Part shown: positions 1-64,000 of the stretch, piece after piece | Numbering within the stretch: position 1 is the first letter of the stretch | Layout of the letters: the number at the start of each line of letters is the position of its first letter | Assembly: GCF_000419585.1 (NCBI RefSeq) | Contig: NZ_ATTH01000001.1 | Coordinates: forward strand, 890,005-954,004 | Direction: 5' to 3' | Length of the DNA: 64,000 bases | From: Salisaeta longa DSM 21114 | Lineage (GTDB): Bacteria > Bacteroidota > Rhodothermia > Rhodothermales > Salinibacteraceae | Notes under the pieces: generated by a model | The model's input: the letters and a program-made list of their open reading frames with translations, nothing else | What the model was told of the DNA's origin: nothing | Database searches by the model: none | Translations under genes and position numbers: made by a program

Positions 1-1
1 G

Positions 2-1249
2 GGCCGCCGCCTCGTGGTGGTGCTCAACAAGGCGGATTTGGCCGAGACGCCCGACGACCTCCGGCAGGTCATCGACTATCTGGAGACGAACCTGGGCGAG
101 CTGCTAGGCACCACCCCGCGTATTTTGCCTGTGAGCGCGCGGGCCGCGTGGAGGGCGAAGCAAGCCGGCACCCCCATCGACCCGGAGCATCCGAGCGGCT
201 TTGCGGCGCTGGAAGCCTTTCTGCGTGATACCCTAGCGGGCCCCGAGCAGGTGGCGCTCAAGCTCGCCGCCCCCCTCGAAACGGGCCAGCGCCTCCTCGA
301 ACAAACCGACAAGCGCCTCACCAAGCGCCGCGCGCTGCTTAGCGACGACGCCGACACGCTCGACGCCATGGAACGCCACCTCGACGACGCGCGCACCACC
401 CTCGAAGCGCAATACGAGCAGCATCTCGCCGCCATCGAAGATGTGTTCGCCCACGTGCGGCGACGCGGCACGCAGTTTTTGGACGACCATATTCGCGTCA
501 GCCGGCTGCAGCTGCTGCGCAACAAGGACGCCTTCAAGGCGCGGTTTGAGGAGCAGGTGGTGGACGAAACAACGCGTCAGATTGAGCACGTGGTAACCGA
601 CGCCGTAGACGACGTACTAACCCAAACCATGAGCCTGCAACAGCGACTGTTGCGCACGTTTGCCGAGCGCGTGCGGGCCGCCACGCAACGCGCCGACGCG
701 CTGGGCAGCGATCAGATGTCGTACGACCGCAAGGCGCTGGTGGAAGGCATCATGGACACCGCCGCGCGCGAGCTGCGCACGCACAACGTGCAGCACGAGG
801 TGCAACGCATCGTGGAGAACGTCTACGACGACGCGACGCTTACCGTGGGCGCCGGGGTGGGCGCGGCCGCCGCGGGCGGGCTGGGCATTGTGCTGCTCAT
901 TACCAGCACCGTCGACGCCCTGGGCGGGCTGGGGCTGGCCACCGGCGCGGCCGCTGCGCTGTACGGCGCTACCATCTTGCCCCGGCAACGCCGCAAAGCC
1001 ATCGAGGCGTTTACTGAGCGCATCGCCGCCCTGGAAGGGCGCGTGCAGGACGCCCTGCGCGCCCGCCTCGACCGATCTGTGGACGAGGCCCTGGAGCGCG
1101 TCTGGCAGATGGTGCAGCCCTTTGCCGCGGCCGTCGCGCAGGAGCAAGAAGCCCTGGCGGAGGCTACGGCCGCCCACACGTCCATTGCCGACGAGCTGCA
1201 GACGCTCCGCACACGCGTGCGCGACGAGGTGGGCGCGCCCCGCGTGTGA
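2..1249 (+). CDS. Dynamin-like GTPase, C-terminal part (5' end outside window)
   Basis: The frame is open from the window edge and enters inside a GTPase domain. VVLNKADL near the start is the G4 (NKxD) guanine-specificity motif, so the P-loop and switch motifs lie upstream of the window. After the G domain come long helical stretches rich in E, R and A (coiled coil, dynamin middle/GED-like). A paired hydrophobic hairpin lies about two thirds along (GAAAAGGLGIVLLITSTV, then GLATGAAAALYGATI), as in bacterial dynamin-like proteins that act at the membrane. A further helical tail ends the protein. By family it would bind GTP and remodel or bridge inner membrane. Only the 3' part is seen, so the exact subfamily is open. 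Confidence 0.8.
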   Translation, partial: GRRLVVVLNKADLAETPDDLRQVIDYLETNLGELLGTTPRILPVSARAAWRAKQAGTPIDPEHPSGFAALEAFLRDTLAGPEQVALKLAAPLETGQRLLEQTDKRLTKRRALLSDDADTLDAMERHLDDARTTLEAQYEQHLAAIEDVFAHVRRRGTQFLDDHIRVSRLQLLRNKDAFKARFEEQVVDETTRQIEHVVTDAVDDVLTQTMSLQQRLLRTFAERVRAATQRADALGSDQMSYDRKALVEGIMDTAARELRTHNVQHEVQRIVENVYDDATLTVGAGVGAAAAGGLGIVLLITSTVDALGGLGLATGAAAALYGATILPRQRRKAIEAFTERIAALEGRVQDALRARLDRSVDEALERVWQMVQPFAAAVAQEQEALAEATAAHTSIADELQTLRTRVRDEVGAPRV

Positions 1250-1336
1250 ACAGTTCGGTATCTACTGGATCGGCTTCTCGCTTAAGAACCTTGTAGACAT
1301 TAGCCCAGGTGAGTAGAACGTTAGGGTCGGCATACG

Positions 1337-1611
1337 CTATACCTCCAACGCCTCTGCAACGGGCCGCAAGACGTCGTTGAGGCGGGTGCGGACATCGCTG
1401 GGGAGCTCTTTGTCGGTCCCCACGTCGATCTGGAGACGGAACGGGATGCCGAAGGGCGCGGCGATCCGTTCGATCTCGGCAATCTCGTCGGCAAGGTCTT
1501 GCAGCTGGTGGGCCTCCAGCGTGCTCGCGGCGCGTGCTATGGTCGACCCAAAGCTGCCGACCGGCGGCTCTTCCCGCGTGTGCGGGGTCGTCCTCTCTCT
1601 ACCACCGCATG
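1337..1611 (-). pseudogene. 3' remnant of an unidentified gene
   Basis: A minus-strand frame runs open from a stop at 1612-1614 to a TAG at 1337-1339, with protein-like composition (about 90 codons, ending ...RPVAEALEV) but no ATG. The translated piece is helical and charged (LQDLADEIAEIERIAAPFG) and reads like the end of a longer protein. Upstream sequence gives no continuation in the same frame, so this is most likely the tail of a deleted gene. The parent family was not recognised; a large ATPase C-terminus is possible but unproven. Confidence 0.4.
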
Positions 1612-1701
1612 CTAAGTTTTGCTAACGTTCATTATCGGTAGCTAAGCGCACATGCAACGCAGCATCCATCCTGGGCGAAGCGCACAACGTGTGTGGCGCC
1701 G

Positions 1702-1761
1702 GTTGAGAGCCAGTGAGAGTTGCTGCGAGTAATTGAGAGCTAGTGAGAGTAGTTGAGAGTT
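1702..1761. repeat. Six-unit repeat with exact 10-bp period
   Basis: Six successive 10-bp units follow the pattern nnTGAGAGnn (for example GTTGAGAGCC, AGTGAGAGTT, ATTGAGAGCT), one of them degenerate (GCTGCGAGTA). A three-unit version with the same period lies at 9168-9197. The 10-bp spacing puts every GAGAG on the same helix face. Function is unknown. Confidence 0.7.
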
Positions 1762-1962
1762 GCTTGGCGGCGTTCAGTCCATCGCTTATGGCCACGGCCC
1801 GCCTAATCCATAAACGGGCCTCCACCTCGGGGCGCATGCGGCACCGGGTTCATCTCCATCTCGAAGCCCGCGTTGCTTTGCTTCAAGCGCTGCAGCCGCC
1901 TTGCTGCAGTGGCCTTGCCGACCCTCCGGTTGCGACGAGGACCGCTCTGATGGTGCATACAA

Positions 1963-1995
1963 AGACCTGTCAGGTCTTCAAAACCTGACAGGTCT
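1963..1995. terminator. 13-bp-arm palindrome after T9SS gene
   Basis: AGACCTGTCAGGT and ACCTGACAGGTCT are perfect 13-base inverted arms with a 7-base spacer. It lies about 70 bp past the stop of the minus-strand T9SS gene. Related palindromes follow other genes at 6075-6107 and 57587-57619. This is either a stem-loop terminator or a REP-like element that is used as one. There is no clear T-run. Confidence 0.55.
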
Positions 1996-2064
1996 GGTGT
2001 GTCCTGCGCTGCCCGTCTCACGGGCGCACCGCCGCTCGCCCGGTTACGGCCACTCGCCGCCTGG

Positions 2065-4486
2065 TTACCGCACCACCGTCACCCGCTGGCTGCGCATCGT
2101 CTCGCCCACCTGAAGCCGCAGGAAGTACACGCCGCTGGCCCAGCCGGAGGCGTCGAGGGTCAGCTCCTCACGGCCAGGAGCCTGCGTTTCATCCACGAGG
2201 GTCCCCACGCGCTGCCCCAGCACGTTGTAGACGTCGAGTCGCACCGGTTGCGCTGGGCCGCCGGGCACAACGTAGCGCACGGTGGCCTGCTGCCGCGTGG
2301 GGTTGGGAAACGGCGCGGCAAGCTGCACCTCGGAGCCGGGGCCACGGCGGACGACCACCTCCGGCGAAAAGGCCGCGCTGCCGTCGGTGTCGATCTGCTT
2401 CAGGCGGTAGACGAGCACGTCGGCAAAGGGCGGGGCCGCGTCGCGGAAGCGGTAGCTCTGCGGGGCCGACGTAGTGCCTGCGCCCTCGACGAACGTGAGC
2501 GTTTCCCACGCGCTATTCGAGCGCCGCTGCACCTCGAAGCCCGCGTTGCTTTGCTCGGCGGCGGTTTGCCAGGTGAGTGCAACGGCTTCGCCATTGGCTT
2601 GGGCATCAAACGCCGACAGTTCCACCGGGAGCGGTTGCGAGCCGCTGGACAAGGGCATCGGGAAGTCACTTGAACTGTTGCTTACGGTGCCATCTGTGAT
2701 GGTGAGATCGGAGGCAGACGCAAGCGAGAACTGCACATCTCCGGCAGCGTCTGCGGTCAGATCGGCAACAACGTACAGGTACGTCCCGTCGGTGGGCACC
2801 GAATGGCTAAGCCCGTTGAACGTGATCGTGGCGGGGATGGCCGCCTCGGGGTCCAGCGTTTGCTGGTCCTGGCGCGAGGCCGCAGCGGCGTCGAACGTTG
2901 CGCTGGCGCTGGTCCACAGGCTCACTTCTTCGATGCCCTCTCCGGCGCCGTTGGTACTGATGGTGAGGGCGCTTACACTCGAACCTGTGACGTTGGCGGT
3001 AAGCGTAAGCCGCCCCACCGGGTTGCGGCTGGTCCCGGGCACCGGGGCCGATGGATCGTAGGCCGTGCCATCGGTGCGTGTGACAGAGGGAGCCACCTGC
3101 CCCGTGTCGTTAATCGTCCACCGGCCCGCCGTCGTTGATCGTCCAGTTGTGGTCGTCGATGATCGACTGCCGAGCGGCGGCAGCAGCCGGCGTGTACTGA
3201 ATCGTACCGGCGCCGAAGGTGAGTCCATCGGTGAGGTTGCGTTGGCTCCACCCGATCAGCAGGGCGTCGTAGTTTTCCGTGGAAAGGCCGCTGTTGTCAA
3301 ACATCTCCTCAAAGGAGTCATCGAAAGAACGCGAGTCGTCAACATTGGAGACGTCCCACCCGCCGATGTCCTGGTTGAACGAGGTGGCATCAGTGAACAT
3401 GCCGTACATATTCGTCACGCTGGAGACGTCCCACCCGCCGATGTCCTGGTCGAACGAGGTGGCTTCATTGAACATGAAGCTCATATTCGTCACGCTGGAG
3501 ACGTCCCACCCGCCGATGTCCTGGTCGAACGCGGTGGCTCCAAAGAACAGCGTCCCCATATCCGTCACGCTGGAGACGTCCCACCCGCCGATGTCCTGGT
3601 TGAACGAGGAGGCATCAGTGAACATGCCGCGCATAGTCGTCACGCTGGAGACGTCCCACCCGCCGATGTCCTGGTCGAACGCGGTGGCTTCACTGAACAT
3701 GCCGCCCATAGTCGTCACGCTGGAGACGTCCCACCCGCCGATGTCCTGGTTGAACGCGGTGGCGAGCTGGAACATGCCGCCCATAGTCGTCACGCTGGAG
3801 ACGTCCCACGTGCTGATGTCCTGGTTGAACGAGCCGGCAGAATTGAACATGAAGCGCATAGTCGTCACGTTGGAGACGTTCCACCCGCTGATGTCCTGGT
3901 TGAACGAGGAGGCATCACTGAACATGAAGCTCATATTCGTCACGCTGGAGACGTCCCACGTGCTGATGTCCTGGTCGAACGCGGTGGCTTCACTGAACAT
4001 GCCGCCCATATTCGTCACGTTGGAGACGTCCCACCCGCCGATGTCCTGGTTGAAGCTCGTAGGGTTATCGAAATCTCCAGCGAACATGGAGCTCATGTCC
4101 GTCACGCTGGAGACGTCCCACGTGCTGATGTCTCCGTTGAAGGACGTTTTACCACTAAACAGTGCGCTCATATCGGTGATGCCACTCGTGCAGGTGGTGG
4201 CGGCATTGGCCGTGGTGATTTCGTAGGAGCGGCGTTTGGTGTAGACGGTGCCGTTTACCTCACCGGTGTCGCCCACGTCTGCCGCGTCGCACGTTACTGT
4301 TACCTCGTTAGAGGCGAGTTTGAAGTCGGGGTTGCTCTGCGCAGTGGCAGGTGTGGGAAGCAGCAGACCGACCAGTAACAGGCCCACGAGCAGCAGGGCC
4401 GCGGCGAGGGGCACGTGCCAACCGGAGCGGGCACAGGAACGAAGGCAGTTCGGCATGAGACGATGCAGCGTGAAGCGGTACGGCAT
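2065..4486 (-). pseudogene. BspA/DUF285-repeat surface protein with T9SS type A sorting domain, frameshifted
   Basis: The N-terminal part (4486 to about 3110) starts at MPYRFTLHR; a second start lies at 4456. It has a strong signal peptide (long Leu/Val run ending PATAQ) and then about eleven BspA-like DUF285 units of the type [18 protein letters not shown]. The frame stops at 3110 just after [11 protein letters not shown]. The rest continues in another frame from about 3125 and carries a beta-rich domain and a T9SS C-terminal sorting domain ([18 protein letters not shown] ... [11 protein letters not shown] ... QRVTVVR). The frame changes where TGGACGAT occurs twice close together, so a small slip there would explain it. 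If the frame were restored the product would be an outer-membrane-exported, surface-attached adhesin-like protein of roughly 800 residues. The intact paralogue is at 57668-59371. Confidence 0.8.
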
Positions 4487-4686
4487 GGGCAAAGGCACAG
4501 GAACGTGAGACAAGCGGAATGGCAGCCCTACGCAGGAGCACAGCAGACGGCCGGGGGCCGCTCCAAAGAGGTGCAGGTCTTGCGGAGGCATGTGCATACA
4601 ATAACAGCCGCAACAGCGATTTGCAAGGACGAGAAAAGCAGGCACGCCCTGTAGGAGCGCGCCCCACACGCGACCGTTTTGTTCAG

Positions 4687-4740
4687 GTTGTCTCAGACGC
4701 TCGGTGCATGATGAAAGGCTGAACGTGTCTGCGTGGCCCT
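4687..4740. repeat. 54-bp exact repeat, copy 1
   Basis: The sequence from GTTGTCTCAGACGCTCGGTG to GCGTGGCCCT is identical to 9000-9053, and the flanks differ at once on both sides. It includes the proposed start of the hypothetical gene 4704-5111. No terminal inverted repeats were seen. Confidence 0.8.
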
Positions 4741-5111
4741 TGAGTGGTTTTGATGGTACCAACGAGACAGAGTCAAGCCGCTACAAGCTGTTCAACGAGG
4801 ACGTGTTGCGCAAAGTAGTGTTGAATCGTCTTGTGCTTCAAATGACTCAGTGCGGCCTATGCCGACCGGACCCTAAAGTCACACTTTGCTTGGCTGCAGG
4901 AAATATCTACAATGAGCGTGATGAGATAGCTGCAATCTTTGAAGACCACGGTTGGAATTTGTGGGATTCTGAGTGGCTACAAGAAGAGCTGAGAGTCCTT
5001 TCAGAATCGGATTATGAGGATTCAATCGAAGCTATCGTGACAAAAATTCTTTTGAGAAAATCGATTGGCATAACACGGCGTTGCACCGGACGGTGTCCGA
5101 GTGCGCATTGA
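4704..5111 (+). CDS. Hypothetical protein
   Basis: A 135-codon frame from a GTG at 4704; no family was recognised. The middle is helical and acidic ([20 protein letters not shown]) and looks like real protein. Base composition is clearly more AT-rich than the neighbours, which suggests acquired DNA. The first dozen codons lie in the 54-bp repeat that is also found at 9000, so the real start may be later, or the gene may be a fusion made by insertion of that repeat. No clear ribosome-binding site. Confidence 0.4.
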
Positions 5112-5251
5112 GACGACCGCCGCGTCTCGATTGCTCACCGCGAAGCATGGCCTCAGCACCGCCGGTGAGCTCAACCGTTATAGCGCCTAGAAACGAGTCC
5201 GTAATGCGGTGCGTTCATCCGTTGCTTCGTTTTCCACAGTCGATTATCTAT

Positions 5252-5533
5252 ATGTTTAAGCCGATCGAAGTCAAAGCGCTTGCCGACTACCGCGTCTGGA
5301 TCCGCTACGCGGACGGATCCGAAGGAGAAGTGGACGTGTCCCACCTCGCCGGACAAGGGGTATTTAAGCTCTGGGATGATGATGAGCAGTGGAAGAACGT
5401 CCGCATCGCCGACGATGGGGCCATCCGCTGGAGTGAAGAGGTCGAGCTGTGCCCGGACGCGACGTACATGAAGCTGACGGGCAAATCCCCAGAAGAGATC
5501 TTCCCGAAGCTGAAGTCAACGACCCATGCCTGA
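5252..5533 (+). CDS. DUF2442 family protein
   Basis: A 93-residue protein starting MFKPIEVKAL. The pattern ...YRVWIRYADGSEGEVDVSHL ... GVFKLWDD ... IRWSEEVELCPDATY matches the small DUF2442 family, in which a short beta-rich N-terminus is followed by a W-rich core and the ELCPDALY-like motif. Its stop overlaps the start of the DUF4160 gene by 8 bp (ATGCCTGA), so the two are co-translated. DUF2442/DUF4160 pairs are common across bacteria and have been proposed as toxin-antitoxin-like modules. That role is from the literature on the pair and is not shown here. Confidence 0.8.
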   Translation: MFKPIEVKALADYRVWIRYADGSEGEVDVSHLAGQGVFKLWDDDEQWKNVRIADDGAIRWSEEVELCPDATYMKLTGKSPEEIFPKLKSTTHA

Positions 5534-5786
5534 GCTGTGCCGGTTCTACGGCGTGCGGATCAAGATGTACTACGACGATCATAATCCGCCGCATTTCCAT
5601 GCCGAATATGCGGGAGACGAGGCACTGATCACGATTGACACGTTGGATGTAATGGCGGGTGAGCTGCCGAGTCGCGCCTTGGGGTTGGTCTATGAGTGGG
5701 CCGGGAAGCATCGTGCGGAACTGAGGGAAGCGTGGAAGCGCGCGAAGAACTTGGAGCCGACGGGAAGGATCGAGCCGCTCGAATAG
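5526..5786 (+). CDS. DUF4160 family protein
   Basis: An 86-residue protein. MPELCRFYGVRIKMYYDDH followed by NPPHFHAEY is the hallmark of DUF4160; its conserved HxHPPHFHA-like His cluster could bind metal or be catalytic. The C-terminal helix carries the WxxxHRAELREAW pattern usual in the family. It overlaps the DUF2442 gene by 8 bp and forms a two-gene operon with it, probably a toxin-antitoxin-like unit. Which partner would be toxic cannot be told from sequence. Confidence 0.8.
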   Translation: MPELCRFYGVRIKMYYDDHNPPHFHAEYAGDEALITIDTLDVMAGELPSRALGLVYEWAGKHRAELREAWKRAKNLEPTGRIEPLE

Positions 5787-5934
5787 GCCCAAAAGGCGCT
5801 ATAACCCCCATTGCACCTGGCCGTGGGCTGTAATCATATTCATTCGGTAGTGTCTCATTTGCTCAATTCGTAGGTTGACGCTGCCCACGGCAGGTGAATT
5901 AGTCCGTTATGCCGCTCCACCAATACGTGCTGAA

Positions 5935-6064
5935 ATGGCAAACTATCTCCTAACCTGGAACCCTAGCCGCGGGCCGTGGGAAGACCTTCCCATCGCTGCT
6001 GACGCTCGTCGTGATTCCGGCGGGCTACCTGCTGGTGGAGCGGTGGCGGCTGGGGCGTGCGTAG
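5935..6064 (+). pseudogene. Composite scar: protein start fused to RND transporter tail
   Basis: From ATG 5935 the first 18 codons read MANYLLTWNPSRGPWEDL, which resembles the start of EVE/restriction-associated proteins (M-NYLL-WNP). The resemblance ends at about 5987. From 5987 another frame reads FPSLLTLVVIPAGYLLVERW and stops at 6062-6064, which matches the last transmembrane helix and tail of AcrB-type RND efflux permeases. Two unrelated gene ends are joined within 130 bp, so both parents have been deleted. Confidence 0.55.
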
Positions 6065-6074
6065 AGGCGTGTGG

Positions 6075-6107
6075 AGACCTGACAAACCTTGGAGGCCTGT
6101 CAGGTCT
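6075..6107. terminator. Inverted repeat with 10-bp arms
   Basis: AGACCTGACA and TGTCAGGTCT are perfect arms around a 13-base loop. It belongs to the same AGACCTG family as 1963-1995 and 57587-57619. It lies directly after the RND remnant on the plus strand and 30 bp past the stop of the minus-strand TlpA gene, so it may end transcripts from both sides. Confidence 0.5.
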
Positions 6108-6136
6108 GCGATGGGAACAGCTTCGCGAAGGGTGAG

Positions 6137-7972
6137 TCAGCGCTCGGATGAGACGTCGCCCTCGCCCAATTCGCGCTCCAGGGTGTCCAACAGCGCCTCA
6201 CCGGTGAGGGCATCCCGTTCGGTGGACACGATGGTGCCGTCCGGCGCGACGAGAACAAGTGTAGGGACGCCATCGACCTGAAACCGGGCCATCAGATCAC
6301 TCTGCAATCCTTCAGGTACAAAGGCGTGCGGCCACGGCTGGTCGTAGTCTGCAAGAAATTCCGTGACCGTCTCGCGGCTTTCGTCGACCGACAGGCTCAG
6401 GATCGTAAAGCCGTCATCGGCAAACCGGTCGTAGGCGGTCTTCAGCGTCGGAAATTCTTCGATGCACGGCGCACACCACGTCGCCCAGAAGTCGAGCAGG
6501 ACGTACTGCCCGTCGAAGGTCTTCGGGGTAAAGGTGCGTGAGGCGTCGGCAAGAGCGGGGACCTCAAACGATGGAACCGTGGCACCGGGGCGCAGGTCTG
6601 CCAGCGGATTGATACGGCGCTGTGCCATCTCTGTCACCAAGGCATTGGGATGCGACTCCTGCAACCACGTGTAGTAGATGTGCTGCCGATCGCGATCGCC
6701 CGTGGTTTTTGCTTGACGCGTCAACGCATACAGCAGATCGGAGCGCACAATGCGACTTGGATTCGTCCGCAGTACGTCATGCGCGTACGCCCGGTACGCA
6801 TCCGGTCGTCCCGTGGCGCTCATCGTGGCGCCCACCAATCCCCACCCAATTGGCCTCGGGAGATCGGAGGCAACGTAGTTCCAAAGCGGCGTATCTGCCG
6901 GTAGAGACGCCAAGGCACGCTGGGCAACAGCCGCTGTAGGCTCAGGCGTCCAAAACAGATGGAGGACCAGCATCGCATTGACCACCGCAGGCGAGTCATC
7001 GTACGACAGTGCCTCATCGAGCGTATTCTCAAATCCGGATGCATCGTACGCATCCGGGGAGAGGCTGGAATCTTGGCGGGCCCTCCACATGAACCGCATG
7101 TATGCCCTCAATTCCCGAATGTACGCCCTGTGGTACGACGCGAAGCGGGCAGCTACGGATGTCGAGTCTTGAAAGCGAAGCACGGGTGCCGCCGCCGCAT
7201 CAAAAGGCGCCTTTGGTGCGAAACGGACGGGCGGATCGGAAGCGCCGGTCGTGGCGGACGGGTCGAAGACGATGCGCGTCGAATCGCTCGGCGTGGCTTG
7301 CACCGAGCGGTAGGTTGCTCGCTGGAGAACGGCCTCTGCCTCGGACGAGGTGCCAGACCACGAAAAGAAGATCGGAAAGGCGTTTATCGGATTGCGGTGC
7401 TCGGTCAGGCCGTTCACCTGGTAAACCAGTGAGTCGCCCGGTGTTGGAACGGTTGCCGCGTACGTCCCATCGTCTTGTCGCGTCATCGCAACACCACCGG
7501 GAGGCGACCGAAAAGGAACAAACCGAAAGTCGTTGAACGACCCGACGATGAACAGCCCCGTCAACGAGTCTGGAGAGGGATACCGTGCCAGACGCGCATC
7601 AAGTTCCACCGTATCGCCCGCTGCAACATAGGTGTCAAACGACAAGGGACGGTGGTGAACACCCGTTAGTTTGACATGCACGATGCCCGTGGTGTCTACC
7701 GAGACGCGAAAGGGGGCTGTCTCCGACAGGCGCTGATGACCAACCCGTGCCAATCCGCCATCACGCGGCGCATAGATCCCACCCGGTGCGTACACACTGA
7801 CATCGGCCCGTTCCATTGGTTCGCCACCCGGCCCGGTAATGGTGCCCTCAAGGACGGGATTCGGCTGGGCCTGTATCGGTTGTGTGAGAGTTAGCACTCC
7901 CGGTAGGAGGGCCAGGAGGAAGGCGAGAGCCAGGTTTGAAGAAGCCTGCACAACTTGGCTGCAGCCGTTCAT
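6137..7972 (-). CDS. TlpA-type thioredoxin-fold protein, exported
   Basis: About 611 residues from MNGCSQ (an earlier ATG at 8068 would add 32 residues without a better leader). A signal peptide (LALAFLLALLPGVLTL, cut near IQAQP) leads to a beta-sandwich domain, then a long helical region, then a C-terminal TlpA/ResA thioredoxin domain. The domain carries the active site FWATWCAPCIEEFPTL (CxxC) and ends VDGVPTLVLVAPDGTIV, which holds the cis-Pro. It should act in the periplasm as a thiol-disulfide reductase. The large N-terminal part is typical of Bacteroidetes-type TlpA proteins of unknown partner. It is single, with no operon partner. Confidence 0.85.
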   Translation of the reverse strand: MNGCSQVVQASSNLALAFLLALLPGVLTLTQPIQAQPNPVLEGTITGPGGEPMERADVSVYAPGGIYAPRDGGLARVGHQRLSETAPFRVSVDTTGIVHVKLTGVHHRPLSFDTYVAAGDTVELDARLARYPSPDSLTGLFIVGSFNDFRFVPFRSPPGGVAMTRQDDGTYAATVPTPGDSLVYQVNGLTEHRNPINAFPIFFSWSGTSSEAEAVLQRATYRSVQATPSDSTRIVFDPSATTGASDPPVRFAPKAPFDAAAAPVLRFQDSTSVAARFASYHRAYIRELRAYMRFMWRARQDSSLSPDAYDASGFENTLDEALSYDDSPAVVNAMLVLHLFWTPEPTAAVAQRALASLPADTPLWNYVASDLPRPIGWGLVGATMSATGRPDAYRAYAHDVLRTNPSRIVRSDLLYALTRQAKTTGDRDRQHIYYTWLQESHPNALVTEMAQRRINPLADLRPGATVPSFEVPALADASRTFTPKTFDGQYVLLDFWATWCAPCIEEFPTLKTAYDRFADDGFTILSLSVDESRETVTEFLADYDQPWPHAFVPEGLQSDLMARFQVDGVPTLVLVAPDGTIVSTERDALTGEALLDTLERELGEGDVSSER

Positions 7973-8211
7973 ATGGAACTGCGGAAAACGCCTACTGCGG
8001 GAACAAAAACCAACGCGGCACAACCGGATCACGTGAGACTGTTCACCCTCGAATGGAAAGGAGTACATGATACGAGATAGAATTTTGAGATATTGAGCAA
8101 AAGAAGAGCATCAAGTATGTAACCTATAGACCAATCTTCTGAATCGCAACTTCGCAAAACATCAGTGTGCGATTTGCTTCCGGATCCCCCCACGCCCCGC
8201 CTCGTACCGAC

Positions 8212-8871
8212 ATGGACGCCAGCGTCACGACAACCCACAATCCAATGGCCACCGCAACCGCCCGACGCTTGCACACGCTGGACGAGTACCTGGAGCGCGA
8301 CGCACAGGCGACCGACGTCCGCTACGAGTACCTGAACGGGCGCACCTACGCGCTCGCCGGAGCATCGCTGGACCACAATCAGATCAAAGACAACGTCCGC
8401 ACCGCGCTCCACACGCAAACCGCATCGCGGGGATGCCGGAGCGTCACGTCTCACCAGCGCGTCTCTCTGGATGAGCGCTATGTCTACCCCGATGTGGTGA
8501 TGGTGTGCGACACACCGGAGATGACGGACGAAACCCCGTCGTCGCTCCGGAATCCGCTGCTGCTTGTGGAGGTGACGTCCGAGAGCACCGAACGCCGCGA
8601 TGCCACGGAGAAGCTGGAAGCGTACCTCACGCTCGACGCGTTGCAGGAGTACTGGCTGATCGATCCGGCGCAGGCGCTGGTGGTCCGCTACCACCGCTCA
8701 GAGACGGACTGGCGCGTCACCCTGGTTCGTGGCCTCGATGCCACGCTTACGAGCGATGCGCTGGACGTGCAGATTCCGATGGCGGACGTGTACACGCTGG
8801 TGGATGCGGTGACGGAGGCACCGGACGACGAAGCACGCACAGAGGGGGACGAGGATCTGGAGGCGTCTTGA
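8212..8871 (+). CDS. Uma2 (DUF820) family nuclease-fold protein
   Basis: The pattern of a Uma2 protein is clear: TLDEYLERDAQATDVRYEYL, then NGRTYALAGAS, then YVYPDVVMVC, then PLLLVEVTSEST and YLTLDALQEYWLID. This is a PD-(D/E)XK-like fold with PD at YVYPDV and the acidic/E-V-T core, found mostly in cyanobacteria and Bacteroidetes-type genomes as many solitary copies. Biochemical role is unknown. I chose ATG 8212; a GTG at 8167 is possible. It is flanked by scar regions on both sides, so it may be mobile. Confidence 0.85.
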   Translation: MDASVTTTHNPMATATARRLHTLDEYLERDAQATDVRYEYLNGRTYALAGASLDHNQIKDNVRTALHTQTASRGCRSVTSHQRVSLDERYVYPDVVMVCDTPEMTDETPSSLRNPLLLVEVTSESTERRDATEKLEAYLTLDALQEYWLIDPAQALVVRYHRSETDWRVTLVRGLDATLTSDALDVQIPMADVYTLVDAVTEAPDDEARTEGDEDLEAS

Positions 8872-8999
8872 GAAGCGTCTTGACGTGCGGGTTGTGGACC
8901 GGTCAGGGTTCCACCACCTGATGGGGTTGGCGTCAGGTCGGCGAGGAGGCAGGCAGCGGCACCCGGAGATCCTCGTCGTTAATCTGCGTGAAGTCGTAA

Positions 9000-9053
9000 G
9001 TTGTCTCAGACGCTCGGTGCATGATGAAAGGCTGAACGTGTCTGCGTGGCCCT
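9000..9053. repeat. 54-bp exact repeat, copy 2
   Basis: Identical to 4687-4740 and in the same orientation, 4.3 kb away. The flanks are unrelated. No transposase is nearby. Confidence 0.8.
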
Positions 9054-9167
9054 ATAGTCTACAGTCTACAGAAGGGGGCTCCATCCACAAGGGATCTCCA
9101 TGGATGTCAAGGCTCATGTCGGGAACCGAGAGATTTGTCGCGGTCGCCAGATCACCAATCCCTTACA

Positions 9168-9197
9168 GCTGAGAGTAATTGAGAGCGATTGAGAGTA
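9168..9197. repeat. Three-unit 10-bp phased repeat
   Basis: GCTGAGAGTA, ATTGAGAGCG and ATTGAGAGTA follow one another with a 10-bp period, matching the six-unit array at 1702-1761. A related ATTGAGAGAC occurs once more near 9247. Confidence 0.6.
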
Positions 9198-9455
9198 AGC
9201 GCAGCCTCTGGTAGTTGACAAAACGGTTTATGCAAAGTGAAATGTGATTGAGAGACCAACCGTATGGCTAAAGGCGTGCCGCCGGCTGGCCACCCGCTAT
9301 GAGAAGTATGCCCGGTGCTACCTAGCGGTAGTCAAGTTGGCCTTCATCCGACGCTGCTTCCGAAAACTCGAGTTTTCAAATACAGCCTAGAATCACGCCT
9401 GATGCCGAAGCGGTACGACGCTCGGTTGTTGTTTCTCCCACGAACGCTGCGTTTC

Positions 9456-10160
9456 ATGAAGACGAACCCGCTGCAACGCGCCGCCGAATCGATTATCTTT
9501 GCGGCCGAGGCCCCTGTGCCGCCTGAGCAGATTGCCGAGATCGTGGCCGAGGTCACCGGCCGGCCGCCGTCGTCGGTGGAGGAAGTGCGGGCGGCGGTTG
9601 ACGACCTGAACGCATCGTATGAAGCCGACGGCCGCGCGCTGCGCATCGAGCAGTGGGCCGAAGGGTATCGCATGGCCACGGCCGAGGACGTCGCCCCGTT
9701 CGTGAACGCGTACTACGTGGGCGAGCAGCGCACCACGCTCTCGCGCTCGCTCATGGAAACCATCGCCATCGTCGCCTACCGGCAACCCGTGACGCGCCCC
9801 GAGGTGGATTTTGTGCGCGGCGTCAACTCCGATTATGCCTTGCGCCGCCTCATGGAGCTCGACCTCGTCGACGTGCAGGGCCGCAGCGATGCCGTAGGAC
9901 GCCCGCTCCTCTATGGCACCACCGATCACTTCCTGGAAGAGTTTGGACTGAACGACCTCGGCGACCTGCCAACGATCCGCGAGGTCCGCGAGATTTTGGA
10001 CGATCCGTCCTTCGACGAGGAGCGCGCCAAGCTCCTGCAGCTCGATGCCGAAGCAGCCGTAGCGGCATCCGCAAGCGGCCCAGCGTCTGATGACGCCCCT
10101 ACAGACGATGCCCGTCCGGATGATGACCGCTCTACCAGCAATGGCACCGCCAATGCGTAG
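9456..10160 (+). CDS. scpB: Segregation and condensation protein B (ScpB)
   Basis: The kleisin-associated winged-helix protein of the SMC-ScpAB condensin. Diagnostic stretches are NPLQRAAESIIFAAEAPVPP (first winged helix), TLSRSLMETIAIVAYRQPVT, RPEVDFVRGVNSDYALRRLM and GRPLLYGTTDHFLEEFGL, all in order and of normal length for the ScpB core. The tail after residue 200 is acidic, rich in A, D and S, and probably disordered. I chose ATG 9456 because the family starts there; the frame is open upstream but the extra sequence is not ScpB-like. No scpA is seen in the window. Confidence 0.93.
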   Translation: MKTNPLQRAAESIIFAAEAPVPPEQIAEIVAEVTGRPPSSVEEVRAAVDDLNASYEADGRALRIEQWAEGYRMATAEDVAPFVNAYYVGEQRTTLSRSLMETIAIVAYRQPVTRPEVDFVRGVNSDYALRRLMELDLVDVQGRSDAVGRPLLYGTTDHFLEEFGLNDLGDLPTIREVREILDDPSFDEERAKLLQLDAEAAVAASASGPASDDAPTDDARPDDDRSTSNGTANA

Positions 10161-10212
10161 ACCGGCCACGTACCGGCAAGCCGCGCCTAGTCGGGTACGT
10201 ACCGTGAGTGCA

Positions 10213-10251
10213 TAAAAAACTGCCCCACGAGAAAACGCCTCGCGGGGCAGT
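10213..10251 (-). terminator. Rho-independent terminator of Hsp20 gene
   Basis: 13-bp arms with one mismatch (ACTGCCCCACGAG against CTCGCGGGGCAGT, 10219-10251) are followed on the minus strand by a run of six T (complement of 10213-10218). It lies 31 bp past the Hsp20 stop. Confidence 0.85.
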
Positions 10252-10281
10252 CGTACAGCGTCAAAAGCGTGCGACGCGTGG

Positions 10282-10731
10282 TTAGTTGATCGTAATCTGC
10301 TTCGGCTTGCTCTCTTCCGCCTTCGGCACGTGAATCGTGAGGACGCCGTTCTCATAGGTCGCCTCAATGGCGTCGCTGTTTACCGTGTTCGGCAGCGTGA
10401 ACGAACGGTAGAAGTGGCCAAAGGCCCGCTCCACGCGCACCACATCCTCATCTTCGGCGCGCGTTTGGCTCGACCGCTCGCCGCTCACACTAAGCGTGTG
10501 GTCTTTATAGTTGATTTTCAGGTCGTCCTTCGACATACCGGGCAGGTCGAGCGCAATGCGGTACGCCTCCGGCGTTTCCGTAAGGTCCGTCCGCGGCGCC
10601 CACACGGCCTGCGAGCCGCTGTCATTGTTCTCAGGCCCGCTGGTCGACGGGAAGAAGTTCTCAAACAGGCGATCGATTTCGCGCTGCAGCGAATTCATGT
10701 TGCGGTTGCGTGCGCGTACAAGGCTGGTCAT
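10282..10731 (-). CDS. Hsp20/alpha-crystallin small heat-shock protein
   Basis: A 149-residue ATP-independent holdase. A short N-terminal arm (LQREIDRLFENFFPS) leads into the alpha-crystallin domain: WAPRTDLTETPEAYRIALDL, PGMSKDDLKI, LSVSGERS, and the closing strand NGVLTIHVPK. The C-terminal KPKQITIN contains the IxI-like motif that docks dimers into oligomers. Length is normal for class A bacterial Hsp20. It has its own terminator and no operon partner. It diverges from menB across about 330 bp. Confidence 0.93.
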   Translation of the reverse strand: MTSLVRARNRNMNSLQREIDRLFENFFPSTSGPENNDSGSQAVWAPRTDLTETPEAYRIALDLPGMSKDDLKINYKDHTLSVSGERSSQTRAEDEDVVRVERAFGHFYRSFTLPNTVNSDAIEATYENGVLTIHVPKAEESKPKQITIN

Positions 10732-11058
10732 GATGTTTTGTATCGGTTGGTTCGCTGTTCGGTGGTGGTTTGGTGGGCAGCATCAAAGGGCTGCCCGGCG
10801 CTTCATGTGTTCGCCCAACTAAACTACAACCCCTGTACCAGCGACGCTCCGGTGCCAAGACTACAGCCCGGAGGCCCCGCGGGGCTATCAGATTGACAGC
10901 CGCCGCTCACACCCTGACACCCCCGCACGGCTTCCGCCTGACAGCTTGAAGTGCGACGCTGCCAAACGGGCAGACGGCCCGTAGAAACTGCGCCTCCGCT
11001 CGAAGGTAGCCACCACTGCTCTAGTCCTCGTCCAATCGCTTTCCAAACGGTCTGCTTC
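10732..11058. other. Divergent intergenic region (Hsp20 / menB)
   Basis: 327 bp without a gene. It should hold promoters for both Hsp20 (minus) and menB (plus). A stem of 7-bp arms (GGGCAGC / GCTGCCC, 10775-10796) lies 44 bp upstream of the Hsp20 start, within its probable leader, and a perfect 12-bp palindrome GCCCCGCGGGGC lies at 10874-10885. No CIRCE-like element was recognised. Confidence 0.5.
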
Positions 11059-11964
11059 ATGATTTCCGAGCTTTTCGATGCCTCTCGCTGGACCCCCGTC
11101 GACGGCTTTGCAGCCGAGGACGTGACCTATCATCGCGCGGTAGACCACGGCACGGTGCGCATCGCGTTTAACCGCCCCAACGTGCTCAATGCGTTTCGTC
11201 CGCAAACGGTCGATGCGCTCTACCAAGCGCTCAACCACGCCCGCCAGACGCCCGACGTCGGTTGCGTGCTCCTTACCGGCAACGGCCCCTCGCCCAAGCA
11301 CGGCAAGTGGGCGTTTTCGTCGGGCGGCGACCAGCGCATTCGCGGAAAAGACGGCTACCAGTATGCCGACGATGACGAGGCCAACGATGACGGGGCCGAC
11401 GCCACCAAGCTGGGCCGCCTTCACATCCTTGAGGTGCAGCGCCTCATCCGTTTTATGCCCAAGGCGGTGATTGCCGTGGTGCCCGGATGGGCGGTGGGGG
11501 GCGGACATAGCCTGCACGTGGTGTGCGACCTGACCCTCGCGAGCCGCGAACAGGCCAAGTTTAAGCAAACCGATGCCGACGTGGCGAGCTTTGACGCGGG
11601 CTACGGCTCGGCCTACCTCGCGCGGCAGGTGGGACAAAAGCGGGCCCGGGAAATTTTCTTTCTGGGCAAAACCTACAGCGCCGAAGAAGCGGTAGCCATG
11701 GGCATGGCCAACGCCGCCATTCCGCACGAAGACCTGGAACGCGAAGCCCTCGACTGGGCCGAAGAAATCAATCGCAAAAGTCCCACGGCCATCCGCATGC
11801 TGAAGTACGCCTTCAATGCCGCCGACGATGGCATGGTGGGGCAGCAGCTGTTCGCCGGCGAGGCCACACGGCTGGCATACATGACCGATGAAGCCCAAGA
11901 AGGCCGCGATGCCTTTCTGGAAAACCGCCCCCCCGACTGGTCGGATGTGCCCTGGCACTACTAG
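11059..11964 (+). CDS. menB: 1,4-Dihydroxy-2-naphthoyl-CoA synthase (MenB)
   Basis: A crotonase-fold enzyme of menaquinone biosynthesis that cyclises o-succinylbenzoyl-CoA to DHNA-CoA. VRIAFNRPNVLNAFRPQTVD and GPSPKHGKWAFSSGGDQRIR (the MenB-specific insertion and oxyanion-hole region) are followed by VIAVVPGWAVGGGHSLHVVC, FDAGYGSAYLARQVGQKRAR and the C-terminal RPPDWSDVPWHY, all characteristic of MenB rather than other crotonases. 301 residues is slightly longer than usual. No other men genes are near. A MITE starts at the last base of the stop codon. Confidence 0.95.
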   Translation: MISELFDASRWTPVDGFAAEDVTYHRAVDHGTVRIAFNRPNVLNAFRPQTVDALYQALNHARQTPDVGCVLLTGNGPSPKHGKWAFSSGGDQRIRGKDGYQYADDDEANDDGADATKLGRLHILEVQRLIRFMPKAVIAVVPGWAVGGGHSLHVVCDLTLASREQAKFKQTDADVASFDAGYGSAYLARQVGQKRAREIFFLGKTYSAEEAVAMGMANAAIPHEDLEREALDWAEEINRKSPTAIRMLKYAFNAADDGMVGQQLFAGEATRLAYMTDEAQEGRDAFLENRPPDWSDVPWHY

Positions 11965-12121
11965 GCTGTGTTTGAAAAATCAACGTGAGTGCGTGCCCGA
12001 GGGCGAAGCCAGAGCTGCACGGCGTTCGAAGCAGGGGTAGCGAGCCTACCGCGATGCAGAACAACGCAGCAGCAGCGGCTGTCCAACCGGGCGCAGTCCG
12101 CGAGGTGTTTTAAGCACAGCC
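11964..12121. mobile_element. 158-bp MITE with TA target duplication
   Basis: The left end GGCTGTGTTTGAAAA and the right end (read inward) GGCTGTGCTTAAAAC form terminal inverted repeats with two mismatches, and the element is bounded by TA on each side (11962-11963 and 12122-12123). It has no coding capacity. TA duplication and ends of this kind fit mobilisation by an IS5/IS630-type transposase, but none is encoded here. It begins exactly at the final G of the menB stop, so it did not damage the gene. Confidence 0.7.
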
Positions 12122-12171
12122 TAAATCGATCCACGCATCGTACTCCCCCCGAATAACCGCACACCCGCTGT

Positions 12172-13353
12172 ATGCCCGTCTCCGCTCCGCTGGGCGACCT
12201 CACGCCCGACGAATTTCTGTCGACCTACTGGCAAAAGCGCCCCGTCGTAATCCGCGATGCGCTGCCTGATGTTGAGCCGCCGCTCTCGCCCGACGAGATG
12301 GCCGGGCTGGCGTGCGAACCCGACGTGGAAAGCCGCCTCATCGAGGGCTCGGCCGAGGCGCACAACTGGACCCTTCGCGACGGCCCGTTTACGCCCGAAG
12401 ACTTCGCCGCGCTGCCCGCGACCCACTGGACCCTACTCGTGCAACAGCTGGACCGGTTGCTGCCCGCGGTGGAAAAGCTGCGCAGCCGCTTTCGCTTCAT
12501 CCCGGATTGGCGGATTGACGACGTGATGGCCAGTTACGCGCCGCGCGGGGGCAGCGTGGGTCCGCACATTGACCACTACGACGTGTTTTTGCTACAGATG
12601 AGCGGCGAGCGGCGCTGGCACATCGGCGCAGAGCCTGTCGTGGACGAGACGCTGGTGCCCGACGCCGACCTCCGCGTGCTGGCCGACTTTACCCCCGCGG
12701 CGACGCACGACCTGACGCCCGGCGACATGCTGTACCTGCCGCCGCGCGTGGCGCACCACGGCATTTCGCGCGATGACGACTGCATGACGTTTAGCATTGG
12801 CTTTCGGGCGCCGAGCGTGCGCGAGGCCCTCTACGACTTTGCGCAGTTTGCGTACGATGACCTTGACGAGCGTCTCTTCTACCGCGACCCCGACCTGATG
12901 CCCACGGCGCACCCCGGGCAGGTTGATGCCGAGGTCGTGCAGCGCTTCCGGGCGCTGTTTAGCGAAGCAACGAGCGACGCCGAGCGCATCCGCCGGTGGA
13001 TTGGCCTGTGGGCCACGCGCACCCAAGCCCCGGAGCCGCTGGATCCGCCATGCACACCCGCCGACGTGCAAAAGAACGTGGGCGCCGGGCGGGGCCTTCA
13101 GCGGCATCACACCGCGCGCATCGTGTACACCGAGCGCCCCAACGGCTCCGTCGTGCTCACGGCCAACGGCACGACGTACGCCCTCGACGCGGCCGACGCG
13201 TTTATGGGACCTTTCCTCACCGATCGCATGCACATTCCCGCCGCGCTCCTTGCCCCGTACATGGACCACGACGCCTTTGTGGACGTGCTCGCGGCGCTCG
13301 TTACCGAACGCGTGTTCACGTTCGTATCGCCCGACGATGCCCTCACCGATTAG
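12172..13353 (+). CDS. roxA: JmjC/cupin ribosomal oxygenase, RoxA (YcfD)-like
   Basis: A 2-oxoglutarate/Fe(II) oxygenase of the family that hydroxylates an arginine of ribosomal protein L16. The JmjC iron triad is visible: PRGGSVGPHIDHYDVFLLQ gives HxD, and LPPRVAHHGIS gives the distal His. QKRPVVIRDALPD near the start and GERRWHIG after the HxD are family features, and the extra winged-helix-like C-terminal part brings the length to 393, close to E. coli YcfD (373). The 3' end overlaps the convergent permease by 11 bp, which may couple their expression through antisense overlap. Confidence 0.87.
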   Translation: MPVSAPLGDLTPDEFLSTYWQKRPVVIRDALPDVEPPLSPDEMAGLACEPDVESRLIEGSAEAHNWTLRDGPFTPEDFAALPATHWTLLVQQLDRLLPAVEKLRSRFRFIPDWRIDDVMASYAPRGGSVGPHIDHYDVFLLQMSGERRWHIGAEPVVDETLVPDADLRVLADFTPAATHDLTPGDMLYLPPRVAHHGISRDDDCMTFSIGFRAPSVREALYDFAQFAYDDLDERLFYRDPDLMPTAHPGQVDAEVVQRFRALFSEATSDAERIRRWIGLWATRTQAPEPLDPPCTPADVQKNVGAGRGLQRHHTARIVYTERPNGSVVLTANGTTYALDAADAFMGPFLTDRMHIPAALLAPYMDHDAFVDVLAALVTERVFTFVSPDDALTD

Positions 13354-14437
13354 CAGGCTTGTGGTCGCCCAGCACGTGCACCGTATCGCCCAGCACGTCT
13401 TCTACGTACAGCATTTGCACCAACACGATGATGCACACCGCCAGGGGCGTGGCCAACAGCACGCCCAGCGGACCAGCCAGCACGCCCAGCATCACCTGCG
13501 CCGAAATAAGCACCGCCGGCAACAGCGACACCGCGCGCTCCTGGATGACCGGGTTAAGCAGGTAGCTCTCCAGCAGTTGCACAACCCCATACAGGAGGGC
13601 AACCGCCAGGAGCGTCTCGGGGCCCGCCAGGAGCCCCACCAGTAATCCCGGAATCGCGCCCACGATCGGCCCAATGTACGGCACGATGTCCGCAGCGCCC
13701 GCAATAAGCCCGAGCGCCAGCGGCGACGGCACGCCAATAAGCCACAAGCCCGTGCTCGTGAAGACGGCCACCACCGCCATCATCACAAAGCGGCCCGCCA
13801 TCCACCAGCGTAACGCACGGCCCAAGGCATGCAGCACCGTCCGTGCGCGCTCGCGGTGCGCAGGCGGCACCAGCATCACGGTGTTTTCCACATACGCCGA
13901 CGGCCGAAGCGCCCCGTAAATACTCACCGCGCTGATGATGAACACGTTCGTCAGCACCCCAAGGGTGGTGGAGAACACATTCGTGACGCTCTGCACCACG
14001 TTCGACGCCGCGGGCAGCAGGGCCGATACGCCGCTGGACCCAAACCAGGCGGTGCTCCACGGATACTGATCGAGCAGGGCCTGCAACCGTGTGAGGGCCG
14101 CGGGCAGCTGGTTGATGAGCTGCGTGACCTGCCGGACGAGATCGGGCCCCGTGTAGAGGACGATCCCCGAGGCCAACCCGCCGAGCGCCAGGAGCACGCT
14201 ACCGAGGGCCCACGCCCGCTGGAGGCCTGTGACAGCTTGCACACGGCGTGCCACGCCGCCCAGAAATACCGCGCCTAAGAGTCCGCAGAACACGATGAGC
14301 AGTACGTGCGCCAGCCGAACCGCCAGGTAGGCAATGAACGCCGCAAGCAAAACCAGCGCAATGATGCTGGCGATCCGCCGGAGGGAAAGGGACGTAGCGC
14401 GGTGCTCCATCGAGGCCATCTCATTGTGAACAGGCAA
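13343..14437 (-). CDS. AI-2E family transporter (PerM-like permease)
   Basis: 364 residues with about eight hydrophobic segments. The family features are the N-terminal helices (IIALVLLAAFIAYLAVRL, VLLIVFCGLLGAVFL), the long non-membrane segment after the third helix (LINQLPAALTRLQALL), and the C-terminal core PYIGPIVGAIPGLLVGL with NPVIQERAVSLLPAVLI and GPLGVLLATPLAV. The substrate of most members is unknown despite the name; some are Na+/H+ antiporters in halophiles. The start could also be one of two ATGs 18-27 bp downstream. Confidence 0.9.
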   Translation of the reverse strand: MPVHNEMASMEHRATSLSLRRIASIIALVLLAAFIAYLAVRLAHVLLIVFCGLLGAVFLGGVARRVQAVTGLQRAWALGSVLLALGGLASGIVLYTGPDLVRQVTQLINQLPAALTRLQALLDQYPWSTAWFGSSGVSALLPAASNVVQSVTNVFSTTLGVLTNVFIISAVSIYGALRPSAYVENTVMLVPPAHRERARTVLHALGRALRWWMAGRFVMMAVVAVFTSTGLWLIGVPSPLALGLIAGAADIVPYIGPIVGAIPGLLVGLLAGPETLLAVALLYGVVQLLESYLLNPVIQERAVSLLPAVLISAQVMLGVLAGPLGVLLATPLAVCIIVLVQMLYVEDVLGDTVHVLGDHKPANR

Positions 14438-14577
14438 GTGGCGTGCGCTACCTGCTGTTGGAGAAAGGTGTTTCCACGCACGAATGCTACCTGTCGCTTC
14501 TTGCTTTTGTTATTTTTGCAATAACGGATACAGGTGCGGGCTAGTAGCCCGGGCACACCGGCTCCGTTTGCAAACCG

Positions 14578-14609
14578 AAAGCGCTGCCGGGATGCCCCAG
14601 CAGCGCTTT
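14578..14609. terminator. Stem-loop with perfect 10-bp arms
   Basis: AAAGCGCTGC and GCAGCGCTTT flank a 12-base loop. It lies 43 bp past the minus-strand sulfurtransferase stop and is its probable transcription end. There is no T-run on either side. Confidence 0.5.
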
Positions 14610-14651
14610 GGATCTCGTGCCGTGTAGCCGACGCCTTTAACGTTCGAGCCT

Positions 14652-15524
14652 TTAGCGTTCGACCGGCGCGGCGTCGCCTTTTTCAATCGGCATGCCCACA
14701 AGGTTGCCCCACTCGGTCCACGAGCCGTCGTAGTTGCGGACGTTCTCAAACCCCAGCAGGTACTTGAGCACAAACCACGTGTGGCTCGATCGCTCGCCGA
14801 TGCGGCAGTACGCAATCGTCTCCGTGTCGGGCGACAGCCCTTCGTTCTGCAGGTACAGCTCCTCCAGCTCCTCACGCGACTTGAAGGTGCCATCCGCGGC
14901 GGCCGCTTCCGACCACGGCACGTTGCGTGCGCCCGGGATGTGGCCCCCGCGCAGCGATCCCTCTTGCGGATAGCCCGGGATATGCAGCTTCTCGCCCCGG
15001 AATTCCTCGGGCGAGCGCACGTCCACGAGCGGGCCGCCGGCGTCCTGATGCGACAGCACCTCGTCGCGGAACGCCCGAATGGACAAGTCGGGGCCCGCGG
15101 GGGCCTCGTACGTTGCCTCCGGGAACGACGGCGTCTCCTTGGTCAAGGGGCGGTCTTCGGCGATCCACTTCTTGCGGCCGCCATCCATCAGCACGGCGTG
15201 TTCGTGACCGTACAGCTTAAAGACCCAAAAGGCGTAGCAGGCCCACCAGTTGTTCTTGTCGCCGTAAAACACCACGGTGGTGTCGTTGCTGATCCCCTTC
15301 GATGCGCAGAGCGCAGCAAACTGATCCGCTGTGATAAAGTCGCGGACGTCCTCCTGCTGCAGGTCGTTCGTCCAATCGATGTGTACGGCGTTCGGAATGT
15401 GTCCGGTGTCGTAGAGCAGCACGTCTTCGTTCGACTCTACGATGCGGATGTCTTCGGTTTCGGTGTGATGCTCGGCTACCCAGTCGGTAGCGACGAGCAC
15501 GTCGGGATGGGCGTATGCGCTCAT
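14652..15524 (-). CDS. Thiosulfate sulfurtransferase, two-rhodanese-domain
   Basis: 290 residues with tandem rhodanese domains. The N-terminal, inactive one has [17 protein letters not shown] and [18 protein letters not shown] (no catalytic Cys in the loop). The C-terminal one has [14 protein letters not shown] and the active loop [10 protein letters not shown], with the catalytic Cys in a CRxGxR loop typical of thiosulfate sulfurtransferases. It should move sulfur from thiosulfate to cyanide or thiol acceptors. I chose the ATG of MSAYAH because the upstream in-frame ATG lies inside a terminator hairpin. Confidence 0.92.
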
Positions 15525-15558
15525 AAGGCGGTTGGATGTATGCGTTGGGTATGAATGC

Positions 15559-15589
15559 AAAAAGCCCCTCACGGCAAGCCGTAAGGGGC
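15559..15589 (-). terminator. Rho-independent terminator, minus strand
   Basis: A 12-bp stem (GCCCCTTACGGC / GCCGTGAGGGGC read on the minus strand, two-base loop, one mismatch) is followed by five T. It sits between the HEAT-cyclophilin gene, whose stop is 208 bp upstream in transcription, and the sulfurtransferase start 35 bp downstream. It separates the two transcripts. Confidence 0.85.
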
Positions 15590-15797
15590 ACACAGGTGCA
15601 ATAAGGCGCGGACGCTCAGCGAGCGGCTCCGCACGTTACCACGCGTGCCCCGGTGGACAGACAACAACACGTACAGGGCGTGAGGCGTGGCATCTTGCAT
15701 CGATTGCTTGGTAAGAGATTTCGAGGGCTCACACGGCACAGCCCGCGTGAGGTTCAGCGCATGCACGATTTCGTTACAGCTTTGTGTGAGCGCCCCG

Positions 15798-17831
15798 TTA
15801 CGGCGTGGGCTGTACGGTAGCGTTCAGAATTGAGTCGCCCACCACCAAACGATCCACCACCGATTGCCCGGTAAGCACCTGCCCGAAGGCCGTGTAGCGC
15901 CCGTCGAGGTGCGGCTGCATGCTGTGCGTAATGAAAAATTGTGAGCCCTCGGTGTCTTTTCCCGCACTGGCCATGCCCAGCGTGCCGCGGGTGTAGCCGT
16001 GCCCGGTGAAGGCGCTGCGCAAGAAAAAGCCCGGACCGCCCCACCCGTCGGCCCGCGCAAAGTCGCCCCCTTGCACGACAAAATTGGGGACGACGCGGTG
16101 AAACGGAACGTTGTCATAGCGGCCTTCGCGGACGAAGCGCGTGATGACCTGCACCGTCTGCGGAGCGAGCGGCGTGAACAGTTGGAGAACGATGCGCCCG
16201 CGCTCGGTGGCGAGCACCAGCCGCGGCCGAGGGCCCAACGCCTGCAACGCGTTCCAGTCGATGGGCGGCGTCTCCACCGCAGCCGGGGCGGCCGTCACCG
16301 TCGTATCGAGGGCCTGCGCGGCGGCCGACTGAATGACGGGATGGGAATGCCGCAGGGCCGCACGCAGCACCGGACGGGCAACGGCCGTATCGGGGGCGGC
16401 GCCCAACGCACGGAGCAGCGCCGTCATGGCTTCAATGTCGGTTGGGGTGCGGAGCGAGCGGTAGACCTTTGCGAGGGTGTCGGCTGCACCGAGCGCGGCA
16501 AAGCGGGCATCGGCCAGGGGCCGGGCGCCAGCGTTGACGGTGGCAATGTCGCGACGCTGCACGGCCTCCGCAAAGGCCCGAAAGTACGCGGCCCGCGTGG
16601 TATCCGGCGCGCCCCGTTGCCAGCGATCCGCCAGACTCCGCACCGCCGCCGCTGCCACACGCACCGTGGGATGATTGGCCGCCGCCAGGAGCACCGTGCG
16701 GGCGGTATCAGACGGCAGCCAGCCCAGGGCCGGCACCCCGGCGGCGTACGCCCAAAACCGCGCGTTCGCCCGCCAGTCGCTGAGCCGGTCCCACACCAGC
16801 GTGGGCGCGCCGTTCCGCGCCAGCCCGCGCACCAACGGGGCGATGACGTGCCAGTCGCGGTGCGTACGAATCCAGCGCTCCACCTCCTCACTGTGCGCCG
16901 GCGTCCACGCCCCAGTGCCCGCGAGCGTCTGTGCGGCCGCCTGCGCCACGAGCGTCGATCCGTCGTCCAGCAGCTGCAGCAACGCCCGCTGCACGCGGGC
17001 CGTATCAGCAAACGGCGCAAGCGCGCGGGCCGCGTTCACGCGGATCGTCCACCGCGTTCCCGCCTGGGTCCATTCCACCAGACGGCCGATGTCTTCCGGC
17101 GCTGCCAGACGCCCGAGCCCGCGCAGCAGATAGGCCGCCGCGGGATCAGACGGGGCGTACGTGGCCAGCGCGCCGCGCACGGCATCGGCCGCCGCGGCCC
17201 AGGCGCTCACGTCTTGCATGCGCCCCACCGCGTAGGCCGCCATCGTTCGCACCGCCGGACGGTCGCTCGTCAGGTGCTGCAGCACCCACACGGTGGCCGT
17301 GGAATCGGTGATGCCCCGCATGCCATAGCGGGCGACGGCCCGGGCTTGGTCGGCTGCCGCCTCGGGGGGCACAGGGCGTTGCATGAGCGCCGCAAGCGAC
17401 GACGCGTTGCCGGTTTTGCCAAGGGCATCCAACAAGCGCCCCAGCACCCGCGCCGACGATTCCGTTGCCAATCGCTCCAACAGCGGCGCGGCCGAGACGC
17501 GTGCCGGCGGCAGCTGCCCCACCGCGAAGGCCGCGGAGGCCCGCACCGCTTCCGCCGAATCCGCGAGCGCAGCGAAAAGCGCCGGTAGGGCCGTGGTGTC
17601 TTGCACCGACGCGAGTCCGAGCGCAGCCCGCGCCCGTACCGTGGCCGACGGATGCTGGAGTGCCCGGCGCAGCACGGCGCCGTTGCGGGCCTGCTGTGCC
17701 GTTACGAGGCGCTGCAGCGTGGTATCGGTAAGCACCGCGGCCCGCGGCGGGGCCTTGGGGGGAGACGATGTGCAGGCACTGCCGCCAACAAAAACGACGA
17801 GGATGAGCAGCAGGCGAGTCAATCGAGGCAT
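15798..17831 (-). CDS. HEAT-repeat lipoprotein with C-terminal cyclophilin-type peptidyl-prolyl isomerase
   Basis: 677 residues from MPRLTRLL. A lipoprotein signal (LLLILVVFVGGSAC lipobox, cleavage before Cys) places it in the outer or inner membrane facing the periplasm. Residues about 30-500 are HEAT/PBS-like helical repeats (for example ATVRARAALGLASVQD, RTMAAYAVGRMQD). The last 160 residues are a cyclophilin: GRIVLQLFTPLAPQTVQVI, YDNVPFHRVVPNFVVQGGD, GMASAGKDTEGSQFFIT, HLDGRYTAFGQVL. The catalytic Arg of FHRVVPNFVVQGGD and the QFFIT motif are present, so it should be active. The fusion suggests an extracytoplasmic folding factor whose helical repeats bring the substrate. Confidence 0.9.
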   Translation of the reverse strand: MPRLTRLLLILVVFVGGSACTSSPPKAPPRAAVLTDTTLQRLVTAQQARNGAVLRRALQHPSATVRARAALGLASVQDTTALPALFAALADSAEAVRASAAFAVGQLPPARVSAAPLLERLATESSARVLGRLLDALGKTGNASSLAALMQRPVPPEAAADQARAVARYGMRGITDSTATVWVLQHLTSDRPAVRTMAAYAVGRMQDVSAWAAAADAVRGALATYAPSDPAAAYLLRGLGRLAAPEDIGRLVEWTQAGTRWTIRVNAARALAPFADTARVQRALLQLLDDGSTLVAQAAAQTLAGTGAWTPAHSEEVERWIRTHRDWHVIAPLVRGLARNGAPTLVWDRLSDWRANARFWAYAAGVPALGWLPSDTARTVLLAAANHPTVRVAAAAVRSLADRWQRGAPDTTRAAYFRAFAEAVQRRDIATVNAGARPLADARFAALGAADTLAKVYRSLRTPTDIEAMTALLRALGAAPDTAVARPVLRAALRHSHPVIQSAAAQALDTTVTAAPAAVETPPIDWNALQALGPRPRLVLATERGRIVLQLFTPLAPQTVQVITRFVREGRYDNVPFHRVVPNFVVQGGDFARADGWGGPGFFLRSAFTGHGYTRGTLGMASAGKDTEGSQFFITHSMQPHLDGRYTAFGQVLTGQSVVDRLVVGDSILNATVQPTP

Positions 17832-18129
17832 GCGCGCGGCGGCCAATGAGTGGGTATCGGGGCGATGCGCAACCTACGGCACAGCGCCCCCGACGCGCAA
17901 GTGGATGGGCCCCGAGGCGGGGATTGCGAATAGGAAACGAACGCGGCAATCGCCGCAGCGGATCGTTTGTCTCCGTGCAGGGGGATCGCATCGTAGCGTG
18001 GATTTGCAGTTTAGGCACGTTGTACGTGCAGTTGAGCAAACCATCGCGTTGAAATACTCCACGCACCTTCGGATATTATCGGTGTAGGCGAGCGTATACT
18101 GCCTACCCCAATCGTCGCATGTCCACGCC

Positions 18130-21100
18130 TTGCCCCTCCGCACCGTGCCCACACCCATACTGTTCGACAAAGCCGTCGACAACCGCAGCCTGTTCTCCGA
18201 CCACTACCTCGCCGAGCGCTTCCCGGAACGAGATGACGTACAGGCGCTCCACGACGATGCGGACGCGGCATATGCCGATGTCTGCGCGCTGTACGCGAAG
18301 CACGCGGCGCACACAAGAAACTGGAACGAGAGCCAGACGGAGGATCAGTTCATCCGGCCGGTGCTCGACATCCTCGGATGGGCCCGCGAGGTGCAGCCGC
18401 ATGCGCAACGCCAGGGCCGCCGGGGACGCCCCGACTATGCCCTCTTCCGCTCGGCCGAGCGCAAAGAAACCGCCCGCCAGCAATCCAATGACGATGCAAC
18501 GGACCTCTTTCGTTACGCCGATGCCGTCGCCGACGCCAAGTACTGGGGCCGCCCGCTCGATGGCCCGGCGCCCGCTCCCGGCCGCGACGGCCGCGCAAAG
18601 ATGCGCCAGGAAAACCCGTCGTTCCAGATCATTGACTACGTCACCCTCACCGGCGTCGCATGGGGCGTACTCACCAACGGCTCTCACTGGCGGCTCTACT
18701 ACGAAAAGGCCCCGTCCCGCCTCGAAACGTACCTGGAGATCAACCTCGAACACATCTGCCGCCTGGCCCAGGGCACGGCCGAGGAACAGTCCGAAGCCCG
18801 GCACGCCTTCCGCCTATTTTATGCGCTGTTCCGCGCCGCCGCGCACACCCCAACCCCCCAAGGCCCCACCTTCCTGGAGGATGTGTACGCCGCCTCCGAC
18901 CGCTACGCCGAGGAGCTGGAGGCCGAACTCAAAGATCGCATCTTCGATCAGGTCTTTCTCGAACTGGCCACCGGACTGTACGAAAATCATCGCCGCGAGC
19001 ACAATCCAGACGACCCCGAAGCCGATCTGGAGGCCGTCTACCGTGCCACGCTGCGCCTGCTCTACCGGCTGTTGTTCCTCCTATACGCCGAATCGCGCAC
19101 CCTGCTGCCACTCGACAATCCCGGCTACCAGAAGCACAGCCTCACCCGCCTCGCCACCCGCGCCCAACGCGCCCTGGCCGGCGGCAGCCCGCTCAGCGAT
19201 CGCCACTCCGATTTCTGGAACGACCTCCAGGCGCTCGTGCGCACCATCGACAAGGGCGACCCCACATTCGATGTGCCGGCGTACAACGGCGGCCTGTTCG
19301 ACACCACCAATCCGGCCAACGCCTTTCTCGACGACCACACCATCGGCCAACGCTACATCGTCCGCGCGCTCGTCAACCTCACCGCTGTTGACCCCCACAC
19401 CAACCCCACCGGGCCGCAGGTGGATTACAAGGCGCTGGACGTCCGCCAGCTCGGCTCCATCTACGAAGGGCTGCTCGAACACCGCCTGGTGCGCACCGAC
19501 GACGGAGCGCTCGACCTGCAAACGGACAAGGGCGAGCGCAAAAAGACCGGATCGTACTACACGCCGCATTACATCGTGGAGTACATCGTGGAGCACACGC
19601 TCGGCCCTATCGTGGAGCGCCGCATCGAGCAATTTGCTGCGGCCATGGCGCGCATCGCGGAGATCATGGACGGACGGGCCCCCACCGACCGCGGCGTCCG
19701 GGCCAAGCTCGACACGCCGCGTCGCAAGGCCCTCAACGCGCTGCTGACTGTGCGCGTGTGCGACCCGGCGATGGGCTCCGGCCACTTCCTCGTGCACGCG
19801 GCCGACTATCTCGCCGAACAGTTCGCACAGATCCTTAGCCGCTACCCGGAAAACAACCCGGTCACGGAATATCTGGCGGAGATCCGCGAACGCATCCTGC
19901 AAAGCCTCCAGCGCCAAGGCATTAGCCCCGAGGCCATTTCGGCCAGCACCCGCCTGCGCGATACGTCGCTCCTGAAGCGCCTCGTCATGAAGCGCTGCAT
20001 CTACGGCGTGGACCTCAACCCGATGGCGGTGGAACTGGCCAAGGTGAGCCTGTGGCTGCACTCGTTCACCGTGGGCGCACCGCTTTCCTTCCTCGACCAT
20101 CACCTGAAGGCGGGCAACTCGCTGATTGGGGCCGATGTGGAGGCCGTGATGGATGCCATTCAGAGCGACCTGTTCGGCAACATTCGCGGCGAGATACTGC
20201 GCGGCACCCAGTTCTTGCAGGACGCGGCCTTTAACACGGATGCGACGCTCACGGATGTTGAAGAAAGCGCGACGGCGTTCCGCGCGTATCAGGACAAGAT
20301 GGCGCCGTACAAGCGGCTGCTGGATCTGTGGACGGCGCAGCACTTCGACGCGCCCAAGGGCCGTACGCTGGTGCGCGATTATGCCCGTGAGGTGATCGAA
20401 GCGTACCGAACGGACGGCGGTGCGGTGCTGGAGGAATTTCCGGACACGGTAGCCACGGCCGAGCGCGTTGCCCAGGAGAAGCGCGTCTTCCACTGGCAGC
20501 TGGAGTTTCCCGAAGTCTATTACGATCTGGACTCCAGCAAACGCCGCTCCAATCCCGGATTTGACGCGGTGATTGGGAATCCGCCGTATGTGCGCATGGA
20601 AGCATTCAAAGACATGAAGCACTTCCTACGGAGCAAATACGACGTGTACGCCGAGCGGATGGATCTCTACGGCTACTTTGTTGAGCAAGCCGTTGGACTC
20701 TTGGCTCACGGACAGCGCCTCGGATTTATCGTGTCGAACAAGTGGATGCGGGCCAATTACGGAACGCCCATTCAAGAACTGATCAAAGAATATGCGACCG
20801 TTCAGCAGGCGATTGATTTTGGTGACCTGCCTGTGTTCCAGGCCACCGTGTATCCACTGATCCTCATTCTTTCGAAAGGCACCGATCCCGATGCACAAGG
20901 CTGTTCTGCACAGATCCCTCATCTGGCGTTCGATAGCCTGAACACAATCGTGAATCAGGTTGGCGTCTCCTTCTCGCAAGCACAACTCCACGAAATCGGC
21001 TGGGCACTTCTTGGCAATCCCGGCCTCGACGTCGTTGCGAAGATGAAGACGCAAGCCGTCCCGCTTCGGGAGTACGTTGGTGGATCGCCTCTCCGTGGAA

Positions 21101-22467
21101 TCGTCAGCGGGTTAAACGATGCTTTCATCATTAGCCGGGAAACGCGAGACCGCCTGATTGACAGAGATGAAAAAAGTGAAGAGGTTCTCTATCCAGTTCG
21201 AACGGGACGCGACGTTCGGCGCTACGCACTGCGCGATCCGGGAACCTATCTGATCTACACGAAGCACGGCGTTGACATCGACCGATACCCGGCCATTAAA
21301 GCGCATTTGCAAGCGTTTCGGTCGGATCTTGAAGGCCGCGCCACCGATCAGGAATGGTACGAATTGCAGCAGCCGCAGGCAGCCTACGAGGAGGCTTTCA
21401 AACAGCCGAAGATCATCAATCCAGACCTGGCGGAGAAAGGACGATTCCATCTGGACCGGAAAGGCATTTTCCCGACGAACAAGATCTATTCGCTCCCAAC
21501 AGATGATGCCTACCTACTCGCCATTCTCAATTCTCAACTCGCCGATTTCTATCTCAAAGCCACCAGTGTTCAGTACCGGGGCGATTATTTGCAATTGCTG
21601 GGACAGTTTGTTGAACAAGTCCCCATCCGCGACATCGCCTTCACCACCCCGGCGGACGAACGCACCGCCCACGCCGAAGCCGCCATCGCCGCCTACGAGG
21701 CCGCCCGCGATGCCGACGCCGGCCCGACCGTCTACGCCGTGCTGGAGGCCGTTGACGCGCACCTCACCGCCGACCCCGAGCGGGCCGACGTCGTCCACGA
21801 CCTGCTGGCGCACCTCGCCCGCGAGATGACGCGCCTGAAGGCAGAGCGCAGCACCTACCACCTCGACCTCACCGACTACGTCCCCGAGCCCACCGCCGCC
21901 ACCGGGCGTCCGCTCGTCGACTTCGGACGCTACCAGCCCGTCCCCGGCGTGCAACAATCCATGCTAGCCGCCACCGCTGCGACCTATGACGGGCTGCGCA
22001 TCGGCACGCTCTCGGCCACCCGCACCGACGCCGCCGTCACCCTCCGCGCCACCGCCCGCTACAAGCCCGCCGCTGACGACGACCTCCCGGACGACGCGCT
22101 GGACCGCTGGGGCTACCACGAAACCGACCCAGTGGACGTCTGCACCCTGCACGGCTGCACCGACCTGGAAGCGGCCCTCGTCGTCCACTGGATCGACGTG
22201 CTCAACGCCCACGGCAGCGGCTACGGCGGCTACCGCGACAACGCCACCAAAACCATCTCCCTGCTCGACCGCTTGCACGCCGCCCGCTTCCCCGATCCCA
22301 CCGACGACGCCATTGCCCGTCAGCTTCGCCCGTTCCTCAACAACGCTGCCGAGGCCGCCCGGCTCGACCGCCACCTCGCCTTCACCGATGCCCTCATCGA
22401 CCGCATCGTGTACCGCCTCTATGGCCTGACCGATGAGGAGGTTGCGGTGGTGGAGGGGCGGGGGTGA
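18130..22467 (+). CDS. Single-chain type II restriction-modification enzyme (Eco57I/MmeI-like)
   Basis: 1445 residues. The N-terminus is a PD-(D/E)XK nuclease domain: RGRPDYALF near residue 101 and ADAKYW near 134-139 supply P-D and DxK. The middle is an amino-methyltransferase: GSYYTPHYIVEYIVEHTLGP, motif I DPAMGSGHF at about 545, and motif IV NPPY at about 817, followed by a large target-recognition region ending in helices (IVYRLYGLTDEEV). One chain thus should modify adenine and cut DNA (type IIG/IIL). The start is uncertain: TTG 18130 is given, GTG 18145 is equally possible, and no ribosome site helps. It stands alone, with no separate S or R gene, and begins the defence patch. Confidence 0.88.
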   Translation: MPLRTVPTPILFDKAVDNRSLFSDHYLAERFPERDDVQALHDDADAAYADVCALYAKHAAHTRNWNESQTEDQFIRPVLDILGWAREVQPHAQRQGRRGRPDYALFRSAERKETARQQSNDDATDLFRYADAVADAKYWGRPLDGPAPAPGRDGRAKMRQENPSFQIIDYVTLTGVAWGVLTNGSHWRLYYEKAPSRLETYLEINLEHICRLAQGTAEEQSEARHAFRLFYALFRAAAHTPTPQGPTFLEDVYAASDRYAEELEAELKDRIFDQVFLELATGLYENHRREHNPDDPEADLEAVYRATLRLLYRLLFLLYAESRTLLPLDNPGYQKHSLTRLATRAQRALAGGSPLSDRHSDFWNDLQALVRTIDKGDPTFDVPAYNGGLFDTTNPANAFLDDHTIGQRYIVRALVNLTAVDPHTNPTGPQVDYKALDVRQLGSIYEGLLEHRLVRTDDGALDLQTDKGERKKTGSYYTPHYIVEYIVEHTLGPIVERRIEQFAAAMARIAEIMDGRAPTDRGVRAKLDTPRRKALNALLTVRVCDPAMGSGHFLVHAADYLAEQFAQILSRYPENNPVTEYLAEIRERILQSLQRQGISPEAISASTRLRDTSLLKRLVMKRCIYGVDLNPMAVELAKVSLWLHSFTVGAPLSFLDHHLKAGNSLIGADVEAVMDAIQSDLFGNIRGEILRGTQFLQDAAFNTDATLTDVEESATAFRAYQDKMAPYKRLLDLWTAQHFDAPKGRTLVRDYAREVIEAYRTDGGAVLEEFPDTVATAERVAQEKRVFHWQLEFPEVYYDLDSSKRRSNPGFDAVIGNPPYVRMEAFKDMKHFLRSKYDVYAERMDLYGYFVEQAVGLLAHGQRLGFIVSNKWMRANYGTPIQELIKEYATVQQAIDFGDLPVFQATVYPLILILSKGTDPDAQGCSAQIPHLAFDSLNTIVNQVGVSFSQAQLHEIGWALLGNPGLDVVAKMKTQAVPLREYVGGSPLRGIVSGLNDAFIISRETRDRLIDRDEKSEEVLYPVRTGRDVRRYALRDPGTYLIYTKHGVDIDRYPAIKAHLQAFRSDLEGRATDQEWYELQQPQAAYEEAFKQPKIINPDLAEKGRFHLDRKGIFPTNKIYSLPTDDAYLLAILNSQLADFYLKATSVQYRGDYLQLLGQFVEQVPIRDIAFTTPADERTAHAEAAIAAYEAARDADAGPTVYAVLEAVDAHLTADPERADVVHDLLAHLAREMTRLKAERSTYHLDLTDYVPEPTAATGRPLVDFGRYQPVPGVQQSMLAATAATYDGLRIGTLSATRTDAAVTLRATARYKPAADDDLPDDALDRWGYHETDPVDVCTLHGCTDLEAALVVHWIDVLNAHGSGYGGYRDNATKTISLLDRLHAARFPDPTDDAIARQLRPFLNNAAEAARLDRHLAFTDALIDRIVYRLYGLTDEEVAVVEGRG

Positions 22468-22499
22468 CCGTCGCAGTTCCTTCATCTTCGGTTAGAAAC

Positions 22500-22528
22500 T
22501 TGCAATTGATTAGCATATACACTAATAT
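22500..22528 (+). promoter_or_regulatory. Putative promoter/operator of the toxin-antitoxin-chaperone operon
   Basis: TTGCAA (22500-22505), 17 bp, then TAATAT (22523-22528), ending 9 bp before the HigB-like start. An inverted repeat ATTAG...CTAAT (22509-22526) overlaps the -10 and would suit an XRE-type autorepressor. A second AT-rich inverted pair TATAAT/ATTATA (23005-23030) lies before the antitoxin gene. Confidence 0.4.
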
Positions 22529-22537
22529 CCGGGCGAC

Positions 22538-22993
22538 ATGTCACAAAGCACCCGTGAGTTCAGTCTTGTTCATGCGCTCCCCAAAGAGAAGAGGAGCCGC
22601 CATCATGAGCGCGTGATTGTAGCGCTTCGCTCACGGGCCCATGGAGATGATGCGTCTTGGTCCTGTCCGTACCATGAGCACCTTCGAAGCAAAAAAGTGC
22701 GTTCAAACAAGCAACTGAAAAAACGTATCCTGAAGATGCTAACGATGATTGCCAGAGTCGGCGAATCATACTATAACAAAGAACCCAGGCATCTTCGGGA
22801 TGTTGGAGATGACCTCTGGGAATTGAAGCCAAAAGGGCATCGTCTTTTGATGTTTAAGGACGATCAAGTTAGCACATTCACCAAGCCGTGTTGGATTATT
22901 TTGGACGCATTTAAGAAGCCCTCCGAATCAAAGCAGCGTCGTTTTATCAGAGAAGCAAAATCCACCATGAGAAATTACTTTGAGTCAAAATAA
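22538..22993 (+). CDS. HigB/RelE-like toxin
   Basis: 151 residues, basic. The C-terminal half has the HigB/Gp49 pattern: a helix pair with basic residues, then DVGDDLWELKPKGHRLLMF and SRHHERV-like basic N-terminus. RelE-fold HigB toxins cleave mRNA at the ribosome. It is longer than typical HigB (about 100), with an N-terminal extension of about 60. It is followed after 42 bp by an XRE antitoxin and then a SecB-like gene. GC is clearly lower than in the flanking R-M gene, so the module was probably acquired. Confidence 0.72.
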   Translation: MSQSTREFSLVHALPKEKRSRHHERVIVALRSRAHGDDASWSCPYHEHLRSKKVRSNKQLKKRILKMLTMIARVGESYYNKEPRHLRDVGDDLWELKPKGHRLLMFKDDQVSTFTKPCWIILDAFKKPSESKQRRFIREAKSTMRNYFESK

Positions 22994-23035
22994 TACGCCT
23001 CTACTATAATCTAGAAAACAGAAAATTATACTATT

Positions 23036-23578
23036 GTGGATACACAAAGCAACCACGACATGGCCAATGTTGACCCGATGCCCGGCGACATCGAAGAGCT
23101 ATTCGAGGATTTGGAGGAAACGCCCGAAGACATTGCCTCAGACTTGATGGATCTGGTTCGATATCAGATCGGGCGCCGTCTTGAAGAGTATGGATGGACG
23201 CAGGAAGATCTGGCAGAAGCCATGGGAGTAAAACCTCCTACGGTAAGTCGTCTGCTCAACAGCGAGAATCCAACGCTGCTATCTATTGCAAAAATGGCAA
23301 AAGCACTCGACTTGGCGGTTCCCGTACTGAAGTTCGTGCCAAAAGAGGAGATGGAAGACCAGACCGACGAAGTGAAGTCGTTTGTCTGTAGCGAAAAGAA
23401 CGGAGCGGGATGGTGGCCCGTGACGCGGCGGCGTTCGTCGCATGTGCGCAACCGAATGCGCGAGTTCATCCAGACGGAAGTACGATCCGCCGGACGTGTC
23501 CAGCCGCCGTCCATTGAAGCAGCTGAGCACATTCCCTTTGACACCTACGCAACGCTGCAAGAGCAAGAAACGATTTAA
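23036..23578 (+). CDS. XRE-family antitoxin (HigA-like)
   Basis: 180 residues from GTG 23036 (ATG 23060 is possible). The HTH is RRLEEYGWTQEDLAEAMG then VKPPTVSRLLNSENPTLLSI, a classic lambda-repressor-type domain at about residues 45-100. The tail is charged and helical and would hold the toxin-binding and chaperone-addiction parts. It would neutralise the HigB-like product and repress the operon. In chaperone-dependent TA systems the antitoxin C-terminus carries the chaperone-addiction region; here the antitoxin tail is about 80 residues after the HTH and could play that role. Confidence 0.8.
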   Translation: MDTQSNHDMANVDPMPGDIEELFEDLEETPEDIASDLMDLVRYQIGRRLEEYGWTQEDLAEAMGVKPPTVSRLLNSENPTLLSIAKMAKALDLAVPVLKFVPKEEMEDQTDEVKSFVCSEKNGAGWWPVTRRRSSHVRNRMREFIQTEVRSAGRVQPPSIEAAEHIPFDTYATLQEQETI

Positions 23579-23581
23579 GCG

Positions 23582-24145
23582 ATGATCTCCCCCGTTCAGA
23601 TGCAGAGCTTCGACCTTGTCGAATCTCATTTCTCAGCGAATCCCGCCTACCAACCGTCAGAAGAGGGAGGTACGCTGAAGCCAACATTTTACGTTCGCGG
23701 TCAACGGGTCTCTCCAGACTTTCCTCCCGAAACGTCTGAAGAAAAAAACATCGTCCAGATTGACCTTTCGACGGAGCGTCTCTCTCGTTCGGAGCCCAAA
23801 GGGGGCACCGAGCAGTTCGATATCTTCCTGTACGTAGGGATTAACACGGTATCCAAGGCCATTCAAGAGACGATGCCATACCAGATTGAAACGGTTACAC
23901 TGGGACGATTTTCCGCCAACAATGTCCCTCCAGCGACAGAAGAGGAGGAGAGGGGTCGCGTGCTGGACATTATCCGAGTGAACGGTGCTTCCATGCTGTA
24001 CGGGGGTCTGAGGCGTATTATTCAGCGTCAAACAACATCGCATCGATACCCATTCTTGCTGCTCCCTGGAATTAATCTACGAGAGGTTGTAGAGTGGGAA
24101 AAAACACACGATGTAGAAGGACCGCTTCCTGCTCCCAACCCATGA
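23582..24145 (+). CDS. SecB-like chaperone of a toxin-antitoxin-chaperone module
   Basis: 187 residues, starting 3 bp after the antitoxin stop, so co-translated. The first part is beta-rich (IVQIDLSTERLSR, FDIFLYVGINTVSKAI). The end has the SecB signature shape: VNGASMLYGGLRRIIQRQTT then HRYPFLLLPGINLREVV, equivalent to the YARELI..L...G.FP.LLLPPVNF pattern of SecB and SecB-like proteins. With HigB-like and HigA-like genes upstream this reproduces the TAC order known from mycobacteria (higB, higA, secB-like). It should bind and stabilise the antitoxin. SecB assignment is by motif only. Confidence 0.7.
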   Translation: MISPVQMQSFDLVESHFSANPAYQPSEEGGTLKPTFYVRGQRVSPDFPPETSEEKNIVQIDLSTERLSRSEPKGGTEQFDIFLYVGINTVSKAIQETMPYQIETVTLGRFSANNVPPATEEEERGRVLDIIRVNGASMLYGGLRRIIQRQTTSHRYPFLLLPGINLREVVEWEKTHDVEGPLPAPNP

Positions 24146-24330
24146 GCAGATTGAAACTTCGAGACGCATTGACGGAAGACTTCTTTGAAAAGCACGACCT
24201 GGATTTTCAGCCACTAGAGAGCTTTAATCAGGGTGCGATTGGGCATCGCAGACGCTGATGCGTGTACCGACTCTATGGGGTGACAAGCGTGGAGAGACCT
24301 CTTCTTTTTCTGATCACAAAAGACGACCGC
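24142..24330 (+). pseudogene. Decayed gene between TAC module and nuclease gene
   Basis: A 38-codon frame (24142-24258) overlaps the chaperone stop by 4 bp (ATGA) and reads MSRLKLRDALTEDFFEKHDL before ending in TGA. In the same frame just after the stop the sequence reads CVYRLYGVTSVERP, very like the end of the R-M enzyme (IVYRLYGLTDEEV). The simplest view is a gene with its centre deleted, joining its first codons to the tail of a methyltransferase. The short frame could still be expressed by coupling. Confidence 0.4.
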
Positions 24331-24334
24331 ACCC

Positions 24335-25339
24335 ATGAGCAACATCCATTACTTTCAGCGCTACTCGCAGCGTGAAAACGTCATCACCAACAACACGTTG
24401 CGGCTTTTTGCACAAATCTATAGCGACAGTCCCAGTCGCCTTGAACGGCTTTTGGAAGCCCTCGTTGATGGGGCGACCATTGACGTTGGGGTTCAGATGG
24501 AACAGCAATCTGCTGAGACCGACAGCATTCCCGATGGCGCGCTCACGCAATCCAGTTTCAAGATTGTCATCGAAACCAAGCGCTCTGACAGCTTCAGAAT
24601 CGACCAACTGATGCGTCATGCGAAGGCGCTTAACGACGCTCGGCAGGGCATTTTGATGTTGCTCCTCCCTGAAGTACCGGCTACTAAGGTAAAGGCGGCT
24701 GCAGAGCAGATTGCTGAGTATGACAAGTCCATCCAATTCGAAGCCGTGACGTTCAAGCAGGTCATTGATGTCCTCATTGGATCTGGCAAACTGATCGGCG
24801 ATCATGAAGAGCACCTTTTTCAACTTGTCGGAGACTACCGCAATTTCTGCTCGGGAGAAAATCTCCTTCCTACAGATGACCTCATGCGTGCCGTCCCGTG
24901 TGGGACGTCGCATAAGGACAACTTTGAGTACGATCTGTACTACCACCCCAGTTCACGTGGGTATCAGTCGCACCAGTACATCGGGATCTACTACAAAAGG
25001 AGCATTCGTGGAATTGGGAAGTTGGCGAAGACAGTCGAGACCGATCTTGTGGACGGCGAGTTGATCCTCCAGAACGGCGAGAGCCTCTCCGCGGATGAAG
25101 AACAGCGGATCCGAGGGGCAATCGAAGCAGGAAAGAAACATGGATACAGCCTCGACACCGACTGTGAATTCCTTCTCGTGGACACCTTCCACCCCACGAA
25201 CTTTAAGAAAGCCTCTTCTTACGGCATGATGGGGCCGCAGTATTTCTCCCTGCGTGACTATCTCGACGTGGAAGAGAACGAGCCGCTTCCCGACACAGAG
25301 ACCATTGCGGAGCAACTAAGAGAGATGTCGTGGGAATAG
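24335..25339 (+). CDS. PD-(D/E)XK-like nuclease-fold protein
   Basis: 334 residues, no close family recognised. Residues about 50-100 read DVGVQMEQQSAETDSIPDGAL then FKIVIETKRSDSF: PD ... IETK is the catalytic core pattern of PD-(D/E)XK nucleases. The C-terminal half has YDLYYHPSSRGYQSHQYIGI and ends FSLRDYLDVEENE, which could be a specificity or sensor part. It lies next to an R-M enzyme and TA module and may be part of the same defence patch, or a stand-alone restriction-like effector. Moderate AT-richness suggests transfer. Confidence 0.6.
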   Translation: MSNIHYFQRYSQRENVITNNTLRLFAQIYSDSPSRLERLLEALVDGATIDVGVQMEQQSAETDSIPDGALTQSSFKIVIETKRSDSFRIDQLMRHAKALNDARQGILMLLLPEVPATKVKAAAEQIAEYDKSIQFEAVTFKQVIDVLIGSGKLIGDHEEHLFQLVGDYRNFCSGENLLPTDDLMRAVPCGTSHKDNFEYDLYYHPSSRGYQSHQYIGIYYKRSIRGIGKLAKTVETDLVDGELILQNGESLSADEEQRIRGAIEAGKKHGYSLDTDCEFLLVDTFHPTNFKKASSYGMMGPQYFSLRDYLDVEENEPLPDTETIAEQLREMSWE

Positions 25340-25475
25340 CGGTTTCCGAACGCGTCTCATCACCGTATCATCAACCAGCAAGCACGTGCTATGTAGTTCT
25401 CCAGGTTCCGCCTGCTCTCTTCCTTCCTGCTCCTCTCACCGCTTATGATGGGCTGGATTCTCTCCTTGTTTTTCT

Positions 25476-25709
25476 ATGAAGCCGATCAACACCTCGCCGA
25501 CGATGAATCCTATGTCTGACAAGCAAACCCCGGAGCGCTCACAGCAAGAACAGACGGAACCGCGCGACGATGAAACGGCAGGATATACCACACACACGTT
25601 CGACACAGAACAGGCGTTCTTGCGAATGCTGGACGGAAAGCAAGAGGCGCAGGCGGAGTTCTACCGGCTACTGGAGCGTGATATTGAGGAGCACATCGTG
25701 GGAACGTAG
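25476..25709 (+). CDS. Small hypothetical protein
   Basis: 77 residues, acidic and Gln-rich (QTPERSQQEQTEPRDDET), then a short helical end FDTEQAFLRMLDGKQEAQAE. No family recognised. Starts at 25506 or 25512 are also possible. The coding look is fair, but there is no operon context. Confidence 0.4.
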   Translation: MKPINTSPTMNPMSDKQTPERSQQEQTEPRDDETAGYTTHTFDTEQAFLRMLDGKQEAQAEFYRLLERDIEEHIVGT

Positions 25710-25783
25710 CTGCGGGTAGCAGCCCGAACAGCCGTTCGAACCATCAGCGCCCCCCGTGTGAACAGCAGCGCGAGGGCCGCAGC

Positions 25784-27142
25784 CTATCCGACCACCTCAC
25801 GCAGCGGTTGGGGATCTTCTTCGCGGGGCTCTTGCTGTGCCGCACCGGACGGATCGTTGACGTCCAGGATGAGGCGCGCGCTGCGGCTGTACGTGAAGTA
25901 ATTGTACGCCCAGTTCACAAGCGCGCTGAGGCGATTGCGGAAGCCCACCAGCTTGGCAATGTGAATGAACACCCACACGAGCCAGGCAAACGCCCCCTTC
26001 ATGGTATGGCCGGTCGGGAACTCCGCCACGGCCGCGTTGCGCCCAATGGTGGCCATCTGCCCCAGATCGGTGTATGCAAACGGCTCCGGATCGACGCCCA
26101 GCACGTGACGACGCACCTCTGCCGCTGCATGCCGGCCGGACTGGATGGCCACCTGCGCGAGCTGCGGCAGGTAGTCGTCTCCGTCCGCGATTGCCGCCAC
26201 ATCGCCCACCGCAAACACACGTGGCAGGCCCGGCACGCGCAAATCCTGGGACACGACCAAGCGCCCGCCGCCCGCGCGCTCCGCGTCGATTTGCTCGGCC
26301 AGCGGGTTGGCCTTTACCCCGGCCCCCCACACCACCGTGCGACTTGGCAGCGTCGGCCCGTCGGCAAAGCGGACGGCTGTGGACGTCACCTCCTCAACAG
26401 TCGCGCCGGTGCGCACCTCAACGCCGCGCGAGCGCAGCACCTGCGCCGTGTACGCCTGAATCTCTTCATCGTAACCGCCCAGCAGCCGATCCGACATCTC
26501 CACGAGCACGCAGCGGGCCACGTCGCGGGTGTCAAACGCCGTAAAATCGCGGTTGAGCGTGTCGAACAGCTCCACCAGCGCCCCCGCCATCTCCACGCCC
26601 GTCGGCCCGCCGCCCACAATGGTAAACGTGAGCTGCCCCTCCGGCGCCCGCTCCGGATCTTGGTCGTACGCCTCAAACTGCCGCAACACATGGTTGCGCA
26701 GGCGCACCGCACCCGTCACCTCTTTCAACGGAAACGCGTGGTCGGCCACCCCCGGCACGCCAAAGTCGTTGGACACCGCACCCCCTGCAAGCACAAGATA
26801 ATCGTACGCCAGGCGATCGCCGGTCGACAGCGCGACCGTGTCGGCCGACGTGTCGATCTGCTCCACAGCGGCCATCCGAAACCGCACGTTGTCGGCCCCT
26901 TGCAGCACGCTGCGGACGTTCTGCGCGATGTCGTCGGGCTCCAGGCCGGCCATGGCTACTTCGTACAGCAGCGGCTGAAACGTATGATAGTTGTTCTTGT
27001 CCACCACGGTCACCTGCACCGGGGCATCCATGAGGGCCTTCGCGGCCTCAAGCCCAGCAAAGCCCGCCCCAACAACAACAACGTGCGGAGCATCGGGGCG
27101 TACGGATGCGTCCGCACGAATCGGTGTAATGCGAGCAGACAT
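25784..27142 (-). CDS. Type II NADH dehydrogenase (NDH-2-like FAD oxidoreductase)
   Basis: 452 residues. The FAD-binding GxGxxG is VVVVGAGFAGLEAAKAL near the start; the NDH-2 motif NNYHTFQPLLYEVA follows; the NADH-binding GxGxxG is FTIVGGGPTGVEMAGALVEL; and the FAD-closing AVGDVA near residue 310 is present. The C-terminal hydrophobic amphipathic end (FAWLVWVFIHIAKLVGF) anchors it to the inner membrane. It passes electrons from NADH to menaquinone without proton pumping, which fits with menB in the same genome. It is single-gene with no partner. Confidence 0.92.
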   Translation of the reverse strand: MSARITPIRADASVRPDAPHVVVVGAGFAGLEAAKALMDAPVQVTVVDKNNYHTFQPLLYEVAMAGLEPDDIAQNVRSVLQGADNVRFRMAAVEQIDTSADTVALSTGDRLAYDYLVLAGGAVSNDFGVPGVADHAFPLKEVTGAVRLRNHVLRQFEAYDQDPERAPEGQLTFTIVGGGPTGVEMAGALVELFDTLNRDFTAFDTRDVARCVLVEMSDRLLGGYDEEIQAYTAQVLRSRGVEVRTGATVEEVTSTAVRFADGPTLPSRTVVWGAGVKANPLAEQIDAERAGGGRLVVSQDLRVPGLPRVFAVGDVAAIADGDDYLPQLAQVAIQSGRHAAAEVRRHVLGVDPEPFAYTDLGQMATIGRNAAVAEFPTGHTMKGAFAWLVWVFIHIAKLVGFRNRLSALVNWAYNYFTYSRSARLILDVNDPSGAAQQEPREEDPQPLREVVG

Positions 27143-27324
27143 AGCAGCCTAGGGTGTGGTGAGATTAGCTTTTTGCTCAATACCCTAACGTGTGCCCCTC
27201 GCAAAAGACCCTTTACGTCACCTCCTTGCCCCTATTATTACAACTGATTGCTCTTCTTCGTTCGTGGCGGATGGGCCGCTCGTCCAAACACCCGCAACGG
27301 GCACCTGACATTTACATGAGCAGA

Positions 27325-28572
27325 TTATTCGCGTTGCGTCTTTGATCCCTTGAGCCCCCCGAGGTCGCGCGCAGCCAGCAGGTTGACATCGTACGTGCGC
27401 ACCCGTCCGTTGCGCTCGCGGTGCCGCCGCTGCGCAATCTCGATCATGCGATGCACCAGCTCATCAAACGGCACGCCCGAGGGCTCCCACAAGTAAAACG
27501 AGAAGGAGCCCGGAATGGTGTTGATCTCGTTGAAGTAGAGCGCGTCGGTGGCCTCATCAATCATGAAGTCGATGCGGGCCACGCCGGCACACTCGAACAA
27601 CTGAAACACAGTTTGCGCCATGTCCTGAATTTCCTTCGTTCGCTCGGCCGAAAGCTCTGCCGGGATGATGCGATCGAGCGCCGCCATGCCTTCCGCGGCC
27701 GGCCCCTGCTTCGCGCCGCCCGCTTTGTCTGATCCGTTCTGCTCCCGCATGTACTTGTCCTTGAACGAGAGCACCGCCGCATCCTCCGAAGCGACCGGCT
27801 CCTCCAGCACGCTCGTCGTCACCTCGTGCTGATCGCCCAGCACCGCGCAGTTGATCTCGCGCAGCGCCGTAACGGCCCGCTCCACGATGACCTTGTCGTC
27901 GTAGCGAAAGGCATCCTCAATGGCCGCATCGAGCGCCTCGCGGGTGGTTGCCTTCGCAATGCCAATGGACGAGCCGCAGCGGGCCGGCTTCACGATGACC
28001 GGATAGCCAAGCGCCGCCGCGCACTCGTCGAGCCGCGCCTCCTCCTGATATGCCCAGTCGTCCTCGCGCAGGCTCACAAAGTCGACGACCGGAACGCCGG
28101 CTGTGCGGCACAGCTTCTTCGACAGCACCTTGTCCATGCCCACCGCCGAGCCCAGCACGCCGCTGCCGGTGTACGGCACGTTGAACGTCTCGCAGAGGCC
28201 CTGCAGCCCGCCGTCCTCGCCCGCGCCGCCGTGCAACCCCAGCAGCATTACGTCGACGGTAAACCGGCGGGCCGCGCGCCAGGCGGGCACCGCATCGGGG
28301 CGTTCCCACAGCACGAGGCGCCCGTGGCCGTCCGGCTGCACCACCAGCGGCGTGGCCCCGTCGCGCAGGCGCGCCTGATCGCGGTAGGTGGCCACATCGA
28401 GCAGCGCATCGCCCGTGTACCAGGTGCCGTCTTTGGCAATGTAGAGCGGGAGGGGGGCGTAGCGGTCACGATCGAGCGCGTGCGCCGCCTGGAGCGCAGA
28501 GATGACGGAGACTTCGTGCTCGGGCGCCACCCCGCCCAGCACAACGCCCACGCGGGTTGGTGAGGAATCCAC
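27325..28572 (-). CDS. ddl: D-alanine--D-alanine ligase
   Basis: 415 residues of the ATP-grasp ligase that joins two D-Ala for peptidoglycan. VGVVLGGVAPEHEVSVISA is the N-terminal signature; LGLHGGAGEDGGLQGLCETF and PYTGSGVLGSAVGMDKVLSK are the domain 1-2 hallmarks; VIVKPARCGSSIGI is the ATP-grasp loop; and ARIDFMIDE and YFNEINTIPGSFSFYLW form the Mg-binding end. Length is above the usual 310-370 because of an insertion around LSFKDKYMREQNG. It is transcribed away from the CRISPR array. Confidence 0.95.
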   Translation of the reverse strand: MDSSPTRVGVVLGGVAPEHEVSVISALQAAHALDRDRYAPLPLYIAKDGTWYTGDALLDVATYRDQARLRDGATPLVVQPDGHGRLVLWERPDAVPAWRAARRFTVDVMLLGLHGGAGEDGGLQGLCETFNVPYTGSGVLGSAVGMDKVLSKKLCRTAGVPVVDFVSLREDDWAYQEEARLDECAAALGYPVIVKPARCGSSIGIAKATTREALDAAIEDAFRYDDKVIVERAVTALREINCAVLGDQHEVTTSVLEEPVASEDAAVLSFKDKYMREQNGSDKAGGAKQGPAAEGMAALDRIIPAELSAERTKEIQDMAQTVFQLFECAGVARIDFMIDEATDALYFNEINTIPGSFSFYLWEPSGVPFDELVHRMIEIAQRRHRERNGRVRTYDVNLLAARDLGGLKGSKTQRE

Positions 28573-28759
28573 AGCAGCAACTGGTTGATGAGAGCAAACG
28601 ACGGGCCTCTCATATTACCTGACGGCGGATGCGTTCTGTAAGCGGTACGTAAACCGCAACCGGCCGCCCCAGGATGTGGGCCGCGGGTGGGCGCCGCGCC
28701 GTCTTGTCACGGCGATGGACATAGGGTAGCGCTCAGGCACAGGGACGACGCGCCAAGGA

Positions 28760-29268
28760 CAATCCTCTTGGAATGGAGGCAAGACTTCCGACTTTGATGT
28801 GGAGCTTGAAAAAGCTTCTGCTGCCGAAGGTTGAGTTTCAATCCTCTTGGAATGGAGGCAAGACTTCCGACGAGGCCGTCGCGAAAGAACGGCGGAGCGC
28901 GCGCCAGTTCGGCCGTTTCAATCCTCTTGGAATGGAGGCAAGACTTCCGACTTGCGGATGTTGACAGGGGTTGGGTGACTCATAAGGATTAAGGTTTCAA
29001 TCCTCTTGGAATGGAGGCAAGACTTCCGACCACCCAGACCGGACAAATGATCGCAGGGAGTACACAACAGTTTCAATCCTCTTGGAATGGAGGCAAGACT
29101 TCCGACTCGACCGCGAGGACAAGCGGTCGAGGTATCTCAGCAGAGTCGGTCGGTTTCAATCCTCTTGGAATGGAGGCAAGACTTCCGACTAAATAGTTCT
29201 TCTTTCTTTCCTTGTTTTTTTTGTTATGATTGTTTCAATCCTCTTGGAATGGAGGCAAGACTTCCGAC
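28760..29268 (-). CRISPR. CRISPR array 1 (7 repeats, 6 spacers)
   Basis: A 37-bp repeat (plus strand: starts GTTTCAATCC, ends ACTTCCGAC) occurs at 28835, 28915, 28994, 29070, 29153 and 29232, with a seventh at 28760-28792 that lacks its first four bases. Spacers are 39-46 bp: 28793-28834, 28872-28914, 28952-28993, 29031-29069, 29107-29152, 29190-29231. Read on the minus strand the repeat ends ATTGAAAC, the usual crRNA 5' handle, and the leader is on the right (29269 on). The truncated repeat is therefore the oldest, trailer-end one. The newest spacer (29190-29231) is a very T-rich plus strand, unlike the others. Confidence 0.98.
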
Positions 29269-29800
29269 GGTACCTGAAAGAGAGGTGAATACCGGTGCGA
29301 AAGGCAGCGGTTGCGGCCGCTGCAGGCCGTTGGTCGTAGCACGGAGGCGTCATTTCCGCAGACCCTGTGCTAACATGCGCTTGCTTCATGGCTTTTAGTG
29401 AAGCCATCGTGAAGGCATTTTGCGCAACCCTATGTAAAAGAACACCTTGCGCGTGTGCCGCAGACCCCCCGCCTTGAGCGGACATTTTAGGTCTGCAACG
29501 CACGTTGAATTCAATGGCATAGCACTGATTTCAACGACACGCAAAAGCATGGTATATAAGCGGCTGGAGAATGTCAAGCGCCGCGGCCCGCTTTTTCTGT
29601 GCGGTGGGCTGACGGGCGCAGAGGGTTGCCCGGCTGCGGAGATTGCCCGGCTGGGGAGATTGCGCTTTCAAGCATGACCCAAGGGCCCCCACGTCGCCTT
29701 CGGCTCCTCGCAATGACAACAGTGGTTGATGTCAAAAACAAGGCGTCGATGGTTCAGATGGTTGTTCAGGGTGGTCTGCCCATCTGCACGCGCAACGCAC
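29269..29800 (-). promoter_or_regulatory. Leader of CRISPR array 1
   Basis: From GGTACCTGAAAGAGAGGTG onwards this 532-bp stretch is almost identical to the sequences following arrays 2 and 3. It has no gene. It carries the putative promoter 29549-29577. Its outer part overlaps a dispersed repeat family. Confidence 0.85.
29549..29577 (-). promoter_or_regulatory. Putative pre-crRNA promoter, array 1
   Basis: On the minus strand TTGACA (29572-29577), 17 bp, then TACCAT (29549-29554). It is positionally conserved in all three leaders, about 280 bp before the first repeat. Confidence 0.5.
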
Positions 29801-30065
29801 CAAAGCAGCAACCCCCTCCTTGTCATCGCGAGGAACGACCAGAGGGAGTGACGTGGCGATCTCCGTGTACAGGCAGAAACGCTTTGTTGCGGAGATTGCA
29901 CCTACGGCGTGACCTAACGGCCCCCACGCTCACCGCGTTCGCTCGCAATGAAAACAGCGGTTGATGAAAAACGGAGCGTTGATGGTTCAAATGGCCGTTC
30001 GGACCGGTTCGGCCATCTGCACGCGCAACGCATCAGAGGAACAAAAAGCAATGTGTCATCGCGGG
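29640..30065. repeat. Dispersed repeat, copy 1
   Basis: Carries blocks such as GCGGAGATTGC, CTCACCGCGTTCGCTCGCAA, GGAGCGTTGATGGTTC and TGTCATCGCGAGGAACGACC. The same blocks recur at 48190-48600, 51290-51475 and 60290-60735. It resembles widespread Bacteroidetes non-coding repeats of the TCATTGCGAGGA type. No gene is seen from 29269 to 30254. Confidence 0.65.
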
Positions 30066-30254
30066 GTCTGCGAAAAGCCGCCCCCCTAGTTGGCACCGTT
30101 CGCCGAATTCAGGACAGCCCCCTTGAATTCGAGGGGGCCCATCTTCTGCCAGCCGCTTGCGTGTGGGGGCCTCAGGCACGAAAACATCACCCAAGACGCG
30201 CCGTAGTATTTTCCGTATTGCATTCATCTTCACGCGCACTTCCCCGTTGCATGC

Positions 30255-31331
30255 ATGCCTACCGATGCTCCTCGCCCATCCACCGACAACTCCGTGCCAG
30301 CAGACGAGCCCTCCGTCTCCGGCACGTCCGCAACAGCCTCCAGCGACGTGCGACCGATTCGATGGATTGAGAACGAAGGTCTGCTCCGCGACGAGGGCGT
30401 GTTGCTTGGGCTCGCCGGCATGAGCGAAGAGCTGGCGCACAAAATTGACGTCATCCGGTCGTACTTTGCGCAGCACGAAGAAGCCGTGCGCCGGGGGCAT
30501 GCCCAGCTTGAAGCCCGCCATGCGCGGATTGAGGAGCAGATAGCCGACGTCACCGAACAGCTTGCCACGCTCGACCGCCAGATCGAGGCGCCGTCCATTC
30601 CCGCTGTAGACTGCCCCGACGGGGTGGGGCGTCATACCTTGTTGCGTTACGTGGTGGGAGCCGTGCTCACGCTCGCGCTGTGCGGCGCAACCCTCGTCTT
30701 TGTGCACACGCTGCTGGCTCCCTTATTTGCCAGGGCCTGGTGGGTAACCGCAAGCGTAGGCGGGGTAGGCTTCTTTGTAGCTTTTCAGCCCACCTCGTGG
30801 ATGTACACCAACCGTGCCGCGCATCAGGCCCCATCGGATGCCCCCGAGCCCTGGAAGACCCAATTGGCAACGTTTGGGTTGCCCGTAGCAGCAGCGTTGT
30901 TCGTGAGCGTATGGACGTACGAACCCCTTGGCGCGCTAAAGAGCATCAGCGTGTTTGTATTTCTTGCCTTCGCATTCCTGTTTGGCGGACAGCTGCTCCT
31001 CAGCCTGTTGCCGCGGCTGTCGCTGCTCCGCCGGGTGCTGTGGCACGACGTGCGCGTGTGGTGGGCGCGCCGGCAGGCCCGCAAGCGCCGCCGCCAGCTC
31101 CGCGAGCAAACGCTCGGCCCGTTGCAGGATCAGGACGCCTGGCTGCAGGAGGAAAAGGCCCGGCTGCGCACCCCCGCAACGGTAGCCGCAGAGCGCGACG
31201 CATGCATCGCCACCCTCCGCAGCGAATACGCCCTAGCGCGCCAGGCCATCGAGGCCGGCATCCTCAGCGCGCGCACCGCCGATCAGATCCTACGCACCAG
31301 CCCCAACCCCACAAATGCGAGAATGGATTAG
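30255..31331 (+). CDS. Coiled-coil four-helix membrane protein, subunit A of three-gene cassette
   Basis: 358 residues, no family recognised. Layout: disordered Ser/Asp/Pro start (1-35), coiled coil at about 60-115 (HEEAVRRGHAQLEARHARIE), then four TM segments (LLRYVVGAVLTLALCGATLV; WWVTASVGGVGFFVAF; TFGLPVAAALFVSVWTY; ISVFVFLAFAFLFGGQLLL), then a highly basic helical tail (RRQARKRRRQLREQ). Termini are probably cytoplasmic. The next gene overlaps its stop by 17 bp and has the same layout, so the two probably form a heteromer. It lies in front of the cas operon and in the same direction, 450 bp beyond the leader of array 1. Confidence 0.72.
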   Translation: MPTDAPRPSTDNSVPADEPSVSGTSATASSDVRPIRWIENEGLLRDEGVLLGLAGMSEELAHKIDVIRSYFAQHEEAVRRGHAQLEARHARIEEQIADVTEQLATLDRQIEAPSIPAVDCPDGVGRHTLLRYVVGAVLTLALCGATLVFVHTLLAPLFARAWWVTASVGGVGFFVAFQPTSWMYTNRAAHQAPSDAPEPWKTQLATFGLPVAAALFVSVWTYEPLGALKSISVFVFLAFAFLFGGQLLLSLLPRLSLLRRVLWHDVRVWWARRQARKRRRQLREQTLGPLQDQDAWLQEEKARLRTPATVAAERDACIATLRSEYALARQAIEAGILSARTADQILRTSPNPTNARMD

Positions 31332-32940
31332 GAACCAGTGGAACGACTGGGTTGGCCGCAACGCCCCCGCCGATGCCTCGCCGGAGGCCGCCGACAAGGA
31401 GACGCCGGCGCCCGCAGCAGGCGATGATTCGGGGCCGGCCACTGCCGAAGACCCTGCGCCGCTTACGCACCGGTCGCGACGCGCCCCCAACGAGTTGCTC
31501 GGTTACACCTACACGCTACGTACAAAGGACGAGCCGAACCCCGAGCGGCCTTTTGCACACGGCTTTGTGGACGGACTGGAGCAGGTGGAGCGCGCGCCGT
31601 TTGAGCGGCTGGTGACCCTCTCGGAGGAAGAGCAGCGGTTGACCGGAGCGCTCAACGCACTGCGCGAGCGACGCGCCACGCTAGAGACCTACCGCGACAC
31701 GCACCGGTCGAAGCGCGAGGCCATTGCCCGTGCCACCGACGAGCTGGCGTACGTAACCGACGACCTGGAAGCCGCCGAGGCCCGCGCCGCCGCGCTGCAA
31801 GAAAAGGTGGAGGCCACCGCGCCGCACGACCCCGCGCCCGAAGCGCGCGAACACGCGCCCCGGCGGGGGTCCATCGCGTATGCGCTGCTGTATAGCATCG
31901 CCGGACTCGTCTTTATCGCGGGCGACGTAATCATGTCGCGGGAGGTTGTGTCGCGGGCGCTGCGCCTACAGGGCGAGGTAGAGCCGTGGATCTTTGCCGT
32001 GGGCTTGGCGATGCTGGCGGTGCTCATGAAGCCCGCCTACGACCGGCTCGTGGAAAAGCCCTACTGGGAGGGGCGAACGACCGTCTTCCGCCGTGTCATT
32101 GTGGGCGGCGCGTTGGCGGCGGCGGTAACGCTCGGCGTGCTTGGCGGCTTCCGCGCCTTTGCGTTCGAAACCAACCAGACGATTCGCCGCTTGCAAAGCG
32201 AGCAGCAGAGTGTCGTACAGCAGGGCAACGTGGAGGCTGCAACAGCCATTGGCCAACAGGTGTCGCAGTTGCAGGAGAGCATTGCCGGTAGCTGGTGGGG
32301 CTTTCTGTCGTTTGTGCTTTCGGGCGTACTCTTTGCCGCCGCTGGGGCCGTGTGTTTGGGCATTGGCCTACATCACGGGCGCGACTGGTACCACCGATCG
32401 TTGCGTCCTTTGTGGATGCAACGTAAGCAGAAAAAGGCCCATCGGCAGCATCAGGAAAAGCTCCAGACGGCAAAGGCCGCACGCGACGCCCTGAAAGACA
32501 AGATGCGGCATCTCACAACCGAGATCACCGGCGCCCAAGCCGCCCTAGAGGCCCTTCCCCCGCTCGACGAAGTGCAGGCGTCCTTAAAAGACCTGCGGCG
32601 CGAGGCCGAGCGCCTGCGCGCCGCCCGCGCCCTTGCACGCAGCAATGCCGGCATCGACGCCTATCGCAACGGGTATGCCCTGGCAAACGGCATGTTTGAG
32701 ACATCGAGCCCCGACGACACCGCCACAGAGCATGTAACGTCGAGCCGCATCGCGGGCGACGGCAGCGCCACCGATCCGCCGCTCGCGCCCAACGATCCGG
32801 CGGCCCCGGAACCTGCGGACGGCGATGATGACGATGCAGCCGCAGACAACAAACCCGCGGCCATGGACCAGAACCGCACCACAAACAAGCGACGCCCCTT
32901 CCTGGCGCTGCGCGATGCCATCGCCAACCACCGCCCATAG
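31315..32940 (+). CDS. Coiled-coil four-helix membrane protein, subunit B
   Basis: 541 residues, overlapping the previous gene by 17 bp. Layout: disordered A/P/D-rich start, long coiled coil at about 95-165 (ERRATLETYRDTHRSKREAI), then four TM segments (IAYALLYSIAGLVFIAGDVI; PWIFAVGLAMLAVLMKPAYD; RRVIVGGALAAAVTLGVLGG; GFLSFVLSGVLFAAAGAVCL). A periplasmic helical loop lies between TM3 and TM4 (QTIRRLQSEQQSVVQQGNVE), followed by a second coiled coil and an acidic tail. The same order as subunit A, but with longer coils, suggests partner proteins of one membrane complex. Function is unknown. Confidence 0.72.
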   Translation: MREWIRNQWNDWVGRNAPADASPEAADKETPAPAAGDDSGPATAEDPAPLTHRSRRAPNELLGYTYTLRTKDEPNPERPFAHGFVDGLEQVERAPFERLVTLSEEEQRLTGALNALRERRATLETYRDTHRSKREAIARATDELAYVTDDLEAAEARAAALQEKVEATAPHDPAPEAREHAPRRGSIAYALLYSIAGLVFIAGDVIMSREVVSRALRLQGEVEPWIFAVGLAMLAVLMKPAYDRLVEKPYWEGRTTVFRRVIVGGALAAAVTLGVLGGFRAFAFETNQTIRRLQSEQQSVVQQGNVEAATAIGQQVSQLQESIAGSWWGFLSFVLSGVLFAAAGAVCLGIGLHHGRDWYHRSLRPLWMQRKQKKAHRQHQEKLQTAKAARDALKDKMRHLTTEITGAQAALEALPPLDEVQASLKDLRREAERLRAARALARSNAGIDAYRNGYALANGMFETSSPDDTATEHVTSSRIAGDGSATDPPLAPNDPAAPEPADGDDDDAAADNKPAAMDQNRTTNKRRPFLALRDAIANHRP

Positions 32941-32989
32941 GGTCGTCCGGTTCTCCCGTTTTACTCCGTACGTTCTCTTTCCCCAAGCG

Positions 32990-33799
32990 ATGACCATGCC
33001 TCGTTTTTTGTCTCGCATGCGCACGCTCATCTGTCTTGCCGCCATGCTTTTCGTTGCGGGGGCCTGCAACGGCACCCCCGATCCAGAGCACATCGACGTG
33101 TCTACCCCCGGCGTTCAGCAGGTGCTGGTGTTTGTGGACGCAAGCGCAAGCGCCGGTAACGTCTCCACATTGCCCAGCGTTTATCGCGACTCGCTTCGGG
33201 CCGTGATCAAAAAGCGGCTTACCGAGCCCCGCGACCGCATCAGCATCTTTCCTGTGCACGCCAAGACGACCAGCAAGGTGGGGCGGTGGGACATGCGCAA
33301 CACCGTACGTCGCCCGAAGTGGTCTTCCTTTGCGCAAGACCGGCGGTCGCGCAAGCTGATGTACGAAAGCAAGGTGCAGTCTTTTCTCAAACGCGCCCAG
33401 GAGCAGGCCGTCCGGCACGCCCGTGCCCTATACACCGACCGCAATTTTGAGCAATGGACCGACCTGTGGGGAACGCTGCAGGTTATCAGCGAAGAAGCGC
33501 AGCCCAAGAAGGGCCCCGTACGCGTGTACTACTTCAGCGATATGTTTGAGAGCGTACCCGGCGCCAAGCGTCGCAACTTTGAGCGTGTGCCGCCCACAAA
33601 CAAAGCGCAAGCCCAGCGGTGGGCCGCGCGCGACGCGGAGCGCATCAAGCAGCAATTGTCGCTGCAGCCCTCGGTGCTTCGGAACGTGAAGGTGCGCGTC
33701 CTGCCCGGCCCGCTGGCTGCCAAAGACCACGCCCTGGCCGTCAAGATGTACTGGATGCGTCTGTTTGAGGCGCTGGGCATGCAGGCCACCTACAACTGA
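32990..33799 (+). CDS. VWA-like lipoprotein, subunit C
   Basis: 269 residues from MTMPRFLSRM. The lipobox is LFVAGAC, so it is lipid-anchored and periplasmic or outer-membrane. A VWA-like fold is suggested by QQVLVFVDASASAGNVS (DxSxS MIDAS start), then DSLRAVIKKRLTEPRDRISI, then the later strand VRVYYFSDMFES, which would supply the third metal-binding acid. The last part is basic and helical. It starts 50 bp after subunit B. The set (two coiled-coil membrane proteins and a VWA lipoprotein) suggests an envelope-spanning complex. No known system was matched. Confidence 0.7.
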   Translation: MTMPRFLSRMRTLICLAAMLFVAGACNGTPDPEHIDVSTPGVQQVLVFVDASASAGNVSTLPSVYRDSLRAVIKKRLTEPRDRISIFPVHAKTTSKVGRWDMRNTVRRPKWSSFAQDRRSRKLMYESKVQSFLKRAQEQAVRHARALYTDRNFEQWTDLWGTLQVISEEAQPKKGPVRVYYFSDMFESVPGAKRRNFERVPPTNKAQAQRWAARDAERIKQQLSLQPSVLRNVKVRVLPGPLAAKDHALAVKMYWMRLFEALGMQATYN

Positions 33800-33844
33800 C
33801 GAGCGCGCACGCACGCCGCAGCAATGGTCATGGGCATTTTTTTC

Positions 33845-33873
33845 TTGACACTCCAGATGCTACGGCATAAATT
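33845..33873 (+). promoter_or_regulatory. Putative promoter of the type III-D operon
   Basis: TTGACA (33845-33850), 17 bp, then TAAATT (33868-33873), giving a 5' leader of about 110 nt before cas10. The same TTGACA-17-TAxxxT form appears in the three array leaders. It lies just after the VWA gene, so the membrane cassette and the cas operon are probably separate transcripts. Confidence 0.55.
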
Positions 33874-33991
33874 AATTACCGGTTTTATTGCCAAATAGCC
33901 TTTTGTACGTGTTTCCGTAGCCTCACAGGGTTAAAGCACGTGGAAGTAGTCTTTCCTATCTCGTTACCGCTTCCCCTATCCTGCTCCAATT

Positions 33992-35629
33992 ATGGACGAG
34001 CAATTTTCGCATCTTGTACAAGTCGAAATTGGTGGTGTACAATCATACATCTTCAATGGAAGCCGGCTCCGAGAGTGGCGGGGGGCCAGTGCACTGCTCG
34101 ACAAGGCAGAGCGCGTCGACATTTCGACAACCATAGCGGATCTGTCTGACCAAGCAACGATTTTGCGTCAGGGGGGCGGTGTTGTGGTGATCGGTGTGCA
34201 TCCTGGCGGCGATCCGTCTCGGGTACAACAAGCCATCACGGATGCTTATCGCCGCGCAGCACCTGGCGCCGATGTGTATGGTGCGCAGATACCGCTGTCC
34301 GGCACCACCGCCAAAGAAGTGCAAGCAGCACTTTCGAAACTGGCGTTTGCGGTGGAGCGCAATCGCGGGGTAAGCCTGGCACCTGATATGCACGGTGCCC
34401 TTCTCGGTCCTATGGAGCGTCCATGCGATAGCTGTGGAGAACGGCCGGCTGCTGTGGCTACTGAAATTGCAGACGATGGGCGTTTGGTTTGTACCATCTG
34501 CGACCACAAAGGGCGGTACGGGGGCAACGTGCGCCGGGGAGACGCATCGGCGAGCGTTCTAGAGCGCTTCCAACGGTATTTGGAGACGCAAGACGAAGAC
34601 GCAGCCGCAGGTTTCCGGGTACAGCCTAAGCACATAGCCTCGAACCTGCCTGATGACTTAAACGCCATCGCGGAAACCGGAGATGCGCTTGCTCTCATTC
34701 AAGCAGATGGAAACAGCCTTGGCAAAACCGTACAGTCCCTTACATCTCTTGCGCAGTATGAAGCATTGGCCGACCGCATTGCACGCGCTGTAGAGGAATC
34801 CGTGTTCGAGACGCTTGCCCAGCACGGCCCTCAGCCCAGAGCAAACGGAAAAGCCGTGCTTCCGTGGGAGATTCTATTCCTTGGCGGCGATGACATCCTG
34901 ATTGCAACCGCCGATACCATTGCTGTCGACGTTATCTCGTCGCTTATACAAAGCATTGAGACACGAACACGCGAGGTTTTTGCAGCCCCGCCCTTGGATG
35001 CGCTCGACCGGTCGTTTTTGTCGGTGGGTGCCGGGCTCGTTGTTGCCGACGCCCACGTTCCCATTGCTACCCTGCGGACGCTGGCCCACGACCTGGAACG
35101 TGAAGCGAAAAAACGAACGTACAGGCGTCAGAACGAAAGCAAAGCCGATGCTGAAATCAGCACAGTTGACTTTCACCGAATCACAGGTTCGGGAAGTGCC
35201 TCCATCAACAAAATTAGGACGCAGGCCCTTACGCCGCAGCGCGCCGCAACATACGAGGCGGTGCAATTGACGAAACGGCCGTTTACTTTGGAAGAGTTAC
35301 GAGACGTTGTAGCAGTTGCAAATGCGTGGAAGTCTGCAGGCCTGCCAAACAACAAGCTGCACGCGCTCCGGCAAAGCGTATTCGAGAGCCCATCCGAGGC
35401 GATGCGTACCTGGACCCACACCGTCGGCCGCAGTTCAAGCCAACATGCTGAGGCTTGGATGGACTTCCATCGCTTATTGGAGTCCGCTGATGACGCTACT
35501 AGCATACGGCCTCCGTTTGTGATCACGGCGACGGACGGCGCTTCAGAAAACAGCGCAAATGGCGATAAGAAGTGCTTGGAGGCTGCTACGCCTTTGTTGG
35601 ATGTGCTTGACATCCACGCGCTTCTCTAG
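33992..35629 (+). CDS. cas10: Cas10, HD-less, type III-D
   Basis: 545 residues. The protein opens directly in the first Palm domain (HLVQVEIGGVQSYIFNGSRL), with no HD nuclease domain. A treble-clef zinc site follows (CDSCGE at 145-148, CTIC at 167-170). The second Palm/cyclase domain has the metal loop ALIQADGNSLGKTVQ (D at about 239) and GGDD at 298-301 (FLGGDDILIA). It should therefore make cyclic oligoadenylate when target RNA is bound, but not cut ssDNA. It ends with a helical D4-like domain. It is first in an operon of eleven genes. HD loss is known among III-D and some III-B Cas10 proteins. Confidence 0.92.
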   Translation: MDEQFSHLVQVEIGGVQSYIFNGSRLREWRGASALLDKAERVDISTTIADLSDQATILRQGGGVVVIGVHPGGDPSRVQQAITDAYRRAAPGADVYGAQIPLSGTTAKEVQAALSKLAFAVERNRGVSLAPDMHGALLGPMERPCDSCGERPAAVATEIADDGRLVCTICDHKGRYGGNVRRGDASASVLERFQRYLETQDEDAAAGFRVQPKHIASNLPDDLNAIAETGDALALIQADGNSLGKTVQSLTSLAQYEALADRIARAVEESVFETLAQHGPQPRANGKAVLPWEILFLGGDDILIATADTIAVDVISSLIQSIETRTREVFAAPPLDALDRSFLSVGAGLVVADAHVPIATLRTLAHDLEREAKKRTYRRQNESKADAEISTVDFHRITGSGSASINKIRTQALTPQRAATYEAVQLTKRPFTLEELRDVVAVANAWKSAGLPNNKLHALRQSVFESPSEAMRTWTHTVGRSSSQHAEAWMDFHRLLESADDATSIRPPFVITATDGASENSANGDKKCLEAATPLLDVLDIHALL

Positions 35630-35669
35630 TCCTCAGACGCCCAGTGCCCCCATACCTTTCGCCTAACCG

Positions 35670-36500
35670 ATGCCTATGTCTGATCTCCATCACGTTTCGA
35701 TAGGGCTGACGCTCGCCTTTGACGGTGCCACGCACCTTGGCACCGGACGGGCCGAGGGATTGCTCAACCGCACCGTGTCACGCAGCGCCAACGGGCAACC
35801 TTATGTCCCGGGATCGGCGCTCAAGGGCGCACTTCGCATGACTGCTGAACGCATCACCCAACAGTTAAACCACTGCTTGCATGCACCGGGGCTTTCGCCG
35901 TCGGAGCGCTTGGGCTATCAGCGGCGCGGGGACGCTATCCTCGATACGCCTTGCCGCGGGCCACGCCCTGAAGAGATGTGCCAGAGCGAGACGCCTTGCA
36001 TTGTGTGTCGCCTGTTTGGAAATGTGTTTACGGGCAGCCGTCTCCATGTCGATGACGCGTATCCCGTCTCCACCGCTTTCCAAAAGAGCCTTCAGAAATT
36101 ACGTGAGCGCCAGAATGATGGCGCCTCTGCGGGACGGTCCAGGTTTGGTACGGTCGACGTCATCACGCGGCTTTCCGTTGACCGGCGCCGCAAGGGTGCA
36201 AAGTCTGGTGCGCTATTCACCAGCGAATACAGCCGGCCCGAAATGCCTTTCGAAACCCGCATCGAAGGTTCCATTCCCCTGCATCCCCTTGGGGAAGATG
36301 GGGCGCCCGCTGAGCTGGTGCTGCTCGCCGCCACGTTGGCTGCCACTGATCAGGTTGGTGGTGAAGCGAGCACCGGGCATGGCCGCTGTACAATTAAAAC
36401 TGAAACGATCAAGGTCGACGGTACAGCACCGTCTTACGGTGTCGATGCCCTGTTAGCCAAGGAAGCGCTCGAACAGCTCGCCTGGTCGCGTCTCATATAG
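35670..36500 (+). CDS. Csm3/Csx7-like RAMP protein (Cas7)
   Basis: 276 residues. The RAMP core is YVPGSALKGALRMTAE, CIVCRLFGN (zinc CxxC), TVDVITRLSVDRRRKGAKSG with ALFTSEYS, and the Gly-rich end GGEASTGHGRCTIKTE. It is a backbone subunit that binds crRNA. The Asp that in Csm3 cuts target RNA every 6 nt lies about 12 residues before PY(I/V)PGS. Here that place reads LLNRTVSRS with Asn, so this copy is probably not a slicer. I chose ATG 35670; a second ATG is two codons on (MSDLHHV). Confidence 0.87.
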   Translation: MPMSDLHHVSIGLTLAFDGATHLGTGRAEGLLNRTVSRSANGQPYVPGSALKGALRMTAERITQQLNHCLHAPGLSPSERLGYQRRGDAILDTPCRGPRPEEMCQSETPCIVCRLFGNVFTGSRLHVDDAYPVSTAFQKSLQKLRERQNDGASAGRSRFGTVDVITRLSVDRRRKGAKSGALFTSEYSRPEMPFETRIEGSIPLHPLGEDGAPAELVLLAATLAATDQVGGEASTGHGRCTIKTETIKVDGTAPSYGVDALLAKEALEQLAWSRLI

Positions 36501-36554
36501 TCCGTTCGTCTGGGAGCGCCTGCTCATCTTATTTCTCTCTCGGTTCTCTGGAGT

Positions 36555-37826
36555 ATGAAAACGTATTGCCTTCGCCTCACCTTAACGTCGCCCCTAACGG
36601 TAAGCAGCAGCCGAGACAACTCGAATCGCTATGAAACGGAACGCTCGGTGCCGCCGGCCACCCTTCGCGGGGCACTTGCCGCTGTGATGAAACAGCATGA
36701 GACAGACGCAACGACGATGAACGCACTGTTTGGAGAGACCGGGTGCAGAACGAGTGCGCTCTGCCCCATCGCTCCCCACGCGCCTACGGAAGCATCCGTC
36801 GTGCCTGTGCCGCTCACCGTGCGGAGTTGCAAGTTCAAACCCGGCTTCCGCGCCGATGGCCAACATGGCGTTGAGGACGTGTTGGTGGCGGCGCTGCACT
36901 TTGCACTGCATGACGATGGCGGGGGGCTGTCGGATGCCCGTCAGTGCCGGCATCCGGAATGCACCCATGTGCTGAAAGCTATGAGCAACTTCACCCGGTA
37001 CAATCCGGAGGCAAACACCTGGCACAAGCAAGGAGCAAGCGACACCCGAATGCAAGCACATGTGGGCCTCGACCGGCGGCGGCGCGGCGCAGCGTCGGGC
37101 ATCCTCTATGCACGTGAGGTGCTGAGTGAGCAGACGACTACAAACCATGGCGATTCGCCCGCGCTGCATCCTACGACCATGCAAGCCCACGTGGCGATCC
37201 CCGAGGCCCACGCAACGACCCTTAGCGATGCCTTAACACCCGGAACGATCCTTCGCATTGGCGGCGATCGCTCCCGTGGGCTTGGGCGCTGCACGGTTGA
37301 ACACTTCGACACGGTATCCGCCCGTATGCCAGCCATCAGGGATCGTATTGAGGACTTCAATGCCGCCTGGAAGGCATCATTTGAGGGAACCAACCACCAG
37401 CCGAAAGACGGGGTGCTTGTCGTGCTAACACTCGAAACCCCCGCGCTCTTCGTTGACGCCATGCTCCGCCCCAATCTTGCGCCTGACGGCGCGGACCTGC
37501 TGCAAGCGGCTCAACCCAGCGCATCGGAAGCGGCTGAAGCCTTGGAAGCGCTGGCACCGGTCCATCAAATCGCGCGCCCCGTGTCGGTCCACGGATGGAA
37601 TGGCCTCGCCCGCTTCCCCCATGCTAGCGCACAGGGTTTGCAAGCCGGAAGCGTTCTCGTTTTCCGTGCGCACAATATCGACGAGCCCCTTCTCCGTGCA
37701 CTGGAGCATATCGAGACGCATGGCATCGGCTTGCAACGACACCTAGGGTACGGACGCACCCGCGTGTGCCTGCCGCTCCACACCGACGTTCATGAGCACA
37801 CCGCGCGTTCCGCTACGGCTCGTTAA
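36555..37826 (+). CDS. csx10: Csx10 RAMP protein, hallmark of subtype III-D
   Basis: 423 residues. Two RAMP folds: the first has LTLTSPLTVSSSRDNSNRYE, VPPATLRGALAAVM, then a zinc-like Cys/His region, then TILRIGGDRSRGLGRCTVEH, the Gly-rich loop typical of Csx10. The second has VLVVLTLETPALFVDAML and the end HGIGLQRHLGYGRTRVCLPL. Csx10 caps the III-D complex and takes the place of Csm4/Cmr3 holding the crRNA 5' handle. Together with Csx19 below it defines the subtype. The start 36555 fits the family. Confidence 0.85.
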   Translation: MKTYCLRLTLTSPLTVSSSRDNSNRYETERSVPPATLRGALAAVMKQHETDATTMNALFGETGCRTSALCPIAPHAPTEASVVPVPLTVRSCKFKPGFRADGQHGVEDVLVAALHFALHDDGGGLSDARQCRHPECTHVLKAMSNFTRYNPEANTWHKQGASDTRMQAHVGLDRRRRGAASGILYAREVLSEQTTTNHGDSPALHPTTMQAHVAIPEAHATTLSDALTPGTILRIGGDRSRGLGRCTVEHFDTVSARMPAIRDRIEDFNAAWKASFEGTNHQPKDGVLVVLTLETPALFVDAMLRPNLAPDGADLLQAAQPSASEAAEALEALAPVHQIARPVSVHGWNGLARFPHASAQGLQAGSVLVFRAHNIDEPLLRALEHIETHGIGLQRHLGYGRTRVCLPLHTDVHEHTARSATAR

Positions 37827-37869
37827 CATCTGGTCATACGCATTCTTTCAACGCCAACTTCCTCTTGCC

Positions 37870-38424
37870 ATGCCCGATTCCAAACAGCCCACCTACCGCG
37901 ATGCGCGCCAATATCTGCGGCGCCTCATTGACGAACAAATCGCAACGCGCAGTGATGCGATGTACATGTCTAAGCATTACAACGTGGCTGAACTCGGTGA
38001 AAGTGCCGCACAGATCTTTGACAAAACCCAGATGAATGGCCTGGAGCGTTTGGCGCTTAGCGCTTCTACGTTCAGTGAGATTGCGAACTTCATCAAGTCG
38101 CAATGCGGGCGCACAACGAGTATTGGAGACGACTGGCGTGAACCGCTGCCTCGGTTTGGCGAATCGTTTGGCCCCTTCCTTTACAAAAGGCTCAGTGAAA
38201 AGGTCATCAGCACGGTAGACTCAAATACCAACGATGTGATTGATGCCCTAAAAAAGGGGAAATTGCTCAAGCCACTATTCCATCCAGATGAAAAGAAAAA
38301 GGATGGCATAAAGCGCCTCGAAGAGGAAATCAGCCGCCAACTGCGTGTCGGCTACACCCGCGCGTACATCAGCCATGTGGTGGCCCACTATAATTACGCC
38401 AAGAGCTTCGAGATGTCGAAGTAA
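37870..38424 (+). CDS. Helical protein of type III-D operon, unknown
   Basis: 184 residues from MPDSKQPTY, 43 bp after the csx10 stop (a frame from 37792 would overlap csx10 and start poorly). It is wholly helical: ARQYLRRLIDEQIATRSDAM, LERLALSASTFSEIANFIKS, IKRLEEEISRQLRV, ending YISHVVAHYNYAKSFE. No match is known to me. The position and alpha content suggest a small (Cas11-like) subunit or an accessory part of the effector complex. The final HYNYAK region is similar in feel to Csm2/Cmr5 ends, but this is not proof. Confidence 0.55.
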   Translation: MPDSKQPTYRDARQYLRRLIDEQIATRSDAMYMSKHYNVAELGESAAQIFDKTQMNGLERLALSASTFSEIANFIKSQCGRTTSIGDDWREPLPRFGESFGPFLYKRLSEKVISTVDSNTNDVIDALKKGKLLKPLFHPDEKKKDGIKRLEEEISRQLRVGYTRAYISHVVAHYNYAKSFEMSK

Positions 38425-38462
38425 CGTGCACGCGTTATTCTCCCCTCAACCGCATACGCCTC

Positions 38463-38888
38463 ATGCCCAGTCCAACTGCTTTACAGGCATCACCCGACGC
38501 AACGCTAGACAGCTGGCTCACGCGCACCGACTGGACGCTGCATAAAGAAGCGTCTGATGCAGTAGAAACCGTCGAAGCGCTCCGAGAAGGCGTGCCGGTT
38601 GTCAGCAGGTCGCAGCTTCAAGCCATAAAGAATACCGCAAGTCTCTGCGGTAATCCGAAAACGTTCCGGCGCTTCCTAAAAAAACGCAAGCAACGCCGCG
38701 CTCGAGACGACAAAAAGAAAAAGGCGGCTTTCTGGGGTGGACTTATGAAGCAAATAAAAGAAGCCGAAAAACATGCGAAAGCGGCAGAGTCAGAGGTAGG
38801 GACACTCTCGGCATCAGATAAAATGCGCGTTGTGGCTTCGTACGTTGATCATCTCGTAGCGCACTGCCAGCTTCGATCGAAAAATTAA
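38463..38888 (+). CDS. Small basic helical protein, candidate Cas11-type subunit
   Basis: 141 residues, 38 bp after the previous gene. Helical throughout, with a strongly basic centre (TFRRFLKKRKQRRARDDKKK) and a final helix MRVVASYVDHLVAHCQLRS. The length and charge fit the small subunit of type III complexes (Csm2, Cmr5), which bind along the crRNA-target duplex. No family signature is certain. With the 37870 gene there are two candidates for the small subunit and only one need be it. Confidence 0.55.
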   Translation: MPSPTALQASPDATLDSWLTRTDWTLHKEASDAVETVEALREGVPVVSRSQLQAIKNTASLCGNPKTFRRFLKKRKQRRARDDKKKKAAFWGGLMKQIKEAEKHAKAAESEVGTLSASDKMRVVASYVDHLVAHCQLRSKN

Positions 38889-38926
38889 GTCACTGCTTCA
38901 ATCCGTCACTTAAACACCAACCACTT

Positions 38927-39787
38927 ATGTCTGACACACCTCGTCACGAATGGACGCTTCAGATGTCACGTCGCATTCGCATCACTGGACGGTTGCGCAT
39001 GACCAGCGCGCTGCATGTTGGCGGTGGCGTGGGCACTACATCGATAACCGACGCCGGTGTGGTGCGTCATGCCGACGGCCGCCCATACATTCCCGGAAGT
39101 AGCCTCAAGGGCGCGCTCCGAAGCCACCTAGAACGTTTGTGCCAGGTTGAAGCGCTTGCCAAAGCAGGAGCCAACAGCTGCTTGCTCTATGCCCCTGGTA
39201 AGAAGGGCCCTTCATGGACCCCCACTGCACCGGCATGCCCCACACCTGGGTGGATTGAAAACAAGAAGGACGCTACCGCTGCAAAGGAAGAGGATTTCTC
39301 GTCGCTCTGCGCCACCTGCACGTTGTTTGGCAGCCCCATCTTGGCTGGCAAGATACGTATTGGCGACTTGGAGGTAGTGGAGGAGACCTACAACGGGGAC
39401 GTGGAAATACGGGATGGCGTAGGTATCAACCGCGATACGGGGCGCGCTGTAGATGGCGTGAAGTTTGACTACGAGGTCATCCCATCGGGGACGGCCTTCG
39501 CGTTTACGCTTGATGTGGATAGCCCCGATGCTGTTGAGCGTGGACTGGTAGCTGTGGCCATTCGGGAATTGCAAGAGGGCCGGATATCCATTGGCGGCAA
39601 AACGACGCGTGGGCTCGGCCATTGCGAGCTGTCGAACATAGCCGTTCAGGATGACGATTTCAGTTCAATTGAAAAAATGGCTAACTATTTCAATTCTAGA
39701 GCTGACAACGGAACGTCTGACAGGAAGGTTGACGATCCAAACGACACCATCAATCAATGGATTGTTGCCCTACTGCCTTCGTCTTAA
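38927..39787 (+). CDS. Csx7/Csm3-like RAMP protein, probable slicer
   Basis: 286 residues. ALHVGGGVGTTSITDAGVVR is followed by PYIPGSSLKGALRSHLERL, CATCTLFGSP, the Csx7 stretch RDGVGINRDTGRAVDGVKFD and the glycine loop GGKTTRGLGHCEL. The Asp in ITDAGVVR sits where Csm3 has its catalytic Asp (D-x-x-V-x-R before PYIPGS), so this copy should cut target RNA. It follows the candidate small subunit after 38 bp. Confidence 0.88.
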   Translation: MSDTPRHEWTLQMSRRIRITGRLRMTSALHVGGGVGTTSITDAGVVRHADGRPYIPGSSLKGALRSHLERLCQVEALAKAGANSCLLYAPGKKGPSWTPTAPACPTPGWIENKKDATAAKEEDFSSLCATCTLFGSPILAGKIRIGDLEVVEETYNGDVEIRDGVGINRDTGRAVDGVKFDYEVIPSGTAFAFTLDVDSPDAVERGLVAVAIRELQEGRISIGGKTTRGLGHCELSNIAVQDDDFSSIEKMANYFNSRADNGTSDRKVDDPNDTINQWIVALLPSS

Positions 39788-39832
39788 TGCCTTCTCATAC
39801 TCACGTTCTCTCATTCAAGAACAACTGAATCT

Positions 39833-40756
39833 ATGCTCAAAAAACTAGTCAACCAATGCACGTTTGATCTCAAGATCACGACAGAGGAGCCGATCCTTGT
39901 GAAAAGCGGTGATGCCGTGGTCAGCGGACCCGACATGACGTTTGTGCGCACCCGCCGCAAGGGCCAACCCGAGCCGTTTCTTCCTGGCAGCAGCCTAAAA
40001 GGTACGCTGCGAAGCCATGCCGAGCGCATTGCCCGCACCCTGAAAGATAAAAGCGTGTGTGGCGTCTTCCAAAAGGCAAATGTGGAAGGGTGCAGCTGGG
40101 CGCTTGATGATACCAAAACCCCTTCCGACTACGCTGGGTCGTGCCCGGCCTGTCGCCTTTTTGGAAGTTTGCGGTGGAAAGGACGCTTCCGGATTGGAGA
40201 TGCCTACCTCATCGAGAGTGACCGCAACGTGAAACCCGAATTACGGGACGGTATCGCTATCGACCGTGTAAGCGGCGGCGTAGCGGGTACAGCGAAGTTT
40301 GACCTGGAGGTCATGCCGGCAGATGTGACGTTTGAAACGCGACTTGAGATTATAAACTTCGAGACATGGCAACTGGGCTGGATGGCCTACCTCATGCGTG
40401 ACCTTATGGAGGCGAACCTGCGCGTTGGGACGGGCACGTCGCGCGGCTTGGGGCGCATCCGTGGAGCGCTTGACGCCGTTACGCTCGACTACATTGGAGC
40501 CCCTGACGGCATTGACACGCACATCCTGGGCCTTGGCGCACTGACGACAAACGAAGATCGCCAAGCGTACGGCCTGGTTCAAAACGACCGTGTTGAGAGT
40601 CCAGCGTTTCTGTCGCCACAGCGCTCGGCCGGGTCGCTGCGGGCACGCGCTCGCATGACAGATGAGGAAGAGCAAATGGCTTTTCTGGCTGCTGTAGCCC
40701 CGGCCTTTAACGACTACCTAGCGGCTATACCCTCCGTCCCCGAGCGGCGCTCGTAG
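39833..40756 (+). CDS. Csx7-like RAMP protein, probable slicer
   Basis: 307 residues. ILVKSGDAVVSGPDMTFVRT, FLPGSSLKGTLRSHAERI, CPACRLFGSLRWKGRFRIGD, LRDGIAIDRVSGGVAGTAKF and GTGTSRGLGRIRG are in Csx7 order. The Asp in GPDMTFVRT aligns with the Csm3 catalytic Asp. The tail (DRVESPAFLSPQRSAGSLRA) is extra and specific. It is the second of the two copies that keep the Asp. Confidence 0.88.
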   Translation: MLKKLVNQCTFDLKITTEEPILVKSGDAVVSGPDMTFVRTRRKGQPEPFLPGSSLKGTLRSHAERIARTLKDKSVCGVFQKANVEGCSWALDDTKTPSDYAGSCPACRLFGSLRWKGRFRIGDAYLIESDRNVKPELRDGIAIDRVSGGVAGTAKFDLEVMPADVTFETRLEIINFETWQLGWMAYLMRDLMEANLRVGTGTSRGLGRIRGALDAVTLDYIGAPDGIDTHILGLGALTTNEDRQAYGLVQNDRVESPAFLSPQRSAGSLRARARMTDEEEQMAFLAAVAPAFNDYLAAIPSVPERRS

Positions 40757-40803
40757 GGCTTCGGTCCATGTTCTGATATTCCTTAACTCTCACGGTTCTA
40801 CTT

Positions 40804-41361
40804 ATGACTCTTCGCAGTTGGACGCGGCCCGCCGATGAGCCGTTGCTTCTTGACTCCACCCCGGAAGATGCTTTTTTCTTAGCTGCATCGCCTGATACTG
40901 TCGTGTTTTGTCGTATCGGCGACGGACCCGGTTCTAAGTTTCCGTGGACGCGCATCGATGCGTTTACTGAGGATTGGAACTTGCGCGTGCGCCGGATGGG
41001 GGGGCAGGTACGCGCTGTAGCCGCAGGAGCCGTACCGGGCCTTGAAGACTGGGGACCTCCGCACTCAGAAGAATCGCTGGATGATGCACAGTCCTCCGAT
41101 GCCCGCGCCATCCTGTGGGGGCGCCAAAACGAGGGCGAGACCCTATGGCTTGAACTGCGTGTCCCGCATCTCATGACCCCCAGCAATCATTTGCATCCCC
41201 AAGGACACGATGCGGCGCACCGAAATCGCATGATCCGTCGGTATCTCACCATCGTTCGCTACGAACGAAACGGACGCCCCTGCTTCCAACGATACACCGG
41301 TGTCGCATATGCCGAGACCGATGCTGAAGACAAGACGTTTGCCCCCCTAGCGGGTTCGTAG
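40804..41361 (+). CDS. csx19: Csx19-like type III-D protein
   Basis: 185 residues. The stretches FCRIGDGPGSKFPW with WNLRVRRMGGQVRAV, then ARAILWGRQNEGETLWLELR and RYLTIVRYERNGRPCFQRYTG follow the order of the Csx19/TIGR03984 family (elements for an 'Elr-R' strand, the LWG, and a repeated reading of Y-E-N). Csx19 occurs only with III-D systems next to Csx10 and RAMP genes, as here. Role in the complex is not fixed. Assignment is by motif and context. Confidence 0.65.
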   Translation: MTLRSWTRPADEPLLLDSTPEDAFFLAASPDTVVFCRIGDGPGSKFPWTRIDAFTEDWNLRVRRMGGQVRAVAAGAVPGLEDWGPPHSEESLDDAQSSDARAILWGRQNEGETLWLELRVPHLMTPSNHLHPQGHDAAHRNRMIRRYLTIVRYERNGRPCFQRYTGVAYAETDAEDKTFAPLAGS

Positions 41362-41409
41362 CGCTACTTTGCGCCCCCTCACTGCCTGTCCCCCTGACGC
41401 CTGTCTGTT

Positions 41410-42441
41410 ATGCCTACTATCGAACCTTTTGACTTCGTGCCGTATCCCAGCGGCAATGCCATTGACTACACCAAAGCAACCGGACATGACCATTTCCAGG
41501 GATGCTCTGGCCGGCTGGAATGCGAACTGGAGGCCCTGAGCCCATTTTTGGTGATGGATAGCGAACTCCGAGACGGTTCGAGTCAGAACTCCGCAGTGCA
41601 GTTTAAAAAAAACCGAAGCGGTACGTATGTGGTACCCGGCACTTCCCTGAAAGGCTTGGTCCGGAGCGTGTTTGAAGTGCTCTATCCGTCGTGCACGCGC
41701 ATCAGCGGAGGAAAAACGAAGGTTCCTTCCGCGTTTCGCCCATGCCGGTCGCACCACAAGGTATGTCCTGCGTGTCGTGTGTTTGGCTTCCTGAATGGCG
41801 GCACCGTGCTAAAGGGAAAGGTCAACATCGGAACAGCGCATGCCGTGGGCACGCCCGAACTAGGAACAGACCGGCAGCTTATCGGACTGTTCAGACCACA
41901 TCCGGAGGAGGCAAAATACAACAGGAACGGACATGCCAAAGGATACAAGTTTTACTTTCATCAGCAAGAGGTCAAAACAGCAAATCAGGACAATGACAAA
42001 AAGTTTGGGACATGGATCACACCGCTGAAGCCCGGCACCTGCTTTACCTTCTCGGTTACCTTCGAAAACCTGACGGACCGGGAACTCAATGCACTCGTAG
42101 CTGCGCTTGTGTTAACGGACCGTGCCACCGATCCGGAAACCGGTGATACGGTTGCTGTACGACACAAATTGGGCTACGGTAAGCCGGCAGGGCTCGGCTC
42201 CGTAGCGATTCGTCTCACCGATGTCGAGCTGCAATCGAACGCCCGCAAGGCGTACACCTCGTTCGATCGTTCCCCTCGGGTCCTACAGGAAGGCTCAAGC
42301 GAGCTCAAGAAATGGATTGCAAAACGGCAGCAGTTGGTTTTTGGGGATCCCAGCCGAGCCGTACAGCACCTCACACGCATTCTGCGGTACCCGCCCCGCG
42401 AAGATGTGACGTATGCGTATGACAAGGGAGCATTTGGGTGA
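41410..42441 (+). CDS. RAMP protein of TIGR03986-like type
   Basis: 343 residues. PFDFVPYPSGNAIDY then the RAMP core CELEALSPFLVMDSELRDGS, YVVPGTSLKGLVRSVFEVLY, CPACRVFGF and GYGKPAGLGSVAIRL. The opening FVPYP and SLKGLVRSVFE fit the TIGR03986 family of III-D associated RAMPs. The catalytic Asp position before the PGTSLKG motif is not an Asp (QNSAVQFKKN), so no slicing is expected. It is last of the complex genes; the CARF genes follow after 99 bp. Confidence 0.8.
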   Translation: MPTIEPFDFVPYPSGNAIDYTKATGHDHFQGCSGRLECELEALSPFLVMDSELRDGSSQNSAVQFKKNRSGTYVVPGTSLKGLVRSVFEVLYPSCTRISGGKTKVPSAFRPCRSHHKVCPACRVFGFLNGGTVLKGKVNIGTAHAVGTPELGTDRQLIGLFRPHPEEAKYNRNGHAKGYKFYFHQQEVKTANQDNDKKFGTWITPLKPGTCFTFSVTFENLTDRELNALVAALVLTDRATDPETGDTVAVRHKLGYGKPAGLGSVAIRLTDVELQSNARKAYTSFDRSPRVLQEGSSELKKWIAKRQQLVFGDPSRAVQHLTRILRYPPREDVTYAYDKGAFG

Positions 42442-42540
42442 GCCTTGTTGGAAAGCTGTCGTGACGCACATCTGCGAAAAAGCCCTCAGCGAACGCCCAG
42501 CAGCTCTTCCCTGTAATTTTTCATCTTAGTCTTTCATTTT

Positions 42541-43749
42541 ATGTCCCAGTCAATCGGCCTCGCGTTTCTTGGAACAGGTGACTACAAAGTGGCACACTAT
42601 CAGTGGCACGATGCACCGCCTATCAAGACGCGGTATGTACAAATCGCTGTTCAGAAGACCTTTGATCTTGATGGATTTGCCGTTGCCATGACGGAGAGCG
42701 CCCGCGCGGCACACGGCGATTCGCTTGCGTCGTGTATGGCAGAGCAGGGCGTTGCCTTGCAGGACCTTACGATTCCTGCGGGCAATAACGAAGACGAGTG
42801 GTGGGCCATGTTCGAGACCATTGTTGACGCCATTCCATCCGATGCGCGCCTAACCATCGACGTTACCCACGGCTTCCGGTCGCAACCGCTCATCGCACTC
42901 GCGATTGCCGTCTACTTGGAAGCAGCCACCCATGTTACGGTTGAGCGCATTGTGTATGGCTCCTTCCGCGGCGCCCACAAAGACGCCCCCATTCTCGATC
43001 TTACGCCGTTCCTCGACCTGATTGAGTGGAGCGTGGCGGCCCGGCAGTTTCTCCGTGACGGAAGTGCTGCGCAACTGGCCCGCCTGTTGAAAGAGGCGCA
43101 GGCGCAAGCCCATAAAACCGATGCCGACGTGAAGCCTGAGCACGCGCAACGTACCGGCAACCAATTGGACGGCCTAACGTCTGCGTTTGCTGTTGTGCGT
43201 CCTGCCGAGATTGCCCAGGAGCGGGCTTCCGCGTTGCACGCAGCGCTTGAAGACTTGCAGGATGATGTGGCACGCATTAAGGCGCTGCGTCCGCTGTCGT
43301 TTCTTCTTACGCGGATCCAGGAGCGCGTTGCGCCCATGCAGGCCGCCTCGCTCTACACCCGTGAAGGGTTCATGGCCCAGCGCGAGATGATGGATTTCTT
43401 CTTGCAAACCCAGCAGTTGCAACAGGCTGTTACGTTGGCCCGTGAAGCGCTTATCTCGCACCAGGCCCTACAGATGGGGCTTAGCCCTGAGCCCGTGCCG
43501 CAAGAGGCATGGGACGGCTGCGGTCGAGACCGCGCCACCGACTATCTTGGAGCCCTGGCAGATCAGCACACGGGGCGATCCGCGGAAGAAAAATCCCTTG
43601 GGGATTTGTGGACCCGCCTCACCGGCATTCGCAACGACATCAACCATGCGGGCATGAATGCACAACCCAAAAAGGCCATGACGCTCGCCCGCAATGCCAA
43701 GGCCGTTGTTGAGGATGTGCAAACGTACCTCCAGAACCACCCCGCTTAA
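42541..43749 (+). CDS. CARF-HEPN ribonuclease 1 (Csx2/TIGR02221-like, DxTHG)
   Basis: 402 residues. The Rossmann-like CARF domain has AFLGTGDY at the start and LTIDVTHGFRSQPLIALAIA at 105-124 with the DxTHG motif (D107-G111), used to bind cyclic oligoadenylate. After a long helical linker (about 180-330) the C-terminal HEPN domain has RNDINH (R364, H369), the RxxxxH catalytic signature of RNase HEPN. When Cas10 makes the cOA signal, it should dimerise and cleave RNA non-specifically. It is followed by a second, related gene. Confidence 0.9.
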   Translation: MSQSIGLAFLGTGDYKVAHYQWHDAPPIKTRYVQIAVQKTFDLDGFAVAMTESARAAHGDSLASCMAEQGVALQDLTIPAGNNEDEWWAMFETIVDAIPSDARLTIDVTHGFRSQPLIALAIAVYLEAATHVTVERIVYGSFRGAHKDAPILDLTPFLDLIEWSVAARQFLRDGSAAQLARLLKEAQAQAHKTDADVKPEHAQRTGNQLDGLTSAFAVVRPAEIAQERASALHAALEDLQDDVARIKALRPLSFLLTRIQERVAPMQAASLYTREGFMAQREMMDFFLQTQQLQQAVTLAREALISHQALQMGLSPEPVPQEAWDGCGRDRATDYLGALADQHTGRSAEEKSLGDLWTRLTGIRNDINHAGMNAQPKKAMTLARNAKAVVEDVQTYLQNHPA

Positions 43750-43790
43750 GCACGTTTACATCGTTCCGCTCACTTCGCTTTCCCACAGGT

Positions 43791-45095
43791 ATGGCAACAG
43801 AACAACTCCTTTTGCTATTGGGCAAGGGCCCCGCTGATGTTGCAACCGTCCAAACCGGCGGTTACCGGCAAGCGACGTATTTTCGGTCCGAGTACCCCGG
43901 CGAGAATGTTCAAACACCTTTTGTGGGGGAAGCACTGGCGAGCCTCTATCCGGATCGCTTTGACACCATTCACATCCTGGGCACCCCCGACGCCATGTGG
44001 GACGTGCTCCTCCAACACTACGACGGAACTCTGGAGGACGAACAGCTAATCGAGCAGCTGCTCGCACTGGAAGACCAGCAGCCCACAGCCTTGCCTTCTC
44101 CGCTGCGAGACCGCATCCAGCACGCTGTGGGCGTGGCGTTCGATACGCGCATCGAAACGCACCTCATACCCATCGGCACTTCACCTGCAGCCTACTGGGA
44201 CATCCTGGAGCGGCTGACGGCGCTCAACATTACAGGCGGAGCGGTGTCCATCGACATCACGCACTCCCTGCGATCGCATCCGTTGTTTTTACTGCTGGCG
44301 CTGGTATACCTCCGCTCGCTCCATTCGAGCCTGGAGCTTGGATCGGTCTTTTACGGAGCACTTGCGCTTACCAACAAATACTTTGATGGGAAAACTCCCA
44401 TCTTCGACCTTCGGCCCATGGTGAAACTCCTGGACTGGACAGAAGCGGCCACGGCTTTCGAACGGTACGGCGACGCGGCTCCTATCGCACGCCTCATTCA
44501 GTCGGGCGATGCCTTCGAGGATCTGGCCAAACGGGCCACATTTGTCTCTCAGGTCCTACAGCTCAATACCCTTTCGAGAGTGCAAACCAACACGCACAAG
44601 CTCATTGGATTGCTCGATGCTGTAGAGGACGAGGCCTCGCCGCTGTTAGCAATGATTCGTCCCAAACTGCGCGCGCTCCCGCAAGCCCTTCAGGGCGTAC
44701 CGCGCTGGCAGGCCATGCTTACCGTTGCCCGGCAACACTGGACATCGTACCGGGCCGGATCGGCTGTGTTGGCGCTCTGGGAGGCTATTATCGACCGACT
44801 CGCCCTGGCATACGACCTGCTGGACGCAGATCCAACAAAGACGTACCGGGCCCTCCGGCCCATTGCCTGCGGCCAAGGCACCACCCGTTGGTTTCAGCAG
44901 CAAGGACTCGGGCGTTTTCCCAAACGTGCCGAACAGCTCCGCGAATATCGCAACGGCATTGCCCATCCACGCGAGCAAGACTATGAGCCGCCGGAGGTGT
45001 ATGATCACTTTCCGGGGCTGCTGTCATACTTTGAGGAGCACCTTGGCAGCGTCGTGCTGGATCGGTTGCCCGACGATAAGCCGGTGTCGTTGTAG
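43791..45095 (+). CDS. CARF-HEPN ribonuclease 2 (Csx2-like, DxTHS)
   Basis: 434 residues, 42 bp after the first effector. CARF: LLLLLGKG at the start and AVSIDITHSLRSHPLFLLLA at 151-170 with DITHS, a variant of DxTHG (Ser for Gly). C-terminal HEPN: RNGIAH (R387, H392), again RxxxxH. The two effectors share the layout but are far apart in sequence, and the CARF of the second has an insertion before the motif (residues 70-150). It is the last gene of the operon and converges with the zinc-binding gene 70 bp away. Confidence 0.88.
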   Translation: MATEQLLLLLGKGPADVATVQTGGYRQATYFRSEYPGENVQTPFVGEALASLYPDRFDTIHILGTPDAMWDVLLQHYDGTLEDEQLIEQLLALEDQQPTALPSPLRDRIQHAVGVAFDTRIETHLIPIGTSPAAYWDILERLTALNITGGAVSIDITHSLRSHPLFLLLALVYLRSLHSSLELGSVFYGALALTNKYFDGKTPIFDLRPMVKLLDWTEAATAFERYGDAAPIARLIQSGDAFEDLAKRATFVSQVLQLNTLSRVQTNTHKLIGLLDAVEDEASPLLAMIRPKLRALPQALQGVPRWQAMLTVARQHWTSYRAGSAVLALWEAIIDRLALAYDLLDADPTKTYRALRPIACGQGTTRWFQQQGLGRFPKRAEQLREYRNGIAHPREQDYEPPEVYDHFPGLLSYFEEHLGSVVLDRLPDDKPVSL

Positions 45096-45164
45096 CGGGG
45101 ATGCACGCGCAGTGGGCGGTTATAGCCAGAGATTTGGTGCGTGCGTACCCGGCGTTCTCCGGTG

Positions 45165-45449
45165 TTAAAACGGCAAATCGTCGTCCGGAGCAAACGAGTC
45201 GTCTGTAGCATCTGTAGCCCCGTCATTGTCCGAGGTATCAGATGCGTTATCGGTATCGGTACCAAATGCGTCGAAGTCGTCCCAGGCAGTGCTCCCCCGG
45301 AAGCTGGATGACGTACCGTCGTAGCCATAGGAATCGTAGGCTAAGCACCCACAGCTGATGGGATGCCCGCACGCCCCACAGCAGGGCTGGGTGTCGTTTG
45401 TGTCGTCGTAAAAGATGTCGCAGTGGGGGCACATGGGCATGGCAGGCAT
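45165..45449 (-). CDS. Small acidic zinc-ribbon-like protein
   Basis: 94 residues from MPAMPMCPHC (frame open upstream to 45515, but the upstream residues look non-protein). The first part is CPHCDIF and CCGACGHPISCGC, two CxxC-type pairs that would bind Zn. The rest is highly acidic and Ser/Thr/Asp-rich (TDTDNASDTSDNDGATDATD), ending DDDLPF. No family recognised. The terminal DDLPF resembles the C-terminal acidic tip of ssDNA-binding protein (SSB ends in DDDIPF), which recruits DNA-repair partners. This suggests, weakly, an SSB-tail mimic. Confidence 0.55.
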   Translation of the reverse strand: MPAMPMCPHCDIFYDDTNDTQPCCGACGHPISCGCLAYDSYGYDGTSSSFRGSTAWDDFDAFGTDTDNASDTSDNDGATDATDDSFAPDDDLPF

Positions 45450-45593
45450 CGGCTGTTTGGCGTGAGTATCGTTCGAGTCCCTGCTATGGGCGCACCACGC
45501 GGCGGTGCCTGGCATTGAAATACGGACGGCTGCTCTTGAATTCAGGAGATGCTTTTGTGGGCAGTGGCGCTAACTACCCGCCCAGCCGCCGCG

Positions 45594-46463
45594 TTACGGT
45601 TGAGCGAACGAGATGGTGCGGGTGCTGTCGGAGAAGGGACGCCCCAGACTGATGACGCCTGCTGATTGCAGCGGAAGGGTGTCGCGGTGCACAAAGATGG
45701 GCACGCCCCCGTCGAGGCGCACGTAGGTGCCGTTCGAGCTCATGTCTTTCAGAATAAACGAGCGGCCCTTCGGCTCGATGGTTGCGTGGTGCCGCGACAC
45801 GCGGGTGTCTTGTACCTGCAAGTCGTTGCGCGTGCTACGGCCCAGGGTAAACGGTCCATGGATCGTAACGGTGGTTTCTCCCATCGACAACTTCAGCGCG
45901 GGCGTTGCCGTGGGCGCACTGCGTTGGATGACCGTGAGGCCTGTTTGATTTTCGTTTGCAAGCAGCTCAACCGGTTCCAGACCATCGGCTTTGCCCTTCA
46001 AACGTGTTTCGGGCAGCACGCGGTGCGGGGGGGCCTGAAGCCCAGCGGGCAGTTGCCGAAGGACGGCTTGCGTTGTAATGATCTGCTGCGGCTTGGCCCA
46101 TTCCACGAGCCGCGCGGCCGTATTTACACAGTCGCCGTACACGTCGTCCTCGGCCTGCACCACCGGGCCGTAGTGCAGGCCCACGTAGATGGCATGATCC
46201 AACTCTTTGCGCATGACAAGCGCAGCATCGACGGCATCAAACGGCCGCTGAAAGGTGCTCAACACCTCGTCGCCAATGGTCTTCACCACCGTGCCGTTGT
46301 GCTGACGGGTGATGGTTTTCATTGCATTCAGAAGCTCCTGGATGCGAGCCTGCGCCGCTGCATCGCCAAGTGTCTCGTAAAGCTGGGTGCTGCCGCAAAG
46401 GTCGGCAAAGAGTACGGTGGCATGGGCTGTAGACGACGCGGCCGCAGGGGGAGAGGAGGACAT
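45594..46463 (-). CDS. Class III nucleotide cyclase fused to FHA domain
   Basis: 289 residues. Residues about 14-165 are a class III adenylate/guanylate cyclase: ATVLFADLCGSTQLYETLGD with the first metal Asp, VVKTIGDEVLSTFQRP with the second, and YGDCVNTAARLVEWAKPQQI. From about 185 an FHA domain follows: FTLGRSTRNDLQVQDTRVSR, HHATIEPKGRSFILKD, MSSNGTYV, which should bind phospho-Thr proteins. Cyclases with FHA are known as stand-alone signalling proteins. Here it lies between the cas operon and array 2, transcribed toward the operon, and is 144 bp from the zinc-binding gene. Confidence 0.9.
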   Translation of the reverse strand: MSSSPPAAASSTAHATVLFADLCGSTQLYETLGDAAAQARIQELLNAMKTITRQHNGTVVKTIGDEVLSTFQRPFDAVDAALVMRKELDHAIYVGLHYGPVVQAEDDVYGDCVNTAARLVEWAKPQQIITTQAVLRQLPAGLQAPPHRVLPETRLKGKADGLEPVELLANENQTGLTVIQRSAPTATPALKLSMGETTVTIHGPFTLGRSTRNDLQVQDTRVSRHHATIEPKGRSFILKDMSSNGTYVRLDGGVPIFVHRDTLPLQSAGVISLGRPFSDSTRTISFAQP

Positions 46464-46621
46464 GATTCGCAGACAGACTGTTGCTTGTATGGTGCGACCT
46501 ATTTAACCAGCAAGATTCATGCCCGCGGTATACAGCACGTTAGTCTTAGTCCCACGCCTTTAAGGTGCAACGGAAATAGTTGAAGGGAATGACGTTCGAT
46601 GTGGCGGGCGCTATGTAAACG

Positions 46622-47605
46622 TCAGCCGTCGACCTTTTCCCATTGACGTGTGTCGTCGTCCTCGGCAACGATAGCAAAGCAACCGTTGTATCCAGCCACG
46701 GTTTTTACGCCCACGACCGGTGCGCCTGATGCAGGCTTCCAATATTTGAGCGTCGCCAAGGTGGCCGGTTCTTTTCCGCCGGCGCTTTTGTCGCGTGAAC
46801 GCCCCGACAGCTCCACAACCCCGACGCCACGCGAACCACCAGCGACAAATAGCCGGTCGGCACCAAACGACACGTCATGCAGAGGCGGTGTTTTATCGTC
46901 CTCACGTTTGGCGGAGCTTCTCCATAGGTATCGCTCCTTGAGCGTCTTTTTATCCAGGAGACTTAGAAAGTAGCCGACGTTTCCGTGATTAACTCCTTTG
47001 GAGCCGAGTGCCATCCAACGGCTATTTGCGGCAGCACAAAAAGTCTGCTCGTAGGTGGTGTGAAACCTGAGCTTTTCGGCCTTCTGGAAGTTCGGTTTGG
47101 TTGGATCACGGGCATCGTAGATGAGGATCCATTTTGGCAATATAAGATCATCGACCGCCAAGAGCCGGTTGCCGTCGCGGAAGAGCGCATCTACGGTCTT
47201 ACCAGATTTGCACACAGGGGGCGGCACCGCGACTTGGGTCCAGCTAGCATGCGGCGTTCCGAGCGTGCACCGCCACAACAGCGCGCGCTTGTCATTCTTG
47301 GCCCGACCGCCAACGTATACTTGCGACCCAATGACGTTGACGCAGTGGCCGCGACACCCCTTCGGCAGGTGCGGACCGCTACGCACGGGCTCTAGCTTCT
47401 CACCGGCGAGGGTCCACGTCTTCACCTTCTTGCCCGCTTGCGTGAGCGCAGAAATGACGGATCGCTCCTGATCGATGTGCACGATTGCGTCCACGTCAGC
47501 ATCCAGGGGTGCTAGGTAGGCAAGGTCGTTACTGATCCACCGATACAACCCCAGTTGCCGTCCTTTCGGTAAAACAACCATCGCATTGGTCGAGCGGAAT
47601 TGCAA
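46622..47605 (-). CDS. Beta-propeller-like hypothetical protein
   Basis: 327 residues with no signal peptide. It has repeated blades of beta strands with short WxxA/GG turns: LGLYRWISNDLAYLAPLDAD, SQVYVGGRAKNDKRALLWRC, NRLLAVDDLILPKWILIYDA, DRLFVAGGSRGVGVVEL. The plan suggests five to six propeller blades. No family recognised. It is cytoplasmic by sequence. Its 5' end is only 44 bp from array 2, so it reads away from the array. Confidence 0.65.
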   Translation of the reverse strand: MQFRSTNAMVVLPKGRQLGLYRWISNDLAYLAPLDADVDAIVHIDQERSVISALTQAGKKVKTWTLAGEKLEPVRSGPHLPKGCRGHCVNVIGSQVYVGGRAKNDKRALLWRCTLGTPHASWTQVAVPPPVCKSGKTVDALFRDGNRLLAVDDLILPKWILIYDARDPTKPNFQKAEKLRFHTTYEQTFCAAANSRWMALGSKGVNHGNVGYFLSLLDKKTLKERYLWRSSAKREDDKTPPLHDVSFGADRLFVAGGSRGVGVVELSGRSRDKSAGGKEPATLATLKYWKPASGAPVVGVKTVAGYNGCFAIVAEDDDTRQWEKVDG

Positions 47606-47649
47606 GAGCTTCGTTTTGATGCTCGCAAAGAGATGCTAAAATGCCACCG

Positions 47650-47841
47650 GTTTCAATCCTCTTGGAATGGAGGCAAGACTTCCGACCCCTCACAATTAAC
47701 GAAGGACAAACCGTGAATTTTGAGGTTTCAATCCTCTTGGAATGGAGGCAAGACTTCCGACAGGAGAATTTCATCGCGGAGCTTGAAACGCTCATGCCCG
47801 CCCCGTTTCAATCCTCTTGGAATGGAGGCAAGACTTCCGAC
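47650..47841 (-). CRISPR. CRISPR array 2 (3 repeats, 2 spacers)
   Basis: Perfect copies of the 37-bp repeat of array 1 at 47650, 47725 and 47805. Spacers 47687-47724 (38 bp) and 47762-47804 (43 bp). Same orientation as array 1, leader on the right. The shortest array in the locus. Confidence 0.97.
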
Positions 47842-48352
47842 GGTACCTGAAGGAGAGGTGAATACCGGTGCGAAAGACAGCTGTTGCGGCCGCTGCAAGC
47901 CGTTGGTCGTAGCTCGGAGGCGTCATTTCTGCAGACCCTTTTCTAGCATGCGCTTGCTTCATGGCTTTTGGTGAAGCCATCATGAAGGCATTTTGCGCAA
48001 TCCTATGTAAAAGAACACGTTACGCGTGTGCTGCAGCCCCCCACCTTGAGCGGACATTTTAGGTCTGCAATGCGCGCTGAATGCAATGGCTGTGCACTGA
48101 ATTCAATATCACACGAGAGTAGGGTATGTAAGCGGCTGGAGAATGTCAAGCGCCACGGCTCGCTTTTTTGTGCGCGGTGGGCTGACGGGCGCAGAGGGTT
48201 GCCCGGCTGCGGAGATTGCGCTTTCAGCATGACCTAAAGGCCCCCACGCTCACTGCGTTCGCTCGCAATGACAATAGTGGTTGATGAAAAACAGAGCGTT
48301 GATGGTTCAGATGGTTGTTCGGGGTGGTGTGATCAAACTGCACGCGCAACGC
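47842..48352 (-). promoter_or_regulatory. Leader of CRISPR array 2
   Basis: About 510 bp almost identical to the leaders of arrays 1 and 3, without a gene. Minus-strand promoter-like TTGACA (48144-48149), 17 bp, TACCCT (48121-48126). Confidence 0.82.
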
Positions 48353-48600
48353 ACGAAAACAGCAAATTCCTCTCTTGTCATCGCGAGGACTGAAGGGCCT
48401 TGGTCATGCCACTGGTGCGAAGTGAAGGACGCGGCGATCTCCATGTGCAGGCAGAAACGCTTTGTTGCGGAGATTGCGCTTTCAGCATGACCTTCGGCCT
48501 CCCCTCCAGGATGACCGAAAGACCCCACCTACGGCATGACCTTGCGCCCCCTTCCGGAATGACCGAAAGGCCTGGCTTTCAGTATGAGCTTCTCTTCGGG
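48190..48600. repeat. Dispersed repeat, copy 2, and spacer to cas2
   Basis: Shares GCGGAGATTGCGCTTTCAGC and the CGTTCGCTCGCAATGACAAT block with the other copies. Its last part repeats short segments of the type GATGACC(G/T)...CCC (48484-48600) with a simple tandem feel. No gene from 47842 to 48640. Confidence 0.6.
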
Positions 48601-48640
48601 AATGAGCTCAAACGTTTAGGGGGCGCTTAACGTTACGCGC

Positions 48641-48919
48641 TCACACGATGAGCGTATCGGTTGTGCCAGGCAATGCCATGGACGGGCCATGCTGGCGTAC
48701 TTGATCGAGGCACCCTTTACAGATGGGCAGCGTCACAAGGCGGTCGCAGCTGAGATCCATGACCGAACGGGCCTGTCCTTGGAGCCGATCAATGGCCTGA
48801 AACGAGCACGCGCACAGAAACACGCTGTATTGCAGGCGGCGTCCATAGTCTTCACACAGCGTCGCCACCTGGCGCAATCGTTTGGGGTCGCAGATGTCGT
48901 ACGCAACAAGCCAAAGCAT
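48641..48919 (-). CDS. cas2: CRISPR adaptation nuclease Cas2
   Basis: 92 residues from MLWLVAYDICDPKRL. The ferredoxin-like fold is clear: LWLVAYDICDPKRLRQVATL (with the conserved Asp of YDI-D), then GRRLQYSVFLCACS and LSCDRLVTLPICKGC. Together with Cas1 it integrates spacers. It is the second gene of the minus-strand cas1-cas2 pair, 43 bp after the cas1 stop. Nothing suggests an RT fusion. Confidence 0.95.
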   Translation of the reverse strand: MLWLVAYDICDPKRLRQVATLCEDYGRRLQYSVFLCACSFQAIDRLQGQARSVMDLSCDRLVTLPICKGCLDQVRQHGPSMALPGTTDTLIV

Positions 48920-48962
48920 ATCGAAAAAGTACCATAGGAAATAAAACAGAACCGGCCGTGTG

Positions 48963-50072
48963 CTAGCGCAGGCGGAATGCACGGTAGCGGATCGACGGAT
49001 CTTCAAGCACGCGCGCTAGGCGGCGGGCTTGTGCCTCAAACGCCCGGTGATAAGGCAGCGCTTGCTTCATGCCCGGAAGCGTAACAGACTGGGCGCGGCG
49101 GCGTCCGTATGCTTTATATACCGCCTTACGTCCCAGACCCGTGAGGTAAATGCCGCCATTTTTGGGATGGAAATGGTTGGCGCGCACCGTTCCACGATTG
49201 ATAAGAGCAAGCACCACCGAGTCGGCCACCGCCGGGCGAAAGGCTTCCATGAGATCAAGCACGGCCGCCGGTGTGTAGGGGCGCGGGCGATGCAACAATC
49301 CCAACTGCGCATCCAATCCGGCGATGCTGCATGCCGATGCTACATCGTTTTGTAGCAAGCTGTAGGTAAAGCCGAGCAGTGCATTGACGGCATCTTTAGG
49401 GGGACGGCGCGTACGCTTTGTGAAGCAAAAGGCGGGATCGTCGGATTGCAACAGATCGGGCCATACCGAAAAATAGGCGCGCGTGGCAGCCCCCTCCATC
49501 CCGCGCAGCTCGTCGTCTGTCGTAGCGGCTCCGAGGCGACGCTGGAAGCTGTGGATGGAGCGCACCGCGGCATCGAGCGCTGCCGAAGGGGCCTTTCGGT
49601 GACGCCGCTTGAGGCGGTGGGCCATGTTGTGAAGTTTGGCACCAACGAAGGCCCGCGCCAGATGCAGACGCTGGGCGTCGTTTTGCTGCACGTTGTACTG
49701 GGCAAGCCGCAATGATACGTGGCCCGCTTGAGGCGTGGTGAGGTAGCCCTTGACCTTTCCGTAACGAGACAGAAGCACCACGCGAATGCCGCGTTGCAAA
49801 CTCAGCCGCAGAGCGGGCATCGTGCAATGAACACGCCCCACAAGTGCTAACGCATCGATCTCGGGGATGGGCACTTGCGCGATCTGCTCGGTTCCTTCAG
49901 CGGTATGCACGTCAACGATGAAGTGCTGGCTGCGCTTTCGCACAACGGCCCCAGCGGTGTCAACGTAGAGGGTGCGACGAATGCCTTTGCTCGGCCGCAC
50001 GGTGCTATTGGCAGCGGTGCGCGAACGAGTGGGCGACGGGGTGGGCGCAAGGGATGCAGGGGCGTGCGACAT
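48963..50072 (-). CDS. cas1: CRISPR integrase Cas1
   Basis: 369 residues. The N-terminal beta domain has RRTLYVDTAGAVVRKRSQHF and IPEIDALALVGRVHCTMPAL. The catalytic helical domain supplies Glu in LRGMEGAATRAYFSVWPDLL, His in GLDAQLGLLHRPRPYTPAAV and Glu in LDLMEAFRPAVADSVV, which together form the metal site. About 30 residues at the N-terminus are extra, Ser/Thr/Pro-rich and unlike Cas1, so a later start is possible. This Cas1 is the only one seen and probably serves all three arrays, which share one repeat and one leader. Confidence 0.95.
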   Translation of the reverse strand: MSHAPASLAPTPSPTRSRTAANSTVRPSKGIRRTLYVDTAGAVVRKRSQHFIVDVHTAEGTEQIAQVPIPEIDALALVGRVHCTMPALRLSLQRGIRVVLLSRYGKVKGYLTTPQAGHVSLRLAQYNVQQNDAQRLHLARAFVGAKLHNMAHRLKRRHRKAPSAALDAAVRSIHSFQRRLGAATTDDELRGMEGAATRAYFSVWPDLLQSDDPAFCFTKRTRRPPKDAVNALLGFTYSLLQNDVASACSIAGLDAQLGLLHRPRPYTPAAVLDLMEAFRPAVADSVVLALINRGTVRANHFHPKNGGIYLTGLGRKAVYKAYGRRRAQSVTLPGMKQALPYHRAFEAQARRLARVLEDPSIRYRAFRLR

Positions 50073-50595
50073 GGCGCGAGCGGCGATGGTCTGTCAACGA
50101 ACGATCACGCCCTCCTACGGGGCGACGAGTTCTCCGATCGTGTCGCTGATTTTCAAGCGGCAGCAGCATCATTCATACGTCGTGCGCTGAATTCGATACG
50201 CACCCTGGGGGCTGCGCTGCCAGATGTACAAAGCCAACACCACTACCTAAGCGCTGCTTCCCAGTTACACAGGACTGTGAGTAGCAGGTAGGCAATGCCC
50301 CTGAACGCGTCGCCGCTGTGCTTGACGCAATAGAGTATCACTGCAAATTAGAACAGCTCGTACGCTTCTTCACGCACATGTCTTGCGCAGATAGACGACC
50401 CAAACGTCCGAGCATTTATTTTTTGCAATAACGGTTTTATGAGGGGTGAAAAGTTTTTGGGATACGAGTGACGAGTCAAATACATACAGTACCAGGCCGC
50501 ATCGTAGCCAAATAAGCGCCTTGGGGGACTGTTAGGTCGCAGCCGTCACCCCTCTCAGGCATAGCTACTGTACAGTTTCAGGGCCAGCACGATCC
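50073..50595. other. Intergenic region without recognised features
   Basis: 523 bp between cas1 and array 3. No gene, no clear stem-loop. An AT-rich stretch (ATTTATTTTTTGCAATAACG, about 50414-50433) repeats a similar string at 14508-14526 and may be a promoter part. Confidence 0.4.
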
Positions 50596-50948
50596 GTTTC
50601 AATCCTCTTGGAATGGAGGCAAGACTTCCGACCGGAAAGCAGTGCAGTGGTACAAAGAGCACGCTCCTAAAGACGCGTTTCAATCCTCTTGGAATGGAGG
50701 CAAGACTTCCGACCTTCGAAGGAACTCTGTTCTCCGCCAAGGAGGACATCACCGTGTTTCAATCCTCTTGGAATGGAGGCAAGACTTCCGACTCATCTTT
50801 CCTTGATCGGGTCAATGGCCTTGAAGATGGCGGTTTCAATCCTCTTGGAATGGAGGCAAGACTTCCGACACGCCGCCGTAGTAAGCGGCGTCGCGACCAG
50901 CGCCGTAATGGGTTTCAATCCTCTTGGAATGGAGGCAAGACTTCCGAC
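50596..50948 (-). CRISPR. CRISPR array 3 (5 repeats, 4 spacers)
   Basis: Copies of the same 37-bp repeat at 50596, 50677, 50756, 50833 and 50912, all complete. Spacers 50633-50676, 50714-50755, 50793-50832 and 50870-50911 (40-44 bp). Leader on the right, as in the others. Confidence 0.98.
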
Positions 50949-51475
50949 GGTACCTGAAGGAGAGGTGAATACCGGTGCGAAAGGCAGCGGTTGCGGCCGC
51001 TGCAGGCCGTTGGTCGTAGCTCGGATACGTTAATTCCGCAGACCCTGTTCTAGCATGCGCTTGCTTCATGGCTTTTGGTGAAGCCGCCATGAAGGCGTTT
51101 TGCGCAACCCTATGTAAAAGAACACCTTGCGCGTGTGCCGCAGACCCCCCGCCTTGAGCGGACATTTGAGGTCTGCAATGCGCGTTGAATGCAATGGCTG
51201 TGCACTGAATTCAATATCACACGAGAGTAGGGTATGTAAGCGGCTGGAGAATGTCAAGCGCCGCGGCTCGCTTTTTTGTGCGCGGTGGGCTGACGGGCGC
51301 AGAGGGTTGCCCGGCTGCGGAGATTGCCCGGCTGCGGAGATTGCGCTTTCAGCATGACCTAAAGGCCCCCACGTCGCTCCGCTCCTCGCAATGACAACAG
51401 TGGTTGATGAAAAATGGAGCGTTGATGGTTCAGATGGTTGTTCGCGGTGGTCTGCCCATCTGCACGCGCAACGCA
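50949..51475 (-). promoter_or_regulatory. Leader of CRISPR array 3
   Basis: About 527 bp nearly identical to the other two leaders. Promoter-like TTGACA (51252-51257), 17 bp, TACCCT (51229-51234) on the minus strand. Its outer part is the dispersed repeat, copy 3 (51290-51475). The next gene stops 50 bp later. Confidence 0.83.
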
Positions 51476-51524
51476 TCCAGACTGCCCCCTCTGCTCTTGG
51501 CATTGGTTGGCCCTCCAACGCAAG

Positions 51525-53573
51525 TTAGCGGACCGCTCGCAGGCCCACCGGCGGGCGGCGCCGGCGAGCGGGCGGGCACAGGGCCGGCGGCAGGTGGGGC
51601 ATCAGCTCTACGTCTTGCCGGTACGTCCACCCGTTGGCTTCGTGTACAAACGACCCTACGGCATCGCTCAGCGACGGGCCCGGTGCCACCACCTCCACGA
51701 CGGCCCGCGTGCGGGTAAGCGCTACGTGCAGGCGCTTCCGATCGCGCGGCGCGGGCGGCACCGCGGGAAGTACCACAATCACCACGTCGGCCTCCCAGCC
51801 CTTAAAGCTGTGCACGGTGCACACCTTCAGGCGTGGGTCGAGCGACCAAAAGGCGTGCTTGCGCGACTTGTCTTCGTCCGGATTTTCAACGCACACCGTG
51901 CAAGGATCCAGGTTCACCGTTTGCAGGCGCTCTTCCAGCACCAATCCGGTGGCGTGGGTATCCACCAACATGGCAATTTGGCTCGGGTTGATGCCGTGAT
52001 GGATGTGCTTGCGCGCAATGGCAACGGCGGTATCCAGCAGCCGATCGGGGGCCGCGACGGTCCACACGGCTTCTGGGGTCGGACGGTCGTCAAAGTCGAG
52101 CGCTAGCTGCTGGGCTTCGGTAAGCACGGGCGCTGTGCCCTCGGGCGGCGGCCACGTATGCGCCACCGCGTTCAGGGCATCGTGCAGCGCCGGCGGTACC
52201 CGGGCGGTGCCCTCTAGCGCGTGCGTGGTGGGGGCTTCACGGAAGTGCTCGGCGGCCGCGTTCACGGCATGCCCGTATATGCGCTGCCGGGCATCGGCTG
52301 CCATGGCCACGCGTACATCATCCGTAAGCACCGGATCGAGGCTTCGCATCCAATCAGCGCCCCAGTCCTGCCCTTCATCAACGAGCAGCACGTCGTAAGG
52401 CCCAAATATCTCGCCTTTTTCTACGGCATGGCGAATATTTTTTGCGTTCTCTGGCTCAAGCAGGTACTCGTGTAACGCGCGTTCATCCTCGTCCTCGTTG
52501 TCAAAATTTACTCCAATGGACTTCAGCAGATTGTACGCGAAGCGATGGTAGTGGATTATCATGAGCCCATTCATGGCGCGGGTGTAGCGCGCGGCCAGCT
52601 CATCGTTGATGCGGCGGCGCAGCTCGGCTTTGCCCATGGCGCGGCGCTCGGACGCGGTAAACACCTGGCCCTCACGAACGACCCCTCGCACGGCACGGGC
52701 CACCATGTCGCGCACATAATGCCACAGGGTGATGTTAAAGCCGAGCATGAGCACGGTGGCATCCTCCCGCAGGAGAGCGCGGGCGGCGCGGCGCGCCAAC
52801 ACCAAGGTTTTGCCGCTGCCCGCAGGGCCGGTAATCAGGAGGCGATGGGCTGTGCTGCGAGCCGCTGCTTGCTGCTGGGGTGTGAGCTGTAGCGGACGGT
52901 TTTGCTGCACCTCGTCGGGCGTGGGGTGCAACTGCTGGTGTAGCACCTCGTGCCAGGGCCGCTCGATGCCGATGGAGGCAAAGACGTCCTCGATCGTGCG
53001 TACGTGCTGGCTGGGAGTCCCCACGGCGTACCCCAGAATGGGAATGAGGGTGGAGAGGTCGTCCGTCGCCAACGTGGCCCGGCTGGCCAGTCCGTAATGC
53101 CGGGCCTGCGATCCATGCCGTTCGTACATCCGGTCGCGCACGCCCTCAATGGCCTTCCGCGAGGCCCGCGTGAGAAACACCCCGGCCCGCGCAAACCCAA
53201 ACAGTTTCGTATTTTCCGACTGGGCCTGCCCCGCCGGCGGAAGCAGCGTTTGGAAGAGCGCCCGGCGCGCCCCATCGGCCTGATCGACCGGGTCGCCGAT
53301 GGGATGACGCTCCGTCCCATCTTTTACGTACCATCCGTCGGCCGTAATTTTGTACGCGCTCATCTGGTAATCCTTCACCTCAAGAACCTGCACACCGGCG
53401 CGCGGATGCACAAGCACCACATCGGGGCGCGTGCCGCCCACGTGGGGCTGCAGGTAAATCTTCCAGTCGTCCGGCAGCCGCTCGATGAGCGTTTCGGCCA
53501 GCCACCGCTCGCCGGTGGTCAGCGGCGTGCGCAGCATGTTCCAGTCGTCGGGGGCGGGGTAGCAGTGGGCCAT
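51525..53573 (-). CDS. NERD-domain superfamily 1 (UvrD-like) helicase
   Basis: 682 residues from MAHCYPAPDD. The NERD nuclease-related domain comes first: RPDVVLVHPRAGVQVLEVKD (D...ExK core). The helicase has LTPQQQAAARSTAHRLLITG then GPAGSGKTLVLARRAARAL (Walker A), VLLVDEGQDWGADW (Walker B/DExQ), KVCTVHSFKGWEADVVIVVL and LHVALTRTRAVVEVV (motif VI). NERD-UvrD helicases occur in defence islands and plasmids and may process foreign DNA. The promoter lies opposite the DUF4258 gene; the 3' end faces leader 3. It may or may not be part of the CRISPR system. Confidence 0.88.
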   Translation of the reverse strand: MAHCYPAPDDWNMLRTPLTTGERWLAETLIERLPDDWKIYLQPHVGGTRPDVVLVHPRAGVQVLEVKDYQMSAYKITADGWYVKDGTERHPIGDPVDQADGARRALFQTLLPPAGQAQSENTKLFGFARAGVFLTRASRKAIEGVRDRMYERHGSQARHYGLASRATLATDDLSTLIPILGYAVGTPSQHVRTIEDVFASIGIERPWHEVLHQQLHPTPDEVQQNRPLQLTPQQQAAARSTAHRLLITGPAGSGKTLVLARRAARALLREDATVLMLGFNITLWHYVRDMVARAVRGVVREGQVFTASERRAMGKAELRRRINDELAARYTRAMNGLMIIHYHRFAYNLLKSIGVNFDNEDEDERALHEYLLEPENAKNIRHAVEKGEIFGPYDVLLVDEGQDWGADWMRSLDPVLTDDVRVAMAADARQRIYGHAVNAAAEHFREAPTTHALEGTARVPPALHDALNAVAHTWPPPEGTAPVLTEAQQLALDFDDRPTPEAVWTVAAPDRLLDTAVAIARKHIHHGINPSQIAMLVDTHATGLVLEERLQTVNLDPCTVCVENPDEDKSRKHAFWSLDPRLKVCTVHSFKGWEADVVIVVLPAVPPAPRDRKRLHVALTRTRAVVEVVAPGPSLSDAVGSFVHEANGWTYRQDVELMPHLPPALCPPARRRRPPVGLRAVR

Positions 53574-53794
53574 AACAATCGGATAGGTTGGGGTGGTGTG
53601 GGCTACGATCGGGAAGGGATATGGGCACGAGCCGCCCGAGTCGCCCGGTTGGCAATTCAGAAGGGCCGATCTGAATTCAACGGCGGCCGGCTGATTGCAG
53701 CGCGTGCGACCCTGCACGCTTGCCCCCGTGGGAGGGCATGCGGCACAACCGACCGTGCCGTTCCGCTTTCTTTCCCCATAGCTTGCAATACGCC

Positions 53795-54112
53795 ATGCAC
53801 ATTTCTACGACACGCTGGACCATCGACCGGGCCTACTACCCCAAGGCCTCCGGCACCTATCGCCTCAGCAGCCACGCCATCACCCGCATGTACGAGCGCC
53901 AGGTACGAACCGATCAGGTGGTGCGCGCACTGCGCTACGGCCGCGTGCTGCACACCCGCGGCGCTGTTCACTTCGTATTGGGGCGGAAGGAGGTGCAGCG
54001 CTTTGCCGCGGTGCCTGCCACCGATAACGGCGTGCAGGTGGTGGTGGCGGCCTTAGAGGATGGCACGGTGCTCACCTGCTATCGCAACCCCGACCAGTTG
54101 CCCCGCTGCTGA
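53795..54112 (+). CDS. DUF4258 family protein
   Basis: 105 residues from MHISTTRW. The family core is YRLSSHAITRMYERQVRTDQ, VVRALRYGRVLHTRGAVHFV, and VVVAALEDGTVLTCYRN. DUF4258 proteins look like a ParE/RelE-type small fold and are often near restriction and CRISPR genes; function is unknown. It diverges from the helicase gene (222 bp apart) and converges with the ring-nuclease-like gene 28 bp away. Confidence 0.8.
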   Translation: MHISTTRWTIDRAYYPKASGTYRLSSHAITRMYERQVRTDQVVRALRYGRVLHTRGAVHFVLGRKEVQRFAAVPATDNGVQVVVAALEDGTVLTCYRNPDQLPRC

Positions 54113-54140
54113 AGTCCGCCGCCGGTACGCGGCCAACCGC

Positions 54141-55343
54141 TTACGTGTGCGTCAGATGCTTGAAGGGCCAGCGCCCCGCCGTGGGCCGCGCCAGGTCAAC
54201 CGCAAAGGGCGGGGGCGCGCCCGGCCAATCGTAGCGATGCGTCGCCCCGGTGATGCCTTCAATGGCAAACATGCGTTCGGCGATGGGCGCCGCGTGCAGG
54301 CGGTTCCGCAGGTCGCTAAGGGCCTGGCTCACATCGGTCGTGTCGTGCCAGGGCGCCAGCGGCTCGTAGCGCCCGCACTGCTCGGCGAGGGCCCTGCGCT
54401 GGGCCGCGATGGTCGACCGGTTCTCTGCCGCATAGAACGCGGGCGCCGGTACGGGACCGGCGTGCTGGGCGTGCAGTTCGGCAAATACGCCCAGGGTGGC
54501 GGCATGCTTGGGGGTGAGCGGGCAGCGGGCCAGCACCTCGCCCGACGCATCCTTAAAGACAAGCACCGGCGCTTCGCGGTCGCGTATCTTCAGTTCCACC
54601 GCGTCTACGTCGCTGCGCCTGAGGGCTTGCGGCTGCAACGCATCGCGCAGGGCCTCGAAGTGGTTGTCGTCTGCTTCATCGGCCACGTCCAACACGTCGT
54701 CGCCCAACGTGCCCCGCAGCCGCGGAAACGGAATTTCCACCAAGTGAAGGGCCGCAACCTGCCGTGCGTATTCGGGCGTGCCGGGCACCGGATAGAAAAA
54801 GTCGCGCGAACGCTCCAGCGTCGTATCGGCCATGAGGATATGCGTGAGCCGGTCTTCCGTGCGGCCGTAGACGCTGAAGGCCGTCATGAGATGCGCACTC
54901 ATGGTCTTGCGGCCACCGGCAATGGATCCAATCAGCGGCAACGCGTCGTCGCCCGTGAGGGCGCGCACGCGCTCGTAGCACAAGTTGGCGAAGCGCGTAT
55001 CGTCGCCCCGGTCCAGCACATCTTGCAGCGGCTGCTCGTCAACGGTGGGCACATGAATCTGCAGCGGCACCGCGTTTGGTAGCCCCAACACCTCCGTGCA
55101 GAAGGGCGTCCACCGGTCGGCGGCGTCCTCGAAGGGCTGCGACGTGAGTGGGTTGCGCATGTCTTCCCCCAACAGCAGCGCGCGCACGAAGGCTTCCCCC
55201 TTGCCTGTCGTTATGACGTGCACGGTCGCTGGCACGCGCGTGACGTCGCGGTTGCGCTCGTAGATGGCAAAGACGGTTTCGGTGAGGACGGCCGGCGAAA
55301 AGCCGACGGCGATGAGCATGACGTAGGGCTGCGGGGTGGCCAT
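54141..55343 (-). CDS. CARF-fold CRISPR ring-nuclease-like protein (TIGR02584-like)
   Basis: 400 residues. The opening VMLIAVGFSPAVLTETVFAI and the motif GSIAGGRKTMSAHLMTAFSV (S140-M147) are those of the TIGR02584 CARF family, whose core resembles ring nucleases that degrade cyclic oligoadenylate. The C-terminal third is extra and helical and lacks the RxxxxH HEPN motif. If active it would end Cas10 signalling and protect the cell from the two HEPN RNases. It is divergent from cas6 across 234 bp. Confidence 0.8.
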   Translation of the reverse strand: MATPQPYVMLIAVGFSPAVLTETVFAIYERNRDVTRVPATVHVITTGKGEAFVRALLLGEDMRNPLTSQPFEDAADRWTPFCTEVLGLPNAVPLQIHVPTVDEQPLQDVLDRGDDTRFANLCYERVRALTGDDALPLIGSIAGGRKTMSAHLMTAFSVYGRTEDRLTHILMADTTLERSRDFFYPVPGTPEYARQVAALHLVEIPFPRLRGTLGDDVLDVADEADDNHFEALRDALQPQALRRSDVDAVELKIRDREAPVLVFKDASGEVLARCPLTPKHAATLGVFAELHAQHAGPVPAPAFYAAENRSTIAAQRRALAEQCGRYEPLAPWHDTTDVSQALSDLRNRLHAAPIAERMFAIEGITGATHRYDWPGAPPPFAVDLARPTAGRWPFKHLTHT

Positions 55344-55577
55344 AGGCTGCTGCGGGACGGGTGGGAATGTGAGAGGCGTATATGCTTACAAAATAGCGCG
55401 TGGAACGCCGGAGATCAAGCCGCGCCCTTGCGAATCTCTGCGGCATGGGCAGCCATACCAGAACCGCTGGATGCCCCATCGCCCGCGTGCTGCGATCGCC
55501 CGCAACGCATCGTGTGCAGATCTGCGCCGGGGCGGTTTGTTCTTCACTCGTTCTCTTCGTCTATTCGATTCGTCTGC

Positions 55578-56672
55578 ATGTCTGCCTCCGATGCTTCCCC
55601 CTCGTTTCTGTCACGCCTGCGGTCGTTTGCCCCGCCACGCACGGCAACGCTGCGGCTCACCTATCGGGCCGAGGGGACGATTCGCCTCAAGAGTCCGCCC
55701 GCGAGCGTGTGGCGCGGGCAGCTGGGGGAGTTTTTGCACCGCATTGCGCCCACGCACCACCACGACAACAACCTGTCGCTGTATCGTCGCCTCTTTCGTA
55801 CGCCGCGGGCTGCGGTGGATCTGCCGAAGGGGTACGACGAGCGGATGCTGGGGCGCTTGGGCCTGGCGGGCGACCACGTGCCGCATCCGTTTGTGATGCG
55901 CATGGCCTCGGCGCCCGTGCCGGGCCAACCGCTGCAGGTGGCGCCCGGCGATGCAGTGGGCATCGAACTGACGCTCATGGAGGCGGCGCTTGAGACGGTG
56001 CCGGCGCTGTGCGCGGCCTTCGAGTCGCTCGCCACCAACGGCATCGGGTCGCGGACCGAGCAGCCCGGCGGCAGCCGGCGGCGCGGCCGAGCGGTATTAA
56101 CCGCGGCGGTGCTCGATACCGGCGGGACGACCACGACGCTGTATGACGGCTCATCGTGGACGCTGCCGCCGTCGTGCTCCACCGACCTCCTGCCCGATGT
56201 GGTGATGCCGCAACCGTGCCCAGACGCCGATGCCCCGGTAACGCTGGCCCTCTGGACGCCGCTCCGCCTCACGCATCGCCGCCGCGTGGTGGGGCCGGGC
56301 GACGTGTCGGTGCCGGCGCTGGGGGCGGCGTTTTTTCGTCGCCTCGTGGGGCTGGCGGTGTGCTACAGCCCCATGCCCCCTAGCCCCCAGCAGGCGACGA
56401 CGCTCCTGGACGCGTTCTTTGCCCTGGGCGATGCCACAACGGTAACCACCGATGTGCGCTGGGCCGAGGATTCGCGCTACAGCGCCCGGCAGGGCACGCG
56501 CCACCCCACCGGCGGGCTCGTTGGGTCGATTCGCTTGGAGGGAACGCCGGATGTAAACCGGAGCTGGCGCTTGTTGGCTGAGGCGGTGGCCCCGCTGCAC
56601 CTGGGCACCCAAACGGCGCTGGGGCTTGGCTCTGTGGAGCCGGTGCCTGCGGGCGCTCCCGCCGATGCATGA
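55578..56672 (+). CDS. cas6: Cas6 pre-crRNA endonuclease
   Basis: 364 residues from MSASDASPS. RAMP-type Cas6: N-terminal LRLTYRAEGTIRLKSPPA, a middle part with PHPFVMRMASAPVPG, and the end RWAEDSRYSARQGTRHPTGG, VGSIRLEG, LLAEAVAPLHLGTQTALGLG, the Gly-rich loop of the Cas6 family. Together with the repeat ending ATTGAAAC it cuts the pre-crRNA within the repeat to leave an 8-nt handle. It is unlinked to the interference operon, 10 kb downstream. The longer frame to 55218 is not protein-like. Confidence 0.88.
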   Translation: MSASDASPSFLSRLRSFAPPRTATLRLTYRAEGTIRLKSPPASVWRGQLGEFLHRIAPTHHHDNNLSLYRRLFRTPRAAVDLPKGYDERMLGRLGLAGDHVPHPFVMRMASAPVPGQPLQVAPGDAVGIELTLMEAALETVPALCAAFESLATNGIGSRTEQPGGSRRRGRAVLTAAVLDTGGTTTTLYDGSSWTLPPSCSTDLLPDVVMPQPCPDADAPVTLALWTPLRLTHRRRVVGPGDVSVPALGAAFFRRLVGLAVCYSPMPPSPQQATTLLDAFFALGDATTVTTDVRWAEDSRYSARQGTRHPTGGLVGSIRLEGTPDVNRSWRLLAEAVAPLHLGTQTALGLGSVEPVPAGAPADA

Positions 56673-56726
56673 GCCAGCCATCGCACCGGATCGATCGCGC
56701 AAGTGCTCAAGCGGGTACAGAGCCGC

Positions 56727-57362
56727 TTATGGACGAAACAGGTTCCGTGCCGCCTTGCCAACTGCATACGTGCTGCCGCCGTCGAACCCGCCGCCCACAA
56801 TCCCGCCGATGAGGGGCACGCCTTTGCCGAGGTTCACCACGCCGGTCTTGCCAAACTTGGTAACCAGCCGAAAGCCCACCGCCTTGTTGATCTTAGTCAG
56901 CGTAGCGCCCGCGATGCGTTTTACGCCTGCCACGTAGAGCTTCTTGCCCGCGACAACACCCGCCCTCTTCAACAGATCGGCCGTGCTCTTGCCTGTGAGG
57001 CAGGCAAACGCGAGCGTTTGCACGCGGTCGTCCTGCAGATCATGTCCCGAGAGGTCGGCAATGGCTGCCACCATCCGAAGCTGGATATAGAGAACGCTCG
57101 TCAGGTTGGCCGGAACGGCTACAGGAAGCGTCGCAATGCCGCCCAGGTTGGTCACGAAGCCCGCAGTGGCCGCCTTGCCGGTCTGCCAGCGCACGAGCTT
57201 GCGGGCTGCCGCATCGGCGGAACCCGCCTGTGTGCGGTAGCTACTGGCGAGGTCGGGGGCGGTTGCCAGACCAATGGACGCCGCGCCACCGTTCACAGCG
57301 TAGTCGTAGAGGCGATCGAGGGTCGTCAGGATAGCCTTTTGGGTAAGGGTAGAATCTGCCAT
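56727..57362 (-). CDS. EcsC family protein
   Basis: 211 residues from MADSTLTQ. The pattern ALATAPDL-like GLATAPDLASSYRTQAGSAD, ATAGFVTNLGGIATLPVAVP, TSVLYIQLRMVAAIADLSGH and NLGKGVPLIGGIVGGGFDGG is typical of EcsC. The protein is rich in Ala and Gly helices that could sit in or on the membrane. Role is unknown, perhaps linked to protease or ABC exporter function. It converges with cas6 (54 bp apart) and ends the CRISPR region. Confidence 0.85.
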   Translation of the reverse strand: MADSTLTQKAILTTLDRLYDYAVNGGAASIGLATAPDLASSYRTQAGSADAAARKLVRWQTGKAATAGFVTNLGGIATLPVAVPANLTSVLYIQLRMVAAIADLSGHDLQDDRVQTLAFACLTGKSTADLLKRAGVVAGKKLYVAGVKRIAGATLTKINKAVGFRLVTKFGKTGVVNLGKGVPLIGGIVGGGFDGGSTYAVGKAARNLFRP

Positions 57363-57667
57363 GATCTTTTCAGTCACTGTATATCCGAAGGGTTGAGGCC
57401 GAGGCATGAGCCATGATCCACCGCCCATGCACAAGCAGCGACGTATAACCCGCCATACCGCCCCCGTTGGAGACGCATAGATTCAGGAAGGAGGTGCTGA
57501 ATTCAGTGCAGCGTTTCCGAACCGATGCTGCAGCGGCCTTGCCGACCCTCCGGTTGCAAAGAGGGCCGTCCTGGTGGTGCATACAAAGACCTGCCAGGTC
57601 TTCAAAACCTGACAGGTCTGGTGTGTCCTGCGCTGCCCGTCTCACGGGCGCACCGCCGCTCGCCTGG
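57363..57667. other. Intergenic with palindrome
   Basis: 305 bp with no gene. Contains the palindrome at 57587-57619 and, from about 57525, sequence very like the 3' flank of the first T9SS gene at 1895-2064. Confidence 0.6.
57587..57619. terminator. 13-bp-arm palindrome after T9SS gene
   Basis: AGACCTGCCAGGT and ACCTGACAGGTCT pair with one mismatch around a 7-base spacer. It matches 1963-1995 and lies 49 bp past the T9SS gene stop on the minus strand. Confidence 0.55.
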
Positions 57668-59371
57668 TTACCGCACCACCGTCACCCGCTGGCTGCGCAT
57701 GGTCTCGCCCACCTGAAGCCGCAGGAAGTACACGCCGCTGGCCCAGCCGGAGGCGTCGAGGATCAGCTCCTCGCGTCCAGGGGCCTGCGTTTCATCCACG
57801 AGGGTGCCCACGTGCTGCCCCAGCACGTTGTAGACCGTCAGCCGCACCGGTTGCGCTGAGCCGCCGGGCACAACGTAGCGCACGGTGGCCTGCTGCCGCG
57901 TGGGGTTGGGAAACGGCGCGGCAAGCTGGACCTCGCTTCCGGGGCCACGGCGGACGACCACCTCCGGCGAAAAGGCCGCGCTGCCGTCGGTGTCGATCTG
58001 CTTGAGGCGGTAGACGAGCACGTCGGCAAAGGGCGGGGCCGCATCGCGGAAGCGGTAGCTCTGCGGGGCCGACGTGGTGCCTGCGCCCTCGATGAACGTG
58101 AGCGTTTCCCACGCGCTACTCGAGCGCCGCTGCACCTCGAAGCCCGCGTTGCTTTGCTCGGAGGCGGTGTGCCAGGTCAGCGCAACGGCTTCCCCGCTGG
58201 CCCGGGCGTCGAACGCCGACAGTTCCACCGGGAGCGGATTGGTACTACTTGCAAACACGAACTCGCTGAATCCATCCACGGTGGCAACAAGTTCGGTGGT
58301 GCTGCCCGTCGTCTCGACGGAGGTGGGAAGTTCAGTAAACGTGCCGGTACCGACGTTCGCGCGCGAGTAGACGGTCACGCCGTTTGGATCGGTGATGCCG
58401 CCGAAGGCGCTTACGTCGAAGCGCACCTCGGTGCCAGAGCCGACAGTGAGGCCCGCATCGGCGGCAATCACCACCCGGTAGGGGCTGATATTGGCCTCGG
58501 TGATGTCGTCGGCGTTTTGCGGCGCGTCGCTGAAGCGCCCCGCAATCACGCGCCCCGATCCGCTTACGCCATCGAAGGCAATACGTACACCGGTGGTGCC
58601 GAGGAGGACGGTGCCGTTGGACGAGACATCGGCCACGCCTGAACCGGAAAGTGGTCCGCTAAAGATTGAAGCGGGAAACGCATTATCAGGACAGTCTGCC
58701 GCTTTCCCGGCATCGCTGATGGCCCAGCCCTTCTCATTGGCGAGGTGATCGCGAAACGGCCCGGCATTGCAGTACTGAAGGCCATCGGCGCCGAAGGAAA
58801 GGTCTGCATTCACATCCCGCCCGGCCCACCCGATCAGCAGCGCGTCGTAGTTTTTCGTGGAAAGGCCGGCGTTCTCAGCGAACATGCCGCTCATATACCT
58901 CACGCTGGAGACGTCCCACCCGCCGATGTCCTGGTCGAACGAGGTGGCTCCAAAGAACAGCGCCCCCATATCCGTCACGCTGGAGACGTCCCACCCGCCG
59001 ATGTCCTGGTTGAACGCGTCGGCTCCATAGAACATGTAGCTCATATCGGTGATGCCACTGGTGCAGGTCGTGGCGGCATTGTCGGTGGTGATTTCGTAGG
59101 CGCGGCGTTTGGTGTAGACGGTGCCGTTTACCTCGCCGGTGTCGCCCACGTCTGCTGCGTCGCACGTTACCGTTACCCCGTTAGAGGCGAGTTTGAAGTC
59201 GGGGTTGCTCTGCGCAGTGGCAGGTATGGGAAGCAGCAGGCCGACGAGTAACAGGCCCACAAGCAGCAGGGCCGCGGCGAGGGGCACGTGCCAACCGGAG
59301 CGGGCACAGGAACGAAGGCGTCGCGCGAGACGGTTCGGCGCGAAACGATGCAACGTGAAACGATGCGGCAT
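57668..59371 (-). CDS. BspA/DUF285-repeat protein with T9SS type A sorting domain (intact paralogue)
   Basis: 567 residues from [11 protein letters not shown] signal peptide of the same make as the 2065 gene (long Leu/Val run, ending PATAQ), then only two DUF285 units ([20 protein letters not shown]), a stretch with [19 protein letters not shown], a middle beta-rich domain, and the T9SS C-terminal domain ([41 protein letters not shown]). It should be exported by T9SS and remain on the surface. It and the 2065 gene share their flanks for tens of bp on both sides, which points to duplication or gene conversion of the whole unit. Confidence 0.9.
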
Positions 59372-59575
59372 GGGCAAAAGCACAGGAACGTGAGACAAGC
59401 GCGATGACAGCCCTACGCAGGAGCACAGCAGACGGCCGGGGGCCGCTCCGAAGAGGGGCAGGCCTTGCGGAGGCATGAGCATACGATAACAGCCGCAACG
59501 GCGATTTGCAAGGACGAGAAAATCAGCCACGCCCTGGAGGGCGCGTTGCTTCAGTTGTAGCGATGTGGTACAGGG

Positions 59576-60229
59576 CTACGGCGTGGGTGACGTGAACGAG
59601 ATTCCTCTTTCATTGCGATGCATCGCTCTGGACTGACGTGCCCATGTGCTTGTTGAAACTGGCGTCGTGCCAAGCATGACGGATGAGGTAGCATCGCTCT
59701 CGGTGATGTTCAGTCGGTACGTTGATAGAATACCCCAATTGACGAGGCCGTGCACAAACGCCACCAGGCCGCGAATGACCTTCTTGCAAACGACCGTGTC
59801 GCACTGTCTAGAGAAAAACGGGGCATCGTTCTCGCTTGGCGCGACCCCTGGACGCACCAGAAAGGCGGTGTAGGGCTGCGTCTTGACGATGTCGGTGCGC
59901 ACGCGAACCGCGAAAACGTCATGGAAGCCGGGGAGGCCAAACGGCGCCAAATTCACCTTGACGAGGTACCGACGTTGGTAGGCCGTAGTACCGGAGGCCC
60001 GGTAGCGCTGGAGGGCCGCGTGCTCGTGCGCTGCGAGGGTCTGCACAAAGGGATCCTGCGCCAACAGATCACTTCGGATGTCGCGGATCAAGCCAAGTCC
60101 TGGTCCCCCCGAGAGCGCGCCCCAGACCATTCCGAAAAACGGAACCGTGTTGATGAGAAGGATGCTTACAAGAACGAATCCACCAACCAAACCGAGGACC
60201 CATCGGGCGCGAGGCGTAAGAGAGGGCAT
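59576..60229 (-). CDS. Hypothetical membrane-anchored protein
   Basis: 217 residues. One TM segment at the start (WVLGLVGGFVLVSILLINTV) and a following extracytoplasmic part (RDIRSDLLAQDPFVQTLAAH). Nothing recognised after that; it carries two Cys (CDTVVC). The C-terminus is Ser/Thr-rich. It is flanked by repeats and has no partner. Confidence 0.5.
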   Translation of the reverse strand: MPSLTPRARWVLGLVGGFVLVSILLINTVPFFGMVWGALSGGPGLGLIRDIRSDLLAQDPFVQTLAAHEHAALQRYRASGTTAYQRRYLVKVNLAPFGLPGFHDVFAVRVRTDIVKTQPYTAFLVRPGVAPSENDAPFFSRQCDTVVCKKVIRGLVAFVHGLVNWGILSTYRLNITESDATSSVMLGTTPVSTSTWARQSRAMHRNERGISFTSPTP

Positions 60230-60289
60230 AATATGCTAAGTGTCGACGTACTAGAGCGTGTAGTTATTCAGCACAGCGTCTCAGGCGGG

Positions 60290-60735
60290 ATGCGGGGGCC
60301 GAAGGTCATATCTATGATGGGGCCGAAGGTCATGCCACTGGTACGATCTCCGTGTACAGGCAGAAACGCTTTGTTGCGGAGATTGCACCTACGGCATGAC
60401 CTAACGGCCCCCACGCTCACTGCGTTCGCTCGCAATGACAACAGTGGTTGATGAAAAACGGAGCGTTGATGGTTCAGATGGCTATTCGGGGTGGTCTGGC
60501 CATCTGCACGCACAACGTGTCAAAGCAACAAAAAGCAATGTGTCATCGCGAGGAACGACCGGAGGGAGTGACGTGGGGGCCGAAGGTCATATCTATGATG
60601 GGGCCGAAGGTCATGCCTGTGGTGAGATCTCCATGTACAGGCAAAAGCGCTTTGTTGCGGAGATTGCCCGGCTGCGGAGATTGCCCCCACGGGATGACCT
60701 AAAGGCCCCCACCGCTGGTTCGCTTCGGCTGGCTA
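60290..60735. repeat. Dispersed repeat, copy 4 (no array)
   Basis: Repeats the blocks of the CRISPR leader ends (GCGGAGATTGCACCTACGGC, CTCACTGCGTTCGCTCGCAA, GGAGCGTTGATGGTTCAGAT, TGTCATCGCGAGGAACGACC) and two internal copies of GGGGCCGAAGGTCATATC. No array follows, so the repeat family exists apart from the CRISPRs. No gene in 60230-60813. Confidence 0.7.
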
Positions 60736-60813
60736 TACGTACAGGTGCGTAGAGCGCTCGACGGAAGGACCGGCCCGGCCGGGGACGCCTCTGCAATGCC
60801 TCCCCGGCAGCAC

Positions 60814-61869
60814 CTAGTCAAACGGGTCTTCCAGATCGCCAAGCACCGCCTCAAAGGCGTCCGTTACCGTTGCAAACCCAACCCACGCACCATTGCGTGA
60901 GACGAAAGCAGCTTCCTGCTTGGCCTCTTGCAGCCGGTCGACAAAAGCACTGATCGACAGATCCTCTGCCACAATTACCGGTTCGGCAACGAGGGCATCG
61001 ATCGAGGCCGTACCCTCGCGGAGAGCCTCCAGGTGGCGAAAGAGCCCCGGCGCGTACAGTATTCCGAACGGCTCATCGTTTTCCACCACCGGGTACCGCA
61101 CAAACTCATGCGTAGCCAGGGTATCAAGCAGTCCCCCGGGGGCCGCGTTTGCGTCAACCGCGACAACCGCATCACGCGCAATCATGATATCGCCGACTTG
61201 CCGCTCTCCAATCTCAAGCGCATTCATCACTTCGCGGCGGCGCTCCTCGCTCAGGGCGCCCTGCCCAAGCATCTCGGCAACCTTGCGTTTCATATCGTGT
61301 CGTGACTCGATCTCATCGTCTTCGCCGCCGTCCTCCGTCCACGAACGGGTGACGTCCACGCCGAGGAGTCCGAGCGTGCGCTTGGCAAGCCCATCGCCCA
61401 AGTAGATGAACGGATAGGTGACCTTCGTCCACCAGTACAAAATCGGCGCAAGCACGCGTGCAACGTCAAGAGGCCGCTCAACGCCCAGATACGTCGGGGC
61501 CTGCTCCCCCCAAATCTTATGGGCCAGATTGATAAACACAACGGCCAATACAACCGACACCGTGGCAACGTAAGGCGCCGGCACGCCAACCCGTGCGAAG
61601 ACCGGCTGCAGCAGAAAGGTGAGAGCCGGCTCAGCGACAACACCTAGCAGGATGCTGCTTACCGAGATTCCCAACTGGCACCCGGTCAGATAGATTTCGA
61701 GGCGATTGGTCATCTCCCAGGCGCGCGCTAGGCCGCCATGGTCTTCGATATCCGCTTCGGAGAACTGCCGCAGACGGGTCAGGGCAAACTCCACCGACAC
61801 AAAAAAGGCGTTGGCCAGCATCAGGCCAAGACCGGCGGTTAGGCGGGCGATGATGTCCAACACGCTCAT
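60814..61869 (-). CDS. CNNM/CorC-HlyC family membrane protein
   Basis: 351 residues from MSVLDIIARL. A DUF21 membrane domain comes first: LTAGLGLMLANAFFVSVEFA, LTGCQLGISVSSILLGVVAE, and YVATVSVVLAVVFINLAHKI. Then ERRREVMNALEIGERQVGDI and tandem CBS domains (VRYPVVENDEPFGILY; AAFVSRNGAWVGFATVTDAF). The family is linked to Mg2+/Co2+ transport or efflux; the CBS pair would sense nucleotides. The usual CorC C-terminal domain is short or missing. The frame is open upstream to 62124, but the extra residues do not look like protein. Confidence 0.88.
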   Translation of the reverse strand: MSVLDIIARLTAGLGLMLANAFFVSVEFALTRLRQFSEADIEDHGGLARAWEMTNRLEIYLTGCQLGISVSSILLGVVAEPALTFLLQPVFARVGVPAPYVATVSVVLAVVFINLAHKIWGEQAPTYLGVERPLDVARVLAPILYWWTKVTYPFIYLGDGLAKRTLGLLGVDVTRSWTEDGGEDDEIESRHDMKRKVAEMLGQGALSEERRREVMNALEIGERQVGDIMIARDAVVAVDANAAPGGLLDTLATHEFVRYPVVENDEPFGILYAPGLFRHLEALREGTASIDALVAEPVIVAEDLSISAFVDRLQEAKQEAAFVSRNGAWVGFATVTDAFEAVLGDLEDPFD

Positions 61870-62386
61870 ATAAATCGTTGCTTTCTGGAGGAGGGAACCG
61901 AGGGACTGCAGCAGGCTGAACGAGCCGGGGCGCGCGGACAAACGGTTTATATCGGTTGGAGCGCCCAACGTTCGATCTGCAGTTGCCTGAGCGTATGATA
62001 TGAGGCCCGGACAGGGGTGTGCCGGCGAGCGCCGGGCGTGCCCCGTCCCGCCTACTTGCCAACACGAGCTGCCATGATTCGGGGGGCGACCAAGTGTGTA
62101 TACGCAACTACCCGCCCGGCGCACCGAAAAACCTTACTCCTCCGTGCCATCGCGAAGCCCAAACATGGTAAAGGACGTGAGGGCCGAAGGTCATGCATGC
62201 CACTGCCCGAAGATACCGTCTCCATGTACGAAGCCGAACGGCCCGCTGCAAAGGGTACCCCGCGCAGCAGATACGCACGCGACGCCCCCAACCACCAAAC
62301 GCCTGCCCGCAGCAGCGGACAGGCGTTCGTGTGTACATGTAGGGTGCTGCGCAAAATGTCCGTCAGGCGTCACTACCGGAAGCAAT
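61870..62386. other. Intergenic region with one stem-loop
   Basis: 517 bp without a gene. Contains a stem-loop at 62298-62327 (arms AACGCCTGCCCGC and GCGGACAGGCGTT with one mismatch, loop AGCA), perhaps the terminator left from a lost gene. The lone CRISPR repeat begins at its right end. Confidence 0.5.
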
Positions 62387-62419
62387 CAATCCTCTTGGAA
62401 TGGAGGCAAGACTTCCGAC
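62387..62419. repeat. Solitary CRISPR repeat, 4 bases short
   Basis: Bases 5-37 of the CRISPR repeat are present without a mismatch (CAATCCTCTTGGAATGGAGG onward, to CCGAC). The first four bases (GTTT) are missing, exactly as in the trailer-end repeat of array 1. There is no second repeat and no leader. It abuts the outer-membrane protein fragment. Confidence 0.9.
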
Positions 62420-62755
62420 GTGGACCCAAGCGACTTGTTTCGCATCGGCGGGGCGTCGTCGCTGCGCGGATACGACGAGGATCGCTTTTCCGGGACGGTT
62501 GTCGCGCGGCTGCTATTAGAGCACCGCCTCCAACTCGGACGCCGCTCGTATGCGTTTGCGTTTGGCGATCTGGGCTACGTGCAGCGCCCGGCCATCGAAC
62601 GTGTCGCGGCATCGAGCGGCTGGCACCCGGGCTTTGGCATCGGCATCCAGTTCGACACGGCGCTGGGCCTGGTGAAGGCCAGCTATGCCCTCAGCACCGA
62701 CGACGCCACCCCGGCCAACGGACGCGTGCACCTGGGGCTGTCACTGGGGCTGTAA
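62420..62755 (+). pseudogene. 3' fragment of a BamA/TamA-like outer-membrane protein gene
   Basis: The frame starts right after the repeat and reads DLFRIGGASSLRGYDEDRFS, VARLLLEHRLQLGRRSYAFA, FGDLGYVQRP and GFGIGIQFDTALGLVKASYA, ending VHLGLSLGL. RGYDEDRFS is the RGY motif of the Omp85/TamA barrel end (usually GG..LRGY), and the alternating strands are barrel-like. About 112 codons of an expected several hundred are left. The 5' part is replaced by a CRISPR repeat, so this is a gene remnant. Confidence 0.75.
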
Positions 62756-62884
62756 CGGCTACTACCTACTGCAGCCCGCGCATGTGCGGCGGCCGTTACC
62801 GGAAGCAGAAGCGTGAGAAGAAGCGGGATGGCGCAAGTGAAGGTTCGCATAGCGGTCGGTTGTGGGGGGATGGGTCAGAGAGCG

Positions 62885-63829
62885 TTATTGCAGCGCCGCG
62901 CGGAGAGCGGGCACGGCGTCGGTGCGGATGACGTAGTGGTTCCGGTTGTCGGACGTGTCCGCGGGCGAGCGCAGGCGGGTCGACGTGAGGAAGAACCGCT
63001 CGCCGTCGGGCGTCACGTACGGATGCGTGTCGCTGCCGTCCGAGTTGACCGCCGGGCCGAGGTTCACGGGCGCCGACCAGCCGTCGCCTTCCCGCGTCGA
63101 CAGGTACAGGTCTTCTTTCCCGTAGCCGTCGTCGCGCCCCCACGTGGCAAAGAGTATGAATCGCTTCTCGGGGTCGATGTACGGGTTGTTCTCGCCGCCA
63201 TCGTTCGGAAAGAGCAGCGGATCGGCATCCACCGTGTCGCGGATCGCGCCGTCGGGGCCCATCTGGCCGCTATAGAAGCCCATGCCTTCGCCGCGGGTGT
63301 ACGTCCAGTAGTACATCGTCCCGTCGTTGGCCACACCGCCGCGCTTCTCGCTGATGCGTTCGGTCGTCGTCATGCGCGTCACGTCCGTCCAGCCCGAGGC
63401 CCGGGACGCGCGGTAGAACTCATCGGCGTTGTTGGGCGCCCCGGCCCGGTCGGACGTGAACAGAACGTACTGCCCATCCGGCGTAATGGAGGGATGACCC
63501 TCGTCATGGTCGTCCGTTTCGAACGGGGCGGGCCACGGTGCCGTCCAGCCGGTGTCCGTGCGCGTCGTCATGGCGATGCCGCTCTGCCCGTCGCCGCGGT
63601 CGGTAGTGTGGAAGAAGAGCGTGTCGCCGCCGGGCGTGTAGGCGGTGCCGTACACGTTGGCCCCCGTGCGGGAGACGGTGCCCTCGCCGACGATCGTCAG
63701 CGAATCGGTGGCCTCGGCCCAGGCGAAGGGCGTGGGCGCCTCATCGGCAGGGGCGCAACCCGTCACCGTGAGGAGGCTCAGCGCGGATGCGACGAGCAGC
63801 CGGTGAACGTAGCGAAGCGTAATGGTCAT
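62885..63829 (-). CDS. TolB/PD40-type beta-propeller lipoprotein
   Basis: 314 residues. The lipobox LLTVTGC gives a lipoprotein. PD40 (WD40-like) blades read YTPGGDTLFFHTTDRGDGQS, HPSITPDGQYVLFTSDRAG, NPYIDPEKRFILFATWGRDD and HPYVTPDGERFFLTSTRLRS. Four to five blades are seen. Proteins of this kind occur near exporters and as unknown sensors. It is upstream of (in transcription order after) an ABC permease tail 41 bp away, perhaps one operon. Confidence 0.85.
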   Translation of the reverse strand: MTITLRYVHRLLVASALSLLTVTGCAPADEAPTPFAWAEATDSLTIVGEGTVSRTGANVYGTAYTPGGDTLFFHTTDRGDGQSGIAMTTRTDTGWTAPWPAPFETDDHDEGHPSITPDGQYVLFTSDRAGAPNNADEFYRASRASGWTDVTRMTTTERISEKRGGVANDGTMYYWTYTRGEGMGFYSGQMGPDGAIRDTVDADPLLFPNDGGENNPYIDPEKRFILFATWGRDDGYGKEDLYLSTREGDGWSAPVNLGPAVNSDGSDTHPYVTPDGERFFLTSTRLRSPADTSDNRNHYVIRTDAVPALRAALQ

Positions 63830-63869
63830 GATTGGGTAGATGGATGGATGATGGGAAAGAGCGACAGAT

Positions 63870-64000
63870 CTATTCGGCGCGCAACACCGTGGCCGGATCG
63901 ACCCGCGCGGCCTTCAGCGATTGCCATGACACGGCACTCACGGCGAGAGCCAGCGCGCCGAGCCCCACGCCAAGGAAGACGAGCAGCGCGCTACTGCGAC
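63870..64000 (-). CDS. FtsX/MacB-type ABC transporter permease, C-terminal end (truncated by window)
   Basis: The last 40 or so codons read LGALALAVSAVSWQSLKAAR and then VDPATVLRAE before the stop, which is the classic end of MacB/FtsX permeases (W...AARxxPAxxLRxE). Only the tail is inside the window. Confidence 0.75.
   Translation of the reverse strand, partial: RSSALLVFLGVGLGALALAVSAVSWQSLKAARVDPATVLRAE

Follow-up and report, generated by a model that had tools for sequence, protein, structure and literature searches.

Three adjacent genes of Salisaeta longa DSM 21114 encode a toxin-antitoxin-chaperone (TAC) module of the HigBA type (HigBAC), and SecB-type TACs recur beside restriction-modification (R-M) genes in the Bacteroidota. 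The case for a TAC is strong, and the module is probably a phage-triggered abortive switch that forms a second line behind the type IIG-like restriction enzyme encoded just upstream. TACs of this kind are already known; the linkage to R-M genes is the new part of the finding, and it is a statistical pattern drawn from small numbers, with a distance limit set post hoc. The literature searched, which was thin on subscription journals, yielded no paper on such linkage, and an earlier mention is possible. A toxin-antitoxin system within R-M genes is not itself new, since DarTG2 is described as lying within an R-M system of type I (PMC12255303).

The module lies at positions 22538-24145 of the window, the whole 64,000-nucleotide stretch of DNA that was analyzed (Table 1). 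The first-pass annotation of this DNA had described three tightly linked genes in TAC order, AT-richer than their neighbors and 70 bp downstream of a type IIG-like enzyme, and the data agree on each point. All three genes are on the + strand with intergenic gaps of 42 and 3 bases, 70 bases separate the end of the R-M ORF from the start of the toxin gene, and the module has a G+C content of 0.503, lower than the window as a whole (0.613) and the type IIG gene (0.633); a value this low occurs in only 0.6% of sliding windows as long as the module. The antitoxin ORF starts with GTG, with an in-frame ATG 24 bases further on. The gap between the R-M gene and the toxin is the likely place of the TAC promoter; a promoter scan of this gap returned no sigma-70 consensus, and its palindromes are of 6 bp only. 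An Rfam scan of positions 17000-30000 gave no match. The genes that flank the module, tested via ndh, are not conserved in the family.

Table 1. Positions of the TAC genes, their neighbors and other features in the window.
Feature	Position	Strand	Details
Type IIG-like R-M enzyme, neighbor and possibly functional partner	18130..22467	+	1445 aa
A+T-rich gap, R-M gene to toxin	22468..22537	.	70 bp, G+C 0.44
HigB-family (Gp49/RelE-like) toxin	22538..22993	+	151 aa
HigA-like antitoxin	23036..23578	+	180 aa; HTH residues 47-93
Antitoxin C-terminal extension, candidate ChAD region	23393..23575	+	residues 120-180, includes GWWPVTRRR
SecB-like TAC chaperone (HigC)	23582..24145	+	187 aa
Short ORF	24142..24258		38 residues
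ORF 3' of the module	24335..25339		334 residues
CRISPR array	28756..29270		7 copies
RAMP-like ORFs	~30255..47605		GSALKGALR motifs
CRISPR array	47650..47840		3 copies
CRISPR array	50596..50946		5 copies
CRISPR array	62384..62416		1 copy

The short ORF begins with an ATGA start over the chaperone stop codon and is possibly the remnant of a fourth gene. The longer ORF 3' of the module had no Pfam, NCBIfam or PADLOC match; by eye, its FKIVIETK segment resembles a PD-(D/E)xK nuclease core. The CRISPR arrays share one 37-nt repeat and, together with the RAMP-like ORFs (judged by eye), probably constitute a type III CRISPR-Cas locus; the TAC is 5 kb away.

Based on its modeled structure and on profile comparisons, the third product is a SecB-fold protein. 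The single sequence matched Pfam SecB with an E of 0.0028, under the curated cut-off, and retrieved no SecB from the PDB by sequence search. The top PDB match by Foldseek of an AlphaFold model built from an alignment of relatives (pLDDT 69, pTM 0.69) was 5mtw_C (E 1.2e-6), which is the Mycobacterium tuberculosis Rv1957 chaperone with a ChAD peptide (PDB entry); SecB or Rv1957 accounted for all of the top 16 chains, and the next ones were uncharacterized streptococcal proteins. VIA-align placed the model on Escherichia coli SecB (1qyn_D) with Z 11.8 (132 residues, 3.0 A) and on 5mtw_C with Z 8.7 (127 residues, 3.8 A), with unrelated rows beginning at Z 6.0; sequence identity to Rv1957 is 13-15%. 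A profile of 14 relatives matched the SecB proteins of Haemophilus influenzae (8e-10) and E. coli (1.4e-6), and 10 of these 14 proteins reach E <= 0.01 against Pfam SecB. These fold and profile matches bear out the SecB likeness that the first-pass annotation had read from the segment YPFLLLPGINL, which lies at the C terminus of the product and, in the alignment, corresponds to the SecB-like ‘LP’ end of its relatives.

Alignments were needed to recover these relatives, as a search with the single protein across 394 genomes of the phylum gave no match beyond the S. longa genome itself. SecB-like matches occur in 9 of 244 genomes of the class (E <= 0.01, one false) and in 13 of 296 genomes of the phylum (E <= 0.001); L024 (E 0.007) was rejected, being a sugar kinase by sequence. 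Chaperone sequence searches led almost always to toxin-antitoxin-SecB operons, including MqsR-MqsA-SecB in Burkholderia, viral contigs and a Cupriavidus plasmid, and HigB-HTH-SecB in Methylibium. The toxin beside the SecB relative is of the HigB type in L006, L008, L018, L022, L050 and L051, MqsR-like in L004, L007, L009 and L010, PDC-M64-like in L020 and L025 (scanned) and in L017 and L021 (similar by eye), and CmdT-like in L052 and L053 (PD-T4-9_A, 9e-82 and 7e-67). S. longa itself has a second, divergent TAC (L034, at C1:2670281), which holds the other SecB-like gene of the genome. The SecB-like ORF of G105 (E 5.6e-4) has no visible toxin or antitoxin, and G238 has no clear HTH antitoxin. 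Taken together, the SecB fold, the SecB profile match and the presence of nearly all relatives in toxin-antitoxin operons amount to more than chance.

At the profile level, the toxin is a member of the HigB family. Its single sequence gave Pfam Gp49 with an E of 0.006 and PDB 6af3 with 0.38, while a profile of seven TAC HigBs, including that of the window, matched the HigB structure 6af3 at 7.4e-9 (next match, 0.32), with R102 and K127 invariant across the seven aligned proteins. The AF2 model of the toxin has low confidence (pLDDT 66); RelE-type toxins led the list in a fold search with it, with a non-significant best E of 0.45. Close relatives of the toxin were found in the S. longa genome only (1 of 60 related genomes), with none in viral contigs or plasmids. 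A CmdT-type ADP-ribosyltransferase (PD-T4-9_A) was considered and rejected, given zero PADLOC families and the match to the HigB profile instead.

The antitoxin contains an HTH_3 domain (1.1e-11), matches HipB/HigA structures by sequence and matches the HTH model of PADLOC PDC-M64 (5e-9); close relatives are limited to two genomes among the 394, one of them that of S. longa, with none in viral contigs or plasmids. A C-terminal antitoxin extension (ChAD) and chaperone dependence are described as the hallmark of TACs, with variable ChAD sequence (PMC5105189, PMC6377645, and for the variability PMC5105189). The first-pass annotation had proposed examining the antitoxin tail for such a chaperone-addiction pattern, and an extension of 61 residues past the HTH core was found. 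Across 15 TAC loci the antitoxins have 13-66 residues past the common HTH core (median 53), compared with 0-11 (median 1) in the HigA proteins of 18 SecB-less loci (p 1e-6). The controls were Gp49 toxins without a SecB neighbor in the 17 genomes with a SecB-like match; 19 loci were fetched and gave 18 antitoxins, L083 being left out since it had no antitoxin ORF. Also left out of this test were L019 and L029 (antitoxin without a found toxin), the MqsA-type L004, L005, L007, L009 and L010, the CmdTAC-like L052 and L053, and L056 and L057. The tail of the window antitoxin carries Trp-Trp and three Arg in GWWPVTRRR, and the ChAD peptide contacts reported for M. tuberculosis are W108, R110 and Y114 (PMC6377645). 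As a ChAD signature, the aromatic-basic 9-mer did not exceed shuffles (P 0.23), and there was no significant motif. TAC antitoxins more often end in Ala, Gly or Ser (12 of 15 vs. 6 of 18 controls, p 0.013), with ssrA-like ends such as YRLAG, YAMAG and KDIAA; the window antitoxin is without the small final residue typical of most. We regard residues 120-180 as a candidate ChAD region, judging from sequence.

The neighboring R-M gene encodes methylase and target-recognition parts in one chain (Pfam Eco57I, 6e-38; TaqI_C specificity domain, 2e-14), and among PADLOC models it matches DrmMI (7e-103, the better score) and REase_MTase_IIG (3e-71). The best hit in a search for an N-terminal nuclease domain was HSDR_N (E 0.023), below significance. 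Homologues of this enzyme are present in 43 of 238 genomes of the class, most without a TAC; a TAC beside the homologue was seen only in G000 and G406.

Linkage to R-M genes was assessed in 17 genomes of the phylum, with a methylase defined as a Pfam N6_Mtase or Eco57I match at E <= 1e-5 and an 8-kb limit that was set after the loci had been inspected. A methylase lies within 8 kb of 8 of 18 SecB loci and of none of 21 SecB-less Gp49 hits, and uniform placement would be expected to put 0.34 of the 18 SecB loci near one. A stricter count gave 7/16 vs. 0/19 (p 0.002), loci with at least 8 kb of contig on both flanks gave 6/14 vs. 0/11 (p 0.02), and leaving the window out of the latter gave 5/13 vs. 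0/11 (p 0.04). G105 and G238 were kept in the 18-locus count, and G105 was left out of one of the stricter counts. Since only two Pfam families were searched, the methylase of G503, which is of type III, escaped detection and does not enter the count; an R-M methylase is absent within 8 kb of 9 of the 18 loci. With G503 included, eight of the nine TACs with linkage lie downstream of the methylase and share its strand (p 1e-4 against 1/4).

The R-M genes at these loci are diverse. Split type IIG genes precede HigB-HigA-SecB by 53 bases in G406, and HsdR-HsdM-HsdS precede it by 131 bases in G195 and by one 276-residue gene in G259. Type III Mod and Res are followed after 91 bases by a TAC in G503, and an MmeI-like enzyme is followed by a CmdTAC-like set in G053; G171 has a divergent type I R-M system, and G297 has a type IIG-like gene ~4 kb upstream. 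At the second S. longa TAC (L034, C1:2661000-2679000), HsdM, a Fic-like C-terminal-domain protein and HsdS are followed after 131 bases by toxin, antitoxin (with a double HTH) and SecB, then AbiEi, AbiEii and HsdR, so that the TAC and AbiEi/AbiEii sit between hsdS and hsdR, inside a type I R-M operon. The genes called Hsd in L027, L032 and L050, and some of those in L034, were named by eye from their sequences, and the N6_Mtase matches support these names. Outside the phylum, MqsA-SecB lies between a DNA methyltransferase and drmA in a DISARM-annotated operon on the Thiodictyon plasmid pTs485 (L058), near which a transposase is inserted. This case is the exception among the non-Bacteroidota TACs, as no R-M neighbor was noticed in the stretches read for L004 and L006-L010. 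TACs without R-M neighbors also include L029, L031 and L053-L055. Because placement is on the same strand behind diverse R-M types and is absent from SecB-less pairs, the data suggest that chaperone-addicted toxins are repeatedly coupled to restriction.

An anti-phage function, at which the first-pass annotation had hinted, fits the sequence context and is likely by analogy with E. coli HigBAC and MqsRAC. MqsRAC and CmdTAC are both described as anti-phage (PMC9519451, PMC11618068). Chaperone dependence, mRNA cleavage, a phage-protein trigger and cooperation with restriction would follow the model of studied relatives. The HigA tail would be unstructured, leaving HigA unstable unless bound by a tetramer of the SecB-like HigC, and HigC-bound HigA would neutralize HigB and repress the operon. 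A phage product that occupies or depletes HigC would lead to loss of HigA, and the freed HigB, a putative ribosome-linked mRNase, would halt translation and abort the infection. Restriction would cut unmodified DNA early, with the TAC shutting down cells where phage escape restriction; placed 70 bp behind the type IIG enzyme, the module is most likely such a second line.

Mobility and clustering in islands are common to toxin-antitoxin and R-M genes, and the module could instead be a stress-response or addiction TAC that landed in a defense island, its nearness to R-M genes reflecting mobile selfish modules that pile up with no joint function. We give this reading a substantial chance, somewhat short of even. 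The difference in G+C content means that the module and the type IIG gene need not have arrived together, a TAC beside a homologue of that gene was seen in just two genomes, and because chaperone family members with ~21% identity are found downstream of R-M systems of unrelated type, the associations arose separately. However, SecB-less Gp49 loci should be equally mobile, yet none is near a methylase; orientation is also non-random, and the TACs between hsdS and hsdR and between a methylase and drmA speak against mere piling up. Those two operons, the same-strand positions 53-131 bp downstream of type I, IIG and III genes, and the DarTG2 precedent would fit a TAC that guards its R-M neighbor, freed by anti-restriction proteins or enzyme loss, or that stabilizes the cassette by addiction. 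Such a fail-safe seems unlikely, given the TACs without R-M neighbors and the known triggers, which in the reports are phage structural rather than anti-restriction proteins (PMC11980606, PMC11618068). It is very improbable that the third gene encodes a regular export SecB next to which the toxin-antitoxin pair lies by chance: while the modeled structure resembles E. coli SecB no less than Rv1957, the gene starts 3 bases after the antitoxin, its relatives are nearly all in toxin-antitoxin operons, its Pfam SecB score is under the family cut-off, and the other SecB-like gene of the genome is also in a TAC.

Beyond the preferred reading of an abortive switch behind restriction, we tentatively raise a broader one, in which SecB-type TACs and methylation-based systems (types I, IIG, MmeI-like and III R-M, and DISARM) would form a recurrent composite defense unit. 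The antitoxin would be a fuse tied to restriction, and phage that survive or disable restriction would set off HigB (or MqsR or CmdT). MqsRAC is reported to work together with McrBC against T2 (PMC10783111); the linkage offers a genomic counterpart to this synergy, and the loci provide a set for direct coupling tests.

Among known systems, the M. tuberculosis TAC (Rv1955-Rv1956-Rv1957) shares the toxin-antitoxin-chaperone order and, as described, an antitoxin C-terminal extension with Trp and Arg (PMC5105189, PMC6377645), and its chaperone is the best Foldseek match; it differs in its low chaperone identity and in its shorter tail (~42 residues as reported vs. 61 in the window). The PADLOC candidate PDC-M64, for which no paper was found and which is known by its PADLOC name, resembles the module through its HTH model, whereas the window toxin and chaperone fall short of its models. 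The remaining models find the toxins of L020 and L034 and the SecB proteins of L012 and L050; with toxin, HTH and SecB-like models that all match TAC parts, PDC-M64 is apparently another name for a TAC. CmdTAC/PD-T4-9 is reported to have a SecB-like third component and an unstable antitoxin (PMC11618068, PMC9519451), and its homologues at L052 and L053 carry distant members of the window chaperone family, but its toxin is described as an ADP-ribosyltransferase rather than a HigB. Its reported trigger is the T4 capsid protein (PMC11618068). HigBAC of E. coli C496 (Mets et al. 2024), likened here by description, combines a HigB toxin, a HigA antitoxin and a SecB-like HigC in one module, and the lambda major tail protein is reported to break the HigA-HigC contact, leading to release (PMC11980606); the window module, unlike it, sits behind a type IIG R-M gene. 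TACs are a young anti-phage class in which the trigger, in the cases described, is a phage virion protein.

Follow-up and report, generated by a model that had tools for sequence, protein, structure and literature searches.

Three adjacent genes between a CRISPR array and cas10 in Salisaeta longa, here called A, B and C, probably encode an envelope complex whose main job is independent of CRISPR and whose adjacency to type III loci is secondary. The trio was analysed within a window of 64,000 nt, the whole stretch of DNA to which the coordinates of its features refer. It is named by no database that we searched, and we identify it as an uncharacterised three-protein envelope module that is near-universal in one other Bacteroidota family. 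Lying next to cas10 says little, by itself, about a part in CRISPR.

Gene A (30255–31331, + strand) and gene B (31315–32940, + strand) encode membrane proteins of 358 and 541 amino acids, respectively, and the ends of their open reading frames have 17 nt in common. The initial annotation had described two overlapping membrane genes with the same plan, and the overlap, hydropathy and coiled coils bear this out: in both proteins an N-terminal coiled coil is followed by a core of four transmembrane (TM) segments and by a coiled coil or a basic tail at the C terminus. Protein A comprises an N-terminal motif (WIENEGLLRDEGVLLGLA), a coiled coil, the TM segments and a basic coiled-coil tail with an ‘RSE’ motif. 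Protein B comprises an H-G-x-x-D-G motif, a coiled coil (residues 93–167), four TM segments (about 190–348), a second coiled coil (361–463) and a C-terminal RRPFLALRD motif. Four TM segments are seen by hydropathy in B and in the A proteins of homologous trios; in the window’s A, three exceed the hydropathy cut-off and the second is weaker. Hydropathy and charges, in particular a strongly basic stretch after TM4, predict an N-in/C-in topology for A and B, either terminus being cytoplasmic. The AlphaFold model computed for B from a two-row alignment is confident solely in the two coiled coils, around 93–167 and 361–463; Foldseek searches with this model returned coiled coils only, with no E value below 0.001, and a PDB sequence search with B gave coiled-coil matches only. 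Profile comparison between A and B reached 93% probability over 86 columns spanning the coiled coil and TM1–2, which is insufficient to call them paralogues.

Gene C (32990–33799, + strand) encodes a VWA-domain lipoprotein. Its likely start is either the ATG at 32990, giving a protein of 269 amino acids and a spacing of 49 nt from B, or position 33017, which encodes the residue at which homologues start and gives a spacing of 76 nt. A signal peptide is present, a hydrophobic stretch precedes the lipobox Cys26 as expected of a bacterial lipoprotein, and this cysteine is invariant in seven aligned homologues. The metal-ion-dependent adhesion site (MIDAS) is intact (D50-x-S52-x-S54, T157 and D184), and all 7 of the aligned homologues retain its ligand positions. 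An AlphaFold model of moderate confidence predicts an alpha/beta VWA fold, and its best Foldseek matches in the PDB are VWA domains, with E values down to 8e-5; a PDB sequence search with C returned nothing significant. The cysteine, the motif and the modelled fold all agree with the earlier description of C as a lipoprotein with a DxSxS-type VWA start.

In the arrangement that we propose, A and B would be inner-membrane proteins whose four TM helices are flanked by coiled-coil arms reaching into the cytoplasm. Conserved motifs lie at the arm ends, W-x-x-x-x-x-LRDEG and SE in A and HGxxxG and RPxxxxR in B, and these may bind a cytosolic partner. C would be lipid-anchored on the periplasmic side, joining A and B via their periplasmic loops and probably gripping a partner through its MIDAS. 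Read in this way from sequence, the complex would most likely bridge the periplasm and the cytosolic partner, in the role of a stress sensor or of a tether in the envelope.

Several lines of evidence suggest that the main work of this module lies outside CRISPR. First, when 394 genomes from the phylum were searched, the model of C and that of the B core matched an identical set of 8, barring one weak B match in G297 (46 aa, E 0.007) that we treated as chance. Three of the 8, with genomes of 6–7 Mb, belong to the other Bacteroidota family, designated f47. Across 101 f47 genomes, B is present in 88, C in 87, both in 86 and neither in 12, almost always as a single copy each (Fisher p about 1e-12, kinship ignored), and the two are absent together in one small-genome genus. 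In the three f47 genomes that we read, A adjoins B and C occupies a separate locus, and the genes around them at the sites read are of housekeeping type (purA, aspS, glycosyltransferases); A also adjoins B in G454, G489, G490 and G414. The A–B pair and separate C of f47 are homologous to the window’s three genes, carry the same motifs and co-occur, differing from them in that C is unlinked from A–B and no CRISPR lies nearby. In six f47 genomes (G443, G431, G482, G502, G493 and G456; L082–L086, L089), no gene A turned up in the 1.5 kb adjoining B; the B proteins of G431 and G482 have a shortened N terminus.

Second, cas10 is present in 17 f47 genomes, 16 of which have B or C, and it shows no association with the trio (p 0.68). 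In these 16 trio-bearing genomes cas10 was never found near the trio, the minimum distance on the same contig being about 370 kb, with the proviso that some of the assemblies are fragmented and a contig end could hide a link in individual cases. The co-occurrence of B and C, their joint absence and their independence from cas10 together argue that B and C act jointly and chiefly outside CRISPR. The envelope complex suggested by the initial annotation is well supported, by two membrane proteins of the same plan, a VWA lipoprotein and the co-occurrence of B and C at unlinked loci.

Third, in the class Rhodothermia, to which the window belongs, the trio also occurs away from CRISPR loci. C is present in 8 of 245 genomes of the class, in one as a distant variant, and A adjoins B in all five complete trios. 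Homologues in other genera share about 25–33% identity with motifs intact, and the copies of A, B and C in Rhodothermus, with dN/dS of 0.09–0.31, are under purifying selection; from both observations we conclude that the trio genes are real. In one Rhodothermus genome (G016), the trio adjoins genes for a DtxR-type regulator and metal transporters, with a III-A core elsewhere in the genome. In BA12 (G020), the sole match in our scan of genome contigs, it is flanked by purB and a peptidase gene, and our searches detected no cas10 in the genome. In the window’s nearest relatives, G513 and G517 of the same family, B–C stands at a non-CRISPR site among PYP-like, response-regulator and large coiled-coil genes; in G513 no gene A was seen adjoining B, and the contig of G517 ends within B. 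A congener of G517 (G085) has the PYP-like/coiled-coil neighbourhood without B–C. The window genome likewise keeps the neighbourhood of ArsA, coiled-coil and PYP-like genes at another site, where the trio is missing, so the CRISPR-side position of its trio looks derived, not simply ancestral, a point that weighs against the envelope-complex reading. An attempt to locate the ancestral site of the window’s trio via the ddl gene was abandoned, as the flanking genes are not conserved. In the B and C trees, Rhodothermia fall on one side of a branch, with long branches that leave the window’s position unsure. One further genome of the window’s family (G112; L126, 9025–11314, − strand) encodes a diverged pair of a 4-TM coiled-coil protein and a VWA-like lipoprotein.

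The initial annotation had said that its reading would be refuted by a trio found mostly at non-defence sites as a known cell-envelope housekeeping set. The first half of this largely came true, with non-CRISPR sites in f47, G016, BA12, G513 and G517, and the second did not, as no database searched names the trio. The same distribution bears on whether A–B–C could be a separate defence or conflict system, independent of CRISPR and housed in the same island. The patchiness in Rhodothermia, the occurrence on a plasmid (see below) and the diverged pair in G112 would suit such a system, whereas the single-copy near-universality in f47 is at odds with the patchiness of defence systems and PADLOC gave no convincing match; we consider this explanation very improbable.

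In the window, array 1 (28752–29268, − strand, 37-nt repeats) has a degenerate repeat at its left end (28752) and a right flank common to all three arrays (repeat family D3); its leader is therefore probably at the right side, with the array predicted to be transcribed away from the trio. The leader and a dispersed intergenic repeat fill the interval between the array and gene A (29270–30254; families D3–D12). Copies of this dispersed repeat (core GCATGACC...CGCAATGACAACAGTGGTTGATG) lie at 29672–30066, 48172–48551, 51280–51503 and 60284–60713, adjoining each CRISPR array leader, with one additional copy at 60 kb. Far from any array, at 62379–62438, most of the CRISPR repeat (AATCCTCTTGGAATGGAGGCAAGACTTCCGAC) occurs once on its own. 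On the other side, a gap of 192 nt (33800–33991, + strand) separates C from cas10 and holds a sigma-70-like site at 33845 (TTGACA-17-TAAATT), which is weak, since the region has three such sites where 1.1 would be expected; with such a site ahead of cas10, the trio need not belong to the cas operon. The description of a trio between array 1 and cas10 in the operon direction thus stood for position and for co-directionality with cas10, with the correction that transcription of the array probably runs away from the trio.

The type III-D-like block that follows (33992–45095, + strand) contains cas10, RAMP genes, csx10 and two CARF-HEPN genes. The cas10 gene at 33992 was confirmed by HMM, and the protein has GGDD and no HD. 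Directly after the two CARF-HEPN genes, an ORF on the − strand (45594–46463) resembles a fusion of a class III nucleotide cyclase with an FHA domain. Both GC and GC3 of the block lie below those of the trio: GC3 is 0.76–0.78 in the trio, 0.70–0.79 in nearby host genes and 0.58–0.68 in the III-D genes, and it changes sharply at 33799–33992, from 0.78 in gene C to 0.58 in cas10. This suggests that the III-D block is of different origin from the trio, which, with its host-like GC3, is unlikely to be part of a III-D import. R. marinus shows no such contrast in composition.

The only strong hint of recruitment comes from Rhodothermus. By tblastn, C was matched on two Rhodothermus marinus plasmids, where the order is CRISPR array, DUF4236 gene, A–B–C and then csx2, with operon spacings of 18, 7 and 3 nt up to csx2; this ancillary operon (csx2, csm6, csx2) adjoins the csm operon of a type III-A system. 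In a sister species (G003) the identical gene order is found on the chromosome, and a third Rhodothermus (G014) has the operon without the trio, with DUF4236 directly beside csx2. In G003 a TnpB-like transposon gene interrupts the csx2 that follows the trio (L014, 4826–7279), and in G014 csm6 appears as two tblastn pieces (L092, 7367–8073) and may be rearranged or truncated. Here the trio appears to have become a member of that operon, perhaps by recruitment. With regard to co-transcription with type III genes, Rhodothermus has the 3-nt gap to csx2, and the window has the 192 nt and promoter-like site before cas10. Given the III-D type and the other neighbours in the window, the two CRISPR-side placements are separate events. 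In Rhodothermia the gene set would move between sites as a unit, and on two occasions it would have ended up next to type III CRISPR. The expected recurrence at type III loci is seen in Rhodothermus (III-A). Of about 6 independent placements in the class, 2 are on the CRISPR side and the four others are not; among the 16 trio-bearing f47 genomes with cas10, some of them fragmented assemblies, no such placement was found.

These observations raise the alternative that in Rhodothermia the trio serves type III CRISPR as an ancillary module, acting at the membrane as an effector or protector and working with the CARF proteins once Cas10 has produced cyclic oligoadenylate; it may for example alter the membrane of the infected cell. 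Two independent placements at different subtypes, the tight R. marinus spacing, the clean presence or absence of the trio between DUF4236 and csx2, and the retained GGDD and two CARF-HEPN genes of the window all speak for it. So does the chance of at least two CRISPR-side placements among six, about 0.001–0.03, a post hoc figure that assumes CRISPR-side sites to be 1–5% of the genome. Three further points count against the envelope-complex reading: the Rhodothermus trio forms one operon with csx2, its synonymous divergence is similar to that of csm6 in this operon, and within the class cas10 occurs in 4 of 5 trio genomes versus 19 of 112 others (p 0.005, kinship ignored), three of the four being from one genus. 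Against an ancillary module, searches of Pfam, NCBIfam and PADLOC found no known cyclic-nucleotide sensor domain (CARF, SAVED or similar) in A, B or C, the trio is near-universal in f47 without CRISPR linkage, and the remaining Rhodothermia placements are away from CRISPR. We judge this alternative unlikely, and the adjacency stops short of making the trio an ancillary effector of type III CRISPR. A combined scenario, in which a widespread envelope machine was recruited twice by Rhodothermales type III systems as a cyclic-oligoadenylate membrane arm that works via its CARF neighbours instead of its own sensor domain, seems to us distinctly unlikely.

The envelope-complex explanation also has a stricter form, contained within it, in which the trio merely hitch-hikes: there would be no functional tie to CRISPR anywhere, and trio and CRISPR would both accumulate in insertion-prone regions. 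The composition break between C and cas10, the separate promoter-like site and the dispersed repeats around the array leaders favour this form, yet CRISPR-side placement happened twice and the Rhodothermus trio sits exactly within the csx2 operon. We regard it as a serious possibility that falls short of an even chance. We prefer the broader envelope-complex explanation. The pair of R. marinus with the trio in its csx2 operon and G014 without it offers a handle on whether a type III system can recruit an existing envelope machine.

No family in Pfam, NCBIfam, PADLOC or PHROGs matched A, B or C above cut-off, and, in line with the initial annotation’s finding of no known defence system, no PADLOC family covers the three. 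Matches to ASRP and LmuB were coiled-coil noise or sub-threshold, and single-member matches to Rv2743c (0.002) and a Pycsar cyclase (5e-4) were rejected. Searches of phages and viral contigs found no relative, and a literature search, which did not extend to survey supplements, found nothing on the trio. The FLSHclust survey describes vWA-related systems with transmembrane, kinase, phosphatase and tubulin genes near CRISPR, as well as vWA-MoxR-VMAP systems (PMC10910872). The former resemble the trio in combining a VWA protein with transmembrane partners near CRISPR; the latter, ternary conflict systems, are recognised by an adjacent MoxR ATPase and VMAP, and neither gene occurs within the trio or, by annotation, in the operon that contains it in R. 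marinus. The type III membrane effectors Cam1–3, Csx23 and CorA (surveyed in PMC11229360; see also PMC11014256 and PMC10808066) are, like A and B, membrane proteins encoded beside type III loci. In Cam1, Cam2 and Csx23, however, a nucleotide-binding domain, or one predicted to be so, is fused to the TM part, and our searches of A, B and C showed no such domain; the trio further differs in comprising three proteins and in that most of its carriers lack CRISPR linkage. Finally, C has in common with VWA/MIDAS proteins (the structural matches being Rpn10, TFIIH p34, CMG2 and the VWA of CLCA1) the predicted alpha/beta fold, the D-x-S-x-S after strand 1 and the T and D metal ligands, and it stands apart from known VWA families, none of which it matches in sequence above cut-off, as a short single-domain lipoprotein partnered by two 4-TM coiled-coil proteins.
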